A stretch of DNA of 64,000 nucleotides, taken from positions 1 to 64,000 of the forward strand of contig JAHHHA010000001.1 in assembly GCA_019359615.1 (NCBI GenBank). Reading direction: 5' to 3'. The notes beneath the pieces were generated by a model, which worked only from the letters and a program-made list of their open reading frames with translations, was not told the origin of the DNA and made no database searches. The translations under genes were made by a program, and so were the position numbers. This stretch comes from Cyanosarcina radialis HA8281-LM2 (GTDB lineage: Bacteria > Cyanobacteriota > Cyanobacteriia > Cyanobacteriales > CCAP-1448). Below are positions 1-64,000 of the stretch, piece by piece. Positions within the stretch are counted from its first letter, which is position 1. Every line of letters begins with the position of its first letter.

Positions 1-117
1 AAACAGCCGTAGTGGGAAGATTAAGGTATCGCATACCCATAGTACCGCGATGGAAGTTCTCAGATCTCGTGCGTTGATTTGAGAAGCCTACACTGTATGC
101 GATAGCATCAGTGTAGG
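1..117. repeat. Structured end of an unidentified inserted element
   Basis: This stretch contains two hairpins: GGTAT-cgc-ATACC at 25-37, and CCTACACTG (87-95) pairing with CAGTGTAGG (109-117). It abuts the exact point where the reading frame of the adjacent Uma2-like gene stops resembling its family. That suggests the end of a mobile element whose body lies left of the window. Hairpin-rich ends would fit an IS200/IS605-type element, but no transposase is visible here, so the family is a guess. Confidence 0.35.
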
Positions 118-488
118 AGGTTCACTTTCTCTTCGTATTCATCCCCTGGAGTTTTCGATACAACTTCCAGCACCAGGATGGGAACGATCTTATTTTCCTC
201 CCAGATAGCGTAGCTCAGGCGCGACTTTCCTTGTTTGCGCCGTTCTACTCCCAAGCTCAAAAAACCATCGGGAACGATTGGTACTAGGTGACTGACTCCC
301 GTTGTATGGTAAATGCCCATATCTACCCCAAAAAACCAGTCATTGCGATCTGCCCAAATAAACTCCAGCAGAAATAGCAAGCGATTGGGAATAAAGTTTT
401 GGTCCTCATTATCCACAGGAGTATCGTCGGAACAAGGCAGTTCCTCGGTAGAGGGTAGAGTCGTCAGTCGGGGGTCAGATTTCACCAT
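108..488 (-). pseudogene. Uma2-family (DUF820) protein, 3'-truncated
   Basis: The product starts MVKSDPRL and reaches the family core VPIVPDGFLSLGVE and ILVLEVVSKTPGDEYEEK. It resembles the Uma2 (DUF820) restriction-endonuclease-like fold so abundant in cyanobacteria. Family members are usually about 190-240 residues and continue past the EYEKK segment with a Tyr-rich strand and a coiled tail. Here the frame ends after 126 residues, where the hairpin-rich sequence at 87-117 begins, so the catalytic domain is cut in its second half. I chose the ATG at 488 over the in-frame TTG at 497. The molecular role of Uma2 proteins is poorly known. This copy is probably inactive. Confidence 0.6.
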
Positions 489-633
489 GGGAAACAAGCT
501 CCGGTAAGGCGACAGATATTTTTATTTTACCGAGCGATCGACATCCCATTGCTCGCTCTTCAACTCCTTAAAAAGATATTTCAATCACCAACAATCTTTC
601 TAACTCGTGGCAGACTTCTAGAAATGCAAATAG

Positions 634-1704
<1,071 letters not shown>

Positions 1705-1731
1705 TTGACGTTGCTAGCGAACAATCCCAAA

Positions 1732-1761
1732 TGTATAGACGTTTCATAAAACGTCTATACA
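1732..1761 (+). terminator. Perfect hairpin downstream of gap1
   Basis: A 13-bp perfect stem, TGTATAGACGTTT pairing with AAACGTCTATACA across a 4-base loop (CATA), lies 27 bases after the gap1 stop. There is no T-run after it, so it may be an RNA-stabilising or bidirectional structure rather than a classical intrinsic terminator. Confidence 0.45.
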
Positions 1762-1826
1762 AAGAATGTTCAGCACAATTTTTGAGAATAGGGATAATGT
1801 ATGGTCGGTAGGGTCGCAATGCATTC

Positions 1827-2047
1827 ATTGGTGTCAAGTTAACGGTCTAGAGCTTCGCCCCGCCAGGGGTTGAAAACCCCTGTCTCAAAGCTAAAGTCCT
1901 CTAAAGAGGACTGGCCGATCTGTGGGTAATTTCCTTCTTTAGTCCATTTCAATGGACTTGCGCTATTAGCCAGGGGTTTTGAACCCCTGGCGGAGATGGC
2001 TGAAATTCAGGGTACAGCAACGACTTTAGCTCTAAGTTGACACCAAT
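1827..2047. mobile_element. MITE-like element, copy 1
   Basis: A 221-bp non-coding element with terminal inverted repeats ATTGGTGTCAAGTTAA and a matching right end (one mismatch). Four internal hairpins follow each other: AGGGGTTgaaaAACCCCT-like, GTCCTCTAAAGAGGAC, AGTCCATTTCAATGGACT and CCAGGGGTTTTGAACCCCTGG. A second copy with the same order of hairpins is at 21140-21358. The flanks GCAATGCATTC and GAATGCATTGC share AATGCATT, and together they rebuild a palindromic repeat of the GGGGCGCAATGCATTGCGCCCC type found elsewhere in the window. The element therefore seems to have landed inside another repeat. It encodes no transposase. Confidence 0.75.
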
Positions 2048-2097
2048 GAATGCATTGCGCCCCTACTATTATGGGGTATCTGTGCAGAAGTTCTAAG

Positions 2098-2568
2098 TTA
2101 ATCTGAGATATACACATCTAATATTTGCAAACCTTTTTTAGGCTCATTACTGAAATAGCAAAAATATTTATTTCTCAAAAGCGCACCATAACTGTTTTGT
2201 GCGTCTACCCCGCCGATTACCGCATAAATACCAATAAATATTTCCATAGTGTGAGGTCCCTTTGAGAATCTAGCTGAAGCTGGAGATTTCAGTGAGTCCA
2301 ATACTGCTGACTTGCAATAATTACCCAATTGATTAACAACCTTCTGAGGAGCATGGGTTGACCTTTGACCAATTTTTCCAAGATTATCAGTTCCTATTCT
2401 TAGAGCTAATAGCTGACAGCTTAAATAACGTAACTCATCTTTTTTAACAGTAGAGCATGAATCTTCAATGGCTTGGGATGCCATAGATGATGAGTTAATA
2501 CTAAACGCGGTCAAGAAAACTGCTGCCATAGCGGGCAAGCTAAATATTCTTACAATTAATTTATTCAT
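2098..2568 (-). CDS. Hypothetical secreted protein with LKSPASARF and VDAQNSYGA motifs
   Basis: The 156-residue product begins with a basic start and a hydrophobic segment ending near SMASQA, which looks like a Sec signal peptide. The mature part contains four or five Cys, a segment SLKSPASARF and a later GGVDAQNSYGALLRNKYFCYF. That pair of motifs recurs in small exported or envelope proteins of diverse bacteria whose function I cannot name. The gene stands alone on the minus strand between the MITE and the metallo-hydrolase gene. AT-content is higher than in its neighbours, which may mean transfer. Confidence 0.55.
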   Translation of the reverse strand: MNKLIVRIFSLPAMAAVFLTAFSINSSSMASQAIEDSCSTVKKDELRYLSCQLLALRIGTDNLGKIGQRSTHAPQKVVNQLGNYCKSAVLDSLKSPASARFSKGPHTMEIFIGIYAVIGGVDAQNSYGALLRNKYFCYFSNEPKKGLQILDVYISD

Positions 2569-2767
2569 GAATTTACTTACTTTTAAAAACTAAATTAATA
2601 ATATTTACTTTAAAAATAAATAAAATCAAGGAAAACACCTGATCTAGATAAGTTCAAGTTTGCAGATAAGTATTTTTACGGAAGAGTAGACATTGACGGT
2701 CAAAAATTTAGTTAACAAATTGTAATAATTCCCTATAATAAAACCAGACGCAATCTCGATACCTACT

Positions 2768-3553
2768 ATGTATCTCACTTGGCTAGACAGTAACAGTTGG
2801 GCGATCGAACTGGGAGGAAAATACATCCTGCTCGATCCTTGGTTGGTTGGTTCCTTGTCGTTCGGCAACCAGAATTGGTTTTTTCGCGGCTATCGAGAGC
2901 AAGAACGCTCTATCCCCGAACATATCGACCTGATTTTGCTGTCTCAAGGTTTGCCAGATCACGCCCATCCCCCGACTCTCGAACGACTCGATCGATCGAT
3001 TCCGGTTGTCGGTTCGACGAGTGCAGCCAAAGTAGTACGAGATTTAGGTTACAGCCAAGTTACAGCTTTAACTCCCGGCGAGACTTTGGTTTTCGATAAT
3101 GCCGTGGAAATTAGAGCGGTTCCCGGTTCTGCTCTCGGCCCGAATAACATCGAAAATGGCTATATTTTGAAAGAATTGGCAACTGGATTGACAATTTATT
3201 ACGAACCGCACGGTTCTCATCACCCTTCTTTGTCAGAATTCGCCCCCGTAGATGTGGCGATCGCTCCGATTATTGACTTAAGCCTGCCTTTGGTGGGGCC
3301 GATTATCAAGGGCACAGATGGGGCGTTAAAAATGGTGAAGCAATTACAACCTCAAGTAATTCTGCCAACTGCCGATCCGGGAGAAGTAAGTTATGAAGGG
3401 TTGCTGACTAATTTATTGAAAGCTGTAGGTACTGTCGAAGAATTTCAGGAATTGCTAAAACAAAATCATCTGTCAACGCAAGCGATCGCTCCTCGTCCGG
3501 GAGAACGTTTGGAGTTAAAATTGCAACTTCGGGAAGCCAGTACCGTCTCTTGA
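2768..3553 (+). CDS. Metallo-beta-lactamase-fold protein with altered metal motif
   Basis: The 261-residue product has the MBL-fold layout: an N-terminal SWAIELGGKYILLDPWL strand pair, a central loop, EPHGSHHPSL, and a C-terminal LPTADPGE segment. It resembles the cyanobacterial and chloroplast YycJ/UPF0173-like MBL-fold hydrolases. The usual HxHxDH metal motif reads SQGLPDHAHP, so two metal-binding His at its start are replaced while the DH pair is kept. It may bind one metal or have shifted activity. The start ATG opens directly with the first beta strand. Function is unknown. Confidence 0.7.
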   Translation: MYLTWLDSNSWAIELGGKYILLDPWLVGSLSFGNQNWFFRGYREQERSIPEHIDLILLSQGLPDHAHPPTLERLDRSIPVVGSTSAAKVVRDLGYSQVTALTPGETLVFDNAVEIRAVPGSALGPNNIENGYILKELATGLTIYYEPHGSHHPSLSEFAPVDVAIAPIIDLSLPLVGPIIKGTDGALKMVKQLQPQVILPTADPGEVSYEGLLTNLLKAVGTVEEFQELLKQNHLSTQAIAPRPGERLELKLQLREASTVS

Positions 3554-3827
3554 TAATGCGACAGAGGCAAAATATTGACGCGATCTGTAGCTTTCAGGAT
3601 GTTTTATCTGGAACGATCGTTGGCAGATCGTACACTTAAAAGGAGTTCAAAATTTTTCTGGACTTACACGGTTGGGTTAGTTGGGTTTCCTGTCGTCAAC
3701 CCAACCTACGGCTGTCGTACTGTTTTCGGCGTGTCCATCCACTACATTTATAGGCTTGGCCTTCTGAACTTCTGTTGGCGCAGCCTGCGCTCGGCGCATA
3801 CTCCTGAACTCCCGTATTCTTCCAAAG

Positions 3828-4715
3828 ATGGATTTACTGCGATCGCTCCCTTTAGGACTGTATCTCGAACAACCGATTACCTGGCTGCACCGCCTCGATC
3901 CCAGAGTGAAACTAGGTTGGTTGATGAGCTTTTTATTGGCTCCGATTTTGGCAAATCCCTACTGGCGATTGGCGTTGGTAGCAGTATTGATGGTGATGAC
4001 TTTGACGGCAGGAATTCCCTGGCGAGTGTGGCGACAGCAAATGGGTTGGCTGCTGATGTTAGGGGTTTTCCTGTTCGCGATCGCAGCTATTGCCCCCGAT
4101 GCTTTGAATTCGAGCCATCAACCCCGATTGCCAGCCGACGATATCCCAGTCCCGCCGACCTCTTACCAATACGTGCTGTGGAAGTTAGATGCTGGTTTTC
4201 TCAAATTTACCGTTACCCGCCGCACTCTCGCTTTAGCAATTAGCGCCAGTACCTTACTGTTTACCCTGATTTACAGTTCTACTCTGTACTTACTCACTAC
4301 TGCCCCCGAAGAAATTACCGCTGGGATCGAAAGCCTGATGCGTCCTTTGAGACGCTTCAAGATCCCCGTTACCGAAATTGCCCTCACCTTAACTCTGTCT
4401 TTGCGATTTATCCCCTTGGTGTTGGAAGAGGTACAGAATTTAGTGCGATCGGTACGCACTAGAGCGATTAACTGGAAGAAGTTAGGGGTGCGAAAAAGCT
4501 TGCAAGTTTGGTTGTTAGTAGTCGATCGCTTATTAGAAAATTTACTGTTAAGGGCAGAACAAATTGCCAGCGCCATGAAGGTACGCGGTTTTACCAGTCC
4601 CAACGAGCATCGAGTCCAGTGGTATCAGTTACGGATTGGCAAATGGGATTGGATGGCATTATTTGTTTTAGGAGCATTCTGGAGCGCACGGCTGATTTGG
4701 GGAGGAGAGTTTTGA
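3828..4715 (+). CDS. EcfT/CbiQ-like transmembrane component of an ECF-type transporter
   Basis: A 295-residue membrane protein with several hydrophobic segments (about residues 30-100, 130-160 and 270-290). A cytoplasmic part carries the paired Ala-Arg-Gly-like coupling motifs RTRAI (about residue 211) and SAMKVRGF (about 250). In EcfT these helices contact the ATPase subunits and link them to the substrate-binding S component. No ATPase or S component is adjacent, so it would use partners encoded elsewhere, as is common in cyanobacteria. The substrate cannot be told from sequence. The start at MDLLRSLPLG lies just after a repeat-rich spacer. Confidence 0.8.
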   Translation: MDLLRSLPLGLYLEQPITWLHRLDPRVKLGWLMSFLLAPILANPYWRLALVAVLMVMTLTAGIPWRVWRQQMGWLLMLGVFLFAIAAIAPDALNSSHQPRLPADDIPVPPTSYQYVLWKLDAGFLKFTVTRRTLALAISASTLLFTLIYSSTLYLLTTAPEEITAGIESLMRPLRRFKIPVTEIALTLTLSLRFIPLVLEEVQNLVRSVRTRAINWKKLGVRKSLQVWLLVVDRLLENLLLRAEQIASAMKVRGFTSPNEHRVQWYQLRIGKWDWMALFVLGAFWSARLIWGGEF

Positions 4716-4778
4716 AAAGTGTTAAGTGTTAAGTGTTGAGTGTTGAGTTGGCGCTAATACTTAAGCTTCTGAAGTGCT

Positions 4779-6275
4779 ATGAAAGAATTACTGCCCTGGT
4801 TTTGGCGCTCGCTGCCGTTAGAAGATCGGACTGGCTCTGATGTCTTTGAGGCTTTGTTTTACCAGCCAAACGCGATCGGTACTCTCTTAGAAAGCCCGCC
4901 TGCTAGTGGCGACGAGCGAAACGAATTGACTCGATATTCCATTTGCGCGGGCAGTCCTCGGCTGGTAGCTGGCAAACCTCAAACGTGGACTCCACCTGTA
5001 GGACAAATTCTGCCTTTCCTACACCATCTCCTCCAACATTCGGCAATACCGAGGGCTGAAGAGCCGCAATTGACTCTGCCATTTACTGGCGGTTGGCTGG
5101 GCTGGCTGGGCTACGATCTGGCGTGGGAAATCGAACGACTTCCCACCCTGAAATCGGATCCCTTGCCCTTCCCCGTGGCTTTTTGGTACGAACCAGCATC
5201 TTTTGCCATACTCGATCGCTGGGAACAAACTCTCTGGCTAGCATCTACTGCCCAGTCCGAACTCGATCGCTTAGAGTACCAATTAGAACGTTCTCCCTTT
5301 GTCTCCCCATCTCCCCATCTCCCCATCTCCCCCTCTCGCCCTCCCCTTTCGATCGATTTCTTATCATCTCAAGCCGATTACGAAGACGCAGTACGGCAGG
5401 CCAAAAAGTATATTCAGGCTGGGGATATTTTTCAGGCAAATATTTCGCTGCGATTTGCTACTCGTACCACCGCCGATAGCTGGACGATTTATCGCGCCCT
5501 GCAACAGATCAACCCTTCACCGATGAGCAGCTATTGGCAGACACCTTGGGGGGCGGTAATTAGTTGTTCTCCAGAAAGATTGGTGCGATCGCGATTGGGT
5601 AGCGACAGCAAATTCGAGATTTCCACCAGGCCGATTGCGGGCACGCGAGCGCGGGGAACTAACATAGAAAGCGATCGACAACTGGGTGAAGATTTGCTTT
5701 CTAATGCCAAAGAAAGAGCCGAACATATCATGCTCGTCGATTTAGAACGCAATGATTTAGGGCGAGTGTGCGAATGGGGATCGGTGGCGGCGGACGAGCT
5801 ATTTGCGATCGAGCGCTACAGCCACGTCATGCACCTAGTCAGCAATGTTAGAGGCATCTTGCAGCCCGATTTAGACCCAATCGATGCGATTCGCGCTCTG
5901 TTTCCTGGTGGAACGATTACGGGTTGCCCTAAAGTCCGCTGTCTGGAAATCATTGAAGAACTCGAACCCGTGCGTCGCAACTTGTTTTATGGCTCTTGCG
6001 GCTATCTAGATTGGCGGGGCAATCTAGATTTGAACATCTTAATTCGTACTCTGCTGTTTGGCGACAGGGAGCAGAGGAGGCAATACTCCCCTCTCCTGCG
6101 AGGAGAGGGGCAGGGGGTGAGGTTAACACGACCCACTCCACACTCCGAACTCTCTCATATAGTTTGGGGGCAAGTGGGGGCAGGAATTGTAGCCGATAGC
6201 GATCCCGAACAGGAATGGTTTGAGTCTCTTCACAAAGCTCAAGCTCAGTTGGCAGCATTGGGACTTGTGGCTTAG
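4779..6275 (+). CDS. Chorismate-utilising enzyme, PabB/TrpE family, with two in-frame repeat inserts
   Basis: This is the chorismate-binding subunit of anthranilate or 4-amino-4-deoxychorismate synthase, which adds ammonia from a glutaminase partner to chorismate. The N-terminal domain has LLES and GGWLGWLGYD. The catalytic domain has QAGDIFQANIS, PIAGTRARG, VDLERNDLGR and PGGTITGCPKVRC. The last motif is closer to PabB, while LLES and NPSPM recall TrpE, so I leave the choice open. Two segments look foreign: SPFVSPSPHLPISPSRPP (about residues 172-190, from a CTCCCCAT tandem array) and YSPLLRGEGQGVRLTRP (about 434-449, from a palindromic repeat). Both sit at linkers or surface loops, so the enzyme may still work. 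63 bp separate it from the EcfT-like gene. Confidence 0.85.
   Translation: MKELLPWFWRSLPLEDRTGSDVFEALFYQPNAIGTLLESPPASGDERNELTRYSICAGSPRLVAGKPQTWTPPVGQILPFLHHLLQHSAIPRAEEPQLTLPFTGGWLGWLGYDLAWEIERLPTLKSDPLPFPVAFWYEPASFAILDRWEQTLWLASTAQSELDRLEYQLERSPFVSPSPHLPISPSRPPLSIDFLSSQADYEDAVRQAKKYIQAGDIFQANISLRFATRTTADSWTIYRALQQINPSPMSSYWQTPWGAVISCSPERLVRSRLGSDSKFEISTRPIAGTRARGTNIESDRQLGEDLLSNAKERAEHIMLVDLERNDLGRVCEWGSVAADELFAIERYSHVMHLVSNVRGILQPDLDPIDAIRALFPGGTITGCPKVRCLEIIEELEPVRRNLFYGSCGYLDWRGNLDLNILIRTLLFGDREQRRQYSPLLRGEGQGVRLTRPTPHSELSHIVWGQVGAGIVADSDPEQEWFESLHKAQAQLAALGLVA
5301..5345. repeat. In-frame CTCCCCAT tandem array in the PabB/TrpE gene
   Basis: Tandem CTCCCCAT units sit in the linker between the N-terminal and chorismate-binding domains. 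The complementary unit GGGGAGAT forms arrays in the NRPS gene (56684-56777) and an intergenic region (about 34298-34350). Confidence 0.8.
6081..6123. repeat. In-frame palindromic repeat in the PabB/TrpE gene
   Basis: The palindromic core CTCTCCTGCGAGGAGAG is followed by GGGGGTGAGG. The same family occurs at 12223-12262, about 31490 and 45720-45770. It adds about 15 residues near the C-terminus of the enzyme. Confidence 0.8.
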
Positions 6276-6309
6276 GGCGGTGCGATTGAGCCGATAACTC
6301 ATCAATTTC

Positions 6310-6340
6310 ATCTGTGTTTATCTGTGTGCATCTGTGGTTT
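6310..6340. repeat. 10-bp tandem repeat ATCTGTGTTT
   Basis: About three units of ATCTGTGTTT lie between the stops of the convergent PabB/TrpE and aroE genes. The same unit recurs in four junctions of the PKS/NRPS cluster. Confidence 0.75.
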
Positions 6341-6359
6341 TTATTAAATTGAAGAAAGC

Positions 6360-7235
6360 CTAAATCTCAAAGCCCAAATGTTGCCGCAAAGCTTGACGCA
6401 TAATCTCTAATGGCGCTGGCTGCTGCAACCAGATTTCTAAAGCAGCGGCTCCTTGACAGATGAGCATTTCTAAGCCATCGATCGCCATCTTTCCTTGCGA
6501 TCGAGCTTGTTGCAAAAATAAAGTCGGATTGGGATTGTAAATTAAGTCGTAAGCGATCGCTCCTGAAGGTAATTTCGCCATTACCTCTGCATCTACTGGC
6601 GACTGGTGCGAGCGATTGCCCATACCTACAGGCGTAGCATTGACGAGCAAACTTGTCTTTGCCATCAATTCTGGTAATTCTTGCCATTGATGCAGGCTGA
6701 GATTTACCGACAAAGGTGAATTTACCCAACTTTTACCAAATTCTTCTAACTTTTTGGGATCGCGCCCCACGACGTTGACTCGATCGCAACCTAATTTAGC
6801 ACAGGCTGCTACTACTGCCCGCGCCGCACCGCCATAGCCTAAAATTGTCGCTTCAGTTTGACTCCAATCTCGATCGCATTGCTGCAAGGGAGCCAGAAAT
6901 CCAGCGATATCGGTATTAGTCCCGCACCAAGTTCGATCGCGACGCGAAACTGTATTCACCGCACCGACAGCGTGGGCAATTCGATCGACTTCCCCTTTTT
7001 CAGATAACAGTTGAAAAATCGCTTCTTTATGGGGAATGGTAACGTTAAAGCCTTGGAGTTCGATCGCCATCAAACCGTCAACAGCTATAGCTAGGTTCTC
7101 TGGTGCAATCGCCAAAGGAATGTAAACATAATCGAGTTGCAGATTTGCGATCGCGGCATTGTGCATCACTGGCGACAGAGAATGAGCGATCGGATAGCCG
7201 ATAACTGCTAATAATTTCGTTTTACCTGTAATCAT
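6360..7235 (-). CDS. aroE: Shikimate dehydrogenase
   Basis: Reduces 3-dehydroshikimate to shikimate with NADPH in the aromatic amino-acid pathway. The 291 residues show the substrate-binding SLSPVMHNAAI, the catalytic Lys in NVTIPHKEAI, GAVNTVSRR, the Asp of NTDIAGF, the nucleotide loop LGYGGAARAV, and NATPVGM. Length and all key residues are normal. It is convergent with a chorismate-using gene of the same pathway, though they are not co-transcribed. The start MITGKTKLLAVIGYP matches family N-termini. Confidence 0.96.
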   Translation of the reverse strand: MITGKTKLLAVIGYPIAHSLSPVMHNAAIANLQLDYVYIPLAIAPENLAIAVDGLMAIELQGFNVTIPHKEAIFQLLSEKGEVDRIAHAVGAVNTVSRRDRTWCGTNTDIAGFLAPLQQCDRDWSQTEATILGYGGAARAVVAACAKLGCDRVNVVGRDPKKLEEFGKSWVNSPLSVNLSLHQWQELPELMAKTSLLVNATPVGMGNRSHQSPVDAEVMAKLPSGAIAYDLIYNPNPTLFLQQARSQGKMAIDGLEMLICQGAAALEIWLQQPAPLEIMRQALRQHLGFEI

Positions 7236-7340
7236 TAAACCTCTTACAAAAGTGTAAAAATAATTATTGAGAGAACTGAAATCGTCAAAACTCTAGCTTA
7301 TTACTTATTACTTATTACTTGACTTCTGCAAGAAGTCTAT

Positions 7341-7481
7341 TAAACCTCTGGCTCGATACCTGCGGCTTTGAGTTGCGCTGCCAAACGATCGGCGCGTTGT
7401 CGTTCTCGTTGTTCTCGTTCCTCGGCCGTTAAATAGCGATCGCCTTGCTGGTTATACCACGTCAATACTTTTTGCGGCATC
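7341..7481 (-). pseudogene. Uma2-family C-terminal tail remnant
   Basis: A short frame on the minus strand reads MPQKVLTWYNQQGDRYL, then TAEERERQRERQRADRLAA, then QLKAAGIEPEV. This is the typical last strand and charged coiled tail of cyanobacterial Uma2 proteins. A stop lies shortly upstream in frame and no catalytic domain precedes it. It is most simply a decayed 3' end, although translation of a 46-residue peptide cannot be excluded. Confidence 0.55.
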
Positions 7482-7566
7482 GATCCTAAAGTAGTTTGAT
7501 GTCACCATATGGACTAGTGCCAAATTAAATAGATATTCAGAGCCTTAGCGATCGAAAGCACTTACT

Positions 7567-7720
7567 TCCGTTATTATAGGCGATCGCCTAATGCTCTTTT
7601 TTCGGCTTCGATTCTGGCTCGATCTGCTTCTTGAAGTCGGTACGGGCAGACGAAAGCTCGTGTAGCTGTTTCCTGCAAAAAAGCTACTAGCGGGTTTGCC
7701 ACCGCCAGCCTAAAAAATAG
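7567..7720 (-). pseudogene. Possible second Uma2-like tail fragment
   Basis: On the minus strand a frame reads LQEADRARIEAEKRALGDRL before a stop at about 7577. This is another charged coil like those ending Uma2 proteins. The upstream residues (LAVANPLVAFLQETATRAF) are not recognisable to me. The start is undefined, so the left part of this call is uncertain. Confidence 0.3.
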
Positions 7721-7752
7721 GTAATGAATGTCGATGCGTTGTAAAAATTAAA

Positions 7753-7782
7753 ATAGGCTTTGCCTGAGAGCGCAAAGCCTAT
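7753..7782 (-). terminator. Rho-independent terminator of rpsU
   Basis: An 11-bp stem, ATAGGCTTTGC with GCAAAGCCTAT, lies 34 bases downstream of the rpsU stop. On the minus strand it is followed by TTTTAATTTTT. Confidence 0.85.
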
Positions 7783-7815
7783 CGTGATTACTTTAAAGTG
7801 ATTGAATAAATTTGA

Positions 7816-7995
7816 TTAACGAAAACGCTTTTTGCGCCGAGCCGCCACTGCTTTTCGCTTGCGCTTCTCCAAAGGGGTTTCAAAGTGCCGATTCTTTTTA
7901 ACATCTGCTAAAATTCCCGCTTTCGATACCTGGCGTTTAAAGCGACGTAAAGCTGAATCGATGCCTTCGTTTTCTCCTAATAACACTTGGGTCAT
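7816..7995 (-). CDS. rpsU: 30S ribosomal protein S21
   Basis: A 59-residue very basic protein. It starts [19 protein letters not shown] and continues [15 protein letters not shown] and [18 protein letters not shown], ending KKRFR. This is the standard bacterial S21 layout: a short acidic N-terminus followed by two Arg/Lys-rich helices. S21 binds the 30S platform near the anti-Shine-Dalgarno end of 16S rRNA and helps initiation. A TTCTCC stretch on the plus strand gives a GGAGAA ribosome-binding site about 11 bases before the ATG. A strong terminator follows. The gene is short and easily missed. Confidence 0.95.
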
Positions 7996-8447
7996 TCCTT
8001 CTACTTTCTCCTTATGTTGCTATAGGTCATTTGGAACCGATCTATCTGAATTTTTCCTCGCTGCCATCTTGGGACGTTGGCGCTAGGCTGTGCGCTAGCA
8101 CGTATCGCCCATATGAATTATCAGGTTAGGAGGTAAAAATACCTGCCTTAAAATTGGTTAGATCGCTCTACCTTTAGCAGTATAAAACGAGACAATTACC
8201 TTAGCGATCGCTTCACTTACAAGACTTATATAACAACTCCATATATAGCAAGTCTAAATGATAATTGGTATGAGTTGTAATATTTCCGGCTCCCCTCTCC
8301 CAAGCTTGGGAGAGGGGTTGGGGGTGAGGGCTGTTCGCCAAATCTCGCACCCATATACCAATTGTAGGGGCGCAATCCTTCGGCAAGCTCAGGAACAGTT
8401 TTGCACCCCTACAACTCGAAATCGGGTTAATTCATTTCAATCTTTAG
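7996..8447. other. Intergenic region with two repeat insertions
   Basis: No gene is supported between rpsU and secA. The region holds a CTCTCCCAAGCTTGGGAGAG palindromic repeat (8288-8332) and a TGTAGGGGCGCAAT...TTGCACCCCTACA repeat (8363-8414). Both families also occur inside the PKS and NRPS genes. Frames that open here are made of repeat sequence. Confidence 0.7.
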
Positions 8448-11240
8448 CTAAACTGCTTGAGGTTGAGCCTGCGGCTGGAATTGGAACAAGGAGTAGACGA
8501 CGTTACGGCGGATATCGGTCATCATCTCTAAGAAAGTTTCATAACCTTCTTGTTTGTATTCGATCAGCGGGTCTTTTTGCCCGTAACCGCGCAAACCTAT
8601 CCCCTCTCGCAAAGCATCCATCGCTTGCAAGTGTTCTCGCCAGAGAGTATCGATCTGTTGCAAGATGAAGAATCGCTCTGCTTGCCGCATTAAACCAGGT
8701 TCGATGCGATCGATCTGGCTCTCTTTAATGTCGTAGGCTTTGCGAACTTCTTCTGCTAAGAAGGTTTTGATTTCCCCAACAGCCATGTTTTCTAGTTGTG
8801 ACGGTTCTAAATCCGCTAGCAGTTGGACGAATTCTTTGGCTTTGGCCACCAAACTGGTTAAATCCCACTCTTCTGGGGGTAAATCTGGGTTGACGTAAGC
8901 CTCGACGATATCCTCCATCGTCTTTTCGGCATAGCCGATTACCTGTTCTTTTAAGTCTAGTCCTTCAAGTACCCGACGGCGTTCGGCATAAATGGCTCGC
9001 CTTTGGTTGTGCATCACCTCGTCGTACTCGAATACCTGCTTCCGCATATCGTAGTAGTAGGTTTCGACTTTCTTCTGCGCCCCTTCGAGGCTGCGGGTGA
9101 GCATTCCCGATTCGATCGGCATATCTTCTTCCACCCCAAACATATTCATTAAATTTGACACGCGATCGCCGCCAAAAATCCGCAGTAAGTTATCTTCTAA
9201 ACTCAAGAAGAACCTCGTCGAACCGGGGTCGCCTTGCCGTCCGGCCCGTCCCCGCAATTGGTTGTCGATCCGGCGCGATTCGTGGCGTTCTGTACCGATG
9301 ACGTGCAATCCGCCTAATTCCACTACTTCTTTATGTTCTTGCGAAGTAAATTGGTCGTATTCTTGGCGAATTAGATTGTAAGCCTCCCGCAGCTTTTGAA
9401 TTGCTGGATCGTCGGTTGGGGCTTTTTCTGCCGCGACCGCGATGCGGTCTTCGGCTTCTAATTCTGGCAAGCTGCGCTCGCCGTAGGTCTTCACCGCAAA
9501 ATCTACCGCCGCTTTCAGCTTTTGCTCGGTTTCCTTCGATAGCTTAGTCGGGAAAATTTGGGGCGAAGCTTTCCAGGTTTTCACTTTGCGCCCTGGAGCA
9601 AAACCTTGGGGTGTTTCTCGATCTGAGGCTGCTGGTACTTGCATCGGCACTAACGCCTCTTCTTCCTCTGGCTGGACGATCTTGGGCATGAAGTATTCCC
9701 GCAGTTTCAGCCTGGCCATGTAATCGGAGTTACCGCCTAAGATGATGTCCGTTCCGCGTCCTGCCATGTTAGTCGCGATGGTAACGGCTCCTTTCCGACC
9801 AGCCTGAGCGATGATTTCTGACTCCCGTTCGACGTTTTCCGGTCTGGCATTGAGCAAGTTATGGGGAACTTCTAACTGGTTCAGCAATTGAGATAGCACT
9901 TCTGACTTTTCGACGCTGGTAGTTCCCACTAGTACAGGGCGGCCGACTTCGTGCATTTCGGCGCATTCTTGAGCGATCGATCGCCACTTGCCAGCTTCAG
10001 TTTTATAGACCACATCGGCTAAATCCTTGCGTCCGGCAGCCCTATTGGTCGGGATAATCGTAACTTCTAACTTGTAGATTTTTTCAAACTCAGCTTCTTC
10101 AGTTTTGGCAGTACCCGTCATTCCCGCCAGTTTGGGATAGAGCAAAAAGAAGTTTTGATAGGTTACAGTCGCTAAAGTCTGAGTTTCGTTCTCGATGTCT
10201 ACTCTTTCTTTAGCTTCAATGGCTTGATGCAAGCCGTCGCTCCACCGCCTGCCTGCGAGTACCCTACCTGTAAACTCATCGACAATTACCACTTCGCCAT
10301 TGCGAACGATATAGTTAACATCTTTGAGAAACAATTCTTTAGCTTTAATGGCATTGAAGATGTAGTGCGCCCAAGGATCGTTAGGATCGTATAAATCTTT
10401 GACTTCCAGCAGATTTTCGGCTTCAATAAACCCTTCCTCAGTCATGAGGACGTTGCGGGCTTTTTCATCGACTTCGTAATGTTCTTCTTTCTTGAGTTGA
10501 TTGGCAATTTCTGCTGCTCGCAGATACTTTTCGGTCGGCCGTTCTACCTGGCCGGAAATGATCAGCGGCGTGCGCGACTCGTCGATCAACACCGAGTCTA
10601 CTTCATCGATCACGCAGTAATTAAAGGGACGTTGAACTACCTCCGACATGGATGTCGCCATGTTGTCCCGCAAGTAGTCGAAACCTAACTCGCTATTGGT
10701 GGCATAGGTAATATCGCAAGCATAGTTTTTTTGGCGTTCGGCAGGTCCCATCCCCGACTGAATCAAGCCGACGCTCAAGCCTAAAAATCGATGGACTTGT
10801 CCCATCCATTCGGCATCTCGGCGAGCCAGGTAATCGTTCACCGTCACTACGTGTACGCCTCTACCCGTCAAAGCATTTAGATAAGCTGGCAGTGTTGCCA
10901 CCAGGGTTTTGCCTTCACCCGTTTTCATTTCAGCAATTTGCCCCTTATGCAGCACCACGCCACCGAGCAACTGCACGTCAAAGTGACGCATCCCTAAAAC
11001 TCTGCGCCCAGCTTCCCGCACTACAGCAAAAGCTTCTGGCAAGATTTCATCTAAGATATCCTCTCGCTCTCTGTCGGTTTTGATTTTGGCTAGACGTTGT
11101 TTGAATTCAGCGGTCTTGCCAATTAAAGCCTCATCAGACAATGCTTGGATCTCTTCTTCCAACACATTAATGTCTGCGACATAAGGCTGATATAGTTTGA
11201 GTTTGCGAGCGTTGGGATTGCCGAGAAGATTTTTCAGCAT
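8448..11240 (-). CDS. secA: Protein translocase ATPase SecA
   Basis: The motor ATPase that drives preproteins through SecYEG in plasma and thylakoid membranes. The 930 residues hold the full order of domains: nucleotide-binding domain 1 with MKTGEGKT (about 107) and [12 protein letters not shown] (about 216), the preprotein cross-linking domain, nucleotide-binding domain 2 with NMAGRGTDI and [29 protein letters not shown], and the helical scaffold and wing. The zinc-binding C-terminal tail of E. coli SecA is absent, as is normal in cyanobacteria. A loop of about 90 residues after [18 protein letters not shown] is also usual for the cyanobacterial and plastid form. Confidence 0.97.
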
Positions 11241-11374
11241 AGCAGGAGAGAGGAAGTATAAAAATCAATTTGGAGCCTTTAGCCTTCCTTACATCGTATC
11301 ATTTAGCTTCAAACTGATGTGGTAGGGAGATCCTTACTATTTTGCGATTTAATTTTGCTACAGATGGCAAGCAG

Positions 11375-11413
11375 GGGGAGCAGGGGAGCAGGGGAGCAGG
11401 GGAGCAGGGGGAG
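11375..11413. repeat. GGGGAGCA tandem array
   Basis: Tandem GGGGAGCA units lie between secA and tRNA-Val. The same unit is found inside rsmE (25549-25660). Confidence 0.7.
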
Positions 11414-11504
11414 AGATTTGTAGCAATGATGCCAGGTAATCGATATAACCAAGCTCCAAGTCGCGGTTTCCTTGTTACAACTAATGATATGATGAAATTT
11501 AGCT

Positions 11505-11576
11505 GGGCGGTTAACTCAGCGGTAGAGTGTCTGCTTTACACGCAGAAGGACACTGGTTCAAATCCAGTACCGCCCA
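11505..11576 (+). tRNA. tRNA-Val (anticodon TAC)
   Basis: A full cloverleaf can be folded: acceptor GGGCGGT with ACCGCCC and discriminator A, D-loop AACTCAGCGGTAGAGT, anticodon stem TCTGC/GCAGA around TTTACAC, and T-arm CTGGTTCAAATCCAG. CCA is not encoded. The downstream gene begins 32 bases later, so any frame running through this tRNA is spurious. Confidence 0.95.
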
Positions 11577-11608
11577 TATCAGATAACTCGATCGAGAGAG
11601 AGCAAGCG

Positions 11609-12214
11609 TTGAACTTATCTCCTGAATTAACGGTTCTAGGTCGCTACCTAGCTGGAGAATTTGACAATCAGCCCCAAGCGATCGGCGAGCCGACATGGTA
11701 CGTTCATCTTCGCCTTTGGCATCGCCCCATTTCTCTATTTGCCGAAGATAGCATTACCCTATTTGCCGAACAAGCCAGTATCGTCAATTTAGATCGACCC
11801 TATCGCCAGCGAATTATCCGACTGCGAGAGGGCGACCGCGCCAGCGGGGAGTTGCAAGCCCAGTATTATATGCTGAAAAACCCAGAAAACCTCCGAGGTG
11901 GCGCTCGGCAACCAGAATTACTCCAGTCGCTAACGGCAAACGACATGGAGTTTTTGCCCGGATGTACCCTAGCGATCGCATACCAGCAATTAGCCGCCAA
12001 TACCTACACTTTTTCCACTTCACCGGCCACTGACGATCCTTGTCGTTTTACTTATCAGGGAACGACTTACCAAGTGGCGCTAGGCTTCGATGTCACCTCA
12101 GAGGAATTAAGAACCTACGATCGAGGCATAGATCCCACCACTGGTAAAGTCCTTTGGGGACCGATGATGGGACCATTTTGTTTTACCAAATTGCAAGAGC
12201 TAAGGAAGTGTTAA
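11609..12214 (+). CDS. CpcT/CpeT-family chromophore lyase
   Basis: A phycobiliprotein lyase of the S/U type family that attaches a bilin to a conserved Cys of phycocyanin or phycoerythrin beta subunits. The 201 residues show the family order: LGRYLAGEFDNQPQA, WYVHLRLWHRPI, FAEQAS, PYRQRIIRL, FLPGCTLAIAYQ, CRFTYQGTTYQV, and the C-terminal DRGIDPTTGKVLWGPMMGPFCF. The family length is about 195-205. I chose the TTG at 11609 because upstream frames run through tRNA-Val. No phycobilisome genes are nearby. Whether it is true CpcT or a CpeT-like paralogue cannot be decided from sequence alone. Confidence 0.88.
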   Translation: MNLSPELTVLGRYLAGEFDNQPQAIGEPTWYVHLRLWHRPISLFAEDSITLFAEQASIVNLDRPYRQRIIRLREGDRASGELQAQYYMLKNPENLRGGARQPELLQSLTANDMEFLPGCTLAIAYQQLAANTYTFSTSPATDDPCRFTYQGTTYQVALGFDVTSEELRTYDRGIDPTTGKVLWGPMMGPFCFTKLQELRKC

Positions 12215-12222
12215 GTGTCTGA

Positions 12223-12300
12223 CCTCACCCCCAGCCCCTCTCCTGCGAGGAGAGGGGGGTAAGATTCTTCTCGCCCTCTCGCCCTCTCGCCCTCCTCGCT
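12223..12300. repeat. Palindromic repeat and CTCGCCCT tandem units
   Basis: The palindrome CTCTCCTGCGAGGAGAG, followed by CTCGCCCT units, fills the gap between the stop codons of the convergent lyase and hemF genes. Confidence 0.7.
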
Positions 12301-12301
12301 C

Positions 12302-13336
12302 TCACCCTTGCGGAGTCCACTCAGCCCAATCTTGAGGTTTTAAAAACACTTCGTATAACTCGGCTTCTGGAGTGTTAGGTTCGGGATGATAGCCGTATTC
12401 CCAGCGCACCAATGGGGGCAAAGACATCAAAATCGACTCTGTACGCCCGTTAGTTTGCAATCCAAAGATCGTGCCTCGATCGTAGACTAAATTAAATTCC
12501 ACGTAACGACCCCGACGATATAGCTGGAAGTTGCGTTCGCGATCGCCATACTCCATATCTTTGCGGCGTTCGACGATGGGCGCGTAAGCTGGTAAAAAGG
12601 CGTTACCGCAGTCTTGCACGAAAGCAAACAACTCTTCCCAACCGCGCGTCTCTGGAATGCCCGCTCGATCGCTGTAAACCGCCGCCGGACCGCTGGGATC
12701 TGGACCTTTATACAAAGCACCTCGACCGTCTTGATAATCAAAAAAGATCCCACCGACACCGCGCATTTCTTGGCGGTGCTTTAAATAGAAATACTCATCG
12801 CACCAGCGTTTGAACGTCGGGTAGTAATCTGCATGATGGCGATCGCCAGCCGCTTTGAGAGTACGATGCAAGTGAGCGGCATCTTCACCAAATGGGTAGT
12901 AGGGAGTCAAATCGAGTCCGCCACCAAACCACCAAACCGGACCAGCTTCAAAGTAGCGATAGTTGAGATGAACGGTAGGAACATATGGATTGCGAGGATG
13001 CAACACCATGGAAGTTCCAGTCGCATAAAAACCATGACCAGCAGCTTCGGGCCGTTGCGTTAGAATCGAAGGCGGCAGGTGTTCTCCCCAAACTTCCGAA
13101 AAGTTGACCCCACCTTGCTCGAACACAGCACCTTCCCTGAGTACCCGCGATCGCCCGCCACCACCTTCGGGTCTTTTCCAGGAATCTTCTTGGAACTTCC
13201 CGACTCCATCTAGTTTTTCCAAAGATTGACAGATGCTATCTTGCAACTGTTGCATGAACTGACTGACCCTAGTTTTAGCATCAGTTGGCGGCGCAGAATC
13301 GGCAGCGATCTTAGTATCGGTTTGAAAAGCTGTCAT
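12302..13336 (-). CDS. hemF: Oxygen-dependent coproporphyrinogen III oxidase
   Basis: Converts coproporphyrinogen III to protoporphyrinogen IX with O2, for haem and chlorophyll synthesis. The 344 residues contain [21 protein letters not shown] split over the substrate loop, then [45 protein letters not shown], and [16 protein letters not shown]. All are hallmark segments of aerobic HemF. The protein lacks a transit peptide and is full length. The N-terminal 30 residues ([14 protein letters not shown]...) are variable in the family. It stands alone and is divergent from the SRPBCC gene. Confidence 0.96.
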
Positions 13337-13598
13337 GGGCGAAGTATGAAATATTAAGGATAAATTTCTGTCTTTAGATAGAGAATGCCAGCCTGAAGGC
13401 GATCCGACCGAACTTTTTACTTCTCTTTTACGTCTTCAACCTGGTCGGACAATCTCAAGTTTAATCGAATTTTAGGCTATATTGCGATTGAGTCGATCGT
13501 CACCACTTATAAGTTATCTTAAAAGAAAAATATTGCACGTAACACCATTGGCACTAAGATAGATCGAATTGCCCCAGGGAATGTGGGGGAGGAGTTTC

Positions 13599-14087
13599 GT
13601 GATTCGCAAATTTTCCTTTAAATTTCCCAAACGAGAAGGCAAGCGCCTTCGATTTTCGCTGATCCGAACCTATCGGACTCTGAGTTCTGCGTCAGTAGAT
13701 GTTCTCTGGCAAAAATTGAGCGACTTAGCCGATGTCTCTTGGCATCCCCTACTAGCTAGCACTAACGTTCCGAGAGGGTTAGTTGCCAAACCAGGTCTGA
13801 TTTACCAAGAAGTGACGCGTCTAATTCCGATTCCAATTCGCGTATTTGTCGAGCGCGTGCGGCCGGGAGAATTATTTAGCTTGCGGATCGTCACTATTCC
13901 AGGTGTCGAACAGCGAGTAACCTACCAAATCGAATCTACCCTCTGCGGCTCTTATATATCTTATTCCGTTACTTTGAAGGGCTGGTTATCGCCAGTGGTA
14001 TGGTGGTTGATTCGATCGTATGAGGCTCGCGTGGCCTCGGAATTAGCTTTGGCAGCCGAACGACGAGCGATGATGAATTGTGAATGA
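13599..14087 (+). CDS. SRPBCC-superfamily protein
   Basis: A 162-residue protein with the helix-grip pattern: an N-terminal strand, DVLWQKLSDLADVSWHPLLAST, GLVAKPGLIYQEVTRL, IRVFVERVRPGELFSLRIV, GVEQRVTYQIEST, and a C-terminal amphipathic helix. It resembles the START-like/polyketide-cyclase-like fold that binds hydrophobic ligands. I prefer the GTG at 13599 because GGGGGAGGAG lies just upstream. In-frame TTG (13569) and ATG (13581) lack such a site. The ligand and role are unknown. Confidence 0.65.
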   Translation: MIRKFSFKFPKREGKRLRFSLIRTYRTLSSASVDVLWQKLSDLADVSWHPLLASTNVPRGLVAKPGLIYQEVTRLIPIPIRVFVERVRPGELFSLRIVTIPGVEQRVTYQIESTLCGSYISYSVTLKGWLSPVVWWLIRSYEARVASELALAAERRAMMNCE

Positions 14088-14300
14088 GAAGTTCAGGAGC
14101 TATGGAAGTGTTGAGTGTTGAGTTAAAAATTCTCTCCTGCCTCCCCTGCCTCCCGCTCTCCTCGCCCTCCTCGCCCTCTTCCTCCCTCCCCCTAGAGAAA
14201 CCTAAATTTTCAGGGTAACTGCGATCGCCTGGTATGCAATTTGGTAAAATTTATCAAAATAACGAAATCTTTTTGCTTGAGAGACAGTTTACAAAAACTT

Positions 14301-14423
14301 ATGGATATCAAATTGGTTGTAGTCGGCTTAACGGTGCTGTTTACAGTGTCAACACTGTTCTTCGGCACCAAAAATGGATTTTACGATTCAGATAATTACC
14401 ACGGCAATGGCTCTGCCCACTAA
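14301..14423 (+). CDS. Small single-span thylakoid protein, NdhP-like
   Basis: A 40-residue peptide. It starts MDIKLVVVGLTVLFTVSTLF, with one transmembrane helix, and ends FGTKNGFYDSDNYHGNGSAH. The conserved soluble tail and size match the tiny membrane proteins of cyanobacteria. From memory the tail resembles NdhP, a small subunit of the photosynthetic NDH-1 complex, but I am not certain of that name. An in-frame ATG-like start at 14241 would add 20 residues before the helix and is less likely. Confidence 0.65.
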   Translation: MDIKLVVVGLTVLFTVSTLFFGTKNGFYDSDNYHGNGSAH

Positions 14424-14585
14424 AATTTTGCGTCGAGAAGAGAGTAGGGGTAAAGCATTTGGACAGTAACTCAATTCGATCGCGCTAGTGCTCTAGAGTA
14501 GATCTTGCGCCCATACAACTTATTTTGAGTAACAGAAAATCGATAATTCTCTACTCGTTGTTTCTCACCGATCGCTCCTGAGTGG

Positions 14586-16247
14586 GTGAGGCTCATGAGT
14601 CAACGTTTGTCAGTATCCGATCGCAGTAGCAATGATGAAATAGTCTGTTTGCCTTATGGTGTAGGTCATGCAGATGAAGGCGTTTGCCTTTTAGTGCGGA
14701 TGGGTCCTTACCGCATTATGCTCGACTGCGGGTTAAAAGATATCTCACCCTTACGCACTTCTAAGCAGCCACCAGCCGACTTAGTTTTGTGCAGTCACGC
14801 TCACTCAGATCACGCTCAAGGTTTACTAGCACTGCATAAAGCTTTTCCGCAGTTGCCGATTTACGCTAGCGAAGCCACCACGCAGCTATTACCGCTAAAT
14901 TGGTTGAACCTCAAGCAGCGCAGCATCCCTCACTTCTGTCAGGCATTGCCCTGGCGATCGCCTGTAGAGTTCCAAGACGGTCTGTGTGCTGAGTTGTTTC
15001 CTGCCGGACATCTCCCCGGTGCTGCTGCTATTTTATTGACCTATACGGGCTTGTACAGGTCTTACAACTTACTCTACACGGGCGATTTTTTCCTCTCAAA
15101 CTCCCGCTTAGTAGAAGGATTGCCGATCGAGGCTTTAAGAACTCTTCAGCCAGACGTATTGATTGTTGAGGGCAATTACGGCACGGCCCGCCATCCCCAC
15201 CGACGGCAACAAGAAAATCAGTTGATGGACAGGATCGATCGCGCTCTAGCGCAGCAGTATTCAGTTCTCTTACCAGTACCGACTTTAGGGCTAGGACAAG
15301 AACTGCTGATGTTATTGCGCAGCCATCACCATTTCACCGGACGAGACTTAGATATTTGGGTTGATGGCTCGGTAGCTGTTGGCTGCGATGCTTACCTCGA
15401 TCTGCTACCCAACTTGCCAGCTTCAGTGCAAAACTTTGCTCGACACCAACCTTTATTTTGGGACGACAGGGTTCGCCCGCGCTTGCGGCGCTTGCAGCCC
15501 GACCAGCGATCTTTAGTCGGTCGCTCTCCTTGTATCCTGCTTGCAGATAGTACGGGAGATTTGAGTCAATACTTCCAACTCAATACTACTCCTTGGCTCG
15601 TCTTATTCCCGCAGCAACCTAGATACTCTATTTCTCCCGACTTTTCCCGAATTGCGCCCGAAGCAGCTAAATTTACCCAAGTTGAAAACTATTTATTAGC
15701 CCAACACTCCGATGGCATTGGCACCACTCAACTAATTCACAATTTGCGTCCCAAGCACGTAGTTTTCGTTCACGGCTCTCCAACTTACCTGGCCGATCTC
15801 ACTAGCTTGGAAGAGTTGCAAAACCGCTATCACCTGCATTCCCCAGCCGTCGGCACGTTAGTCGAACTGCCAATTGGGGAAACCTTCGTCCAGCCAGCCG
15901 CCCCAGCCGAGACTAATTATGAAGGCGAGTTGACCGAACTCGATACTTTAGTCACGATCGCTCTGCCGAATGCTATTGCTGCCGATCCTCGCTGGCAAAA
16001 CTTCGCGGATACTGGCTTAGTCGAGGCCCGCTGGCAAGGCGAAGAATTGGTATTGCGGGGTTTATCGCCCCGCGAGTTGCTCTCTCAAAGTAACACCAGA
16101 GTTCCAGTAGACACTGAATGTTGCGGTAACTGCGTGCATATGAGGGGAAACCGCTGCTGGAATCCAGCTTCTCCCCTCTACGAATTCAAAGTTACCTTAG
16201 AAGGCTATTGTCCTGTCTTTGAACCGATTCAACCGGAAGCGAAGTGA
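14586..16247 (+). CDS. Beta-CASP metallo-beta-lactamase ribonuclease-like protein
   Basis: A 553-residue MBL-fold protein with MLDCGLKD, the metal motif SHAHSDHAQG, PAGHLPGA and YTGDFF. A beta-CASP insertion follows (VPTLGLGQELLMLL, QPDVLIVEGNYGT) and then the C-terminal VFVHGSPTYL. This arrangement is that of RNA-processing exonucleases of the CPSF73/KH-less group. A tail of about 130 residues has CCGNCVHMRGNRCWNP and GYCPVF, whose Cys could bind zinc. GTG at 14586 and ATG at 14595 are both possible starts. The target RNA is unknown. Confidence 0.8.
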   Translation: MRLMSQRLSVSDRSSNDEIVCLPYGVGHADEGVCLLVRMGPYRIMLDCGLKDISPLRTSKQPPADLVLCSHAHSDHAQGLLALHKAFPQLPIYASEATTQLLPLNWLNLKQRSIPHFCQALPWRSPVEFQDGLCAELFPAGHLPGAAAILLTYTGLYRSYNLLYTGDFFLSNSRLVEGLPIEALRTLQPDVLIVEGNYGTARHPHRRQQENQLMDRIDRALAQQYSVLLPVPTLGLGQELLMLLRSHHHFTGRDLDIWVDGSVAVGCDAYLDLLPNLPASVQNFARHQPLFWDDRVRPRLRRLQPDQRSLVGRSPCILLADSTGDLSQYFQLNTTPWLVLFPQQPRYSISPDFSRIAPEAAKFTQVENYLLAQHSDGIGTTQLIHNLRPKHVVFVHGSPTYLADLTSLEELQNRYHLHSPAVGTLVELPIGETFVQPAAPAETNYEGELTELDTLVTIALPNAIAADPRWQNFADTGLVEARWQGEELVLRGLSPRELLSQSNTRVPVDTECCGNCVHMRGNRCWNPASPLYEFKVTLEGYCPVFEPIQPEAK

Positions 16248-16302
16248 GAAGTTTAGAAGTTTAGAAAGCAGGAGTTCAAAAAGTGAGAAGACACGCCAGT
16301 AG

Positions 16303-16351
16303 GTTGGGTTGAACAAAGTGAAACCCAACACCCCCAGAGTGTTGGGTTTCT
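16303..16351. repeat. GTTGGGTTgaacaaagtgAAACCCAAC palindromic repeat
   Basis: AGGTTGGGTTGAAC and GTGAAACCCAAC flank a short spacer, and a further GTTGGGTTTC follows. A close relative is in frame within the KR region of PKS1 (46525-46580), and another lies at about 3664-3705. Confidence 0.75.
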
Positions 16352-16463
16352 ACATTAATTATGGCCGATCGACCGGATTTGATATCGGGAGTCAGGGGTT
16401 CGGGAGTCCGCGATCGGCGGCCATTAGCTATTATTTTTGACTTTTGACTTTTGACTTTTCTCT

Positions 16464-16766
16464 TCACTCCTCCGGCGATCGCGGACGAATTTGCTCGGCT
16501 TCCGGACAATCTTCCGAAACTAGGGGTTCGATATTGCCTCGCGAGACGGAAGATAATTTTTGACTTACCGCACCGATGCTTTCTAACCGCACCATTTCTT
16601 CCCAAGCAGAAACTTCATCTTCTTCTTCATTTTCGTAGCGAAATGTGACTAAATCTCCTTCAATATCGGTGATGCGAGCGCGATCGATCCAACGCTGCTG
16701 GTCCCGCAAGAAAATACAGACCTCACGACCATCAGAACAAAATTGATAGATCTTGCGGTGTAGCAT
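16464..16766 (-). CDS. Conserved cyanobacterial hypothetical protein
   Basis: The 100-residue product begins MLHRKIYQFCSDGREVCIFL and then RDQQRWIDRARITDIEGDLV. This compact beta-rich region ends at about residue 70 and is well conserved in cyanobacteria as I recall (an unnamed DUF). The last 30 residues are acidic and variable. The EGDLVTFRYENEEEDE strand pair with its acidic loop suggests a small SH3-like barrel. The ATG has AGGAG 7-8 bases upstream on the minus strand. Function is unknown. Confidence 0.75.
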   Translation of the reverse strand: MLHRKIYQFCSDGREVCIFLRDQQRWIDRARITDIEGDLVTFRYENEEEDEVSAWEEMVRLESIGAVSQKLSSVSRGNIEPLVSEDCPEAEQIRPRSPEE

Positions 16767-17198
16767 GGCTTGCTTCTCCTAAAATATATAAATTTTGCAA
16801 TTCTCTTTGCCAATGGAGCGATTCCTCAGATTCTGGCAATTCGTACTACTATGCGGAAGTCAAAATTCAAGCAATTGATTTCATCATCTTGTTGATGGAT
16901 TGAGAATGGTAGTTCGATTTCCGCGTTTGAGGTACTAGGTGTTTTTCGATCGCTCGGACTTCAGCATTTAAGGAAACCAGAATCAGGATAATGGCAGGGA
17001 ATAAATTGTTTGTCGAAGAGAAGTAGATGAGAAGTACCGACGGTTTGGCATCGATCCGCCTCTGGCAAAGCGTGTTGACTAATTATTTGAGTCATTGCGA
17101 CTAGTACTCGCCTGCAAGTAGTTAATTTTTGATTGTACTGATATTCTAATGATTATTGTGCCGTCACCGCTACCAAGAATCTACGGAAACCCGTAACC
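16767..17198. other. Intergenic region, no feature recognised
   Basis: No coding frame, RNA gene or repeat could be supported. It separates two divergent genes and presumably carries both promoters. Confidence 0.6.
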
Positions 17199-18068
17199 GT
17201 GTTTGCGATCGCCAGTCACCAAAATCAATACCAATCTTACACCCTCTCCGACCGACAAGCCCATTCCTGGCTGGAGGTCGTGCCAGAGAGAGGGGGAATC
17301 GTTACTAGTTGGGGCATTCGAGGTCAGGAAATCCTCTATCTGGATGCCGAACGGTTTGCTCAGCCTAATTTGAGCGTCCGAGGTGGAATTCCGATTTTGT
17401 TCCCGATTTGCGGCAACTTACCGGATAATGCCTATACTTACCAAGATCGGGTTTACTCTCTCAAGCAACACGGTTTTGCTCGCGATTTGCCTTGGGAAGT
17501 GACTGAGGAAGTTACTCAAGATCTAGCTGGCTTGACGCTGGTTCTGAACACTAACGATCGAACCCGCGAGGTTTACCCGTTTGACTTTAAATTAGCTTTT
17601 ACTTACCAAATTCAAGGCGATACGCTCAACATCGAGCAAACTTATACTAATCTTTCGGATACGGCGATGCCGTTTTCGACGGGTTTGCATCCATATTTTC
17701 AGACTACCGATAAAACCAAACTGCAATTTGAGATTCCATCCTCAGAATATCAAGACCAGCGATCGCAGGCGGTACATCAGTTTGATGGCAGTTTTGACTT
17801 TGAGAGCGATGAAATCGATGTTATTTTTCGGCAGTTGAGCGGCAACTCGGCTACGGTGACAGACATCTCCCGCCATTTACGTCTGACTTTGAGCTACGAT
17901 CGCACCTATTCGACCTTGGTGTTCTGGACTGTGAAGGGGAAAGACTATTACTGCCTAGAACCTTGGACCGCGGCCCGTAATGCTTTAAATAGCGGCGATC
18001 GCTTACTCTATATAGAACCTGGGGCTAGCTGGCAGGCTGTGGTGCGACTGCAAGCGACCTTCTTTTGA
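17199..18068 (+). CDS. Aldose 1-epimerase-family protein
   Basis: The 289 residues follow the galactose-mutarotase / glucose-6-phosphate 1-epimerase fold: ERGGIVTSWGIRGQEILYLD, VRGGIPILFPICGNLPD, KQHGFARDLPWEV, FSTGLHPYF with a catalytic-type His, and CLEPWTAARNAL with the Glu of the C-terminal motif. Such enzymes speed anomer exchange of sugars or sugar phosphates. The substrate is not clear. The start is the GTG at 17199 (protein MFAIASHQNQ). It stands just upstream of tRNA-Lys and is complete. Confidence 0.85.
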   Translation: MFAIASHQNQYQSYTLSDRQAHSWLEVVPERGGIVTSWGIRGQEILYLDAERFAQPNLSVRGGIPILFPICGNLPDNAYTYQDRVYSLKQHGFARDLPWEVTEEVTQDLAGLTLVLNTNDRTREVYPFDFKLAFTYQIQGDTLNIEQTYTNLSDTAMPFSTGLHPYFQTTDKTKLQFEIPSSEYQDQRSQAVHQFDGSFDFESDEIDVIFRQLSGNSATVTDISRHLRLTLSYDRTYSTLVFWTVKGKDYYCLEPWTAARNALNSGDRLLYIEPGASWQAVVRLQATFF

Positions 18069-18178
18069 GCTTGGAGAGGGTCTTGTTACTAGCGGATAAA
18101 AATTAGGTGCGATCGACCTTCCATTTTTCGATTCACCTATGCTATGTTGGTAAACGGTGTCTTTTGCCCCTGCAATTT

Positions 18179-18250
18179 GGGTCGCTAACTCAACGGTAGA
18201 GTACTCGGCTTTTAACCGAATAGTTCTGGGTTCGAATCCCAGGCGACCCA
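18179..18250 (+). tRNA. tRNA-Lys (anticodon TTT)
   Basis: Acceptor GGGTCGC with GCGACCC and discriminator A, D-arm CTAACTCAACGGTAGAG, anticodon loop CTTTTAA between CTCGG and CCGAA, and T-arm CTGGGTTCGAATCCCAG. CCA is not encoded. A frame on the opposite strand through this gene is an artefact. Confidence 0.95.
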
Positions 18251-18486
18251 TAAAAAAGTCAAATCAAGTCAAAAGTCAAAAATTGGTTGAAAGGAAGAAG
18301 CTTGAACTCCTCCCAAAGCGAGGTTTTTGATTAGAGTCGATGCCCCACTTACGTGAGGACACCTCTCTGTGGCTTATCTTTTTATACCTTACCTCCTGTC
18401 CGACGTTTTCCAGTCGATAAGGGCGAGGCTTTAAACCCATTATTTTTGGTAAAAATAATTGCAAAATTAAGAAAGAGACTTGGTTC

Positions 18487-21081
18487 GTGAGTGCAAAACC
18501 AATGATAGGCATTAACCGAAATCCTCTGAGTTATGGGGCAACAGCGATCGCAGTGGCGATCGTTCTACTGTTAGTCTTTCCCCAATGGTGGAATTTGCTG
18601 TTAACAGCGAATGGGTTCATTCCTCACGGGCATTGTTATTTATGGCAGCGAGGATTGGTATGGTTGCACGTCATCTCAGATCTGTCGATCGCCCTGGCCT
18701 ACGTTGCCATTTCCATTACTTTGGCTTACCTGGTCTATAAAACTCGCCGAGAAATTCCCTTTCACTGGATGTTTTTGGCATTCGGCTCCTTTATTGTGGC
18801 CTGCGGCAGTACCCACTTAATGGAGGTGTGGACGCTGTGGCATCCGACCTACTGGCTTTCTGGAACCTTGAAAGTTGTGACAGCCATTGCTTCTGTCATT
18901 ACAGCCGTTATTCTGCCGTTTCTGGTTCCCCAAGCTTTAGCCCTAGTCGAAGCTGCCAAACTTTCAGAACAGCGGCGATCGCATTTAGAAACCGCCAATC
19001 GTCAGTTAGAAGCCCTGAACGAGCGACTCCAAGAAGTCGATCGACTCAAGACCCAGTTTTTTGCCAATGTCAGTCACGAGCTACGAACGCCACTGGCCTT
19101 GATTTTAGGACCGCTAGAAAAACTGCTGAAATATCGAGAACTGGGTGCGGAACCTCGCCGCGATCTAGAAATTGTCGATCGCAACGCCCGCCTGTTGCTC
19201 AAACAAGTTAGCGATCTGCTCGATGTTTCTAAGCTGGAGTCTGGCAGAATGACTCTGAAATACGCACGGGTAGATCTGGCCCAACTGCTGCGCCTGACTG
19301 CGGCTAACTTTGATAGCTTGGCCAGAGAACAGCAGATTGACTTCACCATCGATGCTCCAGAGTCGCTGTTGGCACAAGTCGATCCGGCCAAAGTCGAGCG
19401 CATTCTGCTCAATTCGATCGCCAATGCCTTCAAATTTACCCCCCAAGGCGGTACGGTGCGTTGCACGCTGGCAATCGATCGCTCTGAAACTTCTTCAACC
19501 GAGCGAGTAATTATTACCGTCCGAGATAGCGGGCCGGGCGTTCCCGTGGAGTTACGCCAAGCGATCTTCGAGCGGTTTAGCCAGGGAGAAGGTGGCACCA
19601 CCCGTCGCTTTGGCGGTACTGGTTTGGGATTGGCAATCGCTAAAGAATTTGCCGAACTTCAAGGCGGGACGATCGAGGTGGGCGATTCTCCCGAAGGAGG
19701 GGCGCAATTTACCGTCGAATTACCTTCGATCGCGCCTGCTAATGCGGTTGTAGCTCCTGCTACTGAGTTAGAGCAGAGCGAAGAAATAGCTGCCTTGACA
19801 GTCGAACAACTCCGCCCGCTCGTTACACTCGACGAGATCGTGGCAGAACAAACCCCTGGCAAACCATTAGTGCTGGTGGTGGAAGACAATTTAGAAATGA
19901 ATCGGTTTCTGACGACTACCCTGTCATCGGAGTATCGAACCGCCACCGCTGCCAACGGGCAAGAGGGATTAGAAAGAGCGATCGCGCTGCGGCCCGATCT
20001 GATCTTGACTGATGTAATGATGCCTTATCTCAGCGGCGATCGACTGCTAGAGCAACTCCGAACCCATCCCGAACTCGATACCACTCCAGTAGTGGTGCTA
20101 ACTGCTAAAGCTGACGACGAACTGCGGGTACAACTGCTGCGGCAGGGCGCTCAGGACTATTTGATGAAACCCTTTGCTGTCGAGGAGCTACGGGCACGAG
20201 TCGGCAATTCGATCGCCATCAAGCGAGCGCGGGATTTATTGCAACAAGAGCTTGCCAGCCAAGATCGCGATTTAGAAGCTTTGGTAGAGGAAGTCAGCCT
20301 GCGGCGACGAGAGCTACAAGTCGCCCTCAACGACCTTCAGCGTCAAACAGAAGAGTTAGATCGAGCCAACCGTTTGAAAGATGACTTTTTAGCGATCGTT
20401 TCCCACGAACTTCGTACCCCACTCAATTCCATCTTGGGGTGGGCGCAGGCGTTGCGGACTCGCAAGTTTGATGAAACGGTAACTGTCCGCGCTTTAGAAA
20501 CGATCGAGCGCAACGCTAGGTTACAAGATCGACTAGTCGAGGATTTATTTAATATTTCCCGGTTGTTACAAGGCAAGCTGCAACTGCACAAGCGATCTGT
20601 CGATTTACGTTCGGCGATCGAAACGGCGATGCAAACGGTGCAATCCCAAGCCACAGCTAAGAATATTCACCTTGACTCTCGCTTGCAGGCCGATGACGCT
20701 TCCATCTGGGGAGATCGCGATCGCCTGCAACAAATTTTCGAGAACCTGCTCTCGAACGCGATTAAATTTACCCCCACAGGCGGTCAGGTCGAGATCCGAT
20801 TAGAACGGCAAAATCAGGAAGTCAAGATTCAAGTTAGCGATACCGGCCAGGGGATTCGCGCAGAGGTTCTCCCGTATATCTTCGATTATTTCCGGCAGGC
20901 AGATAGTTCGATCGAACGGCAACATGGAGGGCTGGGTTTAGGATTGGCGATCGTGCAAAAATTAGTTCGACTGCACGACGGCGACATTCAAGTAGAAAGT
21001 CAAGGCGAAGGACAGGGCGCAACCTTTACAGTCATCCTCCCTTTGCTAGCCACCTCGACCCCCTCTTTGTATCTCTCCTAA
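18487..21081 (+). CDS. Hybrid histidine kinase with ethylene-receptor-like sensor (EBD-HK-REC-HK)
   Basis: An 864-residue membrane kinase. Residues 20-150 carry helices with GHCYLWQRGLVWLHVISD and FGSFIVACGSTHLMEVW. The Cys106/His110 pair and the preceding Asp/His pattern match the copper-and-ethylene-binding domain of plant ETR1 and its cyanobacterial relatives. A coiled linker follows, then HisKA with SHELRTPLALI (about 198), an ATPase domain (GTGLGLAIAKE), a receiver VLVVEDNLEMNRF with phospho-acceptor in LTDVMMP (about 510), and a second HisKA (SHELRTPLNSI, about 638) and ATPase (GLGLGLAIVQK). No GAF domain follows the sensor, unlike ETR1. Two full kinase cores in one chain are unusual. 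No partner regulator is adjacent. Confidence 0.9.
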   Translation: MSAKPMIGINRNPLSYGATAIAVAIVLLLVFPQWWNLLLTANGFIPHGHCYLWQRGLVWLHVISDLSIALAYVAISITLAYLVYKTRREIPFHWMFLAFGSFIVACGSTHLMEVWTLWHPTYWLSGTLKVVTAIASVITAVILPFLVPQALALVEAAKLSEQRRSHLETANRQLEALNERLQEVDRLKTQFFANVSHELRTPLALILGPLEKLLKYRELGAEPRRDLEIVDRNARLLLKQVSDLLDVSKLESGRMTLKYARVDLAQLLRLTAANFDSLAREQQIDFTIDAPESLLAQVDPAKVERILLNSIANAFKFTPQGGTVRCTLAIDRSETSSTERVIITVRDSGPGVPVELRQAIFERFSQGEGGTTRRFGGTGLGLAIAKEFAELQGGTIEVGDSPEGGAQFTVELPSIAPANAVVAPATELEQSEEIAALTVEQLRPLVTLDEIVAEQTPGKPLVLVVEDNLEMNRFLTTTLSSEYRTATAANGQEGLERAIALRPDLILTDVMMPYLSGDRLLEQLRTHPELDTTPVVVLTAKADDELRVQLLRQGAQDYLMKPFAVEELRARVGNSIAIKRARDLLQQELASQDRDLEALVEEVSLRRRELQVALNDLQRQTEELDRANRLKDDFLAIVSHELRTPLNSILGWAQALRTRKFDETVTVRALETIERNARLQDRLVEDLFNISRLLQGKLQLHKRSVDLRSAIETAMQTVQSQATAKNIHLDSRLQADDASIWGDRDRLQQIFENLLSNAIKFTPTGGQVEIRLERQNQEVKIQVSDTGQGIRAEVLPYIFDYFRQADSSIERQHGGLGLGLAIVQKLVRLHDGDIQVESQGEGQGATFTVILPLLATSTPSLYLS

Positions 21082-21139
21082 TGGAGGCGAGGGAGCTAGT
21101 AGACATCTTCAACAATTCTTGTGGGGTAGGCATCCTGCC

Positions 21140-21358
21140 ATTGGTGTCAAGTTAACGGTCAAAAGCTTGCTCCGGCAGGGGTTTTCAACCCCTGCCTCAA
21201 AGCGAAAGTCCTCTAAAGAGGACTGCCGATACCTGGGTAATTTAGTTCATTAGTCCATTGAAATGGACTTGAGCTATTAGCCGGGGGTTTTCAACCCCCG
21301 GCGGTGGTGGCTGAAATCCATGGTTTAGCAAAGGCTCTAGCCTTAAGTTGACGCGCAT
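21140..21358. mobile_element. MITE-like element, copy 2
   Basis: A 219-bp relative of the element at 1827-2047, with the same order of hairpins including GTCCTCTAAAGAGGAC and AGTCCATTGAAATGGACT. Its termini are ATTGGTGTCAAGTTAA on the left and a more diverged TTAAGTTGACGCGCAT on the right. A perfect 11-bp direct repeat, GGCATCCTGCC, flanks it at 21129-21139 and 21359-21369, as expected of a target-site duplication. The target was another short repeat of the GTAGGCATCCTGCC type. Confidence 0.8.
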
Positions 21359-21407
21359 GGCATCCTGCCTGCCCTCGATCGTAATTTCTCGATACATCTA
21401 GCAGACT

Positions 21408-22175
21408 TTAAAATCTGTTCAATTTTAACTCGTAGCGATAAAGAGCCACGGGCCGATCGCCTGCCTGAAAATAATCGGGGTCTTGAGGCGACAAATAAAT
21501 CGCTGTAATTTGCTGTGCTACTATTTTTCCTGACCTCAAATATTGATAAGCCGTAGTAGTTTCTACCTCGTTTAAATAAATCTGAGATTGACTTTGAAAA
21601 ACTTGTTGAGTCATTTCCGTCGCTACAAATTTATCCGATCCAAGTGTTTCGCTGCCGCGAGCCGTAACGGTAGAAATTAACTGCTTTTCTTCAGACAAGA
21701 AAGTAACTTGACGATTGGGATTATTCGGATCGACTTTGACAGAGACAGGAGCGTCATTTCCTAAATAAGCTAGGGCGATTTCTTTACCGTTAAAAGCCCG
21801 ATCTGCTACTACAGATACTTGACGATTATTGAAAGATAATATAGAAGATTTTTGGCGATCGCTCGTCGATTCAGGAGCAAATCTTACCTGAAATTGCATC
21901 GGCCGATTTAGATAGCGGCGATTGCTGTCAAATCCTGGTGTTACTATTTCCGGTGCTAGCGGAGCTACCTGTTGTAGGAGCGTACTCGTTACTTGCCAAA
22001 TTCCATTCATCCAATCGGGATAAATTAAATCTCCTTTGGCTACTGACAATGATGGTTTATTGTGCCAGTCGGGGAATTGGTGCAATCGCTCTGTTAAAGC
22101 TTCGGCTCTAACGCTTGATATATTAAATAACCAGATAAATAAAATCGACCAGAAAGTAACCCAAAATCGCAGCAT
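21408..22175 (-). CDS. Predicted lumenal or periplasmic protein, DUF6816-like
   Basis: The 255-residue product has an N-terminal signal peptide (LRFWVTFWSILFIWLF, cleavage probably after VRAEA). It then has a beta-rich domain with GDLIYPDWMNGIWQVTSTL, PGFDSNRRYLNRPMQFQVRF, and ETTTAYQY. It resembles a family shared by cyanobacteria and chloroplast lumen proteins with no known activity, which I recall as DUF6816. It is divergent from the ferritin-like gene, with a gap of under 60 bp. Confidence 0.65.
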   Translation of the reverse strand: MLRFWVTFWSILFIWLFNISSVRAEALTERLHQFPDWHNKPSLSVAKGDLIYPDWMNGIWQVTSTLLQQVAPLAPEIVTPGFDSNRRYLNRPMQFQVRFAPESTSDRQKSSILSFNNRQVSVVADRAFNGKEIALAYLGNDAPVSVKVDPNNPNRQVTFLSEEKQLISTVTARGSETLGSDKFVATEMTQQVFQSQSQIYLNEVETTTAYQYLRSGKIVAQQITAIYLSPQDPDYFQAGDRPVALYRYELKLNRF

Positions 22176-22233
22176 TTTTAACTAGGGGCAAAGAGCGATC
22201 GGATCGTAACATTTCTCTGCCAGCCAACCCCAA

Positions 22234-23181
22234 ATGAATTATGTTAAGATTGGTAAAAAACATCGATCGAACACATCAGGTATGAAGGTTGCATATCCCC
22301 ATAAATTCCGCAACTCACTAGGAGCAAGAGAGATCTTGAAACGGGTAGTGAGCGATCGCGAAATTCATTTAATTACCCTCAATCGCTACCGCTATAACGA
22401 GCAACGCAGTTGCAAAGATCTGACAGATTTAATTGAAAAACTGAACGGTCAACCGCAAGAACTAGTAAAAGATCTATCTCGTCACGTTGCTGATGAATCG
22501 CGTCATGCGATGTGGCTTACCGATCTGTTAGTCGATTTAGGTGCTGACATTGGTAAACCGCCTGGAATGTCCTATATCGATGAATTTGAACGCCTGATCG
22601 ACTGGGAGTTTTATGTTGGAGAACAAAATCTCGAAGAGGGTTTGATTTCTTCGCTAGCAGCCATCAATGTGACTGAAAAACGGGGTTGCGAGTATTTTTC
22701 GGCTCACATCTACGCCTTAAAAGCCGCTCCTCAAACCGAAGAAAATAGCAAAATCTGCCAAACGATCGAGCGTATTTTTCCAGAAGAAGCGGCTCACGTC
22801 CGGTGGGGAAACCGCCAGTTAGCCAAAATCGCCCAAAAAAGCCCAGAACATCGGCTCAAAGTCGATCGAATCAAACAGAAATACGTAGCCATCGAGCAAG
22901 CTGCTTACGAATCGGGAATGGACATTCTCTTAGGAGCAGAACTTCGCCGTCTAGACCATCTGTTAGAGGTAGCTAAGACAATTCCAGTTTGGCAGCGTCC
23001 TCAGTATTTGATGGAACGTTTGCCTCAAGCTTTATTAGCACCGGAATTACAGCAAACCCGGATTAATATGGCTCAACGCGCTTGGCAACGAGATCCAAAA
23101 GATTTTGTCGAAAAGTTCGTGCCGATGTTCTTCAACGGCTTCAAGGGCATACAACTTGAGGATAAAAAAACCAGCAATTAA
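22234..23181 (+). CDS. Ferritin-like di-iron domain protein
   Basis: A 315-residue, mostly helical protein. Metal-ligand type motifs occur as DREIHLITLNRYRYNEQRS, VADESRHAMWL (ExxH), an unpaired Glu in EQNLEEGL, and IFPEEAAHVRWGNRQL (ExxH). This matches a four-helix di-iron carboxylate bundle of the ferritin-like superfamily. Oxygenase, oxidase or storage roles are all possible. An alternative start at the ATG at 22282 (MKVAYPHKF) removes a basic 16-residue leader. Just after its stop a repeat at 23208-23283 begins. Confidence 0.75.
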   Translation: MNYVKIGKKHRSNTSGMKVAYPHKFRNSLGAREILKRVVSDREIHLITLNRYRYNEQRSCKDLTDLIEKLNGQPQELVKDLSRHVADESRHAMWLTDLLVDLGADIGKPPGMSYIDEFERLIDWEFYVGEQNLEEGLISSLAAINVTEKRGCEYFSAHIYALKAAPQTEENSKICQTIERIFPEEAAHVRWGNRQLAKIAQKSPEHRLKVDRIKQKYVAIEQAAYESGMDILLGAELRRLDHLLEVAKTIPVWQRPQYLMERLPQALLAPELQQTRINMAQRAWQRDPKDFVEKFVPMFFNGFKGIQLEDKKTSN

Positions 23182-23207
23182 GGAGGTGCAACTTTAAGGG
23201 TTATACC

Positions 23208-23283
23208 AAATCCGGTTCTCATAATATCCATTGCTGCCCTCACCCCCAACCCCTCTCCCTTGGGAGAGGGGAGCCGGAGGCTC
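23208..23283. repeat. Dispersed 76-bp repeat with CTCTCCCTTGGGAGAG core
   Basis: The block from CCAAATCCGGTTCTCATA to GGAGCCGGAGGCTCC is found again almost unchanged at 47103-47181, between PKS1 and PKS2, and in partial inverted form at about 31530-31580. Confidence 0.85.
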
Positions 23284-23305
23284 CAGCCAAAAAAATCTGG
23301 CACGC

Positions 23306-24334
23306 TCAACTTCGATCGCCTCGACTCAAGAGTTCTACTGCTAGCATAGCTAAGGCGGTGGCTCCAAGAACTGCTCCAGCAGCGGTTCCCCATTTCAGGA
23401 GCGGATGGCGAGCAATAGAGTCGGTAATGCTGGGGATAGTTAGATGGCTGAAGTCCCCAAGAGTGCGATCGTAATCTGGAACTGGATGATAAAGATTATT
23501 GGGGGCATCTTCAGACTTAGGTTCGTCAGTTTTCTGCAACGGGAGGCCAACCGACGATAAAAAGACATCGAGCAGTCCTGGCGAAAGCCTTTGTAGCACG
23601 TCCAGCAGTCTGCCGATATCGCCGACGATAAAATCTCTAGTAGGATGTTCGGCGGCATGAACAATGGCATCTGCTACCAAGCTCGGTTGATAGTAAGGAG
23701 GAATGCCAGTTGGTTTGACTCCTAATTTTGTCAGCCCCTTGTTGTAAAACGGAGTATTAATCACTGCTGGCTTGATGCTGGTGACGCTAATAGGGATTTT
23801 TTCGTGTTGCAGTTCCACGCGCAGCGATTCTAGAAACCCTTCTATGCCATGCTTAGCACTCGCATAGGCACTTTGTAATGGTAGCGCTCGCCTGCCTTCC
23901 ATTGAGGAGACATGGATCAGAGCGCCCCGTCCTTCTTGTCTGAGGTAGGGCAAGGCTGCCATCGCTCCATAAACCTGCCCCATAAAAGTTACGTCAACGA
24001 CGCGCTTAAACTCTTCTGGTGTAGTTCGTTCAAAGGTGGCAAACACGCTGATAGCTGCCGCGTGAACCCAGGTATCCAACCGGCCGTAGGTGGCAACCGT
24101 TTGACGGGCAATATCTTTTACCCGATCGAAATCTGAAACATCAGCTACGATTGCTGTTGCCTCTCCACCTGCTTGCCGAATCTCTTCGACTAACGACTCT
24201 AGGCCAGACTGGCTGCGGGCAGAAACCACCACCTTTGCACCTCGATGGGCAAATTTGAGGGCAGCTTCTCGGCCGATACCGCTGGATGCGCCAACAACTG
24301 CTACTACTTGTCGATCGATTGGCTTTAACTGCAT
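23306..24334 (-). CDS. SDR-family oxidoreductase
   Basis: A short-chain dehydrogenase with TGxxxGxG-type loop VVGASSGIGRE, the structural NNAG replaced by HAAAIS, and the catalytic triad in HVSSMEGRRALPLQSAYASAKHGIEGF (Ser, Tyr and Lys as YASAK). A C-terminal extension of about 90 residues ends in a hydrophobic segment WGTAAGAVLGATALAMLAVE, which may anchor it to a membrane. I place the start at the ATG at 24334 (MQLKPIDRQ) because AGGAG lies 8-12 bases upstream. A longer frame from 24430 lacks a site. The substrate is unknown. Confidence 0.85.
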   Translation of the reverse strand: MQLKPIDRQVVAVVGASSGIGREAALKFAHRGAKVVVSARSQSGLESLVEEIRQAGGEATAIVADVSDFDRVKDIARQTVATYGRLDTWVHAAAISVFATFERTTPEEFKRVVDVTFMGQVYGAMAALPYLRQEGRGALIHVSSMEGRRALPLQSAYASAKHGIEGFLESLRVELQHEKIPISVTSIKPAVINTPFYNKGLTKLGVKPTGIPPYYQPSLVADAIVHAAEHPTRDFIVGDIGRLLDVLQRLSPGLLDVFLSSVGLPLQKTDEPKSEDAPNNLYHPVPDYDRTLGDFSHLTIPSITDSIARHPLLKWGTAAGAVLGATALAMLAVELLSRGDRS

Positions 24335-24430
24335 TTGGGTAAATCTCCTGCTAAAAACTTTTAACAGGGAACAGAAGGAAGAAAAAGACTTTAAATCTCT
24401 CAATCCAGTTCGGTAAGATGCGTTAGCCAA

Positions 24431-24709
24431 GCATAACGCCCAAACACCGTTATATATATAGCGAGTCTAAATTATTAGCGAACAATCTTGTGGGGTAGGC
24501 TTCCAGCCTGCCCACTGGGACAGCCGGGACGGCTATCCCACAAGTCATTTAGAAATGCTATAGCTGTCCCTTATGCTGTACCTTAACGACCGTCAATATC
24601 CTCCACGTCTACCAAAGGAGTGGTTATCGGCAGGAAGTTGGCATGAGAAGAGAGGCAGCCTTCGCTTTTTAGCTGCTATAGTACGATCGACGTTTTACTG
24701 GTTAACTCG
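24431..24709. other. Intergenic region with hairpin repeat
   Basis: No gene is supported. TTGTGGGGTAGGC...GCCTGCCCAC and GACAGCCGGGACGGCTATCCC (24487-24545) form a repeat-like structure related to the sequences flanking MITE copy 2. Confidence 0.55.
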
Positions 24710-25081
24710 ATGCCGATCTTTTTAATGAAAAGACCTCGTATAGTCGATCGCCAATTATCCTCGAATAAATGGCTGATTCTGGGTGGATTAGCGATTTTTA
24801 GCCTGCAAGGTTGTGGCGGGAATCTTCAGAATAAAGGCAGCAATACATTTCCCGAAGAATTCGTGCGCGGATTTAACAAAGGATGCACTGAATCATCTAC
24901 AGCCAAACTCGGTCAAGCAGGAGCAGAAAAATTTTGTTCGTGTTCGATCGCCGAATTCCAAAAAAAATATAACTACGATGAGTTTAAAAAAGTAGCCCAA
25001 GAGGCCCAAAATAACAAACCAGCGCCAGAATACGTTAGCATCCTAACTGAGTGTGCCAAACAAGCCGGAGCCGGATCGTAG
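24710..25081 (+). CDS. Small lipoprotein of unknown function
   Basis: The 123-residue product has a hydrophobic leader ILGGLAIFSLQGC ending in a lipobox, so Cys at about 36 would be lipidated and the protein held on the periplasmic face. The mature part has FVRGFNKGC, EKFCSCSIAEFQKKYNYDEF and ILTECAKQAG. Five Cys could form disulphides. The FCSCSIAEFQKKY pattern with a charged helix occurs in other small exported bacterial proteins without named function. A second start ATG at 24725 is possible. The rsmE gene begins 12 bp after the stop, so the two may be co-transcribed. Confidence 0.65.
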   Translation: MPIFLMKRPRIVDRQLSSNKWLILGGLAIFSLQGCGGNLQNKGSNTFPEEFVRGFNKGCTESSTAKLGQAGAEKFCSCSIAEFQKKYNYDEFKKVAQEAQNNKPAPEYVSILTECAKQAGAGS

Positions 25082-25093
25082 TTCCTAATACTC

Positions 25094-25921
25094 GTGGGTA
25101 ATCTGCAAAGGTTAGCGATCGCACAGTCTCAAATTAAAGACCGAGAAATTACGCTTGCGCCCCAGCAATATCATTATTTAAGTCGGGTATTGCGGTTGCA
25201 AACAGGCGATCGATTAATTGCGATCGATGGAATGGGAAAATCTTGGTTAATCGAATTAGAGGGAACGTCGGCCCGGATTATCGAATCAGTCGCGATCGAA
25301 ACTGAATTAACAATAGAAGTAACGTTAATGTTAGCCCTACCTAAAGGTAACGGCTTTGATGAAGTCGTGCGTAGCTGCACGGAATTAGGCGTAAGTTATA
25401 TCGTGCCTTTGTTGAGCGATCGCACTCTCCTCAATCCCAGTCCGCAAAAACTCGAACGCTGGCGGCGCATTGCTACAGAAGCAGCCGAACAATCAGAACG
25501 CCAGTTCGTACCCGCAATTTTAGATCCCATTGCCTTTACTGTCGCGATCGAGGGAGAGGGGGAGAGAGGGAAAGAGGGGGAGCAGGGGAGGCAGGGGGAG
25601 CAGGGGAGGCAGGGGGAGCAGGGGAGAACTCCGAACTCCGAATTCCGAATTCCGAATTCTTACATCTGCGTGGCGCGTGGCGAGTATCCCCGTTTGCTGG
25701 ATTGCTTGCTTTCAAAACTACCGCTGGCGAATGACGTAGGACAAAAGCAGATAAGGATCGCTATCGGCCCGGAAGGCGGATGGACAGAGCGAGAAATAGA
25801 AATTGCGATCGCGGCTGGATTTCAACCAGTTTCTTTAGGCCGTCGCATTCTCCGCGCCGTTACCGCTCCAATTGCAGTCATGTCTGTAGTCAGTGCGGCG
25901 ATCGATCGCATTGTGAATTAA
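25094..25921 (+). CDS. rsmE: 16S rRNA (uracil1498-N3)-methyltransferase with in-frame repeat insert
   Basis: Methylates U1498 of 16S rRNA using SAM. The N-terminal PUA-like domain has HYLSRVLRLQTGDRL. The SPOUT/trefoil-knot domain has ALPKGNGFDEVVRSCTELGV, RTLLNPSPQKLERWRRIATEAAEQSER, and the SAM-binding IAIGPEGGWTEREI and SLGRRILRAVTA. Residues about 152-189 are foreign: EGEGERGKEGEQGRQGEQG repeated, then RTPNSEFRIPNS, encoded by GGGGAGCA-type tandem DNA (25549-25660). The insert follows RQFVPAILDPI, in a surface loop of the knot domain, so activity may persist. The start is a GTG (25094). Confidence 0.93.
   Translation: MGNLQRLAIAQSQIKDREITLAPQQYHYLSRVLRLQTGDRLIAIDGMGKSWLIELEGTSARIIESVAIETELTIEVTLMLALPKGNGFDEVVRSCTELGVSYIVPLLSDRTLLNPSPQKLERWRRIATEAAEQSERQFVPAILDPIAFTVAIEGEGERGKEGEQGRQGEQGRQGEQGRTPNSEFRIPNSYICVARGEYPRLLDCLLSKLPLANDVGQKQIRIAIGPEGGWTEREIEIAIAAGFQPVSLGRRILRAVTAPIAVMSVVSAAIDRIVN
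25549..25660. repeat. In-frame tandem repeat array in rsmE
   Basis: GGGGAGCAGGGGAGGCAG-type units are followed by AACTCCGAACTCCGAATTCC-type units, adding about 37 residues to RsmE. Confidence 0.85.
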
Positions 25922-25947
25922 GCACCGGAACAGAATAAATGGGATCT

Positions 25948-25984
25948 CGCCATGCCCCATGCCCTATGCCCCATGCCCCATGCC
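25948..25984. repeat. CCCCATG tandem repeat
   Basis: About five imperfect 7-base units of the ATGCCCC type sit between the convergent rsmE and haem-sensor stop codons. Confidence 0.7.
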
Positions 25985-25986
25985 GA

Positions 25987-26892
25987 TCAATTCCCTCCCC
26001 CATCAAGCATATCCATTGCCATTTTTAGGCTCAACTTCATCCGATTGAATGAGGCGGCTAGTACGCCAATTTCATCGCTAGAATCATGCTCGAATTCTGC
26101 CTGCATATTCCCGGTACTGACATCTTGAGCCGTGCGAGACATCTTTTTTAAGGGCTTAACTACAGTTTTTCTAAGCAAGAAATCTACCAATAAGATCGCT
26201 AAGGCAAAAATACCGCCGATAATTCCCAAAATTAGAAATAGCGATCGCCGAGCGTTATTAACGATCTCACTAGCTGGAACCGAAATAATTTGAGCCGCTA
26301 CAATTTCATTGAGTTTCCAACCAAATCCATTGTCTCTACCGTAGGTGGTTAATTGACTTTTAGGAGCATTCTCTGGCGTGCTGTGACACCGCAGGCAGCT
26401 TTCTTTTGTAACTGCTAGAGGACGCGCCACATAAAACAGGTTGATGCCGCTATCTAAAGTCCGAAAACCTTGTAACTCTTTGCGATCGGGTTCTTGGCGA
26501 AAACGCTCGACCAGTTTGGTTTCATCTGGATCGGCTCGATCTCTCTGATTCGTAGGGTTGAGAGTAGCTTCTTTATAGAAGAAATTTTGATATTCACTCT
26601 TGCTGCTGAATTTAGCAAATACTTCTGTAGCAGAATATGCGGGTACTGTTTGAGGCAAAAATTCTGCTTCTGTTTCTAATCTCGGTGCCAGTTCTGGATT
26701 GACTTGTGTACTGGTATAGTCGCGAACGGCATTCATTGTTTCTAGCAAGATTAAAGCTTGAGATGTCACCTCGTTTTGAGCGCTGCGTTCGAGCATGGCA
26801 GATAAAGCAAATCCGCTAATAGCTATACCGCCAATAAAAATTAACAATAACAGTAAATTAAACTTGGCACCCAGCTTAAGATTTTTTAACAT
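25987..26892 (-). CDS. Membrane haem-sensor-like protein (Tll0287-type domain plus HAMP)
   Basis: A 301-residue protein with transmembrane helices at about 10-30 and 215-235. They enclose a periplasmic domain with LETEAEFLPQTVPAYSA, FYKEATLNPTNQRD and SCLRCHSTP (haem-c CxxCH at about 166-170), a pattern of the DUF3365/Tll0287-like sensors. A HAMP domain (KPLKKMSRTAQDVSTGNM, SSDEIGVLAASFNRM) follows the second helix, and the chain ends there with no kinase or cyclase domain. It may work through a partner kinase. It is divergent from the PhnD-like gene, with about 230 bp between. Confidence 0.8.
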   Translation of the reverse strand: MLKNLKLGAKFNLLLLLIFIGGIAISGFALSAMLERSAQNEVTSQALILLETMNAVRDYTSTQVNPELAPRLETEAEFLPQTVPAYSATEVFAKFSSKSEYQNFFYKEATLNPTNQRDRADPDETKLVERFRQEPDRKELQGFRTLDSGINLFYVARPLAVTKESCLRCHSTPENAPKSQLTTYGRDNGFGWKLNEIVAAQIISVPASEIVNNARRSLFLILGIIGGIFALAILLVDFLLRKTVVKPLKKMSRTAQDVSTGNMQAEFEHDSSDEIGVLAASFNRMKLSLKMAMDMLDGGGN

Positions 26893-27124
26893 TTTCCGTT
26901 TCCCACAGAGCCGCCTTTGCCAAAAGTATATCTAGCCATACGTGCTAACGCACAGGCTAGCGCCAACGCAAATGGTGTAAAGTAAGTGAGCGATCGCCTT
27001 TATATGCTTTTATTCTTAGTGTAACGCGATCGACACCGTAGAGGCATCATTATAGTTGCCCAAACGTTAAGTAATTAAAAGTTTTAGTGCTAAGTATAGT
27101 TTACTAATTTCCCATTTTGGATTT

Positions 27125-27982
27125 ATGCTTTCTCGTCGCCTATTTCTTTTACAAATTATCTTATTGCTAACTAGCTGCGATCGAGAGAAGGCACCCTTAC
27201 GAGGGCGGTTAATTGTGGGAGTAGTTAGTTATGGTGAAGGACAGCGATCGATCGAACAATTTACTAATTTTAGCAACTATCTATCTAAACGTCTAAAAAC
27301 CATCGTGCAGATCGAACCTACTTACAATGAAGTTAAAGCGATCGAACAGATTGAAAGAAAAGTTTGGTCTTTAGTATTTGCTCCTCCGGGATTGGCAGCG
27401 ATCGCCATCAGTCAACATCAATATTTTCCTTTATTTCCCTTGGAAGGCGTTAACAATTTACGCTCGGTAATTGTAGTGCTAAAAGATAGCCCCCTGCAAA
27501 AGCTGCCCGACTTAACAAATCAAGTGCTGATTCTGGGTGAAGTGGGTTCGGCAACGGGATATTATCTGCCAATTTTCAACCTTTATGGAATTACTTTAGC
27601 TGAAGTGAGGTTTGCCCCCACGCCCAAAACCGTTCTAGAGGCGATCGCCAACCGAGAAGTAGCCGCTGGCGCTCTATCAAGAGCCGAATTCGATCGCTAC
27701 CGGGGAGAATTTTCCCCGACTCAATTTCGCATTCTCTTCTCCGACCCTCATAATATTCCCCCAGGATTGGTTTTAGCCGGGCCGACAGTCGAGCGCAACC
27801 TGCTATCAGAAATTCATCAAGTTATGCGATCGGCTTCTCCAGATTTAGCTCGCTCGGCAGGCTATCTTCCTAATGCCAAAGTTCCCAATTACGATTATTT
27901 AATTAAAGTAGTAGAAAGAGTCAGACCGATCGCCGAGCGCATTCAACAAAAACCAGCACCGCTATACGAACAAAATCGGTAG
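27125..27982 (+). CDS. PhnD-like substrate-binding lipoprotein
   Basis: The 285 residues start with a signal and lipobox LLLTSC (Cys at about 18). A periplasmic binding fold follows: LIVGVVSYGEGQRSIEQF, FSNYLSKRLKTIV, VFAPPGLAAIAI, LGEVGSATGYYLP and AGALSRAEFDRY. This is the phosphate/phosphonate-type (PhnD) class. No permease or ATPase is adjacent, so a sensory rather than transport role is plausible, given the divergent haem-sensor-like gene. Ligand unknown. Confidence 0.8.
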   Translation: MLSRRLFLLQIILLLTSCDREKAPLRGRLIVGVVSYGEGQRSIEQFTNFSNYLSKRLKTIVQIEPTYNEVKAIEQIERKVWSLVFAPPGLAAIAISQHQYFPLFPLEGVNNLRSVIVVLKDSPLQKLPDLTNQVLILGEVGSATGYYLPIFNLYGITLAEVRFAPTPKTVLEAIANREVAAGALSRAEFDRYRGEFSPTQFRILFSDPHNIPPGLVLAGPTVERNLLSEIHQVMRSASPDLARSAGYLPNAKVPNYDYLIKVVERVRPIAERIQQKPAPLYEQNR

Positions 27983-28021
27983 CAATTGTCAAGAAAGCAA
28001 TTGTTAATCTCGGTTTAAAGC

Positions 28022-28066
28022 TGTAGGTTAGGTTGACGGCAGGAAACCTAACTAACCTAACCATAA
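28022..28066. repeat. GTTAGGTT-type inverted repeat
   Basis: GTTAGGTT(gacggcaggaa)ACCTAAC and a further CTAACC unit lie after the PhnD-like gene. It resembles the GTTGGGTT repeats elsewhere. Confidence 0.6.
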
Positions 28067-28126
28067 TGCCTCTCAATTAAAACCCGATCGCTTTTGCTGA
28101 AGAAGTTTATACTTGTGCCGAGCTTG

Positions 28127-28168
28127 GTAATCTTTGATACAACAACTGGAAATTTATGTTTTTATGAT
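28127..28168 (+). promoter_or_regulatory. NtcA-type promoter of ppk2-glnN
   Basis: GTA-ATCTTTGA-TAC at 28127-28140 is an exact GTA-N8-TAC NtcA box. Exactly 22 bases later TATGAT (28163-28168) fits the TAN3T -10 element. That is the classic spacing of an NtcA-activated promoter. The expected RNA start, near 28175, lies about 100 bases before the ppk2 start codon. No other promoter-like element is as clear in this gap. Confidence 0.8.
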
Positions 28169-28274
28169 AAAACTTTGGCGATCGCGCCTCAAGCAATATC
28201 GTTAGCTATTGCTTCTATTTGTCGTGGGCACGGTACGACAGAACGGGCAAAAAAGTCAACTAAGGTTATGACTC

Positions 28275-29162
28275 GTGGAACTTCAACAGTCAAATGGTGT
28301 CAGCGACTTGCTGGAAAAAGTCCCCAAGAAGCACAAAAAGCACAAAGCCGACCTCGATTCTGAAGGGGAGCAACCCGAACTGAAAAAATTAGACAAAAAC
28401 AAATACGAGCAAGAACTAGTAAAGCTGCAAACCGAACTCGTCAAGATGCAGTATTGGATCAAGCATACTGGCTATCGCTTGGTCGTACTGTTTGAAGGGC
28501 GCGATGCGGCGGGAAAAGGAGGCACGATCAAGCGGATCGCAGACCCGCTCAATCCCCGTGGTTGTCGAGTTGTGGCTCTGGGAACGCCTTCGGATCGCGA
28601 AAAAACTCAGTGGTACTTTCAACGCTACGTCGAACATTTACCTGCCGCAGGCGAGATCGTGCTGTTCGATCGCAGTTGGTACAATCGCGCTGGCGTAGAG
28701 CGGGTGATGGGTTTTTGTACCGACGAGCAATACAACGAATTCATGCACTCTTGTCCTGAATTCGAGCGAATGTTGGTGCGATCGGGAATTATGCTGCTCA
28801 AGTATTGGTTTTCGGTGAGCGATGAAGAGCAAGAACGTCGGTTTCAATCGCGAACGATAGACCCCGCCCGCCGCTGGAAGCTGAGTCCGATGGATTTAGA
28901 ATCGCGCGATCGCTGGGTGGAATTTTCCAAAGCCAAAGACAAGATGTTCGCTCATACCAACATCCCCGAAGCGCCTTGGTTTACCGTCGAAGCCGACGAT
29001 AAAAAACGCGCTCGGCTCAACTGTTTGAAGCACATTTTAACCAAAGTGCCTTACACCGATATGACTCCCGAAGCCATGGAGTTACCGCCCCGTCGCGAGG
29101 CCCCACAAGATTACGTTCGTCCCCCGCGCAACGAACAGTTTTTTGTCCCCCACGTCTACTAA
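28275..29162 (+). CDS. ppk2: Polyphosphate kinase 2
   Basis: Transfers phosphate between polyphosphate and nucleotides. Class I PPK2 proteins make ATP or GTP from polyP. The 295 residues contain the Walker A EGRDAAGKGGTIKRI (about 73), the lid GTPSDREKTQWYFQRY, the Walker B FDRSWYNRAGVE (about 135), and YWFSVSDEEQERRFQ. The N-terminal 40 residues are Lys-rich. The start is GTG at 28275, inside the frame just after ATGACTC. The next gene, glnN, starts 21 bases after the stop, so they form one operon under the upstream NtcA-type promoter. Confidence 0.93.
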   Translation: MELQQSNGVSDLLEKVPKKHKKHKADLDSEGEQPELKKLDKNKYEQELVKLQTELVKMQYWIKHTGYRLVVLFEGRDAAGKGGTIKRIADPLNPRGCRVVALGTPSDREKTQWYFQRYVEHLPAAGEIVLFDRSWYNRAGVERVMGFCTDEQYNEFMHSCPEFERMLVRSGIMLLKYWFSVSDEEQERRFQSRTIDPARRWKLSPMDLESRDRWVEFSKAKDKMFAHTNIPEAPWFTVEADDKKRARLNCLKHILTKVPYTDMTPEAMELPPRREAPQDYVRPPRNEQFFVPHVY

Positions 29163-29183
29163 GCCACCATTAGGAACATCATC

Positions 29184-31355
29184 ATGAGTCATAAATTGCG
29201 CTCTCAGGCAATCTCTCAAGTTATCGATCGCCAACCGATGCCAGCCAAAATTCCATCGCGGCTAGAAGCTCTGTGGACGGCGGACGTATTTACGCTCAGT
29301 AAGATGCAAACTTGTCTGCCTAAAGACGTGTTTAAATCGCTGAAAAATACCATCCAAAATGGCGGCAAACTCGATGTCTCTGTAGCTGGTGTAGTGGCAG
29401 CAGCGATGAAAGATTGGGCGATTTCTAAAGGTGCATTGTATTACGCCCACGTCTTCTATCCCCTCACTAACGCCACCGCCGAAAAACACGATGGGTTCAT
29501 TTCCGTCCAAGGCGACGGCACAGTGATGTCGGAATTTACTGGCAAAGTTTTGGTACAGGGCGAACCGGATGGCTCGTCTTTTCCCAATGGCGGATTGCGC
29601 TCTACCTTTGAAGCTAGAGGCTATACGGCCTGGGATGTCACTAGTCCAGCTTACGTCATGGAAACCGACAACGGCATGACTTTGTGCATTCCCACGGTGT
29701 TCATCTCTTGGACTGGCGTAGCGTTAGATAAGAAAACGCCGCTGTTGCGTTCCAATGCTGCCATGAACAAAGCTGCCACCCGACTCCTCAAGTTATTAGG
29801 ACATACGGAAGTAGCAACGGTTAATTCTAGTTGCGGTGCAGAACAGGAATACTTTTTAGTTGACGCTCATTTTGCCCATAACCGCCCCGATTTATTGCTG
29901 ACGGGTCGCACCTTGTTTGGCAAACCCGCTGCTAAAGGCCAACAATTTGACGATCATTACTTTGGCGCGATTCCTGAGCGGGTTCAGGTTTTTATGCAGG
30001 ACGTAGAAGAGAGAATGTATCGCCTGGGGATTCCTGCTAAAACCCGACATAACGAAGTCGCCCCAGGTCAGTTTGAGATCGCCCCATTCTTTGAAGCTGC
30101 TAACGTGGCCAGCGATCACCAACAGCTAACCATGACCATCCTCAAAACAACGGCCAAGAAACACGGTTTCATGTGTTTGCTGCACGAAAAACCGTTTGCC
30201 GGAATCAACGGTTCTGGCAAGCACGTGAACTGGTCGGTTGGCAATCCTACCCAAGGAAACTTATTAGATCCGGGCAGTACCCCCCATGAAAATATGCAGT
30301 TCTTGCTATTTTGCGGGGCTGTAATTCGCGGCGTTCACAAATACGGCCCGCTGTTAAGAGCGGTAGTTGCCACCGCCAGTAACGACCACAGATTGGGGGC
30401 GAATGAGGCACCACCTGCGATTATCTCGGTCTATTTAGGCTCGCAACTCGAAGATGTATTCCAACAAATTGCCAAAGGAGAGGTCAAAGATTCCGCTCAC
30501 GGCGGCATGATGAATTTAGGTGTAGATAGCTTACCAGTTTTCCCCAAAGATCCAGGCGATCGCAACCGCACCTCGCCCTTTGCTTTCACTGGCAATCGGT
30601 TTGAATTTCGGGCGGTCGGCTCCGGTCAGTCCGTTTCGGGCCCGCTGGTGGCGATGAACACCATCTTAGCGGATTCCTTAACCTGGATTGCCGATAAGTT
30701 AGAGAGCGCCCTCAGCCAAGGAACGCCATTAAATTCTGCCGTCCATAGTATCCTCAAAGAGATTATGGACAATCATAGCGCCGTAGTCTTCGGCGGCGAC
30801 GGCTATTCGGAAGAATGGCACAAAATGGCAGTTGAGGAACGGGGTTTATCAAATTTACGCACTAGTGCCGATGCTCTGCCTTTTCTCAAAGAAAAGCACG
30901 TCGAAGAACTTTTTGAACATTTAGGCATTCTGACTCCAGTTGAATTAGAAAGCCGTTTTGACGTTTATGCCGAGCAGTACATTAAGTCAATTGAAGTCGA
31001 AGCCAAACTAGTGGTAAGTATGGCCAAAACGATTATTTACCCCGCTGCTGTGAGGTATTTATCAGAGCTTGCTGGTGCGATCGCTAGCCTGGGTGCGATC
31101 GACATCAGTTTGGAGAAGGAAATCGCCGAAAAAGTAGCGACATTGCTGCGATCGATGACGGATATGGCCAGCAAACTCAGCGCCGCGATGGCAAAGCATG
31201 ACTTCGCCACCACCGAAGAGCATATGCAATATTGCGCCCAAACCATTCGTCCTTTAATGGATAAGGTGCGCGAATATGCCGATGCGCTTGAAGCTGAAGT
31301 GGCAGACGATTTGTGGCCGCTACCTACTTATCAGGAAATGCTGTTCATTAAGTAG
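29184..31355 (+). CDS. glnN: Glutamine synthetase type III
   Basis: Makes glutamine from glutamate, ammonia and ATP, and is usually expressed under nitrogen shortage. The 723 residues are typical of GSIII. They include [21 protein letters not shown], the GSIII-type [14 protein letters not shown] with Glu metal ligands, [16 protein letters not shown], and [13 protein letters not shown]. The C-terminal helical domain runs from about 600 to the end. The second gene of the ppk2-glnN unit, so the NtcA box would control both. In Synechocystis glnN is known to be NtcA-dependent, which fits. Confidence 0.95.
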
Positions 31356-31439
31356 CACCGATTCTGAAAAATTGGGCGGCACATTTTGAGTAGAGACGTG
31401 GCAGGGCTGCGTCTCTATATTTTTGTCTGTTTCATAACT

Positions 31440-31580
31440 TCTAGCGATCGCCCTCACCCCCAACCCCTCTCCCACCTCAAAGAAGCCCTCTCCTACGAGG
31501 AGAGGGTAAAGGAAGTTTCTGTTATCTGAGGGGAGCCGGAGTCGGGGCGAGGTCAAGACGGCTTTGGAAACCGGATTTGG
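31440..31580. repeat. Composite dispersed repeat
   Basis: CCCTCACCCCCAACCCCTC, a CTCTCCTACGAGGAGAG palindrome and an inverted GGAGCCGG...ACCGGATTTGGTAT end. It combines parts seen at 23208-23283 and 45720-45770. Confidence 0.7.
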
Positions 31581-31621
31581 TATCAATCGAGCGATAATGA
31601 GTCAGCGATCGAGTTTAAACC

Positions 31622-33913
31622 ATGGCTAGATGGCCTCTTCTTGGATTTAAAAGTATCACTCATAGGCTGATTTTTGCCTGTGCGATCGCAGCCATTGCGA
31701 TCTACAGCGTCTCCTTTTGGCAGATGCGTCAGGTAGTAGAACAAGGTGTAGTTTCTTGGATGCTTGAGGTAGCAGAAGCTCGTCTGAGTGCCGTAGCTAC
31801 TGAAATTACAGGAATTTTGGGATCGATCGAACAAAACGCTGAAATAGTGGCTATAGCTGCCAAAAACGCCCCCGATGATGCCATTGTGCCGTTGCTGGAA
31901 ACGTCGATCGCTCAAAACTGGGCCGTCGATGCTGCGGCCATTACCCGCCAAGCCACACCCTTGGGATTGCAGCCTGACAGTCGGGGAGAATATCGAAGAA
32001 TGAGCGATCGCGATCTAACTAACTTACTCGATCGCTGTCAGGAAAATTTAACCGCTACCCAACCTTTCTGGACTAAACCCTACGAACGTCAATCGTCCAA
32101 TAAATCGCTGGCCATCAGCTATTGTACTCCCTTACAGCCAAGCCCAAGAGGGACGTTAGCGATCGAACTGAGCTTAGACTGGCTGCCAAAATCGGTAAAT
32201 AATAAACTGCAAGTAGCAGACAAATTTCATCATCTCAAAATGGGGCAGCCCTTAGTCATCAGCCTACCAACCCAGCAATGGCTGGTGAGTCCCTCTAAAT
32301 CCATCCAAACCTGGACGTGGTTTTCGGCAAAACAGCCCCATATCCTTAACAAACCCTTTCCTCAAACCCTAAGTGACTCTCAGGGCATCTTCATCTTCAC
32401 CGGGTTGCGATCGACCTCTTGGGTTCTGGGTATTGCTTTCCCCGCAGCGGAACTTAGATTATTTCAGCAAAAGTATCTTTGGTTAACGATCGTCTCCATG
32501 GTGAAAGACATGGTATTGATGTGCGTAGCGATCGCGATTGTCTCCCGGCAAACCACCCAATCTTTGCGCTCTTTAATCGGCAGTACGGAAGATATTGCCC
32601 AAGGCAACCTCGACACTGTAATCCCAGTTATTCCCCAGCGGGATGAAGTCGGTCGGTTGGCGCGAGCCTTTCGCCATATGCGAGATGCGCTCAAAGACCG
32701 GATTCAGGAACTAAAAATCACCACAGCCGCCAAGCAAGCGATGGAGAGCGAACTGGAGATCGCCGGACAAATTCAGCGATCGATGGTGCCGAGAATTGAA
32801 GTTGCCGACGGCCCCAACCCCCGCTATCAACTCTCTGCCCTGCTGCAACCAGCGCGGCAAGTGGGGGGCGATCTGTACGACTTCTTTTTGTTGGAAGGCG
32901 ATCGTTTGTGCCTGCTCGTCGGCGATGTGGCCGATAAGGGGATGCCAGCGGCGCTGTTAATGGCCCGCACTATCACCCTAATTCGGACGATCGCGCATCA
33001 AACCAGCACTCCCACCGAGATGCTAGCAGCCGTCAATCGCGAACTTTGCACCGATAACGAAGAGTGTCTGTTCGTCACCTTATTTTGCGGTTTTCTAGAT
33101 CTCAATACGGGGAAACTCAACTATGCCAGCAGCGGTCACGATCCAGCGTTACTACTGCGCGATCGACAGGTGCAATTTTTAGACTTAGAAACCGGGCCGC
33201 CTTTGGGAATAGAGGCAGAGGCAAATTTTTGCCTCCATGAGTGCTGGCTGCACGATAACGATTTAATCTTGCTCTACACCGACGGCATTACCGAAGCGAT
33301 GAATCTTCAGGGAGAGCTATTTTCTGAAGCCCGCTTGCTGGAAGCGATCGCCTATTACCCGCTCTCTACCCCAGCCCGGACGATCCGCACGATCCAACAT
33401 TTCCACCAGGAATTCGTCGAAAATGCCTCGCCATCAGACGATATTACCCTGCTAGCACTTCAGTACCGACCGTCTAGCCCCTTTGCCCAGGAGGTCAAGA
33501 TTGTGGAACAGACGATCTCGATTAACAGCCAGTTAACCGAACTAGAGAGAGTAAAACCAGACATCGGGGAAATTTTGCAAGCGGAAGGTCTGCCAGTAGA
33601 ATCGATCGAGGATGCTCAATTAATTGCGGAGGAAGTGTTAGTCAATATTATTGAATACGGCTATGACGATCGAGATAACTGCCATATCGAGCTAAAAATT
33701 AAGATTAGTACCGAGGCTGTAATAATGACTTTTGAAGATAGCGGCAAGCCCTTCAACCCGCTCGATGAGATCGAGCCGCCCGATCTATCGATGGATGACG
33801 ATCGCCGTTCTTCAGGTGGTTTAGGCTTTTATCTAGTTAGAGAACTAGCCGATCGCATTGACTACATCTATGCTGAGGGCAAGAATATTTTGACGGTTTT
33901 ATTAAATAGGTAG
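31622..33913 (+). CDS. PP2C phosphatase with HAMP and fused HATPase (RsbU/RsbW-like)
   Basis: A 763-residue membrane protein: transmembrane helix at about 12-32, an extracytoplasmic sensor region to about 290, a second helix, and HAMP (ISTEDIAQGNLD-like). The SpoIIE-type PP2C domain follows (VGGDLYDFF at about 415, VGDVADKGMPAALLMA, SGHDPALLL, SDDITLLAL). At the C-terminus is a GHKL ATPase of the anti-sigma/serine-kinase kind (IAEEVLVNIIEYGYDD at about 668, SGGLGFYLVRELAD). Both the phosphatase and the opposing kinase-like module are in one chain. The STAS protein gene starts 13 bases downstream and is its obvious substrate. Confidence 0.92.
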   Translation: MARWPLLGFKSITHRLIFACAIAAIAIYSVSFWQMRQVVEQGVVSWMLEVAEARLSAVATEITGILGSIEQNAEIVAIAAKNAPDDAIVPLLETSIAQNWAVDAAAITRQATPLGLQPDSRGEYRRMSDRDLTNLLDRCQENLTATQPFWTKPYERQSSNKSLAISYCTPLQPSPRGTLAIELSLDWLPKSVNNKLQVADKFHHLKMGQPLVISLPTQQWLVSPSKSIQTWTWFSAKQPHILNKPFPQTLSDSQGIFIFTGLRSTSWVLGIAFPAAELRLFQQKYLWLTIVSMVKDMVLMCVAIAIVSRQTTQSLRSLIGSTEDIAQGNLDTVIPVIPQRDEVGRLARAFRHMRDALKDRIQELKITTAAKQAMESELEIAGQIQRSMVPRIEVADGPNPRYQLSALLQPARQVGGDLYDFFLLEGDRLCLLVGDVADKGMPAALLMARTITLIRTIAHQTSTPTEMLAAVNRELCTDNEECLFVTLFCGFLDLNTGKLNYASSGHDPALLLRDRQVQFLDLETGPPLGIEAEANFCLHECWLHDNDLILLYTDGITEAMNLQGELFSEARLLEAIAYYPLSTPARTIRTIQHFHQEFVENASPSDDITLLALQYRPSSPFAQEVKIVEQTISINSQLTELERVKPDIGEILQAEGLPVESIEDAQLIAEEVLVNIIEYGYDDRDNCHIELKIKISTEAVIMTFEDSGKPFNPLDEIEPPDLSMDDDRRSSGGLGFYLVRELADRIDYIYAEGKNILTVLLNR

Positions 33914-33926
33914 CTAAATACAACTA

Positions 33927-34295
33927 ATGACACTACAAATTTCTCCTGTATTTCTCGATCGAAACACGATGCACCTCGCCCTTAATGGCAAGCTCGATAG
34001 CATTACTGCCCCAAAACTAGAAGAATTTATTAACCAAGGACTCGATCGCGCGATCGAAACCCTAATCGTCGATCTCGAACAACTCAGTTTTATCTCCAGT
34101 GCTGGTCTGCGAATTTTTGCCAAAACCCGAAAACTAATGAAATCGAGAGAGGGCAAGATCTGTTTTGTTAACCTCAGCCCCCAAGTTAAGAAGGTGTTTG
34201 ACATTGTTAAGGCTGTACCGCTCTCTGAAGTTTTTCAAGATCCCAAAGAACTCGATGCTTACTTGGCAAGCATTCAAAAGCAAGCTGGTGAGTGA
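33927..34295 (+). CDS. STAS-domain anti-sigma-factor antagonist
   Basis: The 122 residues form one STAS domain: LQISPVFLDRNTMHLALNGKLD, APKLEEFI, VDLEQLSFISSAGLRIF with the phosphorylatable Ser pair SSAG at about 55, and FVNLSPQVKKVFDIV. It would be phosphorylated by the GHKL module and dephosphorylated by the PP2C domain of the upstream gene. It shares that operon (13-base gap). No sigma factor is encoded nearby. Confidence 0.93.
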   Translation: MTLQISPVFLDRNTMHLALNGKLDSITAPKLEEFINQGLDRAIETLIVDLEQLSFISSAGLRIFAKTRKLMKSREGKICFVNLSPQVKKVFDIVKAVPLSEVFQDPKELDAYLASIQKQAGE

Positions 34296-34297
34296 GG

Positions 34298-34350
34298 GGA
34301 GAGGGGGAAGAGGGAGAGGGGGAGATGGGGAGATGGGGAGATGGGGAGCA
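34298..34350. repeat. GGGGAGAT tandem array, intergenic
   Basis: Tandem GGGGAGAT units follow the STAS stop codon. The same unit forms the in-frame array in the NRPS gene. Confidence 0.75.
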
Positions 34351-34502
34351 AAGGGGAAAATTAACCACTGACAACTGACATTCTGAACTACTGACTTCTG
34401 ACTTCTGACTTCTGACTTCGTTAAGAGTGATAAGTTAGAAGTGTTGAGTTAAAAGCATCTTGATGCCACTCAACGCTCAACCCTCAACCCTTAACGGTTT
34501 CT

Positions 34503-34985
34503 ATGACTCTAGGGAATCTACGGGATCTCTACCAACAGACGATCCTGGAACATTACAAAAAGCCCAAATATAAAGGCAAAACCAACCCAGTAGACCGCTA
34601 CCAGAAAGGTCACAATCCTTCCTGTGGCGATACGATCGAACTGACGTTGCAGCTAGATGAATCTGGAGACAACATCACCGATGCTAAGTTTGAAGGAGAA
34701 GGTTGTGCGATCGCGATCGCTTCGGCTGACTTAATGGCTGAAGCTGTCAAGGGCAAAAGCGTAGAAGAAGCTCTAGAAATGGTACGGCGCTTTCAAGCCA
34801 TGATGAAAGGAGAAGATGAGTTTCCCAAAGAACAGCGCAAGCTGAACGTCATGCAAGGTGTCTCTCAGTTTCCCGTGCGGATTAAATGCGCTAATCTTAC
34901 GTGGCACACCCTCAAAGCTGCCCTAGAATCTCAGGCTAGTGTTGAATCGAATGGTTTTATTAGTAATGAAAAGGAAGACGGGTAG
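34503..34985 (+). CDS. sufU: SufU-type iron-sulphur cluster assembly protein
   Basis: The 160 residues have the three conserved Cys segments NPSCGDTIEL, GEGCAIAIASAD and RIKCANLTWHT, with Asp near the first. The insertion between the second and third Cys (MVRRFQAMMKGEDEFPKEQRKLNV) marks SufU rather than IscU. SufU takes sulphur from the SufS desulphurase. No suf operon is adjacent, and sufS must lie elsewhere. The last 20 residues are variable. Confidence 0.92.
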   Translation: MTLGNLRDLYQQTILEHYKKPKYKGKTNPVDRYQKGHNPSCGDTIELTLQLDESGDNITDAKFEGEGCAIAIASADLMAEAVKGKSVEEALEMVRRFQAMMKGEDEFPKEQRKLNVMQGVSQFPVRIKCANLTWHTLKAALESQASVESNGFISNEKEDG

Positions 34986-35037
34986 GAGAGGGCGAAGAGG
35001 GCGAGAGAGGGAAGCAGGGGAGGCAGGGGAGGCAGGG
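34986..35037. repeat. GGGGAGGCAG and GAGGGCGA tandem units
   Basis: Short purine-rich tandem repeats between sufU and ycf51. They are followed by ACTCAACACTCCACACTTAAC, a repeat relative of the GTTAAGTGTTGAGTG units at 4719-4747. Confidence 0.6.
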
Positions 35038-35101
35038 GTGAATTTTTAACTCAACACTCCACACTTAACACTTCCAAAGCTCCTGAACTTCTGAAATTAA
35101 A

Positions 35102-35626
35102 ATGCTTACAACTGCTGATTTTCTAATTGCCACCAAATGGGCGGGTATCCTCGCTATAGTTGCTGCGGCTGTAGCCGTATTGGGTTTTGTGTTCCAATGG
35201 GGCCAGCGCTTCCGATTTGTTGGAGTCGCTGGATTTATGGTGGTTCTCACTGTCGGATTATTTGCTCTAAGTTTGACACCACTGACGCGGGTAGAAATTC
35301 CTGGGGCAATTCGCTATTCCTTGGTTTACGACAATGGGGCCACCCAGGTAGTAATTGCCGTGCCTCCTGAAGTTAACGAATCGCAAGTGGCAGCTACTCT
35401 TCGCCAAGCCGCAGGCGATCGCTTTTCTTACGGACGTTTGGGTGGCAAGGAGAAACAATTAACTATCAGGGCGCGGACGATTATTCATCCTCAAGCGGGC
35501 GTGTCAGAACCAGTATATTTAGGTGAAGTCAAGCGATCGCTCGCCCAACGCGATGACGCAAATATGGCGATCGAAGTCTACCCGGAATATATGGCAAAGC
35601 TGCCAAAAGCTAAATCTCCTGTTTAG
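35102..35626 (+). CDS. ycf51: Ycf51-family membrane protein
   Basis: The 174 residues have two N-terminal membrane helices (about 13-33 and 40-60). A soluble domain follows with IPGAIRYSLVYDNGATQVVIAVPPEVNESQVAATLRQAA split over its strands, and GGKEKQLTIRARTI. This is the Ycf51 pattern of cyanobacteria and red-algal plastids. Its function is not known. The short spacer to sufU suggests no operon, because repeats fill it. Confidence 0.88.
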   Translation: MLTTADFLIATKWAGILAIVAAAVAVLGFVFQWGQRFRFVGVAGFMVVLTVGLFALSLTPLTRVEIPGAIRYSLVYDNGATQVVIAVPPEVNESQVAATLRQAAGDRFSYGRLGGKEKQLTIRARTIIHPQAGVSEPVYLGEVKRSLAQRDDANMAIEVYPEYMAKLPKAKSPV

Positions 35627-35849
35627 GATAGACATAAGAGATCTCCTCCAATAATTATTGTCAGGTAGGTATCCTACCTGCCTTTGAGGAAAGCGAGAGT
35701 GCTAGCCCTTTCAGGGCGGCTTCGCCAACGCACACGCTAGTTGCCTCCGGCACGCTGCGCGAACGCGAACGCCAGATGTCTATAGTAAACAAATGGGTCG
35801 CAATTGGGAAAAATATAATTAGCGACAACTGACAACCGACAATTGACAA

Positions 35850-36956
35850 ATGACAAATTATTTGACTGTTGCCCCGACTAGAGTAATACGCTGTCAGCAA
35901 GGGTTGACAGAAGCAGGAGAAGCGATCGCCTGTTTGGGGAATCGCCCTTTGGTGGTAGGGGGCGATCGCTCTTTGGCGGCTATTGAACCCCGATTGCTAC
36001 CAGTTCTCGAAGGGCAGCAGTTACAAGTTTCTCAAGCTTCTTACTTGCCCGATTGCAGCGACAACAGTTTAGCGGCTCTTCAGCAGATAGTAAGCGATCG
36101 CCAAGCCGATTTAATTATTGGGGTTGGTGGCGGTAAAGCCCTAGATGCAGCCAAATTGCTAGCTCATCGGTGTCAGTTGCCAGTCGTAACTATTCCTACC
36201 TCTGCTGCTACCTGCGCGGCTTGGACGGCTCTTTCTAATGTCTACTCGGATGAGGGGGCTTTTCTCTACGATGTTCCTCTGCCCAAATGCCCTGAGTTGC
36301 TGATCTTAGATTACGAGTTAATTCAAACTGCCCCTCAACGGACCCTAATTGCCGGAATTGGCGATGCTATAGCCAAGTGGTACGAAGCCTCGGTGAGCAG
36401 CGGGAGTTCCGAACAAACTCTGATCGTTGCCGCCGTACAGCAAGCTAGAGTATTGCGAGATCTGCTATTTCAAAAGTCGGCCGCTGCCCTGGAAGCCCCA
36501 GGAAGCGATGTTTGGCGAGAAGTAGTAGATGCTACGGTTTTACTGGCTGGAGTCATTGGCGGCTTGGGAGGGGCGCAGTGTCGAACGGTAGCTGCCCATG
36601 CGGTTCACAACGGTTTAACTCACGTCAGAGCCAGCCATCACGCCTTGCACGGGGAAAAAGTAGCTTACGGAATTCTGGTGCAACTGCGGTTAGAAGAAAT
36701 GGTGCAGGGAAATCAGCTAGCAGCCACCGCCAGACAGCAATTGTTAAAGTTTTACGCCCAAATTGGCTTGCCGACTACTTTAGACGATCTGGGTTTAGCT
36801 AACATTACGTTGACAGAATTGCGTCGCGCCGCCGAAATTGCTTGTCGCCCGAATTCCGACATTCACCATTTGCCTTTTGGCGTGGACAGCGATCGCTTGT
36901 TGGCTGCTATGGTTTCGACCACAGTTGGAGTCGAACCAGAGAAGATTCAAGTTTAG
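35850..36956 (+). CDS. Iron-containing alcohol dehydrogenase family protein (GldA-like)
   Basis: The 368 residues have the NAD-binding DLIIGVGGGKALDAAKL and PTSAATCAAWTALSNVY, and metal-ligand positions Asp in GIGDAIAKWYE and His in AAHAVHNGLTHV and HHALHGEKVAYG. Family members oxidise glycerol or related polyols with NAD. An 88-bp piece of this gene's 3' end is repeated at 37913-37999, beyond the toxin-antitoxin module. The start is the ATG at 35850 just after a repeat. Substrate is unproven. Confidence 0.85.
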   Translation: MTNYLTVAPTRVIRCQQGLTEAGEAIACLGNRPLVVGGDRSLAAIEPRLLPVLEGQQLQVSQASYLPDCSDNSLAALQQIVSDRQADLIIGVGGGKALDAAKLLAHRCQLPVVTIPTSAATCAAWTALSNVYSDEGAFLYDVPLPKCPELLILDYELIQTAPQRTLIAGIGDAIAKWYEASVSSGSSEQTLIVAAVQQARVLRDLLFQKSAAALEAPGSDVWREVVDATVLLAGVIGGLGGAQCRTVAAHAVHNGLTHVRASHHALHGEKVAYGILVQLRLEEMVQGNQLAATARQQLLKFYAQIGLPTTLDDLGLANITLTELRRAAEIACRPNSDIHHLPFGVDSDRLLAAMVSTTVGVEPEKIQV

Positions 36957-36974
36957 ATAAAAGTCTTAATACAT
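36888..36974 (+). repeat. Direct repeat, copy A (3' end of the GldA-like gene)
   Basis: It starts AGCGATCGCTTG and runs across the stop codon to AGTCTTAATACAT. Copy B (37913-37999) differs at about eight or nine positions. The pair brackets the toxin-antitoxin genes. Confidence 0.85.
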
Positions 36975-37117
36975 ATTCAGCCAACTGCTTGCCAAGAGTG
37001 AGTTCGTCGCTTAAGAGATGCCACTCAATTAATTTATGTACCAGAAAAAATTGTTGTTGTCGTTCAAAAGCAGCTTCTTGCTACGGACAGCAAATCGCCG
37101 ATCTGTTTGAGGCTTTT

Positions 37118-37133
37118 ACGTATAATAGTACGT
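37118..37133 (+). promoter_or_regulatory. Possible operator/-10 region of the toxin-antitoxin module
   Basis: A perfect 5-bp inverted repeat, ACGTA-taatag-TACGT, includes a TATAAT-like -10 (37121-37126). It lies 48 bases before the antitoxin start. Type II antitoxins usually bind such palindromes to repress their operon. No matching -35 is evident. Confidence 0.4.
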
Positions 37134-37180
37134 ATATCGAGAACAAAGAATTTGGACGCTGTACGGGAGGGGTTGGAAAG

Positions 37181-37675
37181 ATGGCAATCTCCGCTCAGGC
37201 TAACGTTTACGGTGATGAATTAATTACCGCCACAGAGTTGAATCGTCAGTCAGGACGAGTGCTAGATCGGGCGCGGGAGCGTCCGGTGACGATCGCTCGC
37301 AATGATGAATATTTTGCCTTGTTGCCTCGCCAGCAGATGGCATCCTGGGTCAAAGCAGCGACGCTGGCCCGAGTGGTCTTGGAAACCATCGATGCTGCCT
37401 ATCGCCTGCGCCTGGGAGAGGAGATCGGACAAGAGCATACCTCTAGATGGTTAACGGTATTTGATTCTCAGGAATTAAGTGAATTTATTGGCGAACTTGA
37501 GAGTGCATTCCGTCTGGTGGGTGCAGAGCCTGGGGCGATCGAGCGGGTGGAAGCGGTACTCCACGAGTGGTACGAGAGCGCCCTGGCTATTTCTAGTCCC
37601 GAACTGGCGGCAGCTTTCCGTGACGAAGTTGATGAAGTGTTGCTGACCGTACCCAGTAGCGATCGATCGGCGTGA
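37181..37675 (+). CDS. Phd/YefM-like antitoxin with long C-terminal extension
   Basis: The 164-residue product has an N-terminal Phd-like DNA-binding part: ITATELNRQSGRVLDRAR and RPVTIARNDEYFALLPR. This is followed by about 90 residues of mainly acidic helix (TVFDSQELSEFIGELESAF, VLHEWYESALAI), which would wrap the toxin. That is longer than the usual 80-90 residues. GGAGGGG lies 9 bases before the ATG. Its stop overlaps the start of a short toxin-like frame by four bases (GTGA), the classic arrangement of a type II pair. Confidence 0.8.
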   Translation: MAISAQANVYGDELITATELNRQSGRVLDRARERPVTIARNDEYFALLPRQQMASWVKAATLARVVLETIDAAYRLRLGEEIGQEHTSRWLTVFDSQELSEFIGELESAFRLVGAEPGAIERVEAVLHEWYESALAISSPELAAAFRDEVDEVLLTVPSSDRSA

Positions 37676-37836
37676 ATCGGAGAGTTTTTCCGTTAAAAGG
37701 CAAACTCTATATGGGAGCCTGGGAGTATGAAGTTACCAGTTCTGACCGAGTATTTTATGTTCCTGATGCCGAGCGGCAGAAAGTCGTAGTTTACTATGCT
37801 GGCAAACATCCCAAAGCTGCTCCTACCCCTCCTTGA
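37672..37836 (+). CDS. Short RelE/ParE-like toxin
   Basis: A 54-residue frame starting GTG, translationally coupled to the antitoxin by a 4-base overlap. It reads LKGKLYMGAWEYEVTSSD, RVFYVPDAERQKVVVYY, and AGKHPKAAPTPP. The central strands and their basic residues resemble the C-terminal half of RelE/ParE toxins. The usual first 30-35 residues are missing, so it may be a naturally short form or a decayed toxin. Confidence 0.7.
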   Translation: MNRRVFPLKGKLYMGAWEYEVTSSDRVFYVPDAERQKVVVYYAGKHPKAAPTPP

Positions 37837-38334
37837 GTTTTTTCCTTTTTTGTTCGTCAAACCGATCGACTTTCGCTAACCAAAGCTTCCAATTCCTTCA
37901 GCAACTACTCCAAGCGATCGCTTGATGGCTGCCATGGTTTCGGCCACAGTTGGAGTCGAACCAGAGAGAATTCAAGTTTAGATAATAGTTTTAATACGTA
38001 GTGCGACCAAGATGCCCGCGAGGAGAATTGCGATCGATATCCTCTTTTTAATACCTAAAACAGAAAAAATGAAGGATATTTTTAAAGTAACAGGCAACAG
38101 ACAACGGGAAACAGAGATCGAATACCATCCTGTTAGTGATGGTTAAAAAAACTAGCGATGAAGTCTCGATAAGTAGTCGGATTGAGCAAGGATGGCATAA
38201 CGGTCGAAGCGAGTATATGGTGGATCGTAGGCAAATAATAGCGGCAAAGAGCGATCGCTATGACCCAACTTCTAGACAAACCAACCGTAGACTCCAAGCA
38301 GTCAGAGAATTTAGAAAAAACGGCTGAGTAAAGC
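37837..38334. other. Intergenic region with gene-fragment duplicate
   Basis: Between the toxin and dnaN no full gene is supported. It holds copy B of the dehydrogenase 3' end (37913-37999). A 63-codon frame at 38136-38327 has no recognised features and is probably spurious. Confidence 0.6.
37913..37999 (+). pseudogene. Direct repeat, copy B (fragment of GldA-like gene)
   Basis: It repeats the last 23 codons (starting AGCGATCGCTTG) and the bases after the stop of the dehydrogenase gene. It has no promoter or start of its own. Confidence 0.85.
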
Positions 38335-39501
38335 CTACGACCTAATCTGAACTGGCATGACTAAGTAAGTCATTTTCAAGCCACCTACAGGGGTAAAAAT
38401 CACTGGGGTAGTCGGCCCGTTCAACTGCATTTGAATTTCGGCTGTCGGCAGAGCTTTCAGACCATCCATCAGATATTTGACGTTGAAAGCGATGTCTAAA
38501 TCCTCACCAGAAATCTGCGCTGGCATCGACTCTCTGGCGCTACCGAAATCTGCGGCTTCTACTGAGAGCGATAACTCCTGGCGATCGCCATCGAGAGTAA
38601 ACTTTACTAGATTATTCTTGCGATCGGCCAGCACCGATATTCTTTCCAGGGCGCTCAACAATGCCTTTCTATCTAACGTGACTTGCCGCTCGAACTGTTT
38701 GGGAATTAACTGGCGATAGTTGGGATATTGCCCCTCTAAAGTGCGACTGGTCAAACGCCCAGTAGGTAACTCAAAAACCGTATTTCCTTGACCCAGATGG
38801 AAAGAAACTGCTTCAAGATTTTGCGGCCCCCCTACCATCCGTTCTAATTCTCGCAATGCCCTGGCTGGTAGCGTCACTTCAAACTCTGCCTGTTGGCGTT
38901 CCCCCGCTGCTGACTTAGCATCGTCGCCAGTTTCTTCATCTTGGGCGACAGCGACCACCACAGCCAAACGATGTCCGTCTGTAGCCGCAAATTCTAGGCT
39001 ATCTCCACGAGCGATCAGATGCACTCCCGTCAATACTTGTTTGGTTTCGTCAGAACTAGATGCAAATAAAGAGCCTCGCAATCCTTCAATCAGAACTGCA
39101 CTCGGCAACTGCGATCCCAAACCGTTTTCTACCACTGGTAATTCGGGAAACTCTTCCGTACTCATCCCTCGAACTTGGTAACGACCGAAGGTAGAGGTAA
39201 TGGTTAAGCTTTCTGTCTCTGGTTCGCTTTCTAATGTAATTTCGACCTCTGGAAGCTTAGAGACAATCTCGTTTAACAACTTGGCTGGTAAAGTTAACTG
39301 ACCTGATTCTTGCACTTGGGCGCTAAAGCTGGTTTCAATTCCCAAACTTAAATCGAAGGCAGTTAAGCTCACTTGCTGCGGCTCTGTGCTAGCTTCCAGC
39401 TTGACGTTAGCCAAAATCGGATGAGTGGGACGAGATGGTACGGCTCGGCTAACTAGGGATAAGTTGTGACTGAGATCGGAAGAATTACAAATCAGCTTCA
39501 T
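38335..39501 (-). CDS. dnaN: DNA polymerase III beta sliding clamp
   Basis: The ring-shaped processivity clamp of the replicase. The 388 residues contain the three clamp domains, with MKLICNSSDLSHNLSLVSRAVP, RPTHPILANVKLEA, ATDGHRLAV, LEGQYPNYRQLIP, and the C-terminal YLVMPVQIRS that normally closes the peptide-binding pocket. Length is normal. The start ATG reads outward from the DnaA-box region at 39687-39860. dnaA itself is not next to it, unlike in many bacteria. Confidence 0.96.
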   Translation of the reverse strand: MKLICNSSDLSHNLSLVSRAVPSRPTHPILANVKLEASTEPQQVSLTAFDLSLGIETSFSAQVQESGQLTLPAKLLNEIVSKLPEVEITLESEPETESLTITSTFGRYQVRGMSTEEFPELPVVENGLGSQLPSAVLIEGLRGSLFASSSDETKQVLTGVHLIARGDSLEFAATDGHRLAVVVAVAQDEETGDDAKSAAGERQQAEFEVTLPARALRELERMVGGPQNLEAVSFHLGQGNTVFELPTGRLTSRTLEGQYPNYRQLIPKQFERQVTLDRKALLSALERISVLADRKNNLVKFTLDGDRQELSLSVEAADFGSARESMPAQISGEDLDIAFNVKYLMDGLKALPTAEIQMQLNGPTTPVIFTPVGGLKMTYLVMPVQIRS

Positions 39502-39686
39502 AGTTATGGCTCTAGCTTTGCTCGGTCATCCTTCCGGCTGTGGCGTTATTGGGGTAGCAAAGTGCTTTTAGGGATTTTATCACGCCCATTAAAACCACGA
39601 CAACTAAATCCCTGTTTGCACACCAGCAAAAATTCCTTCCGGGTTTATACGATCGATCTATTAAAAATATCAGTAATAATAGGTGT

Positions 39687-40100
39687 TGTGGAAATTGTGG
39701 AAAAAGTTAGGGGATCTTTTCTAGGCAAATGTTTTAACCGATACAAGTTTGTGGAAAAATCTGTGGAAAAGCCACGAGTTTTTCACAAGGTATTTATACT
39801 CATTGAAGTTTTTCTATTAAGATTGCGAGTTTTTTGCATTTTTTCCACATCTTTTCCACAGGAAACTAACATGACTGCGATCGGCAACTTGCCTTAACTG
39901 GCAATTTCAGTATTTTCGATCGCCAGCTAAGGCTTTTTCGCTCGATTGCACGATCGAGAATAATCCAAAGAGATATCAAAATATTAATTTGATAGATCGA
40001 GAGTTTTTCGACAATAGATCGGAATAAATTGAATCGCTGCTATTGAGATTATCACTGGAATAACCAAATAAATTAAAACTCTATAATCGCATTTATCAAA
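39687..40100. other. oriC: Putative chromosomal origin (oriC) beside dnaN
   Basis: Six exact or one-off TGTGGAAAA/TTTTCCACA DnaA boxes lie at 39687-39695, 39696-39704 (adjacent), 39750-39758, 39762-39770, 39841-39849 and 39852-39860. A weaker TTTTTCACA is at 39778-39786. An AT-rich stretch follows at 39960-40100, which could be the unwinding region. In several cyanobacteria oriC is next to dnaN, so context agrees. No origin-specific annotation can be proven from sequence alone. Confidence 0.75.
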
Positions 40101-40104
40101 TTTA

Positions 40105-41409
40105 TTAACTTGTTTGTTTACCCATCAGCTTTGCATAAAAATAAATGTATCCACCAATACCGATAAATAACAAGCACAGCGAAGTCGTAGCGTACAGCAG
40201 TGCCATCCCCGCACCAGCACCAGTGCCAAATATACTGCCGAAGATTCCTGTCAGGCTACCTTCTGGCATCATGGCTGGTTCAAAAATTCGATCGGCTAAA
40301 GGTCCGGCAATTAAAGTGGCACTCGCGGCCGTCACTTGGCCGATAAATGAAGTAGTCGCAAACACTCGTCCTTGGAATTCGGGTTTGACTTGGTTCATCC
40401 AAATCGCATCGTTAGAACTCCCCAGCATGGGAAAATTAAGCGACGAACAAAATTGGGCGGGTATCCAAATCGATGTCTGTTGACCTAAAGCAAAAACGGT
40501 TTTGCTCAAACCCGCTCCTACCATCCCTAGCAGAAACCCATGGATCTGACGTTTGAAACCGCCCCAGATACTAAAGATCGAGGCTCCGATGACACCGCCG
40601 ATCCCGGCAGTAGAAAGTAAGCTAGCTAAGATGGCGGCATTGTTATCAGTACGAGCCAAAATCATAGCTGAGTACAAGGAACCGCCGAGGTCGTGGGCAA
40701 ACCAAAACAACGATCCTAAGATTAACAGCGCCGACAAATTGGCATGGGTAAAAATGTAGCGGAAGCCAAACAGCGTCTCTTGCCAAAGATTTATCCAATT
40801 TAAGGGTTTAGTTTCAGTCGTAACGGGTTGGGGAATAATTGCCCGCCACACTGTTAGGACGGCGACGCAGAAAGTAATTAAGTCGATCGATAATATCCCG
40901 CTGAAACCGACGACGTAATACAAGCTCCCGGCTAGGGCTGGGGCGAAGACGATCGAACTGTAATGCAGCATCGAATTCATGCTGCTAGCGCGAGTATAGT
41001 GCTGTGGCGGCACCATCAGGGCGATCGAGGCTGTATATGCTAAATGCTGGATCTGACTGAAAGTGCCATTAATGGCAGCGGTGATGTAGAAGTGCCAAAC
41101 TTGCAAATTGCCAGTCGAATAAAGCCACAAAAGGGCGATTGTCGATAAGGCTGCGATCGCATCTGAGAGCATCATTAGTTGTTTGCGGCTGGTGCGATCG
41201 ACTAGCGTTCCCAGGAAGGGGGTAATCAAAATGCCTGGGGCTTGGCTGAAAAAACCCACTAAAGCTAGTGTCGTTGCTTGACCTGTGAATTCCCAAGCCC
41301 AAATCGTAGTAGCAAAGTCTGTCATGTAACTACCAATGGTGGATACCATCTGACCGATCCAGACTAGGAAAAAGGCATACATACTGTTTGGACTTGATTT
41401 TTGTGTCAT
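40105..41409 (-). CDS. MFS transporter
   Basis: A 434-residue protein with about twelve hydrophobic segments. The first includes FFLVWIGQMVSTIGSYM, and the loop-2/3 signature reads GTLVDRTSRKQLMMLSD. It resembles the MFS_3 group, which includes enterobactin exporter EntS. It lies 750 bp from the PKS/NRPS cluster on the opposite strand. An exporter role for the product is a guess based on this position. Substrate is unknown. Confidence 0.88.
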   Translation of the reverse strand: MTQKSSPNSMYAFFLVWIGQMVSTIGSYMTDFATTIWAWEFTGQATTLALVGFFSQAPGILITPFLGTLVDRTSRKQLMMLSDAIAALSTIALLWLYSTGNLQVWHFYITAAINGTFSQIQHLAYTASIALMVPPQHYTRASSMNSMLHYSSIVFAPALAGSLYYVVGFSGILSIDLITFCVAVLTVWRAIIPQPVTTETKPLNWINLWQETLFGFRYIFTHANLSALLILGSLFWFAHDLGGSLYSAMILARTDNNAAILASLLSTAGIGGVIGASIFSIWGGFKRQIHGFLLGMVGAGLSKTVFALGQQTSIWIPAQFCSSLNFPMLGSSNDAIWMNQVKPEFQGRVFATTSFIGQVTAASATLIAGPLADRIFEPAMMPEGSLTGIFGSIFGTGAGAGMALLYATTSLCLLFIGIGGYIYFYAKLMGKQTS

Positions 41410-42162
41410 CTAAGGTTCTGGTGGCGATCGCCTGCTTATCGATAAATTTTCACCAGATTTAGGATGACATCTTGCCGAATTCATCTTCACTCTAGGCTTT
41501 TTGAGCTAATAATGCTCTATCTTGCTTCCCTGCTAAATGTTTTTTGAACGCAAAGGGGCGCAGAGGTAAGCGCAAAGGTTCGCTGAGTTACGTTTGGTGA
41601 CACGCTACTCCCAGGCAAAATTTTTTATATCGCTCAAAGTTATTGCAAATTGTTTGCATTCTTGTAAATCATATGATAATTGATTTGCAATAGATGAGCA
41701 GTTATATTGAAAAAAATTATTAGGCTTTTAAAAGCAACTATAGCTAATAAGTGAGGTTAGAAATTGGCTGAGTTGACCTAAATGCAGTAGTTTTAGCACT
41801 CACGTTACAGTGTTACCCCTGTTATTTCGATTGAAATATTGCAAAAGATTATCTAATATGACTTGTCAATAGTGCTCGTTTTACTTTAATGTGATCCATT
41901 GTTAGTGAAAATTATTTTCAATAATTTTAGAGATGTGATGCAGACAGTTTAGAGCAGAATTTCGCTTTTTCTCCTGGATCGCGCGTTCTCCCTTGAGTGA
42001 GGACACCCAGAAATCTAACTTCCTACCCTACAAGCAAAGGGCAAGCCCCTCGACAGCCAAAAGCTTGACATCAAGCTGATGGGATTGTAGTGCGATATTT
42101 TCTGATGAATTGGCATTCATCAGAGTAAAACTGAGACGTTTGTAGAGCAGAAAAATAGACTA
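41410..42162. other. Intergenic region upstream of PKS1
   Basis: About 750 bases of AT-rich DNA separate the divergent MFS and PKS1 genes. I see a CGCAAAGGGGCGCAGAGG repeat remnant (about 41550-41590; a relative is at 55136-55172), and no gene. No recognised regulator-binding site could be supported, although the PKS1 promoter must be here. Confidence 0.6.
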
Positions 42163-45100
42163 ATGACTAGCTCGGAAATATCTAATTCGATCGAAGGAAT
42201 AGCCATTATTGGCATGGCAGGGCGCTTCCCAGGAGCAAAAAATATTGATGAGTTTTGGGAAAATCTCCGCGATGGCATCGAGTCAATTTCTTGGTTTACC
42301 GATGAGGAATTGCTGGCTGCTGGCATCAACTCAAACGCTTTAATAGATGAAAATTACATCAAAGCTGGAGCCAACCTAGAAAATATAGATTTATTTGATG
42401 CCGACTTCTTTGGTTTCAATCCTCAAGAAGCCAGCCGCATCGACCCCCAACACCGGATTTTTTTGGAATGTGCTTGGGAAGCTTTAGAAGATGCGGGCTA
42501 TGACTCCCAGACTTATAAAGACAAAATTGGCGTTTATGCGGGTGTGGGTTGGAATGGGTATTTATTATTTAATGTTGCTCCCGATCGCCAATTTCTAGAA
42601 TCAGCCATCGGCTATCAAACCCTGCTGGGGAATGACAAAGATTTCTTAACTACTCGCGTTTCTTATCAGTTAAATCTCAAAGGGCCGAGTATTGACGTAC
42701 AAACTGCCTGCTCCACTTCATTAGTAGCTGTCAGCATGGCTTGTCAAAGTTTGCTCGCCTATCAGTGCGATCTAGCCTTAGCTGGGGGGATTACTGTATC
42801 TGCTATTCCCAAAACTGGCTATTTATATCAAGAAGGGGGGATTTTATCTCCCGATGGGCACTGTCGCGCTTTTGATGCTGAAGCCAAAGGTACAGTTCCA
42901 GGCCATGGGGCTGGAATCGTGGTTTTGAAGCGGTTAGAAGAAGCGATCGCCGATGGAGATTGCATTCACGCCGTCATCCGAGGTGCGGCGATCAACAACG
43001 ATGGGGCGATGAAAGTCGGTTATACCGCTCCTAGCGTTGACGGGCAAGCTGAGGTAATAGCTGAAGCCCTAGCCCTAGCTGGAATCGAGCCAGAAACAAT
43101 TTCTTATATCGAAGCCCACGGTACGGGAACGCCTTTGGGAGATCCGATCGAAATTGCTGCTTTGACGCAAGTTTTTGGTGCTAGCACTGACAAACAAGGG
43201 TTTTGCGCTCTTGGTTCGGTCAAAACTAATATCGGCCATTTAGATGCAGCGGCGGGAGTCGCAGGCTTAATCAAAACAGTTTTAGCCCTGAAACATCAAT
43301 TAATTCCTCCCAGTTTGCATTTTCAGCAGCCGAATCCCAAGATCGACTTCAGCCATAGCCCGTTCTACGTCAACCACCAATTACAGGAATGGAAGTCCAA
43401 CGGGCATCCCAGGCGGGCGGGAGTCAGTTCTTTCGGGATTGGGGGAACTAATGCTCATGTCGTCTTGGAAGAAGCACTCCTTGGAGAGAGGGAGAGAGGG
43501 AGAGAGGGAGAGAGGGAGAGAAAGTATCAGTTATTGGTGCTTTCGGCAAAAACTAGTTCGGCTTTGGGAGGTGCTACGGAGAATTTGGTGGCATATCTCC
43601 AGAAGCATTCCGATCGAAACCTCGCCGATGTAGCTTATACCCTTCAGGTCGGTCGCCGCAGTTTTCCCCATCGACGGATGGTGGTTTGTCGAGATCTCGA
43701 AGATGCGATCGAGGTGTTGAAATCTCAAGATTCTCAAAGCTTCACAGAAGACGGCAAAACTCCTCTTCTGGCGTTCATGTTTCCAGGACAGGGCACTCAG
43801 TATGTGGGTATGGGGAAAGAACTTTATCGAACCGAACCCGTATTTCAAGAGCAGATCGATCGCTGTTGTCAACTACTCGAACCCCACTTAGGGCTGGATT
43901 TGCGATCGCTAATTTATCCAGATGGCGACGATCGCAAATCCAGTTCGATCGAAAGCCCGAATACTGCCCTCACCCCGCCTGCGGCATCCCTCTCCCAAGC
44001 TTGGGAGAGGGGCAGGGGAGAGGGCAAACGAGGTACTGAAGCCGCAGAGAAACTCAAACCAACTGCGATCGCTCAACCAGCATTATTTGTCATCGAGTAT
44101 GCTTTGGCGCAGTTGTGGATGTCGTGGGGGATTTCTCCTCAAGCTGCGATCGGTCATAGTATTGGCGAATATGTGGCTGCAACTCTAGCAGGGGTTTTTA
44201 GCTTGGAAGATGCTTTAACCCTAGTTGCTGCTAGAGGGCGACTGATGCAACAAATACCTTCTGGGGCGATGCTCTCTGTCGCTTTGTCAGAAGAGGAAGT
44301 GAGGGGTTGGTTGAAAAACCCTGAATCTAGCCCTCACCCCGCCCTATCGGGCACCCCTCTCCCAAGCTTGGGAGAGGGGAAGGGGGTGAGGGCAAATTCA
44401 ACACTTTCCATAGCTGCGATTAATGCGCCGAATTCGTGTGTGGTTTCGGGTACGGAGGAAGCGATCGCACTTTTCCAAGAAGAATTATCATCTCAAGGGA
44501 TAAGCTGTCGCCGCTTGCATACTTCCCATGCTTTTCACTCGCCGATGATGGATGGCATCTTGGCAGCATTTAGGGAAGAAGTCAAAAAAATTAAGTTGCA
44601 TTCTCCCTCGATTCCCTTTATTTCTAACCTTACAGGGACTTGGATTACAGCCGCCCAAGCTACAGATCCAAATTACTGGGCGCAGCATCTCAGGCAAACG
44701 GTTCGCTTTTCAGCAGGAATTTCTCAATTATTAGAAGATCCAAATCGGATTCTTTTAGAAGTCGGTCCGGGAAATACTTTATGCACTTTGGCTAGCAAGC
44801 AATCATCTGGAGTGGCATTGGCTTCATTACGGCATCCCCAACAGCAACAGTCGGATGTGGCTTTCTTGCTGAATACTTTGGGCAAATTATGGCTGTCTGG
44901 AGTCAAGATCGACTGGTCGGGTTTTTATGCCCATCAGCGCCGCTATCGCTTGCCTTTACCAACATATCCCTTTGAGCGTCAGCGTTATTGGATCGAACAG
45001 AAGGCAACAGATAATGGTAGGGGCGCAATGCTTTGCGCCCCTACAGAGGGTGGGATTACCCAGGAAAAATCGGATATTGCCGATTGGTTCTACGTTCCAA

Positions 45101-47100
45101 GTTGGAAACTCGCTCCTTTATCGCCGCTGGCTTCTCCAACCTCTCTTGCGCCCTATTTGGTATTTGTCGATGAGTGCGGCTTGGGAGAAAGATTGCTCGA
45201 ACGACTCAAACTTAGAGGTGAAGAAGCGATCGCAGTTCGAGTTGGTACGCAGTTTGCCAAGTTGAGTCGCGATTCCTATACGATCGATCCTCTCGAAGCA
45301 GACGACTACAAGGCTTTAGTTAATACCCTGATAGCCCAACAGTTGCAGCCGAAAGCGATCGCTCATTTATGGAACGTCACCCCTGCTGAATCCTCATCCC
45401 CACTCGCCACTCATCACAGCTTGTTATTTCTCGCTCAAGCCTTGGGAAAACTAACTGACGAGCTACAAATTGCAGTTATCTCTAACAACTTACAGGAAGT
45501 AACTGGAGAAGAGTTACTAGACGCACAAAAAGCTACTTTACTGGGATTAGTAACAGTTATTCCCCAAGAATACCCAAATATTAAGTGTAGAAGCATCGAT
45601 CTCGTACTTCCTCAAACTGGAAGTAGAGGAGAAGAGAAAGCGATCGATCGATTGCTGCAAGAGTTACAGGCGACCTCACCCCGTTCGGCAAGCTCAGGGC
45701 AGCGCCCAACCCCTCGCAACCTCACCCCCAGCCCCTCTCCTACGAGGAGAGGGGAGCTAGGAGAGGGGGCCGGTTTCGACTCAGTTATTGCCTACCGAGG
45801 AAATCACCGCTGGGTGCAACACTTTGAACCCGTGCGCTTAGACACAGTTGCTTCACCAACCCCAAAATTAAGGGAACGTGGCGTTTACTTAATTACTGGT
45901 GGATTGGGAGGAATCGGTTTAGTTCTAGCAAAACATCTAGCTCAACAGGTACGAGCCAAATTAGTTTTAATCGGACGTTCTTGGTTTCCAAAAAGAGAAG
46001 AATGGCAACAATGGCTGGCAAATAACAACGATCGAGATGCGATCGCTCGCAAAATTCGCTATATCCAAGAAATTGAATCTTTAGGGGCAGAAGTTCTAGT
46101 TATTTCGACTGATGTTAGTAACATCGAACAAATGCAACAAGCTATCATTCAAGCCCAAAATCATTTCGGTCAATTTAATGGGGTTATTCATGCGGCTGGA
46201 GTGCCTGGAGGTGGTGCAATCCAGCGGAAAACGGCAGAAATGGCGGAAAGCATTCTCGATCCTAAAGTTCGAGGAACGCTGGTTCTGAAGAGAATTTTTC
46301 AAGATGTGCCGCTAGATTTCTTGGTTTTGTGTTCTTCTTTAACGGCGATCGAGGGCGGATTTGGACAGGCAGATTATGCCAGCGCTAATGCTTTTTTAGA
46401 TGCTTTTGCTCGTCAAGAAACTAACAGCAATGGCAGGTTTACTGTATCGATTAACTGGGATACCTGGCAAGAAGTGGGAATGGCAGTAGAGGCGTTAGAA
46501 GATGCTGCTTCTACCGAACAAATTGTAGGTTGGGTTGAACGGAGTGAAACCCAACACCCCGAAAATAGGGTTGAGGGCAAATCGATCCGACACCGCTTCA
46601 TTCAGCAAGGATTATCACCTCAAGAGGGCGTAACGGTATTCAGCCGAATTTTGGGAAGCGGACTTTCTCAAGTTTTGGTATCGAAGCGAGATTTGTCGGA
46701 TCTAAGTCAGCAGAATATGACTTTGAGCCTACCAACAGAAATTACCCCCAAACCTCAATCTCAGCATGGTGACATCCCTCCCCAAAACGAGATTGAAAGC
46801 ACTATCGGTGCTATTTGGCAGGAAATGCTAGGTAGAGAACGAGTCAGTATTCGGGATAACTTTTTCGATTTAGGTGGCGATTCGCTGCTGTTGGTGCAAG
46901 TTCGCAGCAAACTGCACGCAGCCTTAAATTGCGAGATTTCCACCGCTGACTTATTTGAATATCCGACGATCGCTACTTTAGCTGCATATCTCAGTCAAAA
47001 ACAGGCAGGGGAAACCTCTTTCGATCCCATCCGGGAACGAGCAAAACGGCAACAAGAAGCAGAAATGGAACTAATGCAGCAAAGTCGGAGAGGCGTATGA
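42163..47100 (+). CDS. Type I polyketide synthase, KS-AT-KR-ACP
   Basis: A 1,645-residue elongation-type module. KS (about 10-430) has TACSTSLVAV with Cys183, EAHGTGTPLGD and NIGHLDAAAG. AT (about 540-890) has GHSIGEY (Ser666) and SHAFHSPMM; the HAFH form predicts malonyl-CoA. KR (about 1,090-1,450) has GGLGGIG (about 1246), CSS and DYASAN with Tyr1405. ACP has GGDSL with Ser1574. There is no DH, ER or loading domain, so the beta carbon becomes hydroxyl. The last 25 residues (RERAKRQQEAEMELMQQ) resemble a docking helix. Six repeat-derived segments are in frame: KS-AT linker, two in AT, post-AT, inside the KR, and post-KR. The frame stays open. Confidence 0.95.
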   Translation: MTSSEISNSIEGIAIIGMAGRFPGAKNIDEFWENLRDGIESISWFTDEELLAAGINSNALIDENYIKAGANLENIDLFDADFFGFNPQEASRIDPQHRIFLECAWEALEDAGYDSQTYKDKIGVYAGVGWNGYLLFNVAPDRQFLESAIGYQTLLGNDKDFLTTRVSYQLNLKGPSIDVQTACSTSLVAVSMACQSLLAYQCDLALAGGITVSAIPKTGYLYQEGGILSPDGHCRAFDAEAKGTVPGHGAGIVVLKRLEEAIADGDCIHAVIRGAAINNDGAMKVGYTAPSVDGQAEVIAEALALAGIEPETISYIEAHGTGTPLGDPIEIAALTQVFGASTDKQGFCALGSVKTNIGHLDAAAGVAGLIKTVLALKHQLIPPSLHFQQPNPKIDFSHSPFYVNHQLQEWKSNGHPRRAGVSSFGIGGTNAHVVLEEALLGERERGREGERERKYQLLVLSAKTSSALGGATENLVAYLQKHSDRNLADVAYTLQVGRRSFPHRRMVVCRDLEDAIEVLKSQDSQSFTEDGKTPLLAFMFPGQGTQYVGMGKELYRTEPVFQEQIDRCCQLLEPHLGLDLRSLIYPDGDDRKSSSIESPNTALTPPAASLSQAWERGRGEGKRGTEAAEKLKPTAIAQPALFVIEYALAQLWMSWGISPQAAIGHSIGEYVAATLAGVFSLEDALTLVAARGRLMQQIPSGAMLSVALSEEEVRGWLKNPESSPHPALSGTPLPSLGEGKGVRANSTLSIAAINAPNSCVVSGTEEAIALFQEELSSQGISCRRLHTSHAFHSPMMDGILAAFREEVKKIKLHSPSIPFISNLTGTWITAAQATDPNYWAQHLRQTVRFSAGISQLLEDPNRILLEVGPGNTLCTLASKQSSGVALASLRHPQQQQSDVAFLLNTLGKLWLSGVKIDWSGFYAHQRRYRLPLPTYPFERQRYWIEQKATDNGRGAMLCAPTEGGITQEKSDIADWFYVPSWKLAPLSPLASPTSLAPYLVFVDECGLGERLLERLKLRGEEAIAVRVGTQFAKLSRDSYTIDPLEADDYKALVNTLIAQQLQPKAIAHLWNVTPAESSSPLATHHSLLFLAQALGKLTDELQIAVISNNLQEVTGEELLDAQKATLLGLVTVIPQEYPNIKCRSIDLVLPQTGSRGEEKAIDRLLQELQATSPRSASSGQRPTPRNLTPSPSPTRRGELGEGAGFDSVIAYRGNHRWVQHFEPVRLDTVASPTPKLRERGVYLITGGLGGIGLVLAKHLAQQVRAKLVLIGRSWFPKREEWQQWLANNNDRDAIARKIRYIQEIESLGAEVLVISTDVSNIEQMQQAIIQAQNHFGQFNGVIHAAGVPGGGAIQRKTAEMAESILDPKVRGTLVLKRIFQDVPLDFLVLCSSLTAIEGGFGQADYASANAFLDAFARQETNSNGRFTVSINWDTWQEVGMAVEALEDAASTEQIVGWVERSETQHPENRVEGKSIRHRFIQQGLSPQEGVTVFSRILGSGLSQVLVSKRDLSDLSQQNMTLSLPTEITPKPQSQHGDIPPQNEIESTIGAIWQEMLGRERVSIRDNFFDLGGDSLLLVQVRSKLHAALNCEISTADLFEYPTIATLAAYLSQKQAGETSFDPIRERAKRQQEAEMELMQQSRRGV
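43483..43523. repeat. In-frame GAGAGAGG array, KS-AT linker of PKS1
   Basis: Tandem GAGAGGGAGA-type units encode LGERERGREGERERK just after the end of KS. Confidence 0.8.
43966..44030. repeat. In-frame palindromic repeat in PKS1 AT (N-terminal part)
   Basis: The core is CTCTCCCAAGCTTGGGAGAG. It encodes TALTPPAASLSQAWERGRG. Confidence 0.85.
44331..44393. repeat. In-frame palindromic repeat in PKS1 AT (C-terminal part)
   Basis: Encodes PHPALSGTPLPSLGEGKGVRA with the core CTCTCCCAAGCTTGGGAGAG. Another copy occupies the matching place in PKS2 (49416-49479). Confidence 0.88.
45017..45044. repeat. In-frame GTAGGGGCGCAATG palindrome, PKS1 post-AT
   Basis: A near-perfect inverted repeat, GTAGGGGCGCAA with TTGCGCCCCTAC, encodes GRGAMLCAPTE. 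Confidence 0.85.
45672..45771. repeat. In-frame composite repeat inside PKS1 KR region
   Basis: Contains CGTTCGGCAAGCTCAGG and a CTCTCCTACGAGGAGAG palindrome. It inserts about 33 Pro/Ser/Arg-rich residues in the structural half of the KR. Confidence 0.85.
46525..46580. repeat. In-frame GTTGGGTTgaac repeat, PKS1 KR-ACP region
   Basis: GTAGGTTGGGTTGAAC and GTGAAACCCAAC. It encodes VGWVERSETQHPENRVEGK. Confidence 0.85.
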
Positions 47101-47102
47101 CA

Positions 47103-47181
47103 CCAAATCCGGTTCTCATACCATCCATTGCTGCCCTCACCCCCAACCCCTCTCCCAAGGGAGAGGGGAGCCGGAGGCTCC
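47103..47181. repeat. Dispersed repeat between PKS1 and PKS2
   Basis: Nearly identical to 23208-23283 (CCAAATCCGGTTCTCATA to GGAGCCGGAGGCTCC). It begins right after the PKS1 stop. Confidence 0.85.
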
Positions 47182-47317
47182 TTTGCGTTCTAAATCCCAA
47201 ATTTTGACTTATGCAAGAGTTCTACTCCTTAGCACCTGGCGAATGAATGCGCGGCTACACAAACAAAGTCCGCCTGCGGACTAAAGAAAAAAAGTAGGTT
47301 TACAAACCAGATTTGTT

Positions 47318-50300
47318 ATGAGTCAGCAATTGAAGGGTATTGCAATTATTGGGATGGCTGGTAGGTTTCCAGGGGCGAAAAATATCGATCGCTTTTGGCA
47401 AAATCTTCGCGATGGGGTGGAATCGATTTCCGACTTCACCGATGAGGAGTTACTTGCTTGTGGTGTAGATCCAGCCTTATTGAAAGAACCTAACTACGTC
47501 AAAGCTGGGTTTGTTTTAGAAGATATCGAGAAGTTTGACGCTCAATTCTTCGATTGCTCTCCCAGAGAAGCGGAAATCATGGACCCGCAACACCGAATTT
47601 TCCTCGAATGTGCCTGGGAAGCTTTAGAAAATGCCGGATACGACCCCAAAACCGATAATAACCTGACGGGGGTATATGCCGGAGCTAGCATGAGCGACTA
47701 CTTGCTCAACAACCTCAGTTCCCACCGCCAACTCGTCAAGTCTCTAAATTGGCAAATCGGGATGGGCAACGAACAGGAATTTTTGCCGACGCGAGTTTCT
47801 TATAAATTAAACCTCAAAGGTCCGAGTTTGAGCGTCGGGACGGCTTGTTCCACCTCTCTAGTTGCCGTCCATCTAGCATATCGCGCCTTACTGAGTTACG
47901 AATGCGATCTGGCGCTGGCTGGCGGAATTACTGTTCAAGTGCCTCACCGAGAAGGTTATCTTTACGAACCGGGGGGGATACTTTCGCCCGATGGCAAGAC
48001 TCGCGCCTTCGATGCTAACGCCCAAGGAGGTCCCTACGGTAACGGGGTGGGGATTGTCGTCCTCAAACGATTAGCGGATGCAGTTGCCGATCGCGATCGC
48101 ATTTATGCTGTCATTAAGGGTTCTGCCATCAATAACGACGGGGCGACGAAGGTAAGTTATACCGCCCCTAGTGTAGCAGGGCAAGCTGAAGTTATTGCCT
48201 CTGCCCAAGCGATCGCGGGTTTTGAACCGGAGAGTGTCACCTACATTGAAACTCATGGTAGCGGTACGGCTTTAGGCGATCCGATCGAAATTAGGGCTTT
48301 AGAAAAGGTGTTTCGCGCCCGCACTCAGAAATCGAGTTTTTGCGCCATTGGTTCGGTGAAAACTAACGTCAGCCATTTAGATACAGCCGCCGGAGTCGCA
48401 GGATTAATTAAAACGGTTCTGGCGCTAGCAAATCAAGAAATTCCGCCTAGTTTGCACTTCGATCGACCAAATCAAGAAATCGACTTTGCTAACAGTCCTT
48501 TCTACGTCAATACCAAGTTATCTGAGTGGCACAGCAACGGTACGCCCCGTCGTGCTGGAGTGAGTTCCTTTGGCATTGGAGGAACGAACGTACATTTGGC
48601 GTTGGAGGAGAGTGAGGGGAGGGCGAAGAGTGAGGAGAGGAAACACCAATTGTTAGTGCTTTCGGCGAAAACGAGTTCGGCTTTAGAAGTAGCTACGGAG
48701 AATTTAATCGCACATCTGCAACAGCATCCCGATTTAAATCTGGCTGATGTGGCTTACACTTTGCAAGTCGGTCGTCATGCTTTTAACCATAGACGGGTAG
48801 TAGTTTGCCAAGATCTACCAGATGCGATCGCTGCCTTGCAAGATCCTAAACGAGTTTTGACTGGCAACCAGGAAACTAAAGAACGTCCCATCGCCTTCAT
48901 GTTCTCTGGCTTGGGAACTCAGTACGTCAACATGGGGCGAGAACTATACCAATTTGAACCCACATTTCAAGCAGAATTCGATCGCTGTTGCACTTTCCTC
49001 AACCCCCTTTTGGGCATCGATCTCAAGAAAGTAATCTATCCTCCCAACAGCGAGCCAGAGACGAAGGACAAGCAAACGGGAATCGATTTGCGACAAATGC
49101 TGGGGCGCAGTTTGGAACCGCCAGATGCAGCTAGCGAAAAGCTAAATCAAACTTATCTGACTCAACCAGCCATCTTTGTCATCGAGTATGCCTTAGCCAA
49201 GTTGTGGCAATCTTGGGGAATTGAGCCAATAGCTGCGATCGGTTACAGCATAGGGGAATATGTCGCCGCTACGCTAGCGGGAGTCTTGTCTTTAGAAGAT
49301 GCTCTCACCCTAGTCGGTAAAAGAGCGCAAATGATTCAAGACTTGCCAGCGGGGGCAATGCTAGGGGTTCCTTTGTCGGAAGAGGAAGTGAGAGGTTGGT
49401 TGAAGCCTGAATCCAGCCCTCACCCTGCCCTATCGGGCACCCCTCTCCCAAGCTTGGGAGAGGGGACGGGGGTGAGGGCAAACCCCACACTCTCTGTGGC
49501 GGCGATTAATGGTGCGTCGATGTGCGTGGTGGCTGGAACTACAGAGGCGGTGGAGGAGTTGGCAAGTCGTTTGACTGCTGAAGGGATTGCTTGTCGTCAG
49601 TTACAAACTTCTCATGCTTTTCACTCTGACATGATGACAGCGATCGCACCTGCTTTTACGGAGTTAGTCAAAACTGTCAAACTATATCCTCCACAAATTC
49701 CCTATATTTCTAACGTTACGGGGACTTGGATTACACCCGAACAAGCAACAGATCCACACTACTGGACAAAACATCTGTGCCAAACAGTTAGGTTTGCTGA
49801 TGGCTTGCAGGAGTTAGAGCGAAAGTTGAGTCCGATTTTGTTAGAAGTCGGTACGGGACAGACTTTGAGTAGTTTAGCACTGCAATCTTTATCGGGCGAT
49901 CGCACTATTTTACCTTCGCTGCCATATTCTTACGAAAGGCGATCGGATCTGGCTTTCATTCTCAACAGTTTAGGACAACTTTGGTTGGCAGGAGTCAAGA
50001 TCGATTGGGCGAAATTTCACAGCCATAATGTCTGTTATCGCGTTGCCTTACCAACCTACCCGTTTGAACGCCAAAGATACTGGATAGAAGCGAAGTCAGA
50101 AGTCAGGAGTCAGGAGTCAGGAGTAAATAATGATTCTTTAGAGATTTGGCAATCTTTGGTATTAGCAGGTCAAAATCGAGCTAAGGAAGGACTAGCAGGA
50201 TTTGACGAGCAAACTTACGAAGAAAAAAGAGAGCAACTAGATCGTTTGTGTCTTGCCTATATTAACCTTTGTTTTAGACGTTTGGGTACTTTTAATGAGG

Positions 50301-51616
50301 CAGACGATCGCTACACTTGCGAACAGTTATGTCAACAATGTCAGATTATTCCTCGATATTGGGAATTGATCGATCGATGGCTGAATATCTTAGTAGAACA
50401 AGGAGACTTAAAGCAAAACCGAGAACTATTTGCTGATTTATCTACTGTAGCGACAGAGACTATTTCTGAACTTGTCGATCGAGTCAAAATTGCTTATGAA
50501 GACACTTCCCAACAAATAGAACTTCTCCAACTCTATGGCGAGAATCTACCAGCGATCTTGACTGGCAAACAAGAACCTTTAGAGTTGCACGTTTCTACTT
50601 TAGTGAAAGAAGGTGAATTTAGCATTCAAAACTTGCCTTCTAATAACTACTACAACTCGATTTTACGGGAGTGTTTAGCTTCAGTAGTTAAAGCCTTACT
50701 GCCCGAAAAAAGACTCAGAATATTAGAAGTTGGGGCTGGAACTGGAACTGCTACCGCCGAACTGCTGCCGATTTTGCCAGCCGAACAAACCGAATATACC
50801 TTTACTGATGTCGGTAGTTTCTTCTTAAATGCTGCCAAAAAGAAATTTAGCAACTATCCATTTGTGTCGTATCGGTTGCTAGATATCGAAACTCCTTTAT
50901 CTGCTCAAGGTTACGAAGAACAAAGCTTTGATGTCATAGTTGCTTTCAAAGTGCTGCACGTAGCCCGAAATATCACAGAAATCCTCGATCGCGTGCGTTC
51001 TTTACTAGTTCCTGGAGGCTTGTTACTGCTGTGGGAAACCACTCAAGCTACTTTAGAAGCTGAAGTCATCGACGCTTTAATTATGAAACCGATCGAAGAT
51101 GAAACTGGCAAGCGCAATATGGGCAATCCCTTTTTATCGGCGGAAAAATGGCAAGAATCGCTCAAAGATTGCGGATTTGTAAAAGTAGCTGCTTTTTCGG
51201 AATTTAAACCTTTCCGAGAACACGTTATTGCGGCACAGGCAGGAAAGGAAATATTGCAGGCTTTAGAACCTAAGATCGCGGTTTATTCTTCACACGCACG
51301 CCCTAACTTAAAGAATGAATATGTCGCTCCTACTAACGACATCGAACGACGAATTACTGAGATTTTTCAGGAATTATTAGGCATAGAAACAGTAGGGATT
51401 CACGACAGCTTCTTTGCTTTAGGTGGAGATTCTTTAACGGGAACCGTTCTAGTTTCTCAATTACGGAAATGTTTTGAAGTAGAACTGCCAGTTAGAGCTT
51501 TGTTTGAAGCCCCATCTGTAGCTGAGTTGGCTTTGGTTATCGAAGAGATGCTAATCGAGGAATTAGAAGGTTTACCGGAAGAAGAGGTAGATCTTGAAAT
51601 ACAGCAGGTTCGTTAA
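47318..51616 (+). CDS. Type I polyketide synthase, KS-AT-MT-ACP
   Basis: A 1,432-residue module. KS (about 5-430) has Cys177 in TACSTSLVAV, ETHGSGTALGD and NVSHLDTAAG. AT (about 520-880) has SHAFHSDMM but its nucleophile motif is GYSIGEY (Ser about 643), with Tyr for the usual His. After the AT comes a helical stretch and a class I SAM methyltransferase (about 1,100-1,300) with LRILEVGAGTGTATAEL. The ACP has GGDSL with Ser1372. There is no KR or DH, so the beta-keto group is left. Repeat inserts lie in the KS-AT linker, inside AT and after AT. Its position before the FkbH-like cassette suggests it uses hydroxymalonyl-ACP. Confidence 0.93.
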   Translation: MSQQLKGIAIIGMAGRFPGAKNIDRFWQNLRDGVESISDFTDEELLACGVDPALLKEPNYVKAGFVLEDIEKFDAQFFDCSPREAEIMDPQHRIFLECAWEALENAGYDPKTDNNLTGVYAGASMSDYLLNNLSSHRQLVKSLNWQIGMGNEQEFLPTRVSYKLNLKGPSLSVGTACSTSLVAVHLAYRALLSYECDLALAGGITVQVPHREGYLYEPGGILSPDGKTRAFDANAQGGPYGNGVGIVVLKRLADAVADRDRIYAVIKGSAINNDGATKVSYTAPSVAGQAEVIASAQAIAGFEPESVTYIETHGSGTALGDPIEIRALEKVFRARTQKSSFCAIGSVKTNVSHLDTAAGVAGLIKTVLALANQEIPPSLHFDRPNQEIDFANSPFYVNTKLSEWHSNGTPRRAGVSSFGIGGTNVHLALEESEGRAKSEERKHQLLVLSAKTSSALEVATENLIAHLQQHPDLNLADVAYTLQVGRHAFNHRRVVVCQDLPDAIAALQDPKRVLTGNQETKERPIAFMFSGLGTQYVNMGRELYQFEPTFQAEFDRCCTFLNPLLGIDLKKVIYPPNSEPETKDKQTGIDLRQMLGRSLEPPDAASEKLNQTYLTQPAIFVIEYALAKLWQSWGIEPIAAIGYSIGEYVAATLAGVLSLEDALTLVGKRAQMIQDLPAGAMLGVPLSEEEVRGWLKPESSPHPALSGTPLPSLGEGTGVRANPTLSVAAINGASMCVVAGTTEAVEELASRLTAEGIACRQLQTSHAFHSDMMTAIAPAFTELVKTVKLYPPQIPYISNVTGTWITPEQATDPHYWTKHLCQTVRFADGLQELERKLSPILLEVGTGQTLSSLALQSLSGDRTILPSLPYSYERRSDLAFILNSLGQLWLAGVKIDWAKFHSHNVCYRVALPTYPFERQRYWIEAKSEVRSQESGVNNDSLEIWQSLVLAGQNRAKEGLAGFDEQTYEEKREQLDRLCLAYINLCFRRLGTFNEADDRYTCEQLCQQCQIIPRYWELIDRWLNILVEQGDLKQNRELFADLSTVATETISELVDRVKIAYEDTSQQIELLQLYGENLPAILTGKQEPLELHVSTLVKEGEFSIQNLPSNNYYNSILRECLASVVKALLPEKRLRILEVGAGTGTATAELLPILPAEQTEYTFTDVGSFFLNAAKKKFSNYPFVSYRLLDIETPLSAQGYEEQSFDVIVAFKVLHVARNITEILDRVRSLLVPGGLLLLWETTQATLEAEVIDALIMKPIEDETGKRNMGNPFLSAEKWQESLKDCGFVKVAAFSEFKPFREHVIAAQAGKEILQALEPKIAVYSSHARPNLKNEYVAPTNDIERRITEIFQELLGIETVGIHDSFFALGGDSLTGTVLVSQLRKCFEVELPVRALFEAPSVAELALVIEEMLIEELEGLPEEEVDLEIQQVR
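48607..48640. repeat. In-frame GAGGGGAGGGCGAA-type insert, PKS2 KS-AT linker
   Basis: It encodes ESEGRAKSEER at the same linker where PKS1 holds the GAGAGAGG array. Confidence 0.65.
49416..49479. repeat. In-frame palindromic repeat in PKS2 AT
   Basis: Encodes PHPALSGTPLPSLGEGTGVRA with the CTCTCCCAAGCTTGGGAGAG core. It has the same family and site as 44331-44393 in PKS1. Confidence 0.88.
50094..50124. repeat. In-frame AGTCAGG tandem repeat, PKS2 AT-MT linker
   Basis: Tandem AGTCAGG-type units encode SEVRSQESGV. The same unit is found in the NRPS gene (61499-61530). Confidence 0.8.
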
Positions 51617-51646
51617 AATTTTGCTCGACTAGAAGATTTTAATAGA

Positions 51647-51675
51647 ACCACAGATAAACACAGATAAACACAGAT
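51647..51675. repeat. 10-bp tandem repeat ACAGATAAAC
   Basis: The array lies between PKS2 and the FkbK-like gene. The ATG at 51674 is formed inside its last unit (ACAGATG). Confidence 0.8.
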
Positions 51676-52543
51676 GAATGTTATGGAGATTAAGGTAGTT
51701 GGTGTAATTGGAGCGGGTGTTATGGGTGTAGGGTTAGCCCAAAACCTCGCTCAAACAGGTCATAGCGTGATGCTTTTGGATATTTCAGATGAAGTTCTAA
51801 AACGCGCCAAACGAGAGATTAAAAACAATATCCGCTTTCAAGGTTTTTTTCAGAAGGATAAAACCTCAAGCAATCCTGATGAGATTTGCGATCGCATTAA
51901 GTTTTCGACAGATTACCAGGTTTTACGAGAAGCTGAATTTGCGATCGAAAATGTGACTGAAAAATGGCATATTAAAGAGGAGGTTTATAAAACAATAGAT
52001 AGTATTTGCCCTCCAGAATCAGTTTTTGCGGCTAATACTTCTGCGATTTCTATTACTCACATTGCTTCAGTCACTCAGCGCCCAGTTAAAGTCATTGGTA
52101 TGCACTTTATGAACCCAGTACCAATGAAGCCGATGGTAGAAGTAATTCGCGGATATCACACCAGCGAAGAAACTATTGCAACCGCCCAACAACTATTATC
52201 TCAAATGGGCAAAGAATCGATCGTTGTCAACGATTCGCCTGGGTTTGTGTCTAACCGGATATTGATGTTGACGATTAACGAAGCAGTGTTTCTGTTGCAA
52301 GAGAAAGTAGCTGAAGCTGCTGAAGTCGATCGAATTTTTAAAACCTGTTTCGGTCACAAAATGGGACCTTTAGAAACTGCGGATCTAATTGGGTTAGATA
52401 CAATTTTGTTCTCGATCGAAGTCCTTTACGAAAGCTTCAACGACAGTAAGTATAGACCGTGTACTTTACTCAAAAAAATGGTCGATGCGGGATTGTATGG
52501 TCAAAAAAGCGGACAGGGTTTCTACACCTACAATAAAATTTAA
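51674..52543 (+). CDS. 3-hydroxyacyl-CoA dehydrogenase-like, FkbK type
   Basis: The 289 residues have the Rossmann loop VIGAGVMGVGLAQNLAQ, the catalytic HFMNPVPMKPMVEV with its His, and NDSPGFVSNRIL. It is close to 3-hydroxybutyryl-CoA dehydrogenases. In methoxy- and hydroxymalonyl-ACP pathways the FkbK/ZmaG-type member oxidises glyceryl-ACP at its 3-hydroxyl. The neighbours (ACP, acyl-CoA dehydrogenase, FkbH) are the other parts of that pathway, so this role is likely. A second in-frame ATG lies at 51683. The first one is within a tandem repeat. Confidence 0.88.
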   Translation: MNVMEIKVVGVIGAGVMGVGLAQNLAQTGHSVMLLDISDEVLKRAKREIKNNIRFQGFFQKDKTSSNPDEICDRIKFSTDYQVLREAEFAIENVTEKWHIKEEVYKTIDSICPPESVFAANTSAISITHIASVTQRPVKVIGMHFMNPVPMKPMVEVIRGYHTSEETIATAQQLLSQMGKESIVVNDSPGFVSNRILMLTINEAVFLLQEKVAEAAEVDRIFKTCFGHKMGPLETADLIGLDTILFSIEVLYESFNDSKYRPCTLLKKMVDAGLYGQKSGQGFYTYNKI

Positions 52544-52575
52544 CCTCTGGTGCGAACCAATAACCCATCAATTCT

Positions 52576-52604
52576 ATCTGTGTTTATCTGTGTTTATCTG
52601 TGGT
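52576..52604. repeat. 10-bp tandem repeat ATCTGTGTTT before the ACP gene
   Basis: The unit is the reverse complement of that at 51647-51675 and lies 18 bases before the ACP start codon. Confidence 0.8.
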
Positions 52605-52621
52605 CTTTATTCTCTTTCATC

Positions 52622-52873
52622 ATGGAACAAACCAAAACTAAAATCAAACAATTTCTGGCTCAATTTTTCGGCAGCCATCAACTTCAAGATAATGAAGATA
52701 TTTTTGCTCTCGGATTTGTCAATTCCATGTTTGCCATGCAATTAGTTCTATTTATCGAGCAAGAATTTAAGGTGGCGATCGAAAACGAAGATCTCGATTT
52801 TGAAAACTTTAGAACGATCGAGGCGATGTCAAATTTAATAGAACGTAAAATGGCTGTCTTAGCCGGAAAATGA
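52622..52873 (+). CDS. Discrete acyl carrier protein, FkbJ type
   Basis: The 83 residues start MEQTKTKIKQFLAQFFG. They contain DNEDIFALGFVNSMFAMQLV, where Ser35 is the phosphopantetheine site (GFVNS in place of GxDSL), then FKVAIENEDLDFENFRTIEA. It would carry the glyceryl and later hydroxymalonyl group during extender synthesis. A longer upstream frame is repeat-derived, so I use the ATG at 52622. The stop overlaps the next gene (ATGA), indicating coupled translation. Confidence 0.9.
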   Translation: MEQTKTKIKQFLAQFFGSHQLQDNEDIFALGFVNSMFAMQLVLFIEQEFKVAIENEDLDFENFRTIEAMSNLIERKMAVLAGK

Positions 52874-54027
52874 CGATGAAGATCGAACTAACTCCACAAC
52901 AAAAAGACGCTCAAACCGCATTTAGAGAATTCGTCAATGACGAAATTATTCCTTATGCAGATTGGTGCGATCGTGAAGAGCATACACCTCCAAATTTAAT
53001 TCAAAAGCTAGCTGAAAAAGAGTATTTAGGTGCTTTAATACCGACAGAATTTGGCGGTAGCAATCTCGATCCGATCGCTTATGGATTGCTGAATGAAGAA
53101 ATTGGACGCGGATGTTCTTCTTTGCGGAGTTTGCTGACAGTTCATAGCATGGTTGCTCGTGCTGTGTTGAAGTGGGGAAGTCGATCGCAAAAAGAATACT
53201 GGCTGCCTAAATTAGCCACTGGTGAAGTAATTGCTGCTTTTGCTTTAAGCGAACCTCATGTCGGTAGCGATGCTAAAAGTATAGAAACCACAGCTAAGTT
53301 AGCAGATAATTCTTACGTTTTAAACGGACAAAAAAAATGGATTACTTACGGACAAATAGCCGATGTGTTTCTAGTTTTTGCTGTTTGTGAAGGTCAATAT
53401 TGCGCTTTTTTAGTAGAAAAGGATCGTCCAGGGCTAGCAATTAAATCAATTTCAGTAATGGTAGGCGTAAAAGCTTCCATGCTAGCCGAATTGCACTTAG
53501 ATGATTGTGTAATTCCTTCAGATAACTTAGTTGGCAAACCTGGTTTTGGTTTTGCTTATGTAGCTTCTTCAGCTTTAGATTGGGGTAGATATAGCGTCGC
53601 TTGGGGTTGCGTTGGTATTGCTCGAGCTTGTTTAGAAGCTTCTCTGAAATATACAGATGCAAGACAGCAATTTAATGTTTATTTGAAAGAACATCAATTA
53701 ATCAGACAAATGATTTCGGAGGCGATCGCTAATATTAAAGCTGCTAGATTGTTGTGCTATCAGGCTGGTTATCTCAAACAAGTTGGCGATCCTAAATCGA
53801 TTCAAGAAACATCGATCGCTAAATATTTTGCCTCAGTAATTGCTAATAAAGTAGCCAGCGATGCCGTGCAAATTCATGGTGGCAATGGTTGCAGTAGCGA
53901 ATATTCAGTTCAGAGATATTGGCGAGATGCAAAAATTATGGAAATTATTGAAGGTAGTACCCAGATTCAACAAATTACGATCGCTGATTATGGGTATCAG
54001 GAATTTTTGAATAATGACCACAGATAA
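52870..54027 (+). CDS. Acyl-CoA dehydrogenase, FkbI type
   Basis: The 385-residue flavoprotein has the family layout: LAEKEYLGALIPTEFGG, FALSEPHVGSDAKSIETTA, GQKKWITYGQIADVFLVFA, ARQQFNVYLKEHQLI and IHGGNGCSSEYSVQRYWRDA. The C-terminal MEIIEGSTQIQQ closes the domain. In the Fkb-type route FkbI oxidises the aldehyde or acyl-ACP to the malonyl-like half. Coupled to the ACP gene by a 4-base overlap, so they should be made in fixed ratio. Confidence 0.9.
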   Translation: MTMKIELTPQQKDAQTAFREFVNDEIIPYADWCDREEHTPPNLIQKLAEKEYLGALIPTEFGGSNLDPIAYGLLNEEIGRGCSSLRSLLTVHSMVARAVLKWGSRSQKEYWLPKLATGEVIAAFALSEPHVGSDAKSIETTAKLADNSYVLNGQKKWITYGQIADVFLVFAVCEGQYCAFLVEKDRPGLAIKSISVMVGVKASMLAELHLDDCVIPSDNLVGKPGFGFAYVASSALDWGRYSVAWGCVGIARACLEASLKYTDARQQFNVYLKEHQLIRQMISEAIANIKAARLLCYQAGYLKQVGDPKSIQETSIAKYFASVIANKVASDAVQIHGGNGCSSEYSVQRYWRDAKIMEIIEGSTQIQQITIADYGYQEFLNNDHR

Positions 54028-54035
54028 ATACAGAT
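54017..54035. repeat. 10-bp repeat ACAGATAAAT before the FkbH-like gene
   Basis: Two units lie at the junction and the ATG at 54034 is part of the last one. Confidence 0.7.
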
Positions 54036-55125
54036 GTTAGCGCGAGCTTTTGGTGAGAAGATGATTAGCGTACAATCAGAGCCAACTAAAATTAAGGCAG
54101 ATTCTCAAACAACGATTAAATGTGTAGTTTGGGATTTAGATAATACGATTTGGGATGGCGTGTTGTTAGAAGGCGATCGCCTGTCGGTCAGACAGAGTGT
54201 AGTTGATGCGATTCAAACTCTAGATCGTCGCGGTATTCTCCAATCTATTGCCAGCAAAAACGATGCAGAAGCAGCGATAAATAAGCTCCTAGAAATTGGA
54301 CTGTATGAATATTTCCTTTATCCTCAAATTAATTGGAATCGCAAATCGTATTCGATCCAAGAAATTTCCAGGTTGCTCAATATTGGCATCGACAGTATAG
54401 CTTTTATCGACGATAGTTCGTTTGAATTAGAAGAAGTCAAATACTCTCTGCCGCAAGTTCTCTGCATTAATGCCTTAGATATAGATAAAATCGTCGATTT
54501 GCCTGCCATGAATCCCAGATTTATTACCGAGGATTCTAAGCAGCGTCGCTCGATGTATCTCAGCGATATCAAACGCCAACAAAAAGAAGCAGAATTTGTC
54601 GGAACGCCAGATGAATTTCTCGCTACCCTCCAAATGAAACTAACAATATCTCCCGCAGGCGAATCGGACTTACAACGAGCCGAAGAACTCACAGTTAGAA
54701 CCCACCAACTAAATACGACTGGTTACACCTATTCCTACGAAGAACTCAATTATTTTAGCCGATCGCCCCAACACAAACTCCTAATCGCCAGTTTAGAAGA
54801 CAAATATGGCACATATGGAAAAATCGGCTTAACCCTCCTCAAATGCCAAGAAAATACTTGGACGATCGAACTATTACTAATGTCTTGTCGCGTCATGTCT
54901 AGAGGCGTAGGAACCGTCACGATCAATCACATCATGCGCTTAGCCAAAGATAACCAGGTAAAACTGCTCGCCAAATTCCTCCCCAACGATCGCAATCGGC
55001 AGATGTACATCACCTACAAATTTGCTGGATTCAAAGAAATCGATCGACACGAAAAACTAACCATCCTCGAAAACGATCTCACCCGCATTCAACCCTTACC
55101 CGACTACCTCCAACTCCTCACCTAG
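54034..55125 (+). CDS. FkbH-like glyceryl-ACP forming protein
   Basis: The 363 residues start the HAD-type domain at VVWDLDNTIWDGVLL with Asp34. A GNAT-like region follows with THQLNTTGYTYSYEEL and LLMSCRVMSRGVG. This two-part layout is FkbH/TubE, which loads glycolytic 1,3-bisphosphoglycerate onto an ACP as glyceryl-ACP. The first ATG is inside a repeat without a ribosome site. The ATG at 54061 (MISVQSEPTK) follows GGTGAG and could be the real start. It completes an FkbHIJK set with no FkbG. Confidence 0.93.
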   Translation: MLARAFGEKMISVQSEPTKIKADSQTTIKCVVWDLDNTIWDGVLLEGDRLSVRQSVVDAIQTLDRRGILQSIASKNDAEAAINKLLEIGLYEYFLYPQINWNRKSYSIQEISRLLNIGIDSIAFIDDSSFELEEVKYSLPQVLCINALDIDKIVDLPAMNPRFITEDSKQRRSMYLSDIKRQQKEAEFVGTPDEFLATLQMKLTISPAGESDLQRAEELTVRTHQLNTTGYTYSYEELNYFSRSPQHKLLIASLEDKYGTYGKIGLTLLKCQENTWTIELLLMSCRVMSRGVGTVTINHIMRLAKDNQVKLLAKFLPNDRNRQMYITYKFAGFKEIDRHEKLTILENDLTRIQPLPDYLQLLT

Positions 55126-55201
55126 ATCAAAACTCTGCGTAACTTTGCGCTAACCTCTGCGCCCCTCTGCGTTAAAAAAACACCCCACGCCTCACACCCT
55201 C

Positions 55202-58200
55202 ATGTCCAAAACCAAAGCCGAAATCCTCACCAGGCGATCGCAACTTTCCCCAACCAAACAAGCCCTACTAGCCCAACGCTTGCAGGGCAAAATCGCCCCC
55301 ACGCCAGAAACCATCCCTCCACGTTCTCACACCCAAAACATCCCCCTTTCCTTCGCCCAACAACGGCTGTGGTTTCTCCACGAATTCGATCCAGACAACG
55401 CCTTTTATAACGAACCCATAGCTGTCAAACTCCAAGGTTCCGTCAACATCACCGCTTTAGAACAAAGCCTCGATCGAATCGTCTCGCGCCACCAAGCCCT
55501 CCGAACTAATTTTTCCACTGTAGACGGACAGCCAATTCAAATTATTCGCCCCAGTTTGACAATCCTTGTAGCAGTCACCAACCTACAAGAACTTTCAGCT
55601 TCAGAACAGCAAAACGCGATCGCCCAAATAGTAATTTCTGAAACTCATCAACCCTTCGACTTAACCGAAGATCCCCTACTTCGCGTCCGACTCTTACAAC
55701 TAAACGAAACTGAAAACGTTCTCTTACTCGTCGCCCACCATATTGTCTTCGATGGTTGGTCTTTAGGAGTATTAGTACGGGAACTAGCTGAATTTTATAA
55801 ATCTTTCTCTAGAAATATACCTTTATCTTTACCAGAATTACCCATTCAATATGCTGATTTTGCTATTTGGCAGCGCCAATGGTTGCAAGGAGAAGTATTC
55901 GATCGCCAATTAGCTTACTGGCAAGAACAACTTCAAGATCTACCAATTTTAGAACTTCCTACTGATAAACCGCGATCGCCCGTCCAAAACTTTTGCGGGG
56001 CTAAATATTTTTTCAACCTCTCGTTAGAACTATCTGAGAGCCTTAAAAACTTAAGTCAGCAAACAGATACTACTTCGTTTATGACTTTGCTGGCAGCGTT
56101 TCAAGTCTTGCTGCATCGCTACGCCGCCCAAGATGAAATCGTTGTCGGTACAGTAATTGCTAACCGCAACCGCCCAGAAATTGAACCCGCGATCGGCGTT
56201 TTTGTCAACACCTTAGTATTGCGTACTTATTTAGGCGATAACCCCACATTTCGCCAATTACTAGCCAGAGTCAAAGAAGTTACTTTAGAGGCTTACGCTC
56301 ATCAAGACTTGCCGTTTGAAAAGTTAGTAGAAGCCCTCAACCCAGAACGCAATTTAAGCAGATCTCCTTTGTTTGAGGTGATGTTTGCGCTGAATAATGC
56401 TCCCCTGCCGCCTTTAGAGCTTGACGGCTTGCAGATGACACCGCTGGACATCGATCCCGGTATCGCCAAGTTCGATCTCGATTTGAGTTTGACAGAGACA
56501 GAAGCAGGATTAGCCGCTGCTGTAGAGTATGACACCGATCTATTTTCTGCCCAAACGATCGCCCGGATGATGAGTCATTGGCAAACGTTACTTGCCAGCA
56601 TCGTCAGCAATCCCGAACAGCATATAGCAGACTTACCTTTACTTACAGATGTAGAACGCCAGTGGTTGTTAGTGGAATGGAGTGGGAGAGAGGGAGATGG
56701 GGAGATGGGGAGATGGGGAGATGGGGAGATGGGGAGAGAGGGAGATGGGGAGATGGGGAGATGGGGAGATGGGGAGAATTATTCCTGTATCCATCAGTTG
56801 TTTGAAGCGCAGGTAGAAAAGACACCAAATGCGATCGCGGTTGTCCTTGAGGAAGAACATCTAACTTACCAAGAACTCAACGAACGAGCGAACCATCTCG
56901 CCCATTACCTGCAACAACTCGGTGTCAAACCAGAAGTTTTAGTAGGAATTTGCGTCGAGCGTTCTTTAGACATGGTAGTAGGAATTCTGGCAATTCTCAA
57001 AGCTGGCGGCGCTTACGTTCCCTTAGATCCTAGCTATCCTCAAGAGCGTTTAGCCTTCATGCTGGCAGACTCGCAAGCGCCAGTATTGCTAACTCAATCT
57101 CATTTAGTCACCACCCTACCCAAACATAACGCCCAAGTAGTCTGCCTCGATACCGAAGATGTAGGGGCGCAATGCAATAGCCCTGGCGGGCATGGCTTCG
57201 CTAGTGCGCCCCTACCAACCCAAAACCCAACCAACTTGGCTTACGTCATCTACACCTCTGGTTCTACAGGACAACCTAAAGGGGTAATGGTGGAACATCG
57301 CAGCTTAGTTGATGCTTATCTAGCTTGGGAAAAGGCTTACCAATTGCGATCGCTTCACACTCACCTGCAAATGGCTAACTTCTCCTTTGATGTCTTTGCC
57401 GGAGATTTAGTCAGGGCGCTGTGTTCTGGTGGCAAGTTGGTACTTTGTCCTCGCGATTTCTTGCTATCTCCTAGAGAACTTTACGATTTGATGCGTCGGG
57501 AAGGGGTTGACTGTGCCGAATTCGTCCCGGTGGTGTTACGCCACCTGATCCAATACCTCGCCGACACCGGACAAAACCTTGATTTTATGCGCTTGCTGGC
57601 TTGCGGTTCCGATAGTTGGTATGTAAGAGAGTATCAGAAATTCCAACAGTTTTGCGGTGCAGATACTAGATTAATTAACTCTTTTGGCGTAACGGAAGCG
57701 ACGATCGATAGTGCTTATTTTGAAAGTCCGCTACTGGAGCTTGCAGCAGAGCAGTTAGTCCCGATCGGACGACCTTTTACCAATACAGAAATTTATATTT
57801 TAGATGCGCGATCGCAGCTAGTACCAATTGGCGTATTTGGCGAACTCTATATCGGGGGTGTAGGGGTAGCCAGAGGATATCGCGATCGCCCCGAATTGAC
57901 AGCAGCTAACTTTATCCCCCATCCCTTCAGTGCGGAAGCTGGAGCGCGATTGTATCGCACTGGAGATTTAGCCCGCTGGCTGCCCGATGGCAATATCGAG
58001 TTTCGCGGACGAGTTGACTATCAAGCCAAAATTCGGGGTTATCGCATCGAATTAGGCGAAATTGAAGCATTTATTCAAGAATATCCCGCAGTTAAAGAAG
58101 TTGCTGCCTTAGTGCGCGAAGATACGCCAGGAGAAAAACATTTAGTTGCCTATATCGCTCCTAACCTAAACTTGGCAGATTTGCGGGTATTTCTCACCGA

Positions 58201-61200
58201 AAAGTTACCCAGTCAGATGATGCCATCTAGCTTCGTGTTTTTAGACTCGCTTCCCCTGACTCCAAATGGCAAAATCGATCGCCGCGCCCTCCCCATTCCC
58301 GATCGATTGGAATTACCCGGCAGTTTTGCCCCACCTCGTAATTCAATAGAAGCAGCTTTGTCCGAAATTTGGTCAGAAGTTCTCAACTTGCCGCAAGTAG
58401 GAATATCCGACAACTTTTTTGAGTTGGGTGGAGATTCGATCTTAACCATAGCTGTTATCTCTAAAGCCGATCGACAAGGTTTGCGTCTCACCCCCAAGCA
58501 ACTATTTCAATATCAAACGATCGCGGAATTAGCCCTAGTAGTCGATACCGCGCCAGAAATTGTCGCCGAACAAGGTGTGGTAACGGGCGATGTTCCTTTA
58601 ACTCCGATTCAGCACTGGTTCTTTGCAGAACAGTTTCAGGAAATGCACCACTGGAATCAATCATTGTGGCTATCAGTTAAACCTGGGACGAATTCGCAAC
58701 TTTTAGAAACTGCGATCGCTAGTTTATTAACTCATCACGATGCCTTACGAATGCGGTTCGTACAAACAGGCGATTGTTGGCAACAAATCTGTCTGAAACC
58801 AGATGGATCTGTACCTCATTTTAAATATGATTTGTCTCACTTATCAAGTTCAGAACAAAAGTTAGAAATTCAGAGATTAGAAGCCGAGTTACAAGCTAGT
58901 TTCAATCTAGAATCTGGTTGTCTTTGGCGATCGGCTTTCTTTGACTGCGGCAGTCACAGTCGCTTGCTGATAATCGTTCATCACTTAGTAATTGATGGTG
59001 TCTCTTGGCGAGTCTTACTAGAAGATTTACAAACAGCCTACGAGCAACTGAGTCAAAATCGAGCGTTGGCGCAGCCTGTTGTGGAGCAACGTATCGCTTT
59101 ACCGCCCAAAACCACTTCATTCAAACAATGGGCAGAAAAACTGGCTGTCTACGCTCAGTCCGCAGAACTCATGCGAAATCCGGTGACGATGAACTACTTT
59201 GCTGGCCCTCACCCTGCCTCCGGCTCCCCTCTCCCAAGCTTGGGAGAGGGGTTGGGGGTGAGGGCTGAATTCGATCTCAACTCAGAACGAGATTTCTGGT
59301 TCCAGGAACAGCCAGGGAACGACTTACCTGTGGATTTTCCTGGAGGAAGCAATACAGTTGCCGACAATCAAACGATCGAAGTCAAATTGAGCAGCCGGGA
59401 AACCAAAGCATTACTGCAACAAGTTCCTGCTGCTTATCGCACCCAGATCGATGACGTGCTTTTGACAGCCTTAGTCCAAGCCTTTGCCGAGTGGACGGGG
59501 GAACCTGCTTTATTACTAGATTTAGAAGGGCACGGACGAGAAGAAATCTTTCCCGACGTGGATGTATCGAGAACTGTAGGTTGGTTTACGACTGTATTTC
59601 CGGTGTTTTTAGATTTGGGCGAAATCGAGATAACTGCTGCTAGGAAAGCTTTACAAACAATCAAAGAACAACTGCGAGGCATCCCCAATCGAGGATTTAA
59701 CTACGGGGTACTGCGGTATCTGTCTCAAAACCTGGCGAATGAATATCTCCTGCGGAGACGCTGCGCGAACGCGGCTACACAAACAAAGTCCGCCTGCGCG
59801 GACTTCAAGAATGAAAATAAAGCAACAGTTAGTTTCAATTATTTAGGACAATTCGACCAAAGCTTTACTCGCTCTTCTTTATTTGAATTAGACGAAGATT
59901 CACCCAGTCTGCCCTGTAGTCCTTTGGGGAATCGTTCTTACGTGCTGGAAATTGACAGTCATATCTCTGAAGGGCAATTAAAAACAAGCTGGACTTACAG
60001 CCAAACCTTGCAGCGCCACGAGACTATTGAAAATCTCGCTCAAAGTTTTATCGAGAAACTGCGATCGCTCATCGCCCACTGTCAGTCTCCCGATGCTGGA
60101 GGCTATACCCCATCAGATTTTCCCCTCGTTCGGTTTACGCAAGCACAACTCGATACTACCTTCAAAAACATCGAAGACGCTTACCCTTTATCTCCCATGC
60201 AACAGGGGATGCTGTTTCACACCCTGTTAGCCCCAGAATCTGGAGTATATGTCGATGTCCTCAGATTCGATTTGCGGGGAGTATTCGATGTAGCTGCCTT
60301 TATGAAAGCCTGGGAATTAGCGATCGAAAGACATCCGGTTCTGAGAACTGCTTTTGTCTGGAAAGATTTAGAAAAACCCCTGCAAGTAGTTCTGCCCCAA
60401 GTGCAATTTCCTTGGCAAGAATATGACTGGCGAGAACTAACTTTAGAGGAACGAACCGAACAGCTAGAGGATTTGCTACAAACCGATGAAAAGCAAGGCT
60501 TTGAACTTTCTCAAGCGCCTTTGATGCGTTTTCACTTAATCCGTCAAGCCGAGGATAGCTATCACTTTATTTGGACTGCTCATCACTTATTACTCGATGG
60601 CTGGTCTTTACCTCTAATCTTTCAGGAAGTTGTTGCCTACTATCAAGATGCAAATTTATCTTTACCGCCATCTCCTCCTTATCGAAACTACATCGCTTGG
60701 TTGCAGCAACAAGACTTATCCAAAGCTGAAGCCTTTTGGCGCGAGAAATTAAAGGGTTTTACCGCCCCCATCCGGTTGTGGGTAGACAAGCATCGTCGCT
60801 CTCGCTCTTACCAAGTGGGAAGCTACGCCCAGCAGCAAATATATCTATCTTCAGCTACTACAGCCGCATTGAATTCTCTAGCTAAACAGCAGCATTTCAC
60901 TCCCAATATTTTGATGCAGGGAGTTTGGGCTATCCTCTTAAGTCGCTACAGTCGGGAATCGGATGTAGTATTTGGAACGGTTGTCTCCGGTCGTCCTTAT
61001 ACCTTAAAAAATGTAGATTCGATGGTGGGGAATTTTATCAATACCCTGCCAGCCAGAATCCAAGTAGAACCAGAAGCATTTCTCCTTTCTTGGCTGCAAC
61101 AACTCCAGCAACAGCAACTAGAAGCACAACATTACGAATACAGTCCGCTGTCAGAAGTCCAAAAGTGGAGCGATATTCCTCAAGGCGTGTCGTTATTTGA

Positions 61201-63469
61201 AAATATCTTCGTTTTTGAAAACTATCCTTCAGATTTTTCCTTACAACAACGGGTTGCAAACCTAGAAATTGAAAGGGCTGAGGGTTTTGACAGGACTAAT
61301 TATCCTTTGGAGTTAACCGTAGAAGTAGGAGCAGAATATTCTGTTACCCTAGCTTACGATCGCGAGCGTTTTGATTCAGATGCGATCGAGCGGATGCTAG
61401 GGCATTTCCAAACTCTACTAGAGAGCATTATTAGTAATCCCCAGCAACGCCTCCAAGATTTGTCAATATTGACAGATGCAGAACGCCAGCAGTTATTAGA
61501 AGTCAGGAGTCAGAAGTCAGGAGTCAGAAGTAGGGGCACAATGCATTGCGCCCCTAAAGAGGGTTGTATTCATCAGTTGTTTGAAGAGCAAGTAGAGAAG
61601 ACACCAAATGCGATCGCTGTGATTTTTGGCGAACAGAAACTTACTTACCAAGAACTCGATCGAAAAGCCAATCATCTTGCTTGTTACCTACAACAACTCG
61701 GTGTCAAACCAGAGGTTTTAGTAGGAATTTGCGTCGAGCGTTCTTTAGACATGGTAGTAGGAATTCTCGGCATTCTCAAAGCAGGCGGCGCTTACGTTCC
61801 CTTAGATCCTACTTATCCTCAAGAGCGTTTAGCCTTCATGCTGGCAGATTCCCAAGCGCCAGTCTTGGTAACTCAATCCCACCTCCTCCCCAACCTCCCA
61901 GAACACCACGCCCAAGTAGTCTGTCTCGATTCTGACTGGAAATCCAGCCCTCACCCCGCCCTATCGGGCACCCCTCTCCCAAGCTTGGGAGAGGGGAAGG
62001 CAAGCCAAGTAGCCGATTTCAACTCTCAAGCCCTTGCCTACGTTATCTACACCTCTGGTTCTACCGGAACGCCCAAAGGGGTAATGGTTCAACATCAATC
62101 TTTAGTCAACTTCACCCAAACTGCAATTGAAGAATATGAAATAACTCAAAGCGATCGCATTTTACAATTTGCTTCTATTAGTTTCGATGCTGCGGCTGAA
62201 GAAATCTATCCTTGTCTGGCTGCTGGCGCTACTTTAGTGTTGCGTACCGACGAAATGCTCGGTTCGGCCAGAAAATTCGTTCGAGCTTGCCAAGATTGGG
62301 CCCTGACAGTATTAGATTTACCAACTGCTTACTGGCACCAATTGACTGCGGATCTAGCTACAGCAGAATTGCAATTACCCCCTTCGCTGCGCTTGACAAT
62401 TATCGGCGGAGAGCAAGCACCATCAGAATCTGTAGAAAATTGGCGAAAGTGTGCGAATAATTGCTCTTTAATTAACACCTACGGACCTACTGAAGCCACT
62501 GTAGTCAGCACCAGCTATCGCCTGCCAGAATCGGGATCGACTTTGAATATTGGCAACAGCATCAGTGGGGTTCAAACTTACATTTTAGATCCATTTCTTC
62601 AGCCAGTTCCCATCGGGATTCCTGGAGAACTATACATCGGCGGTACGAACCTAGCTAGGGGCTATCTCCATCGTCCAGAACTGACAGACGATCGCTTTAT
62701 TTCCAACCCCTTTAGTAAAGAATTAGGGGCGCGAATGTACCGCAGTGGGGACTTAGTTCGCTATCTTGCCGATGGCAATATCGAGTTTTTGGGAAGGCTC
62801 GATCGACAAGTCAAGATTCGAGGATTTAGAGTTGAAACTTCAGAAATTGAAGCCGTTTTAAGTCAATACCCAGGAGTTAAAGCCAGTTTAGTTTTACTCA
62901 GGGAAGACGAGCCAGGAAATCGACAACTAGTAGCCTATCTAGTCACTCAGCCAGAGTTAGAACTTTCTACTAGCGACTTACGAAACTTCTTTAAACAAAA
63001 ATTACCCTCATACATGGTTCCTGCGGCAGTAATACGGCTAGACAATTTCCCGCTTACACCAAACGGCAAAATCGATCTTAAAGCATTGCCCCAACAGTCA
63101 GATAGCCGCCCAGAACTAGAAGTTAATTACGTCATCCCGCAAACAGAGGCAGAAAAAATTATTGCTACCGTATGGCAGCAATATCTCAAAGTCGATCGAA
63201 TAGGAATTCACGATAGCTTCTTCGACTTGGGAGGCAATTCATTATTAATGATAAAAGTCAATAGCCAATTGCAAGAAAAATTTAATACTGAAATCTCTCT
63301 CATAGAAATGTTTAGATATCCCACCATTGACTCTTTAGCCAGACACCTCGATCGAACCTCAAAATCCACCCCGATCGACAACATATCGATCGCCAACATT
63401 AGACATAGTAAAAACAGACAAAAAGAACGCCTAGCAAAAATGCAACAAATCGGAAAAATCAACCAATAG
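55202..63469 (+). CDS. Nonribosomal peptide synthetase, C-A-PCP-E-C-A-PCP
   Basis: A 2,755-residue two-module NRPS. C1 has HHIVFDGWS (about 179). A1 has YTSGSTGQPKG (about 684) and core FDVFAGDL, giving specificity residues D V G F L C S I D K by my alignment. PCP1 is at Ser1079 in GGDSI. The E domain has PLTPIQHWFF and HHLVIDGVSWR (about 1260). C2 has YPLSPMQQGMLFH and HHLLLDGWS (about 1,793), a DCL type that fits the E domain. A2 has FDAAAEEIY and residues D A E D I G T V V K. PCP2 is at Ser2680 in GGNSL. There is no TE, so the chain passes on to the next PKS. I cannot name either amino acid. Six repeats are in frame. Confidence 0.94.
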   Translation: MSKTKAEILTRRSQLSPTKQALLAQRLQGKIAPTPETIPPRSHTQNIPLSFAQQRLWFLHEFDPDNAFYNEPIAVKLQGSVNITALEQSLDRIVSRHQALRTNFSTVDGQPIQIIRPSLTILVAVTNLQELSASEQQNAIAQIVISETHQPFDLTEDPLLRVRLLQLNETENVLLLVAHHIVFDGWSLGVLVRELAEFYKSFSRNIPLSLPELPIQYADFAIWQRQWLQGEVFDRQLAYWQEQLQDLPILELPTDKPRSPVQNFCGAKYFFNLSLELSESLKNLSQQTDTTSFMTLLAAFQVLLHRYAAQDEIVVGTVIANRNRPEIEPAIGVFVNTLVLRTYLGDNPTFRQLLARVKEVTLEAYAHQDLPFEKLVEALNPERNLSRSPLFEVMFALNNAPLPPLELDGLQMTPLDIDPGIAKFDLDLSLTETEAGLAAAVEYDTDLFSAQTIARMMSHWQTLLASIVSNPEQHIADLPLLTDVERQWLLVEWSGREGDGEMGRWGDGEMGREGDGEMGRWGDGENYSCIHQLFEAQVEKTPNAIAVVLEEEHLTYQELNERANHLAHYLQQLGVKPEVLVGICVERSLDMVVGILAILKAGGAYVPLDPSYPQERLAFMLADSQAPVLLTQSHLVTTLPKHNAQVVCLDTEDVGAQCNSPGGHGFASAPLPTQNPTNLAYVIYTSGSTGQPKGVMVEHRSLVDAYLAWEKAYQLRSLHTHLQMANFSFDVFAGDLVRALCSGGKLVLCPRDFLLSPRELYDLMRREGVDCAEFVPVVLRHLIQYLADTGQNLDFMRLLACGSDSWYVREYQKFQQFCGADTRLINSFGVTEATIDSAYFESPLLELAAEQLVPIGRPFTNTEIYILDARSQLVPIGVFGELYIGGVGVARGYRDRPELTAANFIPHPFSAEAGARLYRTGDLARWLPDGNIEFRGRVDYQAKIRGYRIELGEIEAFIQEYPAVKEVAALVREDTPGEKHLVAYIAPNLNLADLRVFLTEKLPSQMMPSSFVFLDSLPLTPNGKIDRRALPIPDRLELPGSFAPPRNSIEAALSEIWSEVLNLPQVGISDNFFELGGDSILTIAVISKADRQGLRLTPKQLFQYQTIAELALVVDTAPEIVAEQGVVTGDVPLTPIQHWFFAEQFQEMHHWNQSLWLSVKPGTNSQLLETAIASLLTHHDALRMRFVQTGDCWQQICLKPDGSVPHFKYDLSHLSSSEQKLEIQRLEAELQASFNLESGCLWRSAFFDCGSHSRLLIIVHHLVIDGVSWRVLLEDLQTAYEQLSQNRALAQPVVEQRIALPPKTTSFKQWAEKLAVYAQSAELMRNPVTMNYFAGPHPASGSPLPSLGEGLGVRAEFDLNSERDFWFQEQPGNDLPVDFPGGSNTVADNQTIEVKLSSRETKALLQQVPAAYRTQIDDVLLTALVQAFAEWTGEPALLLDLEGHGREEIFPDVDVSRTVGWFTTVFPVFLDLGEIEITAARKALQTIKEQLRGIPNRGFNYGVLRYLSQNLANEYLLRRRCANAATQTKSACADFKNENKATVSFNYLGQFDQSFTRSSLFELDEDSPSLPCSPLGNRSYVLEIDSHISEGQLKTSWTYSQTLQRHETIENLAQSFIEKLRSLIAHCQSPDAGGYTPSDFPLVRFTQAQLDTTFKNIEDAYPLSPMQQGMLFHTLLAPESGVYVDVLRFDLRGVFDVAAFMKAWELAIERHPVLRTAFVWKDLEKPLQVVLPQVQFPWQEYDWRELTLEERTEQLEDLLQTDEKQGFELSQAPLMRFHLIRQAEDSYHFIWTAHHLLLDGWSLPLIFQEVVAYYQDANLSLPPSPPYRNYIAWLQQQDLSKAEAFWREKLKGFTAPIRLWVDKHRRSRSYQVGSYAQQQIYLSSATTAALNSLAKQQHFTPNILMQGVWAILLSRYSRESDVVFGTVVSGRPYTLKNVDSMVGNFINTLPARIQVEPEAFLLSWLQQLQQQQLEAQHYEYSPLSEVQKWSDIPQGVSLFENIFVFENYPSDFSLQQRVANLEIERAEGFDRTNYPLELTVEVGAEYSVTLAYDRERFDSDAIERMLGHFQTLLESIISNPQQRLQDLSILTDAERQQLLEVRSQKSGVRSRGTMHCAPKEGCIHQLFEEQVEKTPNAIAVIFGEQKLTYQELDRKANHLACYLQQLGVKPEVLVGICVERSLDMVVGILGILKAGGAYVPLDPTYPQERLAFMLADSQAPVLVTQSHLLPNLPEHHAQVVCLDSDWKSSPHPALSGTPLPSLGEGKASQVADFNSQALAYVIYTSGSTGTPKGVMVQHQSLVNFTQTAIEEYEITQSDRILQFASISFDAAAEEIYPCLAAGATLVLRTDEMLGSARKFVRACQDWALTVLDLPTAYWHQLTADLATAELQLPPSLRLTIIGGEQAPSESVENWRKCANNCSLINTYGPTEATVVSTSYRLPESGSTLNIGNSISGVQTYILDPFLQPVPIGIPGELYIGGTNLARGYLHRPELTDDRFISNPFSKELGARMYRSGDLVRYLADGNIEFLGRLDRQVKIRGFRVETSEIEAVLSQYPGVKASLVLLREDEPGNRQLVAYLVTQPELELSTSDLRNFFKQKLPSYMVPAAVIRLDNFPLTPNGKIDLKALPQQSDSRPELEVNYVIPQTEAEKIIATVWQQYLKVDRIGIHDSFFDLGGNSLLMIKVNSQLQEKFNTEISLIEMFRYPTIDSLARHLDRTSKSTPIDNISIANIRHSKNRQKERLAKMQQIGKINQ
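56684..56777. repeat. In-frame GGGGAGAT tandem array, NRPS C1-A1 linker
   Basis: About eleven 8-base units (GGGGAGAT, some GAGAGGGA) encode repeats of GDGEMGRW. No stop occurs in any of the three frames of the unit, but one-unit gain or loss shifts the downstream frame. Confidence 0.9.
57161..57215. repeat. In-frame GTAGGGGCGCAATG palindrome, NRPS A1
   Basis: Terminal GTAGGGGCGCAATG and GCGCCCCTAC enclose CCTGGCGGGCATGGCTTCG. It adds about 18 residues just before the TSGSTG loop. Confidence 0.8.
59205..59265. repeat. In-frame palindromic repeat, NRPS E domain
   Basis: The CTCTCCCAAGCTTGGGAGAG core encodes PHPASGSPLPSLGEGLGVRA in the E domain. Confidence 0.85.
59748..59808. repeat. In-frame GCGAACGCGGCTACACAAAC-type repeat, NRPS E domain
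   Basis: CTGCGCGAACGCGGCTACAC and AAGTCCGCCTGCGCGGACTT. It encodes RRRCANAATQTKSACAD. A related block is at 47240-47285, between PKS1 and PKS2. Confidence 0.8.
61499..61556. repeat. In-frame AGTCAGG array plus GGGGCACAATGCATTGCGCCCC palindrome, NRPS C2-A2 linker
   Basis: Two unrelated repeats are joined end to end. They encode VRSQKSGVRSRGTMHCAPKE. Confidence 0.85.
61947..62000. repeat. In-frame palindromic repeat, NRPS A2
   Basis: CCCTATCGGGCACC and CTCTCCCAAGCTTGGGAGAG encode SPHPALSGTPLPSLGEGK before the TSGSTG loop. A1 has a different repeat family at the same place. Confidence 0.85.
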
Positions 63470-63493
63470 AGAAAACGATAACTTATCAAGTAC

Positions 63494-63550
63494 ATCTGTG
63501 TTTATCTGTGTACCCTGCGGGAAGCCGCTAGCGCGTCTACATCTGTGGTT
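63494..63550. repeat. ATCTGTGTTT repeat split by a second repeat
   Basis: The 10-base array before PKS3 is interrupted by TACCCTGCGGGAAGCCGCTA, so the second insertion is younger. Confidence 0.7.
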
Positions 63551-63580
63551 CTATATCAAAAGCCTTAACTCCCACCAACC

Positions 63581-64000
63581 ATGCTGAAAGAATCTCCCAT
63601 CAACGGTTCAGAAATCGCCATTATCGGGATGGCAGGGCGCTTCCCTGGAGCAAACAACATCGATCGCTTTTGGTCAAACCTGCAAACCTCCGTCGAATCG
63701 ATCTCCGGCTTTACCGACGAAGAGCTATTAAAATTAGGATGCGATCGAGAAGTAATAAACCAGAATAATTACGTCAAAGCAGGCGCAATATTAGAAGACG
63801 TAGAATTATTTGATGCCAACTTCTTTAACTTCAACCCCAGAGAAGCAGAAATTACCGATCCGCAGCAGCGACTATTCTTAGAATCTGCTTGGGAAGCATT
63901 AGAAAATGCTGGCTATAACGGCGAATTGCGACCGAGTGGAATCGGCATTTTTGCTGGTGCGAGTTTGAGCGATTATTTATTCAATATTTACGATCGCTAT
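63581..64000 (+). CDS. Type I polyketide synthase, KS start (partial at window edge)
   Basis: The first 140 residues of another PKS. It reads SEIAIIGMAGRFPGANNIDRF, FTDEELLKLG, YVKAGAILEDVELFDANFF and ITDPQQRLFLESAWEALE, all of the beta-ketoacyl synthase N-terminus, and is most like the KS of PKS1 and PKS2. The catalytic Cys is beyond the right edge, so no more can be said. It starts 112 bp after the NRPS stop and presumably accepts the peptide chain. Confidence 0.9.
   Translation, partial: MLKESPINGSEIAIIGMAGRFPGANNIDRFWSNLQTSVESISGFTDEELLKLGCDREVINQNNYVKAGAILEDVELFDANFFNFNPREAEITDPQQRLFLESAWEALENAGYNGELRPSGIGIFAGASLSDYLFNIYDRY

Follow-up and report, generated by a model that had tools for sequence, protein, structure and literature searches.

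Introduction

FkbH, FkbI, FkbJ and FkbK make hydroxymalonyl-ACP from 1,3-bisphosphoglycerate, and all four are present in the methoxymalonyl-ACP cassettes (FkbGHIJK) of the FK520 and ansamitocin pathways. The soraphen protein SorC is of the AT-ACP-O-MT type, i.e., a methyltransferase (MT) is joined to the acyltransferase (AT) that handles hydroxymalonyl, and in zwittermicin, to our knowledge, the hydroxyl stays free and there is no MT in that module. According to the published accounts, haliangicin HliQ is also of the AT-ACP-O-MT type (PMC4768178), all four enzyme types are found in the zwittermicin A pathway as ZmaN, D, G and E (PMC5355916), and hydroxymalonyl-ACP genes occur in Herpetosiphon aurantiacus (PMC3368417). 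In cyanobacteria, the characterised siderophore cyanochelin B is described as having a carbon with both an oxygen and a methyl group beside a CH-OH, i.e., a 2,3-dihydroxy-2-methyl unit, and the key to its PKS/NRPS domains includes Ox, cMT and KR (PMC12628792). Its authors state that, should these hydroxyls prove to bind iron, they would represent a novel chelating motif.

A cassette without FkbG adjoins PKS2

The window analysed here comprises 64,000 nucleotides (positions 1-64000 of the 405,911-base contig C21) of Cyanosarcina radialis HA8281-LM2. Four intact ORFs on the forward strand (51674-55125), adjoining the PKS2 gene, encode FkbK-, FkbJ-, FkbI- and FkbH-like proteins, so that the homologues of a FkbHIJK cassette lie next to each other in one operon. 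The FkbK-like 3-hydroxyacyl dehydrogenase (51674-52543) matched 3HCDH_N (197 bits) and 3HCDH (112 bits), and the FkbJ-like free-standing ACP (52622-52873; PP-binding, 30 bits) carries its serine in the motif NSMFAM (52721-52738). The ORF listed for this ACP begins with a GTG (52550-52873); the ATG at 52622 is the more likely start, because the copy in a second cassette, which lies on contig C50 together with a GYS module of its own (see below), has a Met at the matching place and because the stretch upstream is an intergenic repeat. The FkbI-like acyl-ACP dehydrogenase (52870-54027) contains acyl-CoA dehydrogenase domains and matched the solved FkbI structure 1r2j with 183 bits, although general acyl-CoA dehydrogenases scored higher (best 276 bits). 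The FkbH-like glyceryl transferase/phosphatase of the HAD family (54034-55125; WDLDNT motif at 54130-54147) scored 258 bits with the NCBIfam FkbH domain model TIGR01686, against a cut-off of 146.65. FkbH was the only one of the four to be named by a family model above its cut-off; no NCBIfam model exceeded its cut-off with the FkbK-like protein among the matches listed, and the identities of FkbI and FkbK were taken from the operon context. With that qualification, the ORFs and domain matches bore out the four consecutive cassette genes of an earlier, sequence-only reading of this DNA.

The K-J-I-H order was complete in 64 of 80 related loci (the best 80 of 260); among the remaining 16, ten were truncated where their contig stops, and the other six were without a gene or had an extra ACP match. 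Therefore, the arrangement is not due to chance, and it recurs in other cyanobacteria rather than being confined to this genome. The same reading had found no fkbG gene in the window, and this held across contig C21, which contained none of the matches to PF01596 (2), of which we take FkbG to be a member, PF13578 (8) or PF05050 (10). The locus thus shares FkbH, FkbI, FkbJ and FkbK with the FK520 and ansamitocin cassettes, but differs from these methoxymalonyl-ACP systems in that no FkbG-type O-methyltransferase gene is present on the contig.

The PKS2 acyltransferase resembles hydroxymalonyl-ACP-specific domains

PKS2 (47318-51616, forward strand), the proposed user of hydroxymalonyl-ACP, has the Pfam domain order KS-AT-MT-ACP, and a KR was not found in the Pfam search. 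In its AT domain (48863-49897) the motif GYSIGEY (49241-49261) is present, i.e., GYSIG replaces GHSIG, as in the ZmaA-type ATs (GYSxG) that take ACP-linked units, followed by SHAFH (49610-49624). In the ZmaA paper (PMC4207774), the two ACP-linked ATs are tabulated with GYS and the five CoA-linked ones with GHS. Among PDB entries, the PKS2 AT matched ZmaA-AT best (4qbu, 246 bits), which was crystallised as a hydroxymalonyl-ACP-specific domain. The two share the GYS motif but differ elsewhere, with GAAH and MCM in ZmaA and HAFH and ACR in PKS2. In a quick tree of 114 rows, 64 of the 66 GYS ATs fell into one clade (SH-aLRT 95), and the PKS2 AT was placed in this cassette-associated clade. ZmaA-type ATs are characterised by a hydrophobic RXR site (MXW/MXM). 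Of the 66 GYS ATs, 63 had A, V or I as the first residue of this site, which was mostly polar or charged in the 48 GHS ATs, whereas an Arg at the third position was common to both groups (58/66 and 39/48, respectively); the site in PKS2, ACR, has a hydrophobic first residue and the Arg.

An FkbH orthologue was found in 9 of the 388 genomes of the class, and in all nine a GYS AT lay within about 6.4 kb of it; a GYS AT anywhere was found in 4 of the 379 genomes without the orthologue (Fisher p 1.4e-15, kinship ignored). Because the AT motif, the AT tree, the ZmaA-AT match and this co-occurrence point the same way, it is probable that the cassette supplies hydroxymalonyl-ACP and that PKS2 is the module that takes it, as the sequence-only reading had suggested. 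The signature GYSxGE[YF]VAA is a useful, though imperfect, marker of hydroxymalonyl-using modules.

The PKS2 methyltransferase belongs to the C-methyltransferase family

The MT domain of PKS2 (50285-51307) carries the SAM motif LEVGAGTG (50723-50746), and its dyad consists of His1214, at the end of AFKVLH (50942-50959), and Glu1240, in LLLWETT (51023-51043); the His and Glu that we take to form the CurJ dyad were chosen from conservation and recall. A catalytic His-Glu dyad is described for PKS C-methyltransferases (C-MTs) in PMC9821293. SAM motif and dyad are both intact in PKS2, and the dyad was kept in 22 of 22 MTs of GYS modules and in 15 of 15 MTs of GHS modules. The best PDB matches of the domain were the C-MTs of CurJ (155 bits), AprA (MT2) and DisA, and the top structural matches of its predicted fold, a model of moderate confidence (mean pLDDT 67.6), were again PKS C-MTs (CurJ, Z 29.6 over 309 residues). 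In-line O-MT domains of the StiD/StiE/CurL type were absent among the listed PDB matches, which does not amount to their exclusion. The closest relatives outside the GYS clade reside in modules whose AT is of the malonyl type and which have no cassette next to them, so that no hydroxymalonyl hydroxyl is expected there. Because of its sequence, predicted fold, dyad and these relatives, the PKS2 MT probably methylates the carbon rather than the oxygen of the hydroxymalonyl-derived block.

The domain nevertheless differs from CurJ, with which it shares about 30% identity. The C-MTs of CurJ, citrinin synthase and PsoF have an active-site Tyr. Where the alignment places the CurJ Tyr (inferred as that of LYKD, in a gappy part), this residue was not kept in either group, and the GYS-module MTs had mostly V, I or R. 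Unlike CurJ, these MTs have RNM and Q/K residues of their own; a Q or K replaced the C-MT N before the VLH motif in 13 of 22 GYS-module MTs and in 1 of 15 from GHS modules. In addition, 18 of 21 GYS-module MTs formed one clade. They are therefore not random draws from the family, and their chemistry may have changed.

The sequence-only reading had proposed that the PKS2 MT O-methylates the alpha-hydroxyl in-line after incorporation, which would take the place of FkbG and produce a methoxy branch. The evidence from sequence, predicted fold and dyad does not support this proposal, which we consider unlikely; the C-MT placement comes close to the outcome that this reading had itself named as its refutation, but falls short of a full one because the tree contained no characterised O-MT domain. 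FkbG-less hydroxymalonyl pathways with free hydroxyls, moreover, are described for the case of butyrolactol A (PMC5355916), and the nearest relatives in malonyl-type modules also speak against O-methylation. In its favour, besides the lack of an FkbG candidate on contig C21, are in-line FkbM-type domains that could do so and that adjoin the cassette in other cyanobacteria. Such versions, found in cyanobacteria and Streptomyces (loci L086, L107, L092, L113 and L116), are like SorC and HliQ, but have the FkbM-type domain C-terminal to the ACP, whereas the C-MT-type domain of PKS2 lies between AT and ACP. No protein with any of the 66 GYS ATs had both domain types (21 cMT, 13 FkbM; 4.1 shared expected; p 0.004, kinship ignored), as expected if both carry out the same O-methylation. 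A C-MT-fold domain that moved into hydroxymalonyl modules could have switched from methylating the alpha carbon to methylating the alpha oxygen and so do the job of FkbG; we give this only a small share of the probability, which it keeps because most GYS-module MTs form a clade of their own, many have exchanged N for Q or K near the dyad, and they do not co-occur with FkbM domains.

Less probable still is that the MT is silent or acts elsewhere, for example on a beta-enol oxygen or a malonyl-derived unit, so that the hydroxyl would be free as in zwittermicin and butyrolactol. The beta-enol would be available, since PKS2 has no detected KR, and 32 of the 66 GYS ATs lie in proteins without a detected MT domain, but the intact SAM motif and dyad, and the retention of the domain across a clade of cassette modules, argue against it. 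Finally, it is very improbable that hydroxymalonyl goes to another module and that PKS2 makes a plain alpha-methyl-beta-keto unit from malonyl-CoA: its AT keeps the malonyl-type HAFH motif and contig C50 offers a second cassette and GYS module, but PKS2 is the only one of PKS1, PKS2 and PKS3 in which GYS is combined with an RXR site that begins with a hydrophobic residue, and the ATs of PKS1 (KS-AT-KR-ACP by Pfam, with a malonyl-type AT; 42163-47100, forward strand; GHSIGEY at 44152-44172) and PKS3 fell into GHS clades.

A predicted cyanochelin-like product

With C-methylation as the preferred reading, the likeliest product of PKS2 is an alpha-hydroxy-alpha-methyl-beta-keto unit and not a methoxy branch. 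Judging by homology and the established chemistry of these genes, FkbH would load a glycolytic three-carbon unit onto the ACP FkbJ and dephosphorylate it, and FkbK and FkbI would oxidise it to hydroxymalonyl-ACP. The PKS2 AT would take hydroxymalonyl from FkbJ and PKS2 would extend the chain with it, presumably leaving, because no KR was detected among its domains, an alpha-hydroxy-beta-keto thioester, whose alpha carbon the MT would methylate to the tertiary unit. Amino acids would then be added by the downstream NRPS and PKS modules. Two of these residues are probably aspartates that the two TauD-family oxygenases beta-hydroxylate, and the product would be freed by a terminal reductase, perhaps together with the adjoining aminotransferase. 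We regard this account as a whole, from the hydroxymalonyl-fed PKS2 through alpha-C-methylation to a cyanochelin-like siderophore, as moderately probable.

The peptide part begins with NRPS1 (55202-63469, forward strand), which has two A and two PCP domains and five condensation-type stretches. The cluster also holds two TauDs of the aspartate-hydroxylase type (55% and 49% identity to the cyanochelin B hydroxylase BAU16062), two Asp-type modules and a terminal reductase; one of the two TauDs is free-standing and one is fused. Compared by partial codes of six positions, NRPS5 is identical to both BAU16012 and the Asp module BAU16061, and NRPS3 departs from them at a single position. The cluster thus resembles that of cyanochelin B (Leptolyngbya sp. 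NIES-3755) in its NRPS/PKS makeup, two aspartate hydroxylases, terminal reductase, PKS C-MT, and Asp-type and Gly-type partial codes, and the predicted product is likely a cyanochelin-like siderophore, whose alpha-hydroxyl may help to bind iron.

The two would differ in the origin of the oxygen. The cyanochelin B PKS CcsC has luciferase-type monooxygenase, CurJ-like MT and KR domains, whereas PKS2 has no detected KR and its oxygen would arrive with the extender unit. For the two stretches with the cyanochelin B cluster, the feature table, which is incomplete, lists no FkbHIJK genes, and a search of its plasmid for FkbH (E 1e-60) gave no such record among the matches listed. If our account is true, cyanobacteria have two separate routes to the alpha-hydroxy-alpha-methyl carbon in siderophore-like peptides: in one, as the cyanochelin B domains suggest, a luciferase-type oxygenase oxidises a malonyl unit that is then methylated; in the other, the oxygen enters via the hydroxymalonyl extender, whose carbon is then methylated.

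This kind of system is already known, and the arrangement of PKS2 and cassette appears to be a new form of it. Locus L102 of Herpetosiphon aurantiacus likewise has the cassette beside GYS modules, but these contain KR and no detected MT. On one AT clade, the natural series of modules with no MT, an FkbM-type MT or a C-MT-type MT makes the question of carbon versus oxygen directly testable. An MFS transporter gene (40105-41409, reverse strand), an exporter by position only, adjoins the cluster. The ORFs examined next to it included no siderophore receptor, but a TonB receptor adjoins the Gloeocapsopsis cluster, in keeping with the siderophore reading.

The FkbK-FkbJ-FkbI-FkbH cassette is intact and scattered

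The four genes for FkbK, FkbJ (an ACP), FkbI and FkbH (51674-55125, forward strand) had been proposed from the sequence alone as a cassette, and ORF calls, Pfam and NCBIfam confirmed that they are real, intact and located at these positions. FkbH was named by its family model above the cut-off, and FkbI and FkbK are of general acyl-CoA and 3-hydroxyacyl dehydrogenase types, their names being taken from the operon context. The cluster extends from the start of PKS1 (42163) past the end of the window to a thioesterase that ends at about position 91218 of the same contig (C21). An intergenic repeat of ATAAACACAGAT units flanks fkbK in two copies of opposite orientation (51646-51675 and 52576-52605), and the second copy gives the ACP ORF an apparently spurious N-terminal extension.

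Relatives were sought in one genome per species (84,980 species), and the complete gene order was present in 64 of the best 80 of 260 related loci (L numbers hereafter). These 80 include Nostoc, Scytonema, Fischerella, Phormidium and other cyanobacteria, as well as Herpetosiphon, Streptomyces, Firmicutes and sulphur-bacterium assemblies. In the 388 genomes of the class set (G numbers), the FkbH orthologue group comprised at least 10 matches of 59-100% identity in at least 9 genomes, and the remaining FkbH matches among those listed, with at most 36% identity, were clearly apart from it. The orthologue is thus found in few genomes of the class (9/388), and therefore the cassette is scattered rather than universal. 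In the class-wide FkbH, methyltransferase (MT) and acyltransferase (AT) homology searches up to five candidates were scored per genome, the own genome excepted, so that the counts are lower bounds.

The PKS2 acyltransferase is predicted to take a hydroxymalonyl unit

The AT of PKS2 (47318-51616) carries a GYSIG motif, whereas those of PKS1 and PKS3 carry GHSIG. For zwittermicin, PMC4207774 gives GYS for both ATs that take ACP-linked units and GHS for the five listed for CoA-linked units, and proposes a hydrophobic RXR site as a mark of ACP recognition. The top PDB match of the PKS2 AT was the crystallised ZmaA-AT. In a tree of 114 ATs, built by a quick method, 64 of the 66 GYS ATs formed one clade (SH-aLRT 95), in which the PKS2 AT stands together with free-standing ATs, those of AT-ACP-FkbM proteins and representatives from other phyla; the two outside it were L171 and L082_509. 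The tree omitted L122, L124 and L126 (on contigs shared with L088, L085 and L094) and pieces shorter than 250 residues, below 100 bits or without the motif, and it retained one duplicate (L170_16016, the same as L088). At the RXR site, 63/66 GYS ATs had A, V or I in first position, where GHS ATs usually had a polar or charged residue; the third position did not discriminate between them.

An AT homology search at E 1e-90 was too strict and recovered the own genome only, and a DNA pattern search for GYSxGE[YF]VAA was used instead. This pattern was found in 13 of the 388 class genomes, including all nine with the FkbH orthologue, in each of which the two lay at most 6.4 kb apart (Fisher p 1.4e-15, kinship ignored). 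Two of the pattern genomes without the orthologue have FkbK and FkbJ beside a GYS module (G350) or beside a PKS (G003). In the other two, G363 (L201) and G205 (L202), a GYSMG AT lies in a KS-AT protein and is followed by a luciferase-type domain, and no FkbH orthologue was found in the genome, so that the GYS motif alone is not proof. Among the ATs that adjoin the cassette 46 were GYS and 7 GHS, against 11 and 20 elsewhere in the same loci (this count leaves out nine ATs whose locus has no placed FkbK or that lie on the reverse strand); the pairing is imperfect, as L095 has a GHS AT with a C-MT-type domain (cMT) immediately beside FkbK. The GYS motif, the AT clade, the ZmaA-AT match and the co-occurrence with FkbH give good support to the prediction that PKS2 takes a hydroxymalonyl unit derived from the cassette, and to this extent the sequence-only reading stood.

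The PKS2 methyltransferase resembles carbon methyltransferases

The other half of that reading was that, no FkbG being encoded in the window, the MT of PKS2 may methylate the hydroxyl in line to give a methoxy branch. No candidate for FkbG, which we take to be a PF01596 member, was found on contig C21: genome-wide searches with PF01596 (2 matches), PF13578 (8) and PF05050 (10) placed none of these O-methyltransferase (O-MT) families on it. When O-MT queries from six loci of the own genome were compared with the ORFs of relatives, the single match was a gene inside the L048 cassette, a TylF O-methyltransferase by Pfam. Pfam was run on 10 of the 42 listed ORFs in or beside the cassettes of relatives; besides this O-MT and one ORF without a family, these were three cupin/JmjC proteins, an Asp/Asn hydroxylase, a carbamoyltransferase, a beta-lactamase-like protein, a sigma factor and BtrH. 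Cupin/JmjC-type dioxygenases lie in or beside the cassette in L047 (6506-8588), L074 (8896-9858), L080 (8955-9836) and, by similarity, L049; the Asp/Asn beta-hydroxylase family is found there in L054 (7893-8780) and, by similarity, L060; and a carbamoyltransferase adjoins the GYS-cMT module in L080 (4412-6472) and, by similarity, L081. Butyrolactol A, a polyol, is a published example: its pathway has the four cassette genes, and an O-methyltransferase gene was not found in the vicinity (PMC5355916).

The best PDB sequence matches of the PKS2 MT domain (50285-51307) were the C-methyltransferases CurJ, AprA MT2 and DisA. Its AlphaFold2 model (14 sequences, mean pLDDT 67.6) first matched CurJ, AprA, DszA, citrinin synthase, PsoF, LovB and CalH (Z 29.6 to 22.1), and Foldseek gave the same ranking for the first six of these. 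PKS C-MTs took the top eight places of the Z-ranked list; the general methyltransferases below them (Z at most 21.9) aligned over less of their length, in most cases fewer than 200 residues. StiD and StiE are of the O-MT type, and no MT of their type was among the listed PDB matches in the sequence and two structure lists, which is an absence and not an exclusion. PKS C-MTs are described as having a His-Glu pair (PMC9821293); it corresponds to His1214 and Glu1240 of PKS2 and was kept in all 22 GYS-module and all 15 GHS-module MTs.

Among the matches listed in the class-wide search, the MT belongs to a family of 45-58% identity and at least 266 bits, set apart from other MTs, which reached at most 205 bits and 41% identity; the two exceptions, at 46% and 51%, were partial matches. 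In an MT tree rooted on three distant references, 18 of 21 GYS-module MTs formed a single clade (100/97) that lay within the MTs of GHS modules, which suggests that hydroxymalonyl modules acquired C-MT-like domains by recruitment; L171, L083 and L164 fell outside the clade. This tree excludes exact copies, pieces shorter than 190 residues and one of the two halves of the split L170 domain.

Methylation of the hydroxyl oxygen by the PKS2 MT was the less likely of the two readings. It is favoured by a Q or K (K1211 in PKS2) in place of N before VLH in 13/22 GYS-module MTs against 1/15 GHS-module MTs, by an RNM motif proper to the GYS-module MTs, and, slightly, by the distribution of MTs over the 66 GYS ATs: 21 were in cMT proteins, 13 in FkbM-type proteins and 32 in neither, and the two were never together against 4.1 cases expected (p 0.004, kinship ignored). 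Functional replacement would give such an exclusion, and shared descent could give it too. However, family members also occur in malonyl-type (GHS) modules with no cassette in the 20 kb retrieved (L158, L159, L160, L161, L165, L166 and L169), where a hydroxymalonyl hydroxyl is not expected. The sequence and model matches, the His-Glu pair, these relatives and the MT tree (which holds no reference O-MT sequence) favour carbon as the predicted methylation site of PKS2, and the proposed in-line O-methylation was not borne out.

Other arrangements of the cassette

The same genome carries a second FkbKJIH cassette on contig C50 (L005 14121-20000 and L006 1-16213), with an FkbH of 64% identity. The first protein of this cluster is probably an NRPS of the fatty acyl-AMP ligase type, and the GYS module of the cluster (KS-AT-ACP-thioester reductase) lacks an MT. 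In one of the NRPS adenylation domains there is a luciferase-like monooxygenase and, after it, an FkbM-type methyltransferase. In L162, L163, L167 and L168 (G350, G003 and G371), PKS modules lie directly beside FkbK and FkbJ without adjoining FkbH or FkbI; G003 and G371 had no FkbH among the class-search matches listed, and L168 has an acyl-CoA dehydrogenase farther downstream. One assembly-line protein of L163 (8114-13441, reverse strand) joins a glycerol-3-phosphate acyltransferase, PPDK_N (pyruvate phosphate dikinase), a weak condensation domain, an adenylation domain and a carrier protein. A free-standing GYS AT lies near FkbK in L044, L047, L049, L051, L074 and L079, which suggests hydroxymalonyl loading in trans. 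Cyanobacterial AT-ACP proteins are encoded just 3′ of FkbH in L086 (11108), L107 (4779), L092 (2586) and L082 (11185), three of the four with an FkbM-type methyltransferase, and they resemble HliQ, the AT-ACP-O-MT protein of haliangicin described in PMC4768178.

Likeness to cyanochelin B

In the literature, covered mainly as titles and abstract openings and with few subscription journals, no description was found of a cyanobacterial FkbH-type hydroxymalonyl pathway or of a module that pairs hydroxymalonyl extension with an in-line C-MT; the available text of PMC8739492 and PMC3445576 contained neither. FkbH and hydroxymalonyl were likewise not mentioned in the available text on fatuamide A (PMC11877528) and lusichelins (PMC12210259). 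Phormidium sp. LEGE 05292 (L056) carries the cassette, which was first considered as the source of the alpha-hydroxyl of its portoamide (of the portoamide/pahayokolide type); this idea was abandoned, as the main text of PMC13252402 names neither FkbH nor hydroxymalonyl and its domain key has an OX monooxygenase.

Cyanochelin B is a characterised cyanobacterial siderophore in which a CH-OH adjoins a quaternary carbon that bears oxygen and CH3 (about 77 and 24 ppm for the quaternary and methyl carbons), and Ox, cMT and KR appear in the key to its pathway domains (PMC12628792). In its protein CcsC our domain search detected an MT and a KR along with a luciferase-type monooxygenase, domains that we read as making the alpha-hydroxy-alpha-methyl carbon. 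As in that pathway, the cluster studied here encodes two TauD hydroxylases, one free-standing (55% identical to BAU16062) and one fused (49%), and ends in a reductase, here followed by an aminotransferase. At six positions of the code NRPS5 is identical to BAU16012 and to BAU16061, the latter Asp-specific (PMC12628792), from which NRPS3 differs at one of the six, and NRPS4 is identical to BAU16060 (Gly). By analogy, we infer that the product may be a siderophore that contains an alpha-hydroxy-alpha-methyl-beta-keto unit; the cyanochelin B authors suspected, without confirmation, that its hydroxyls touch iron (PMC12628792). Nostoc sp. UHCC 0926 and Gloeocapsopsis dulcis AAB1 each carry the cassette and an MT module. 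In the Gloeocapsopsis dulcis relative the cassette, a GYS AT, a cMT and a KR lie beside a TonB siderophore receptor, and in a Chroococcidiopsis relative the cluster shares the same 31 kb with a salicylate synthase.
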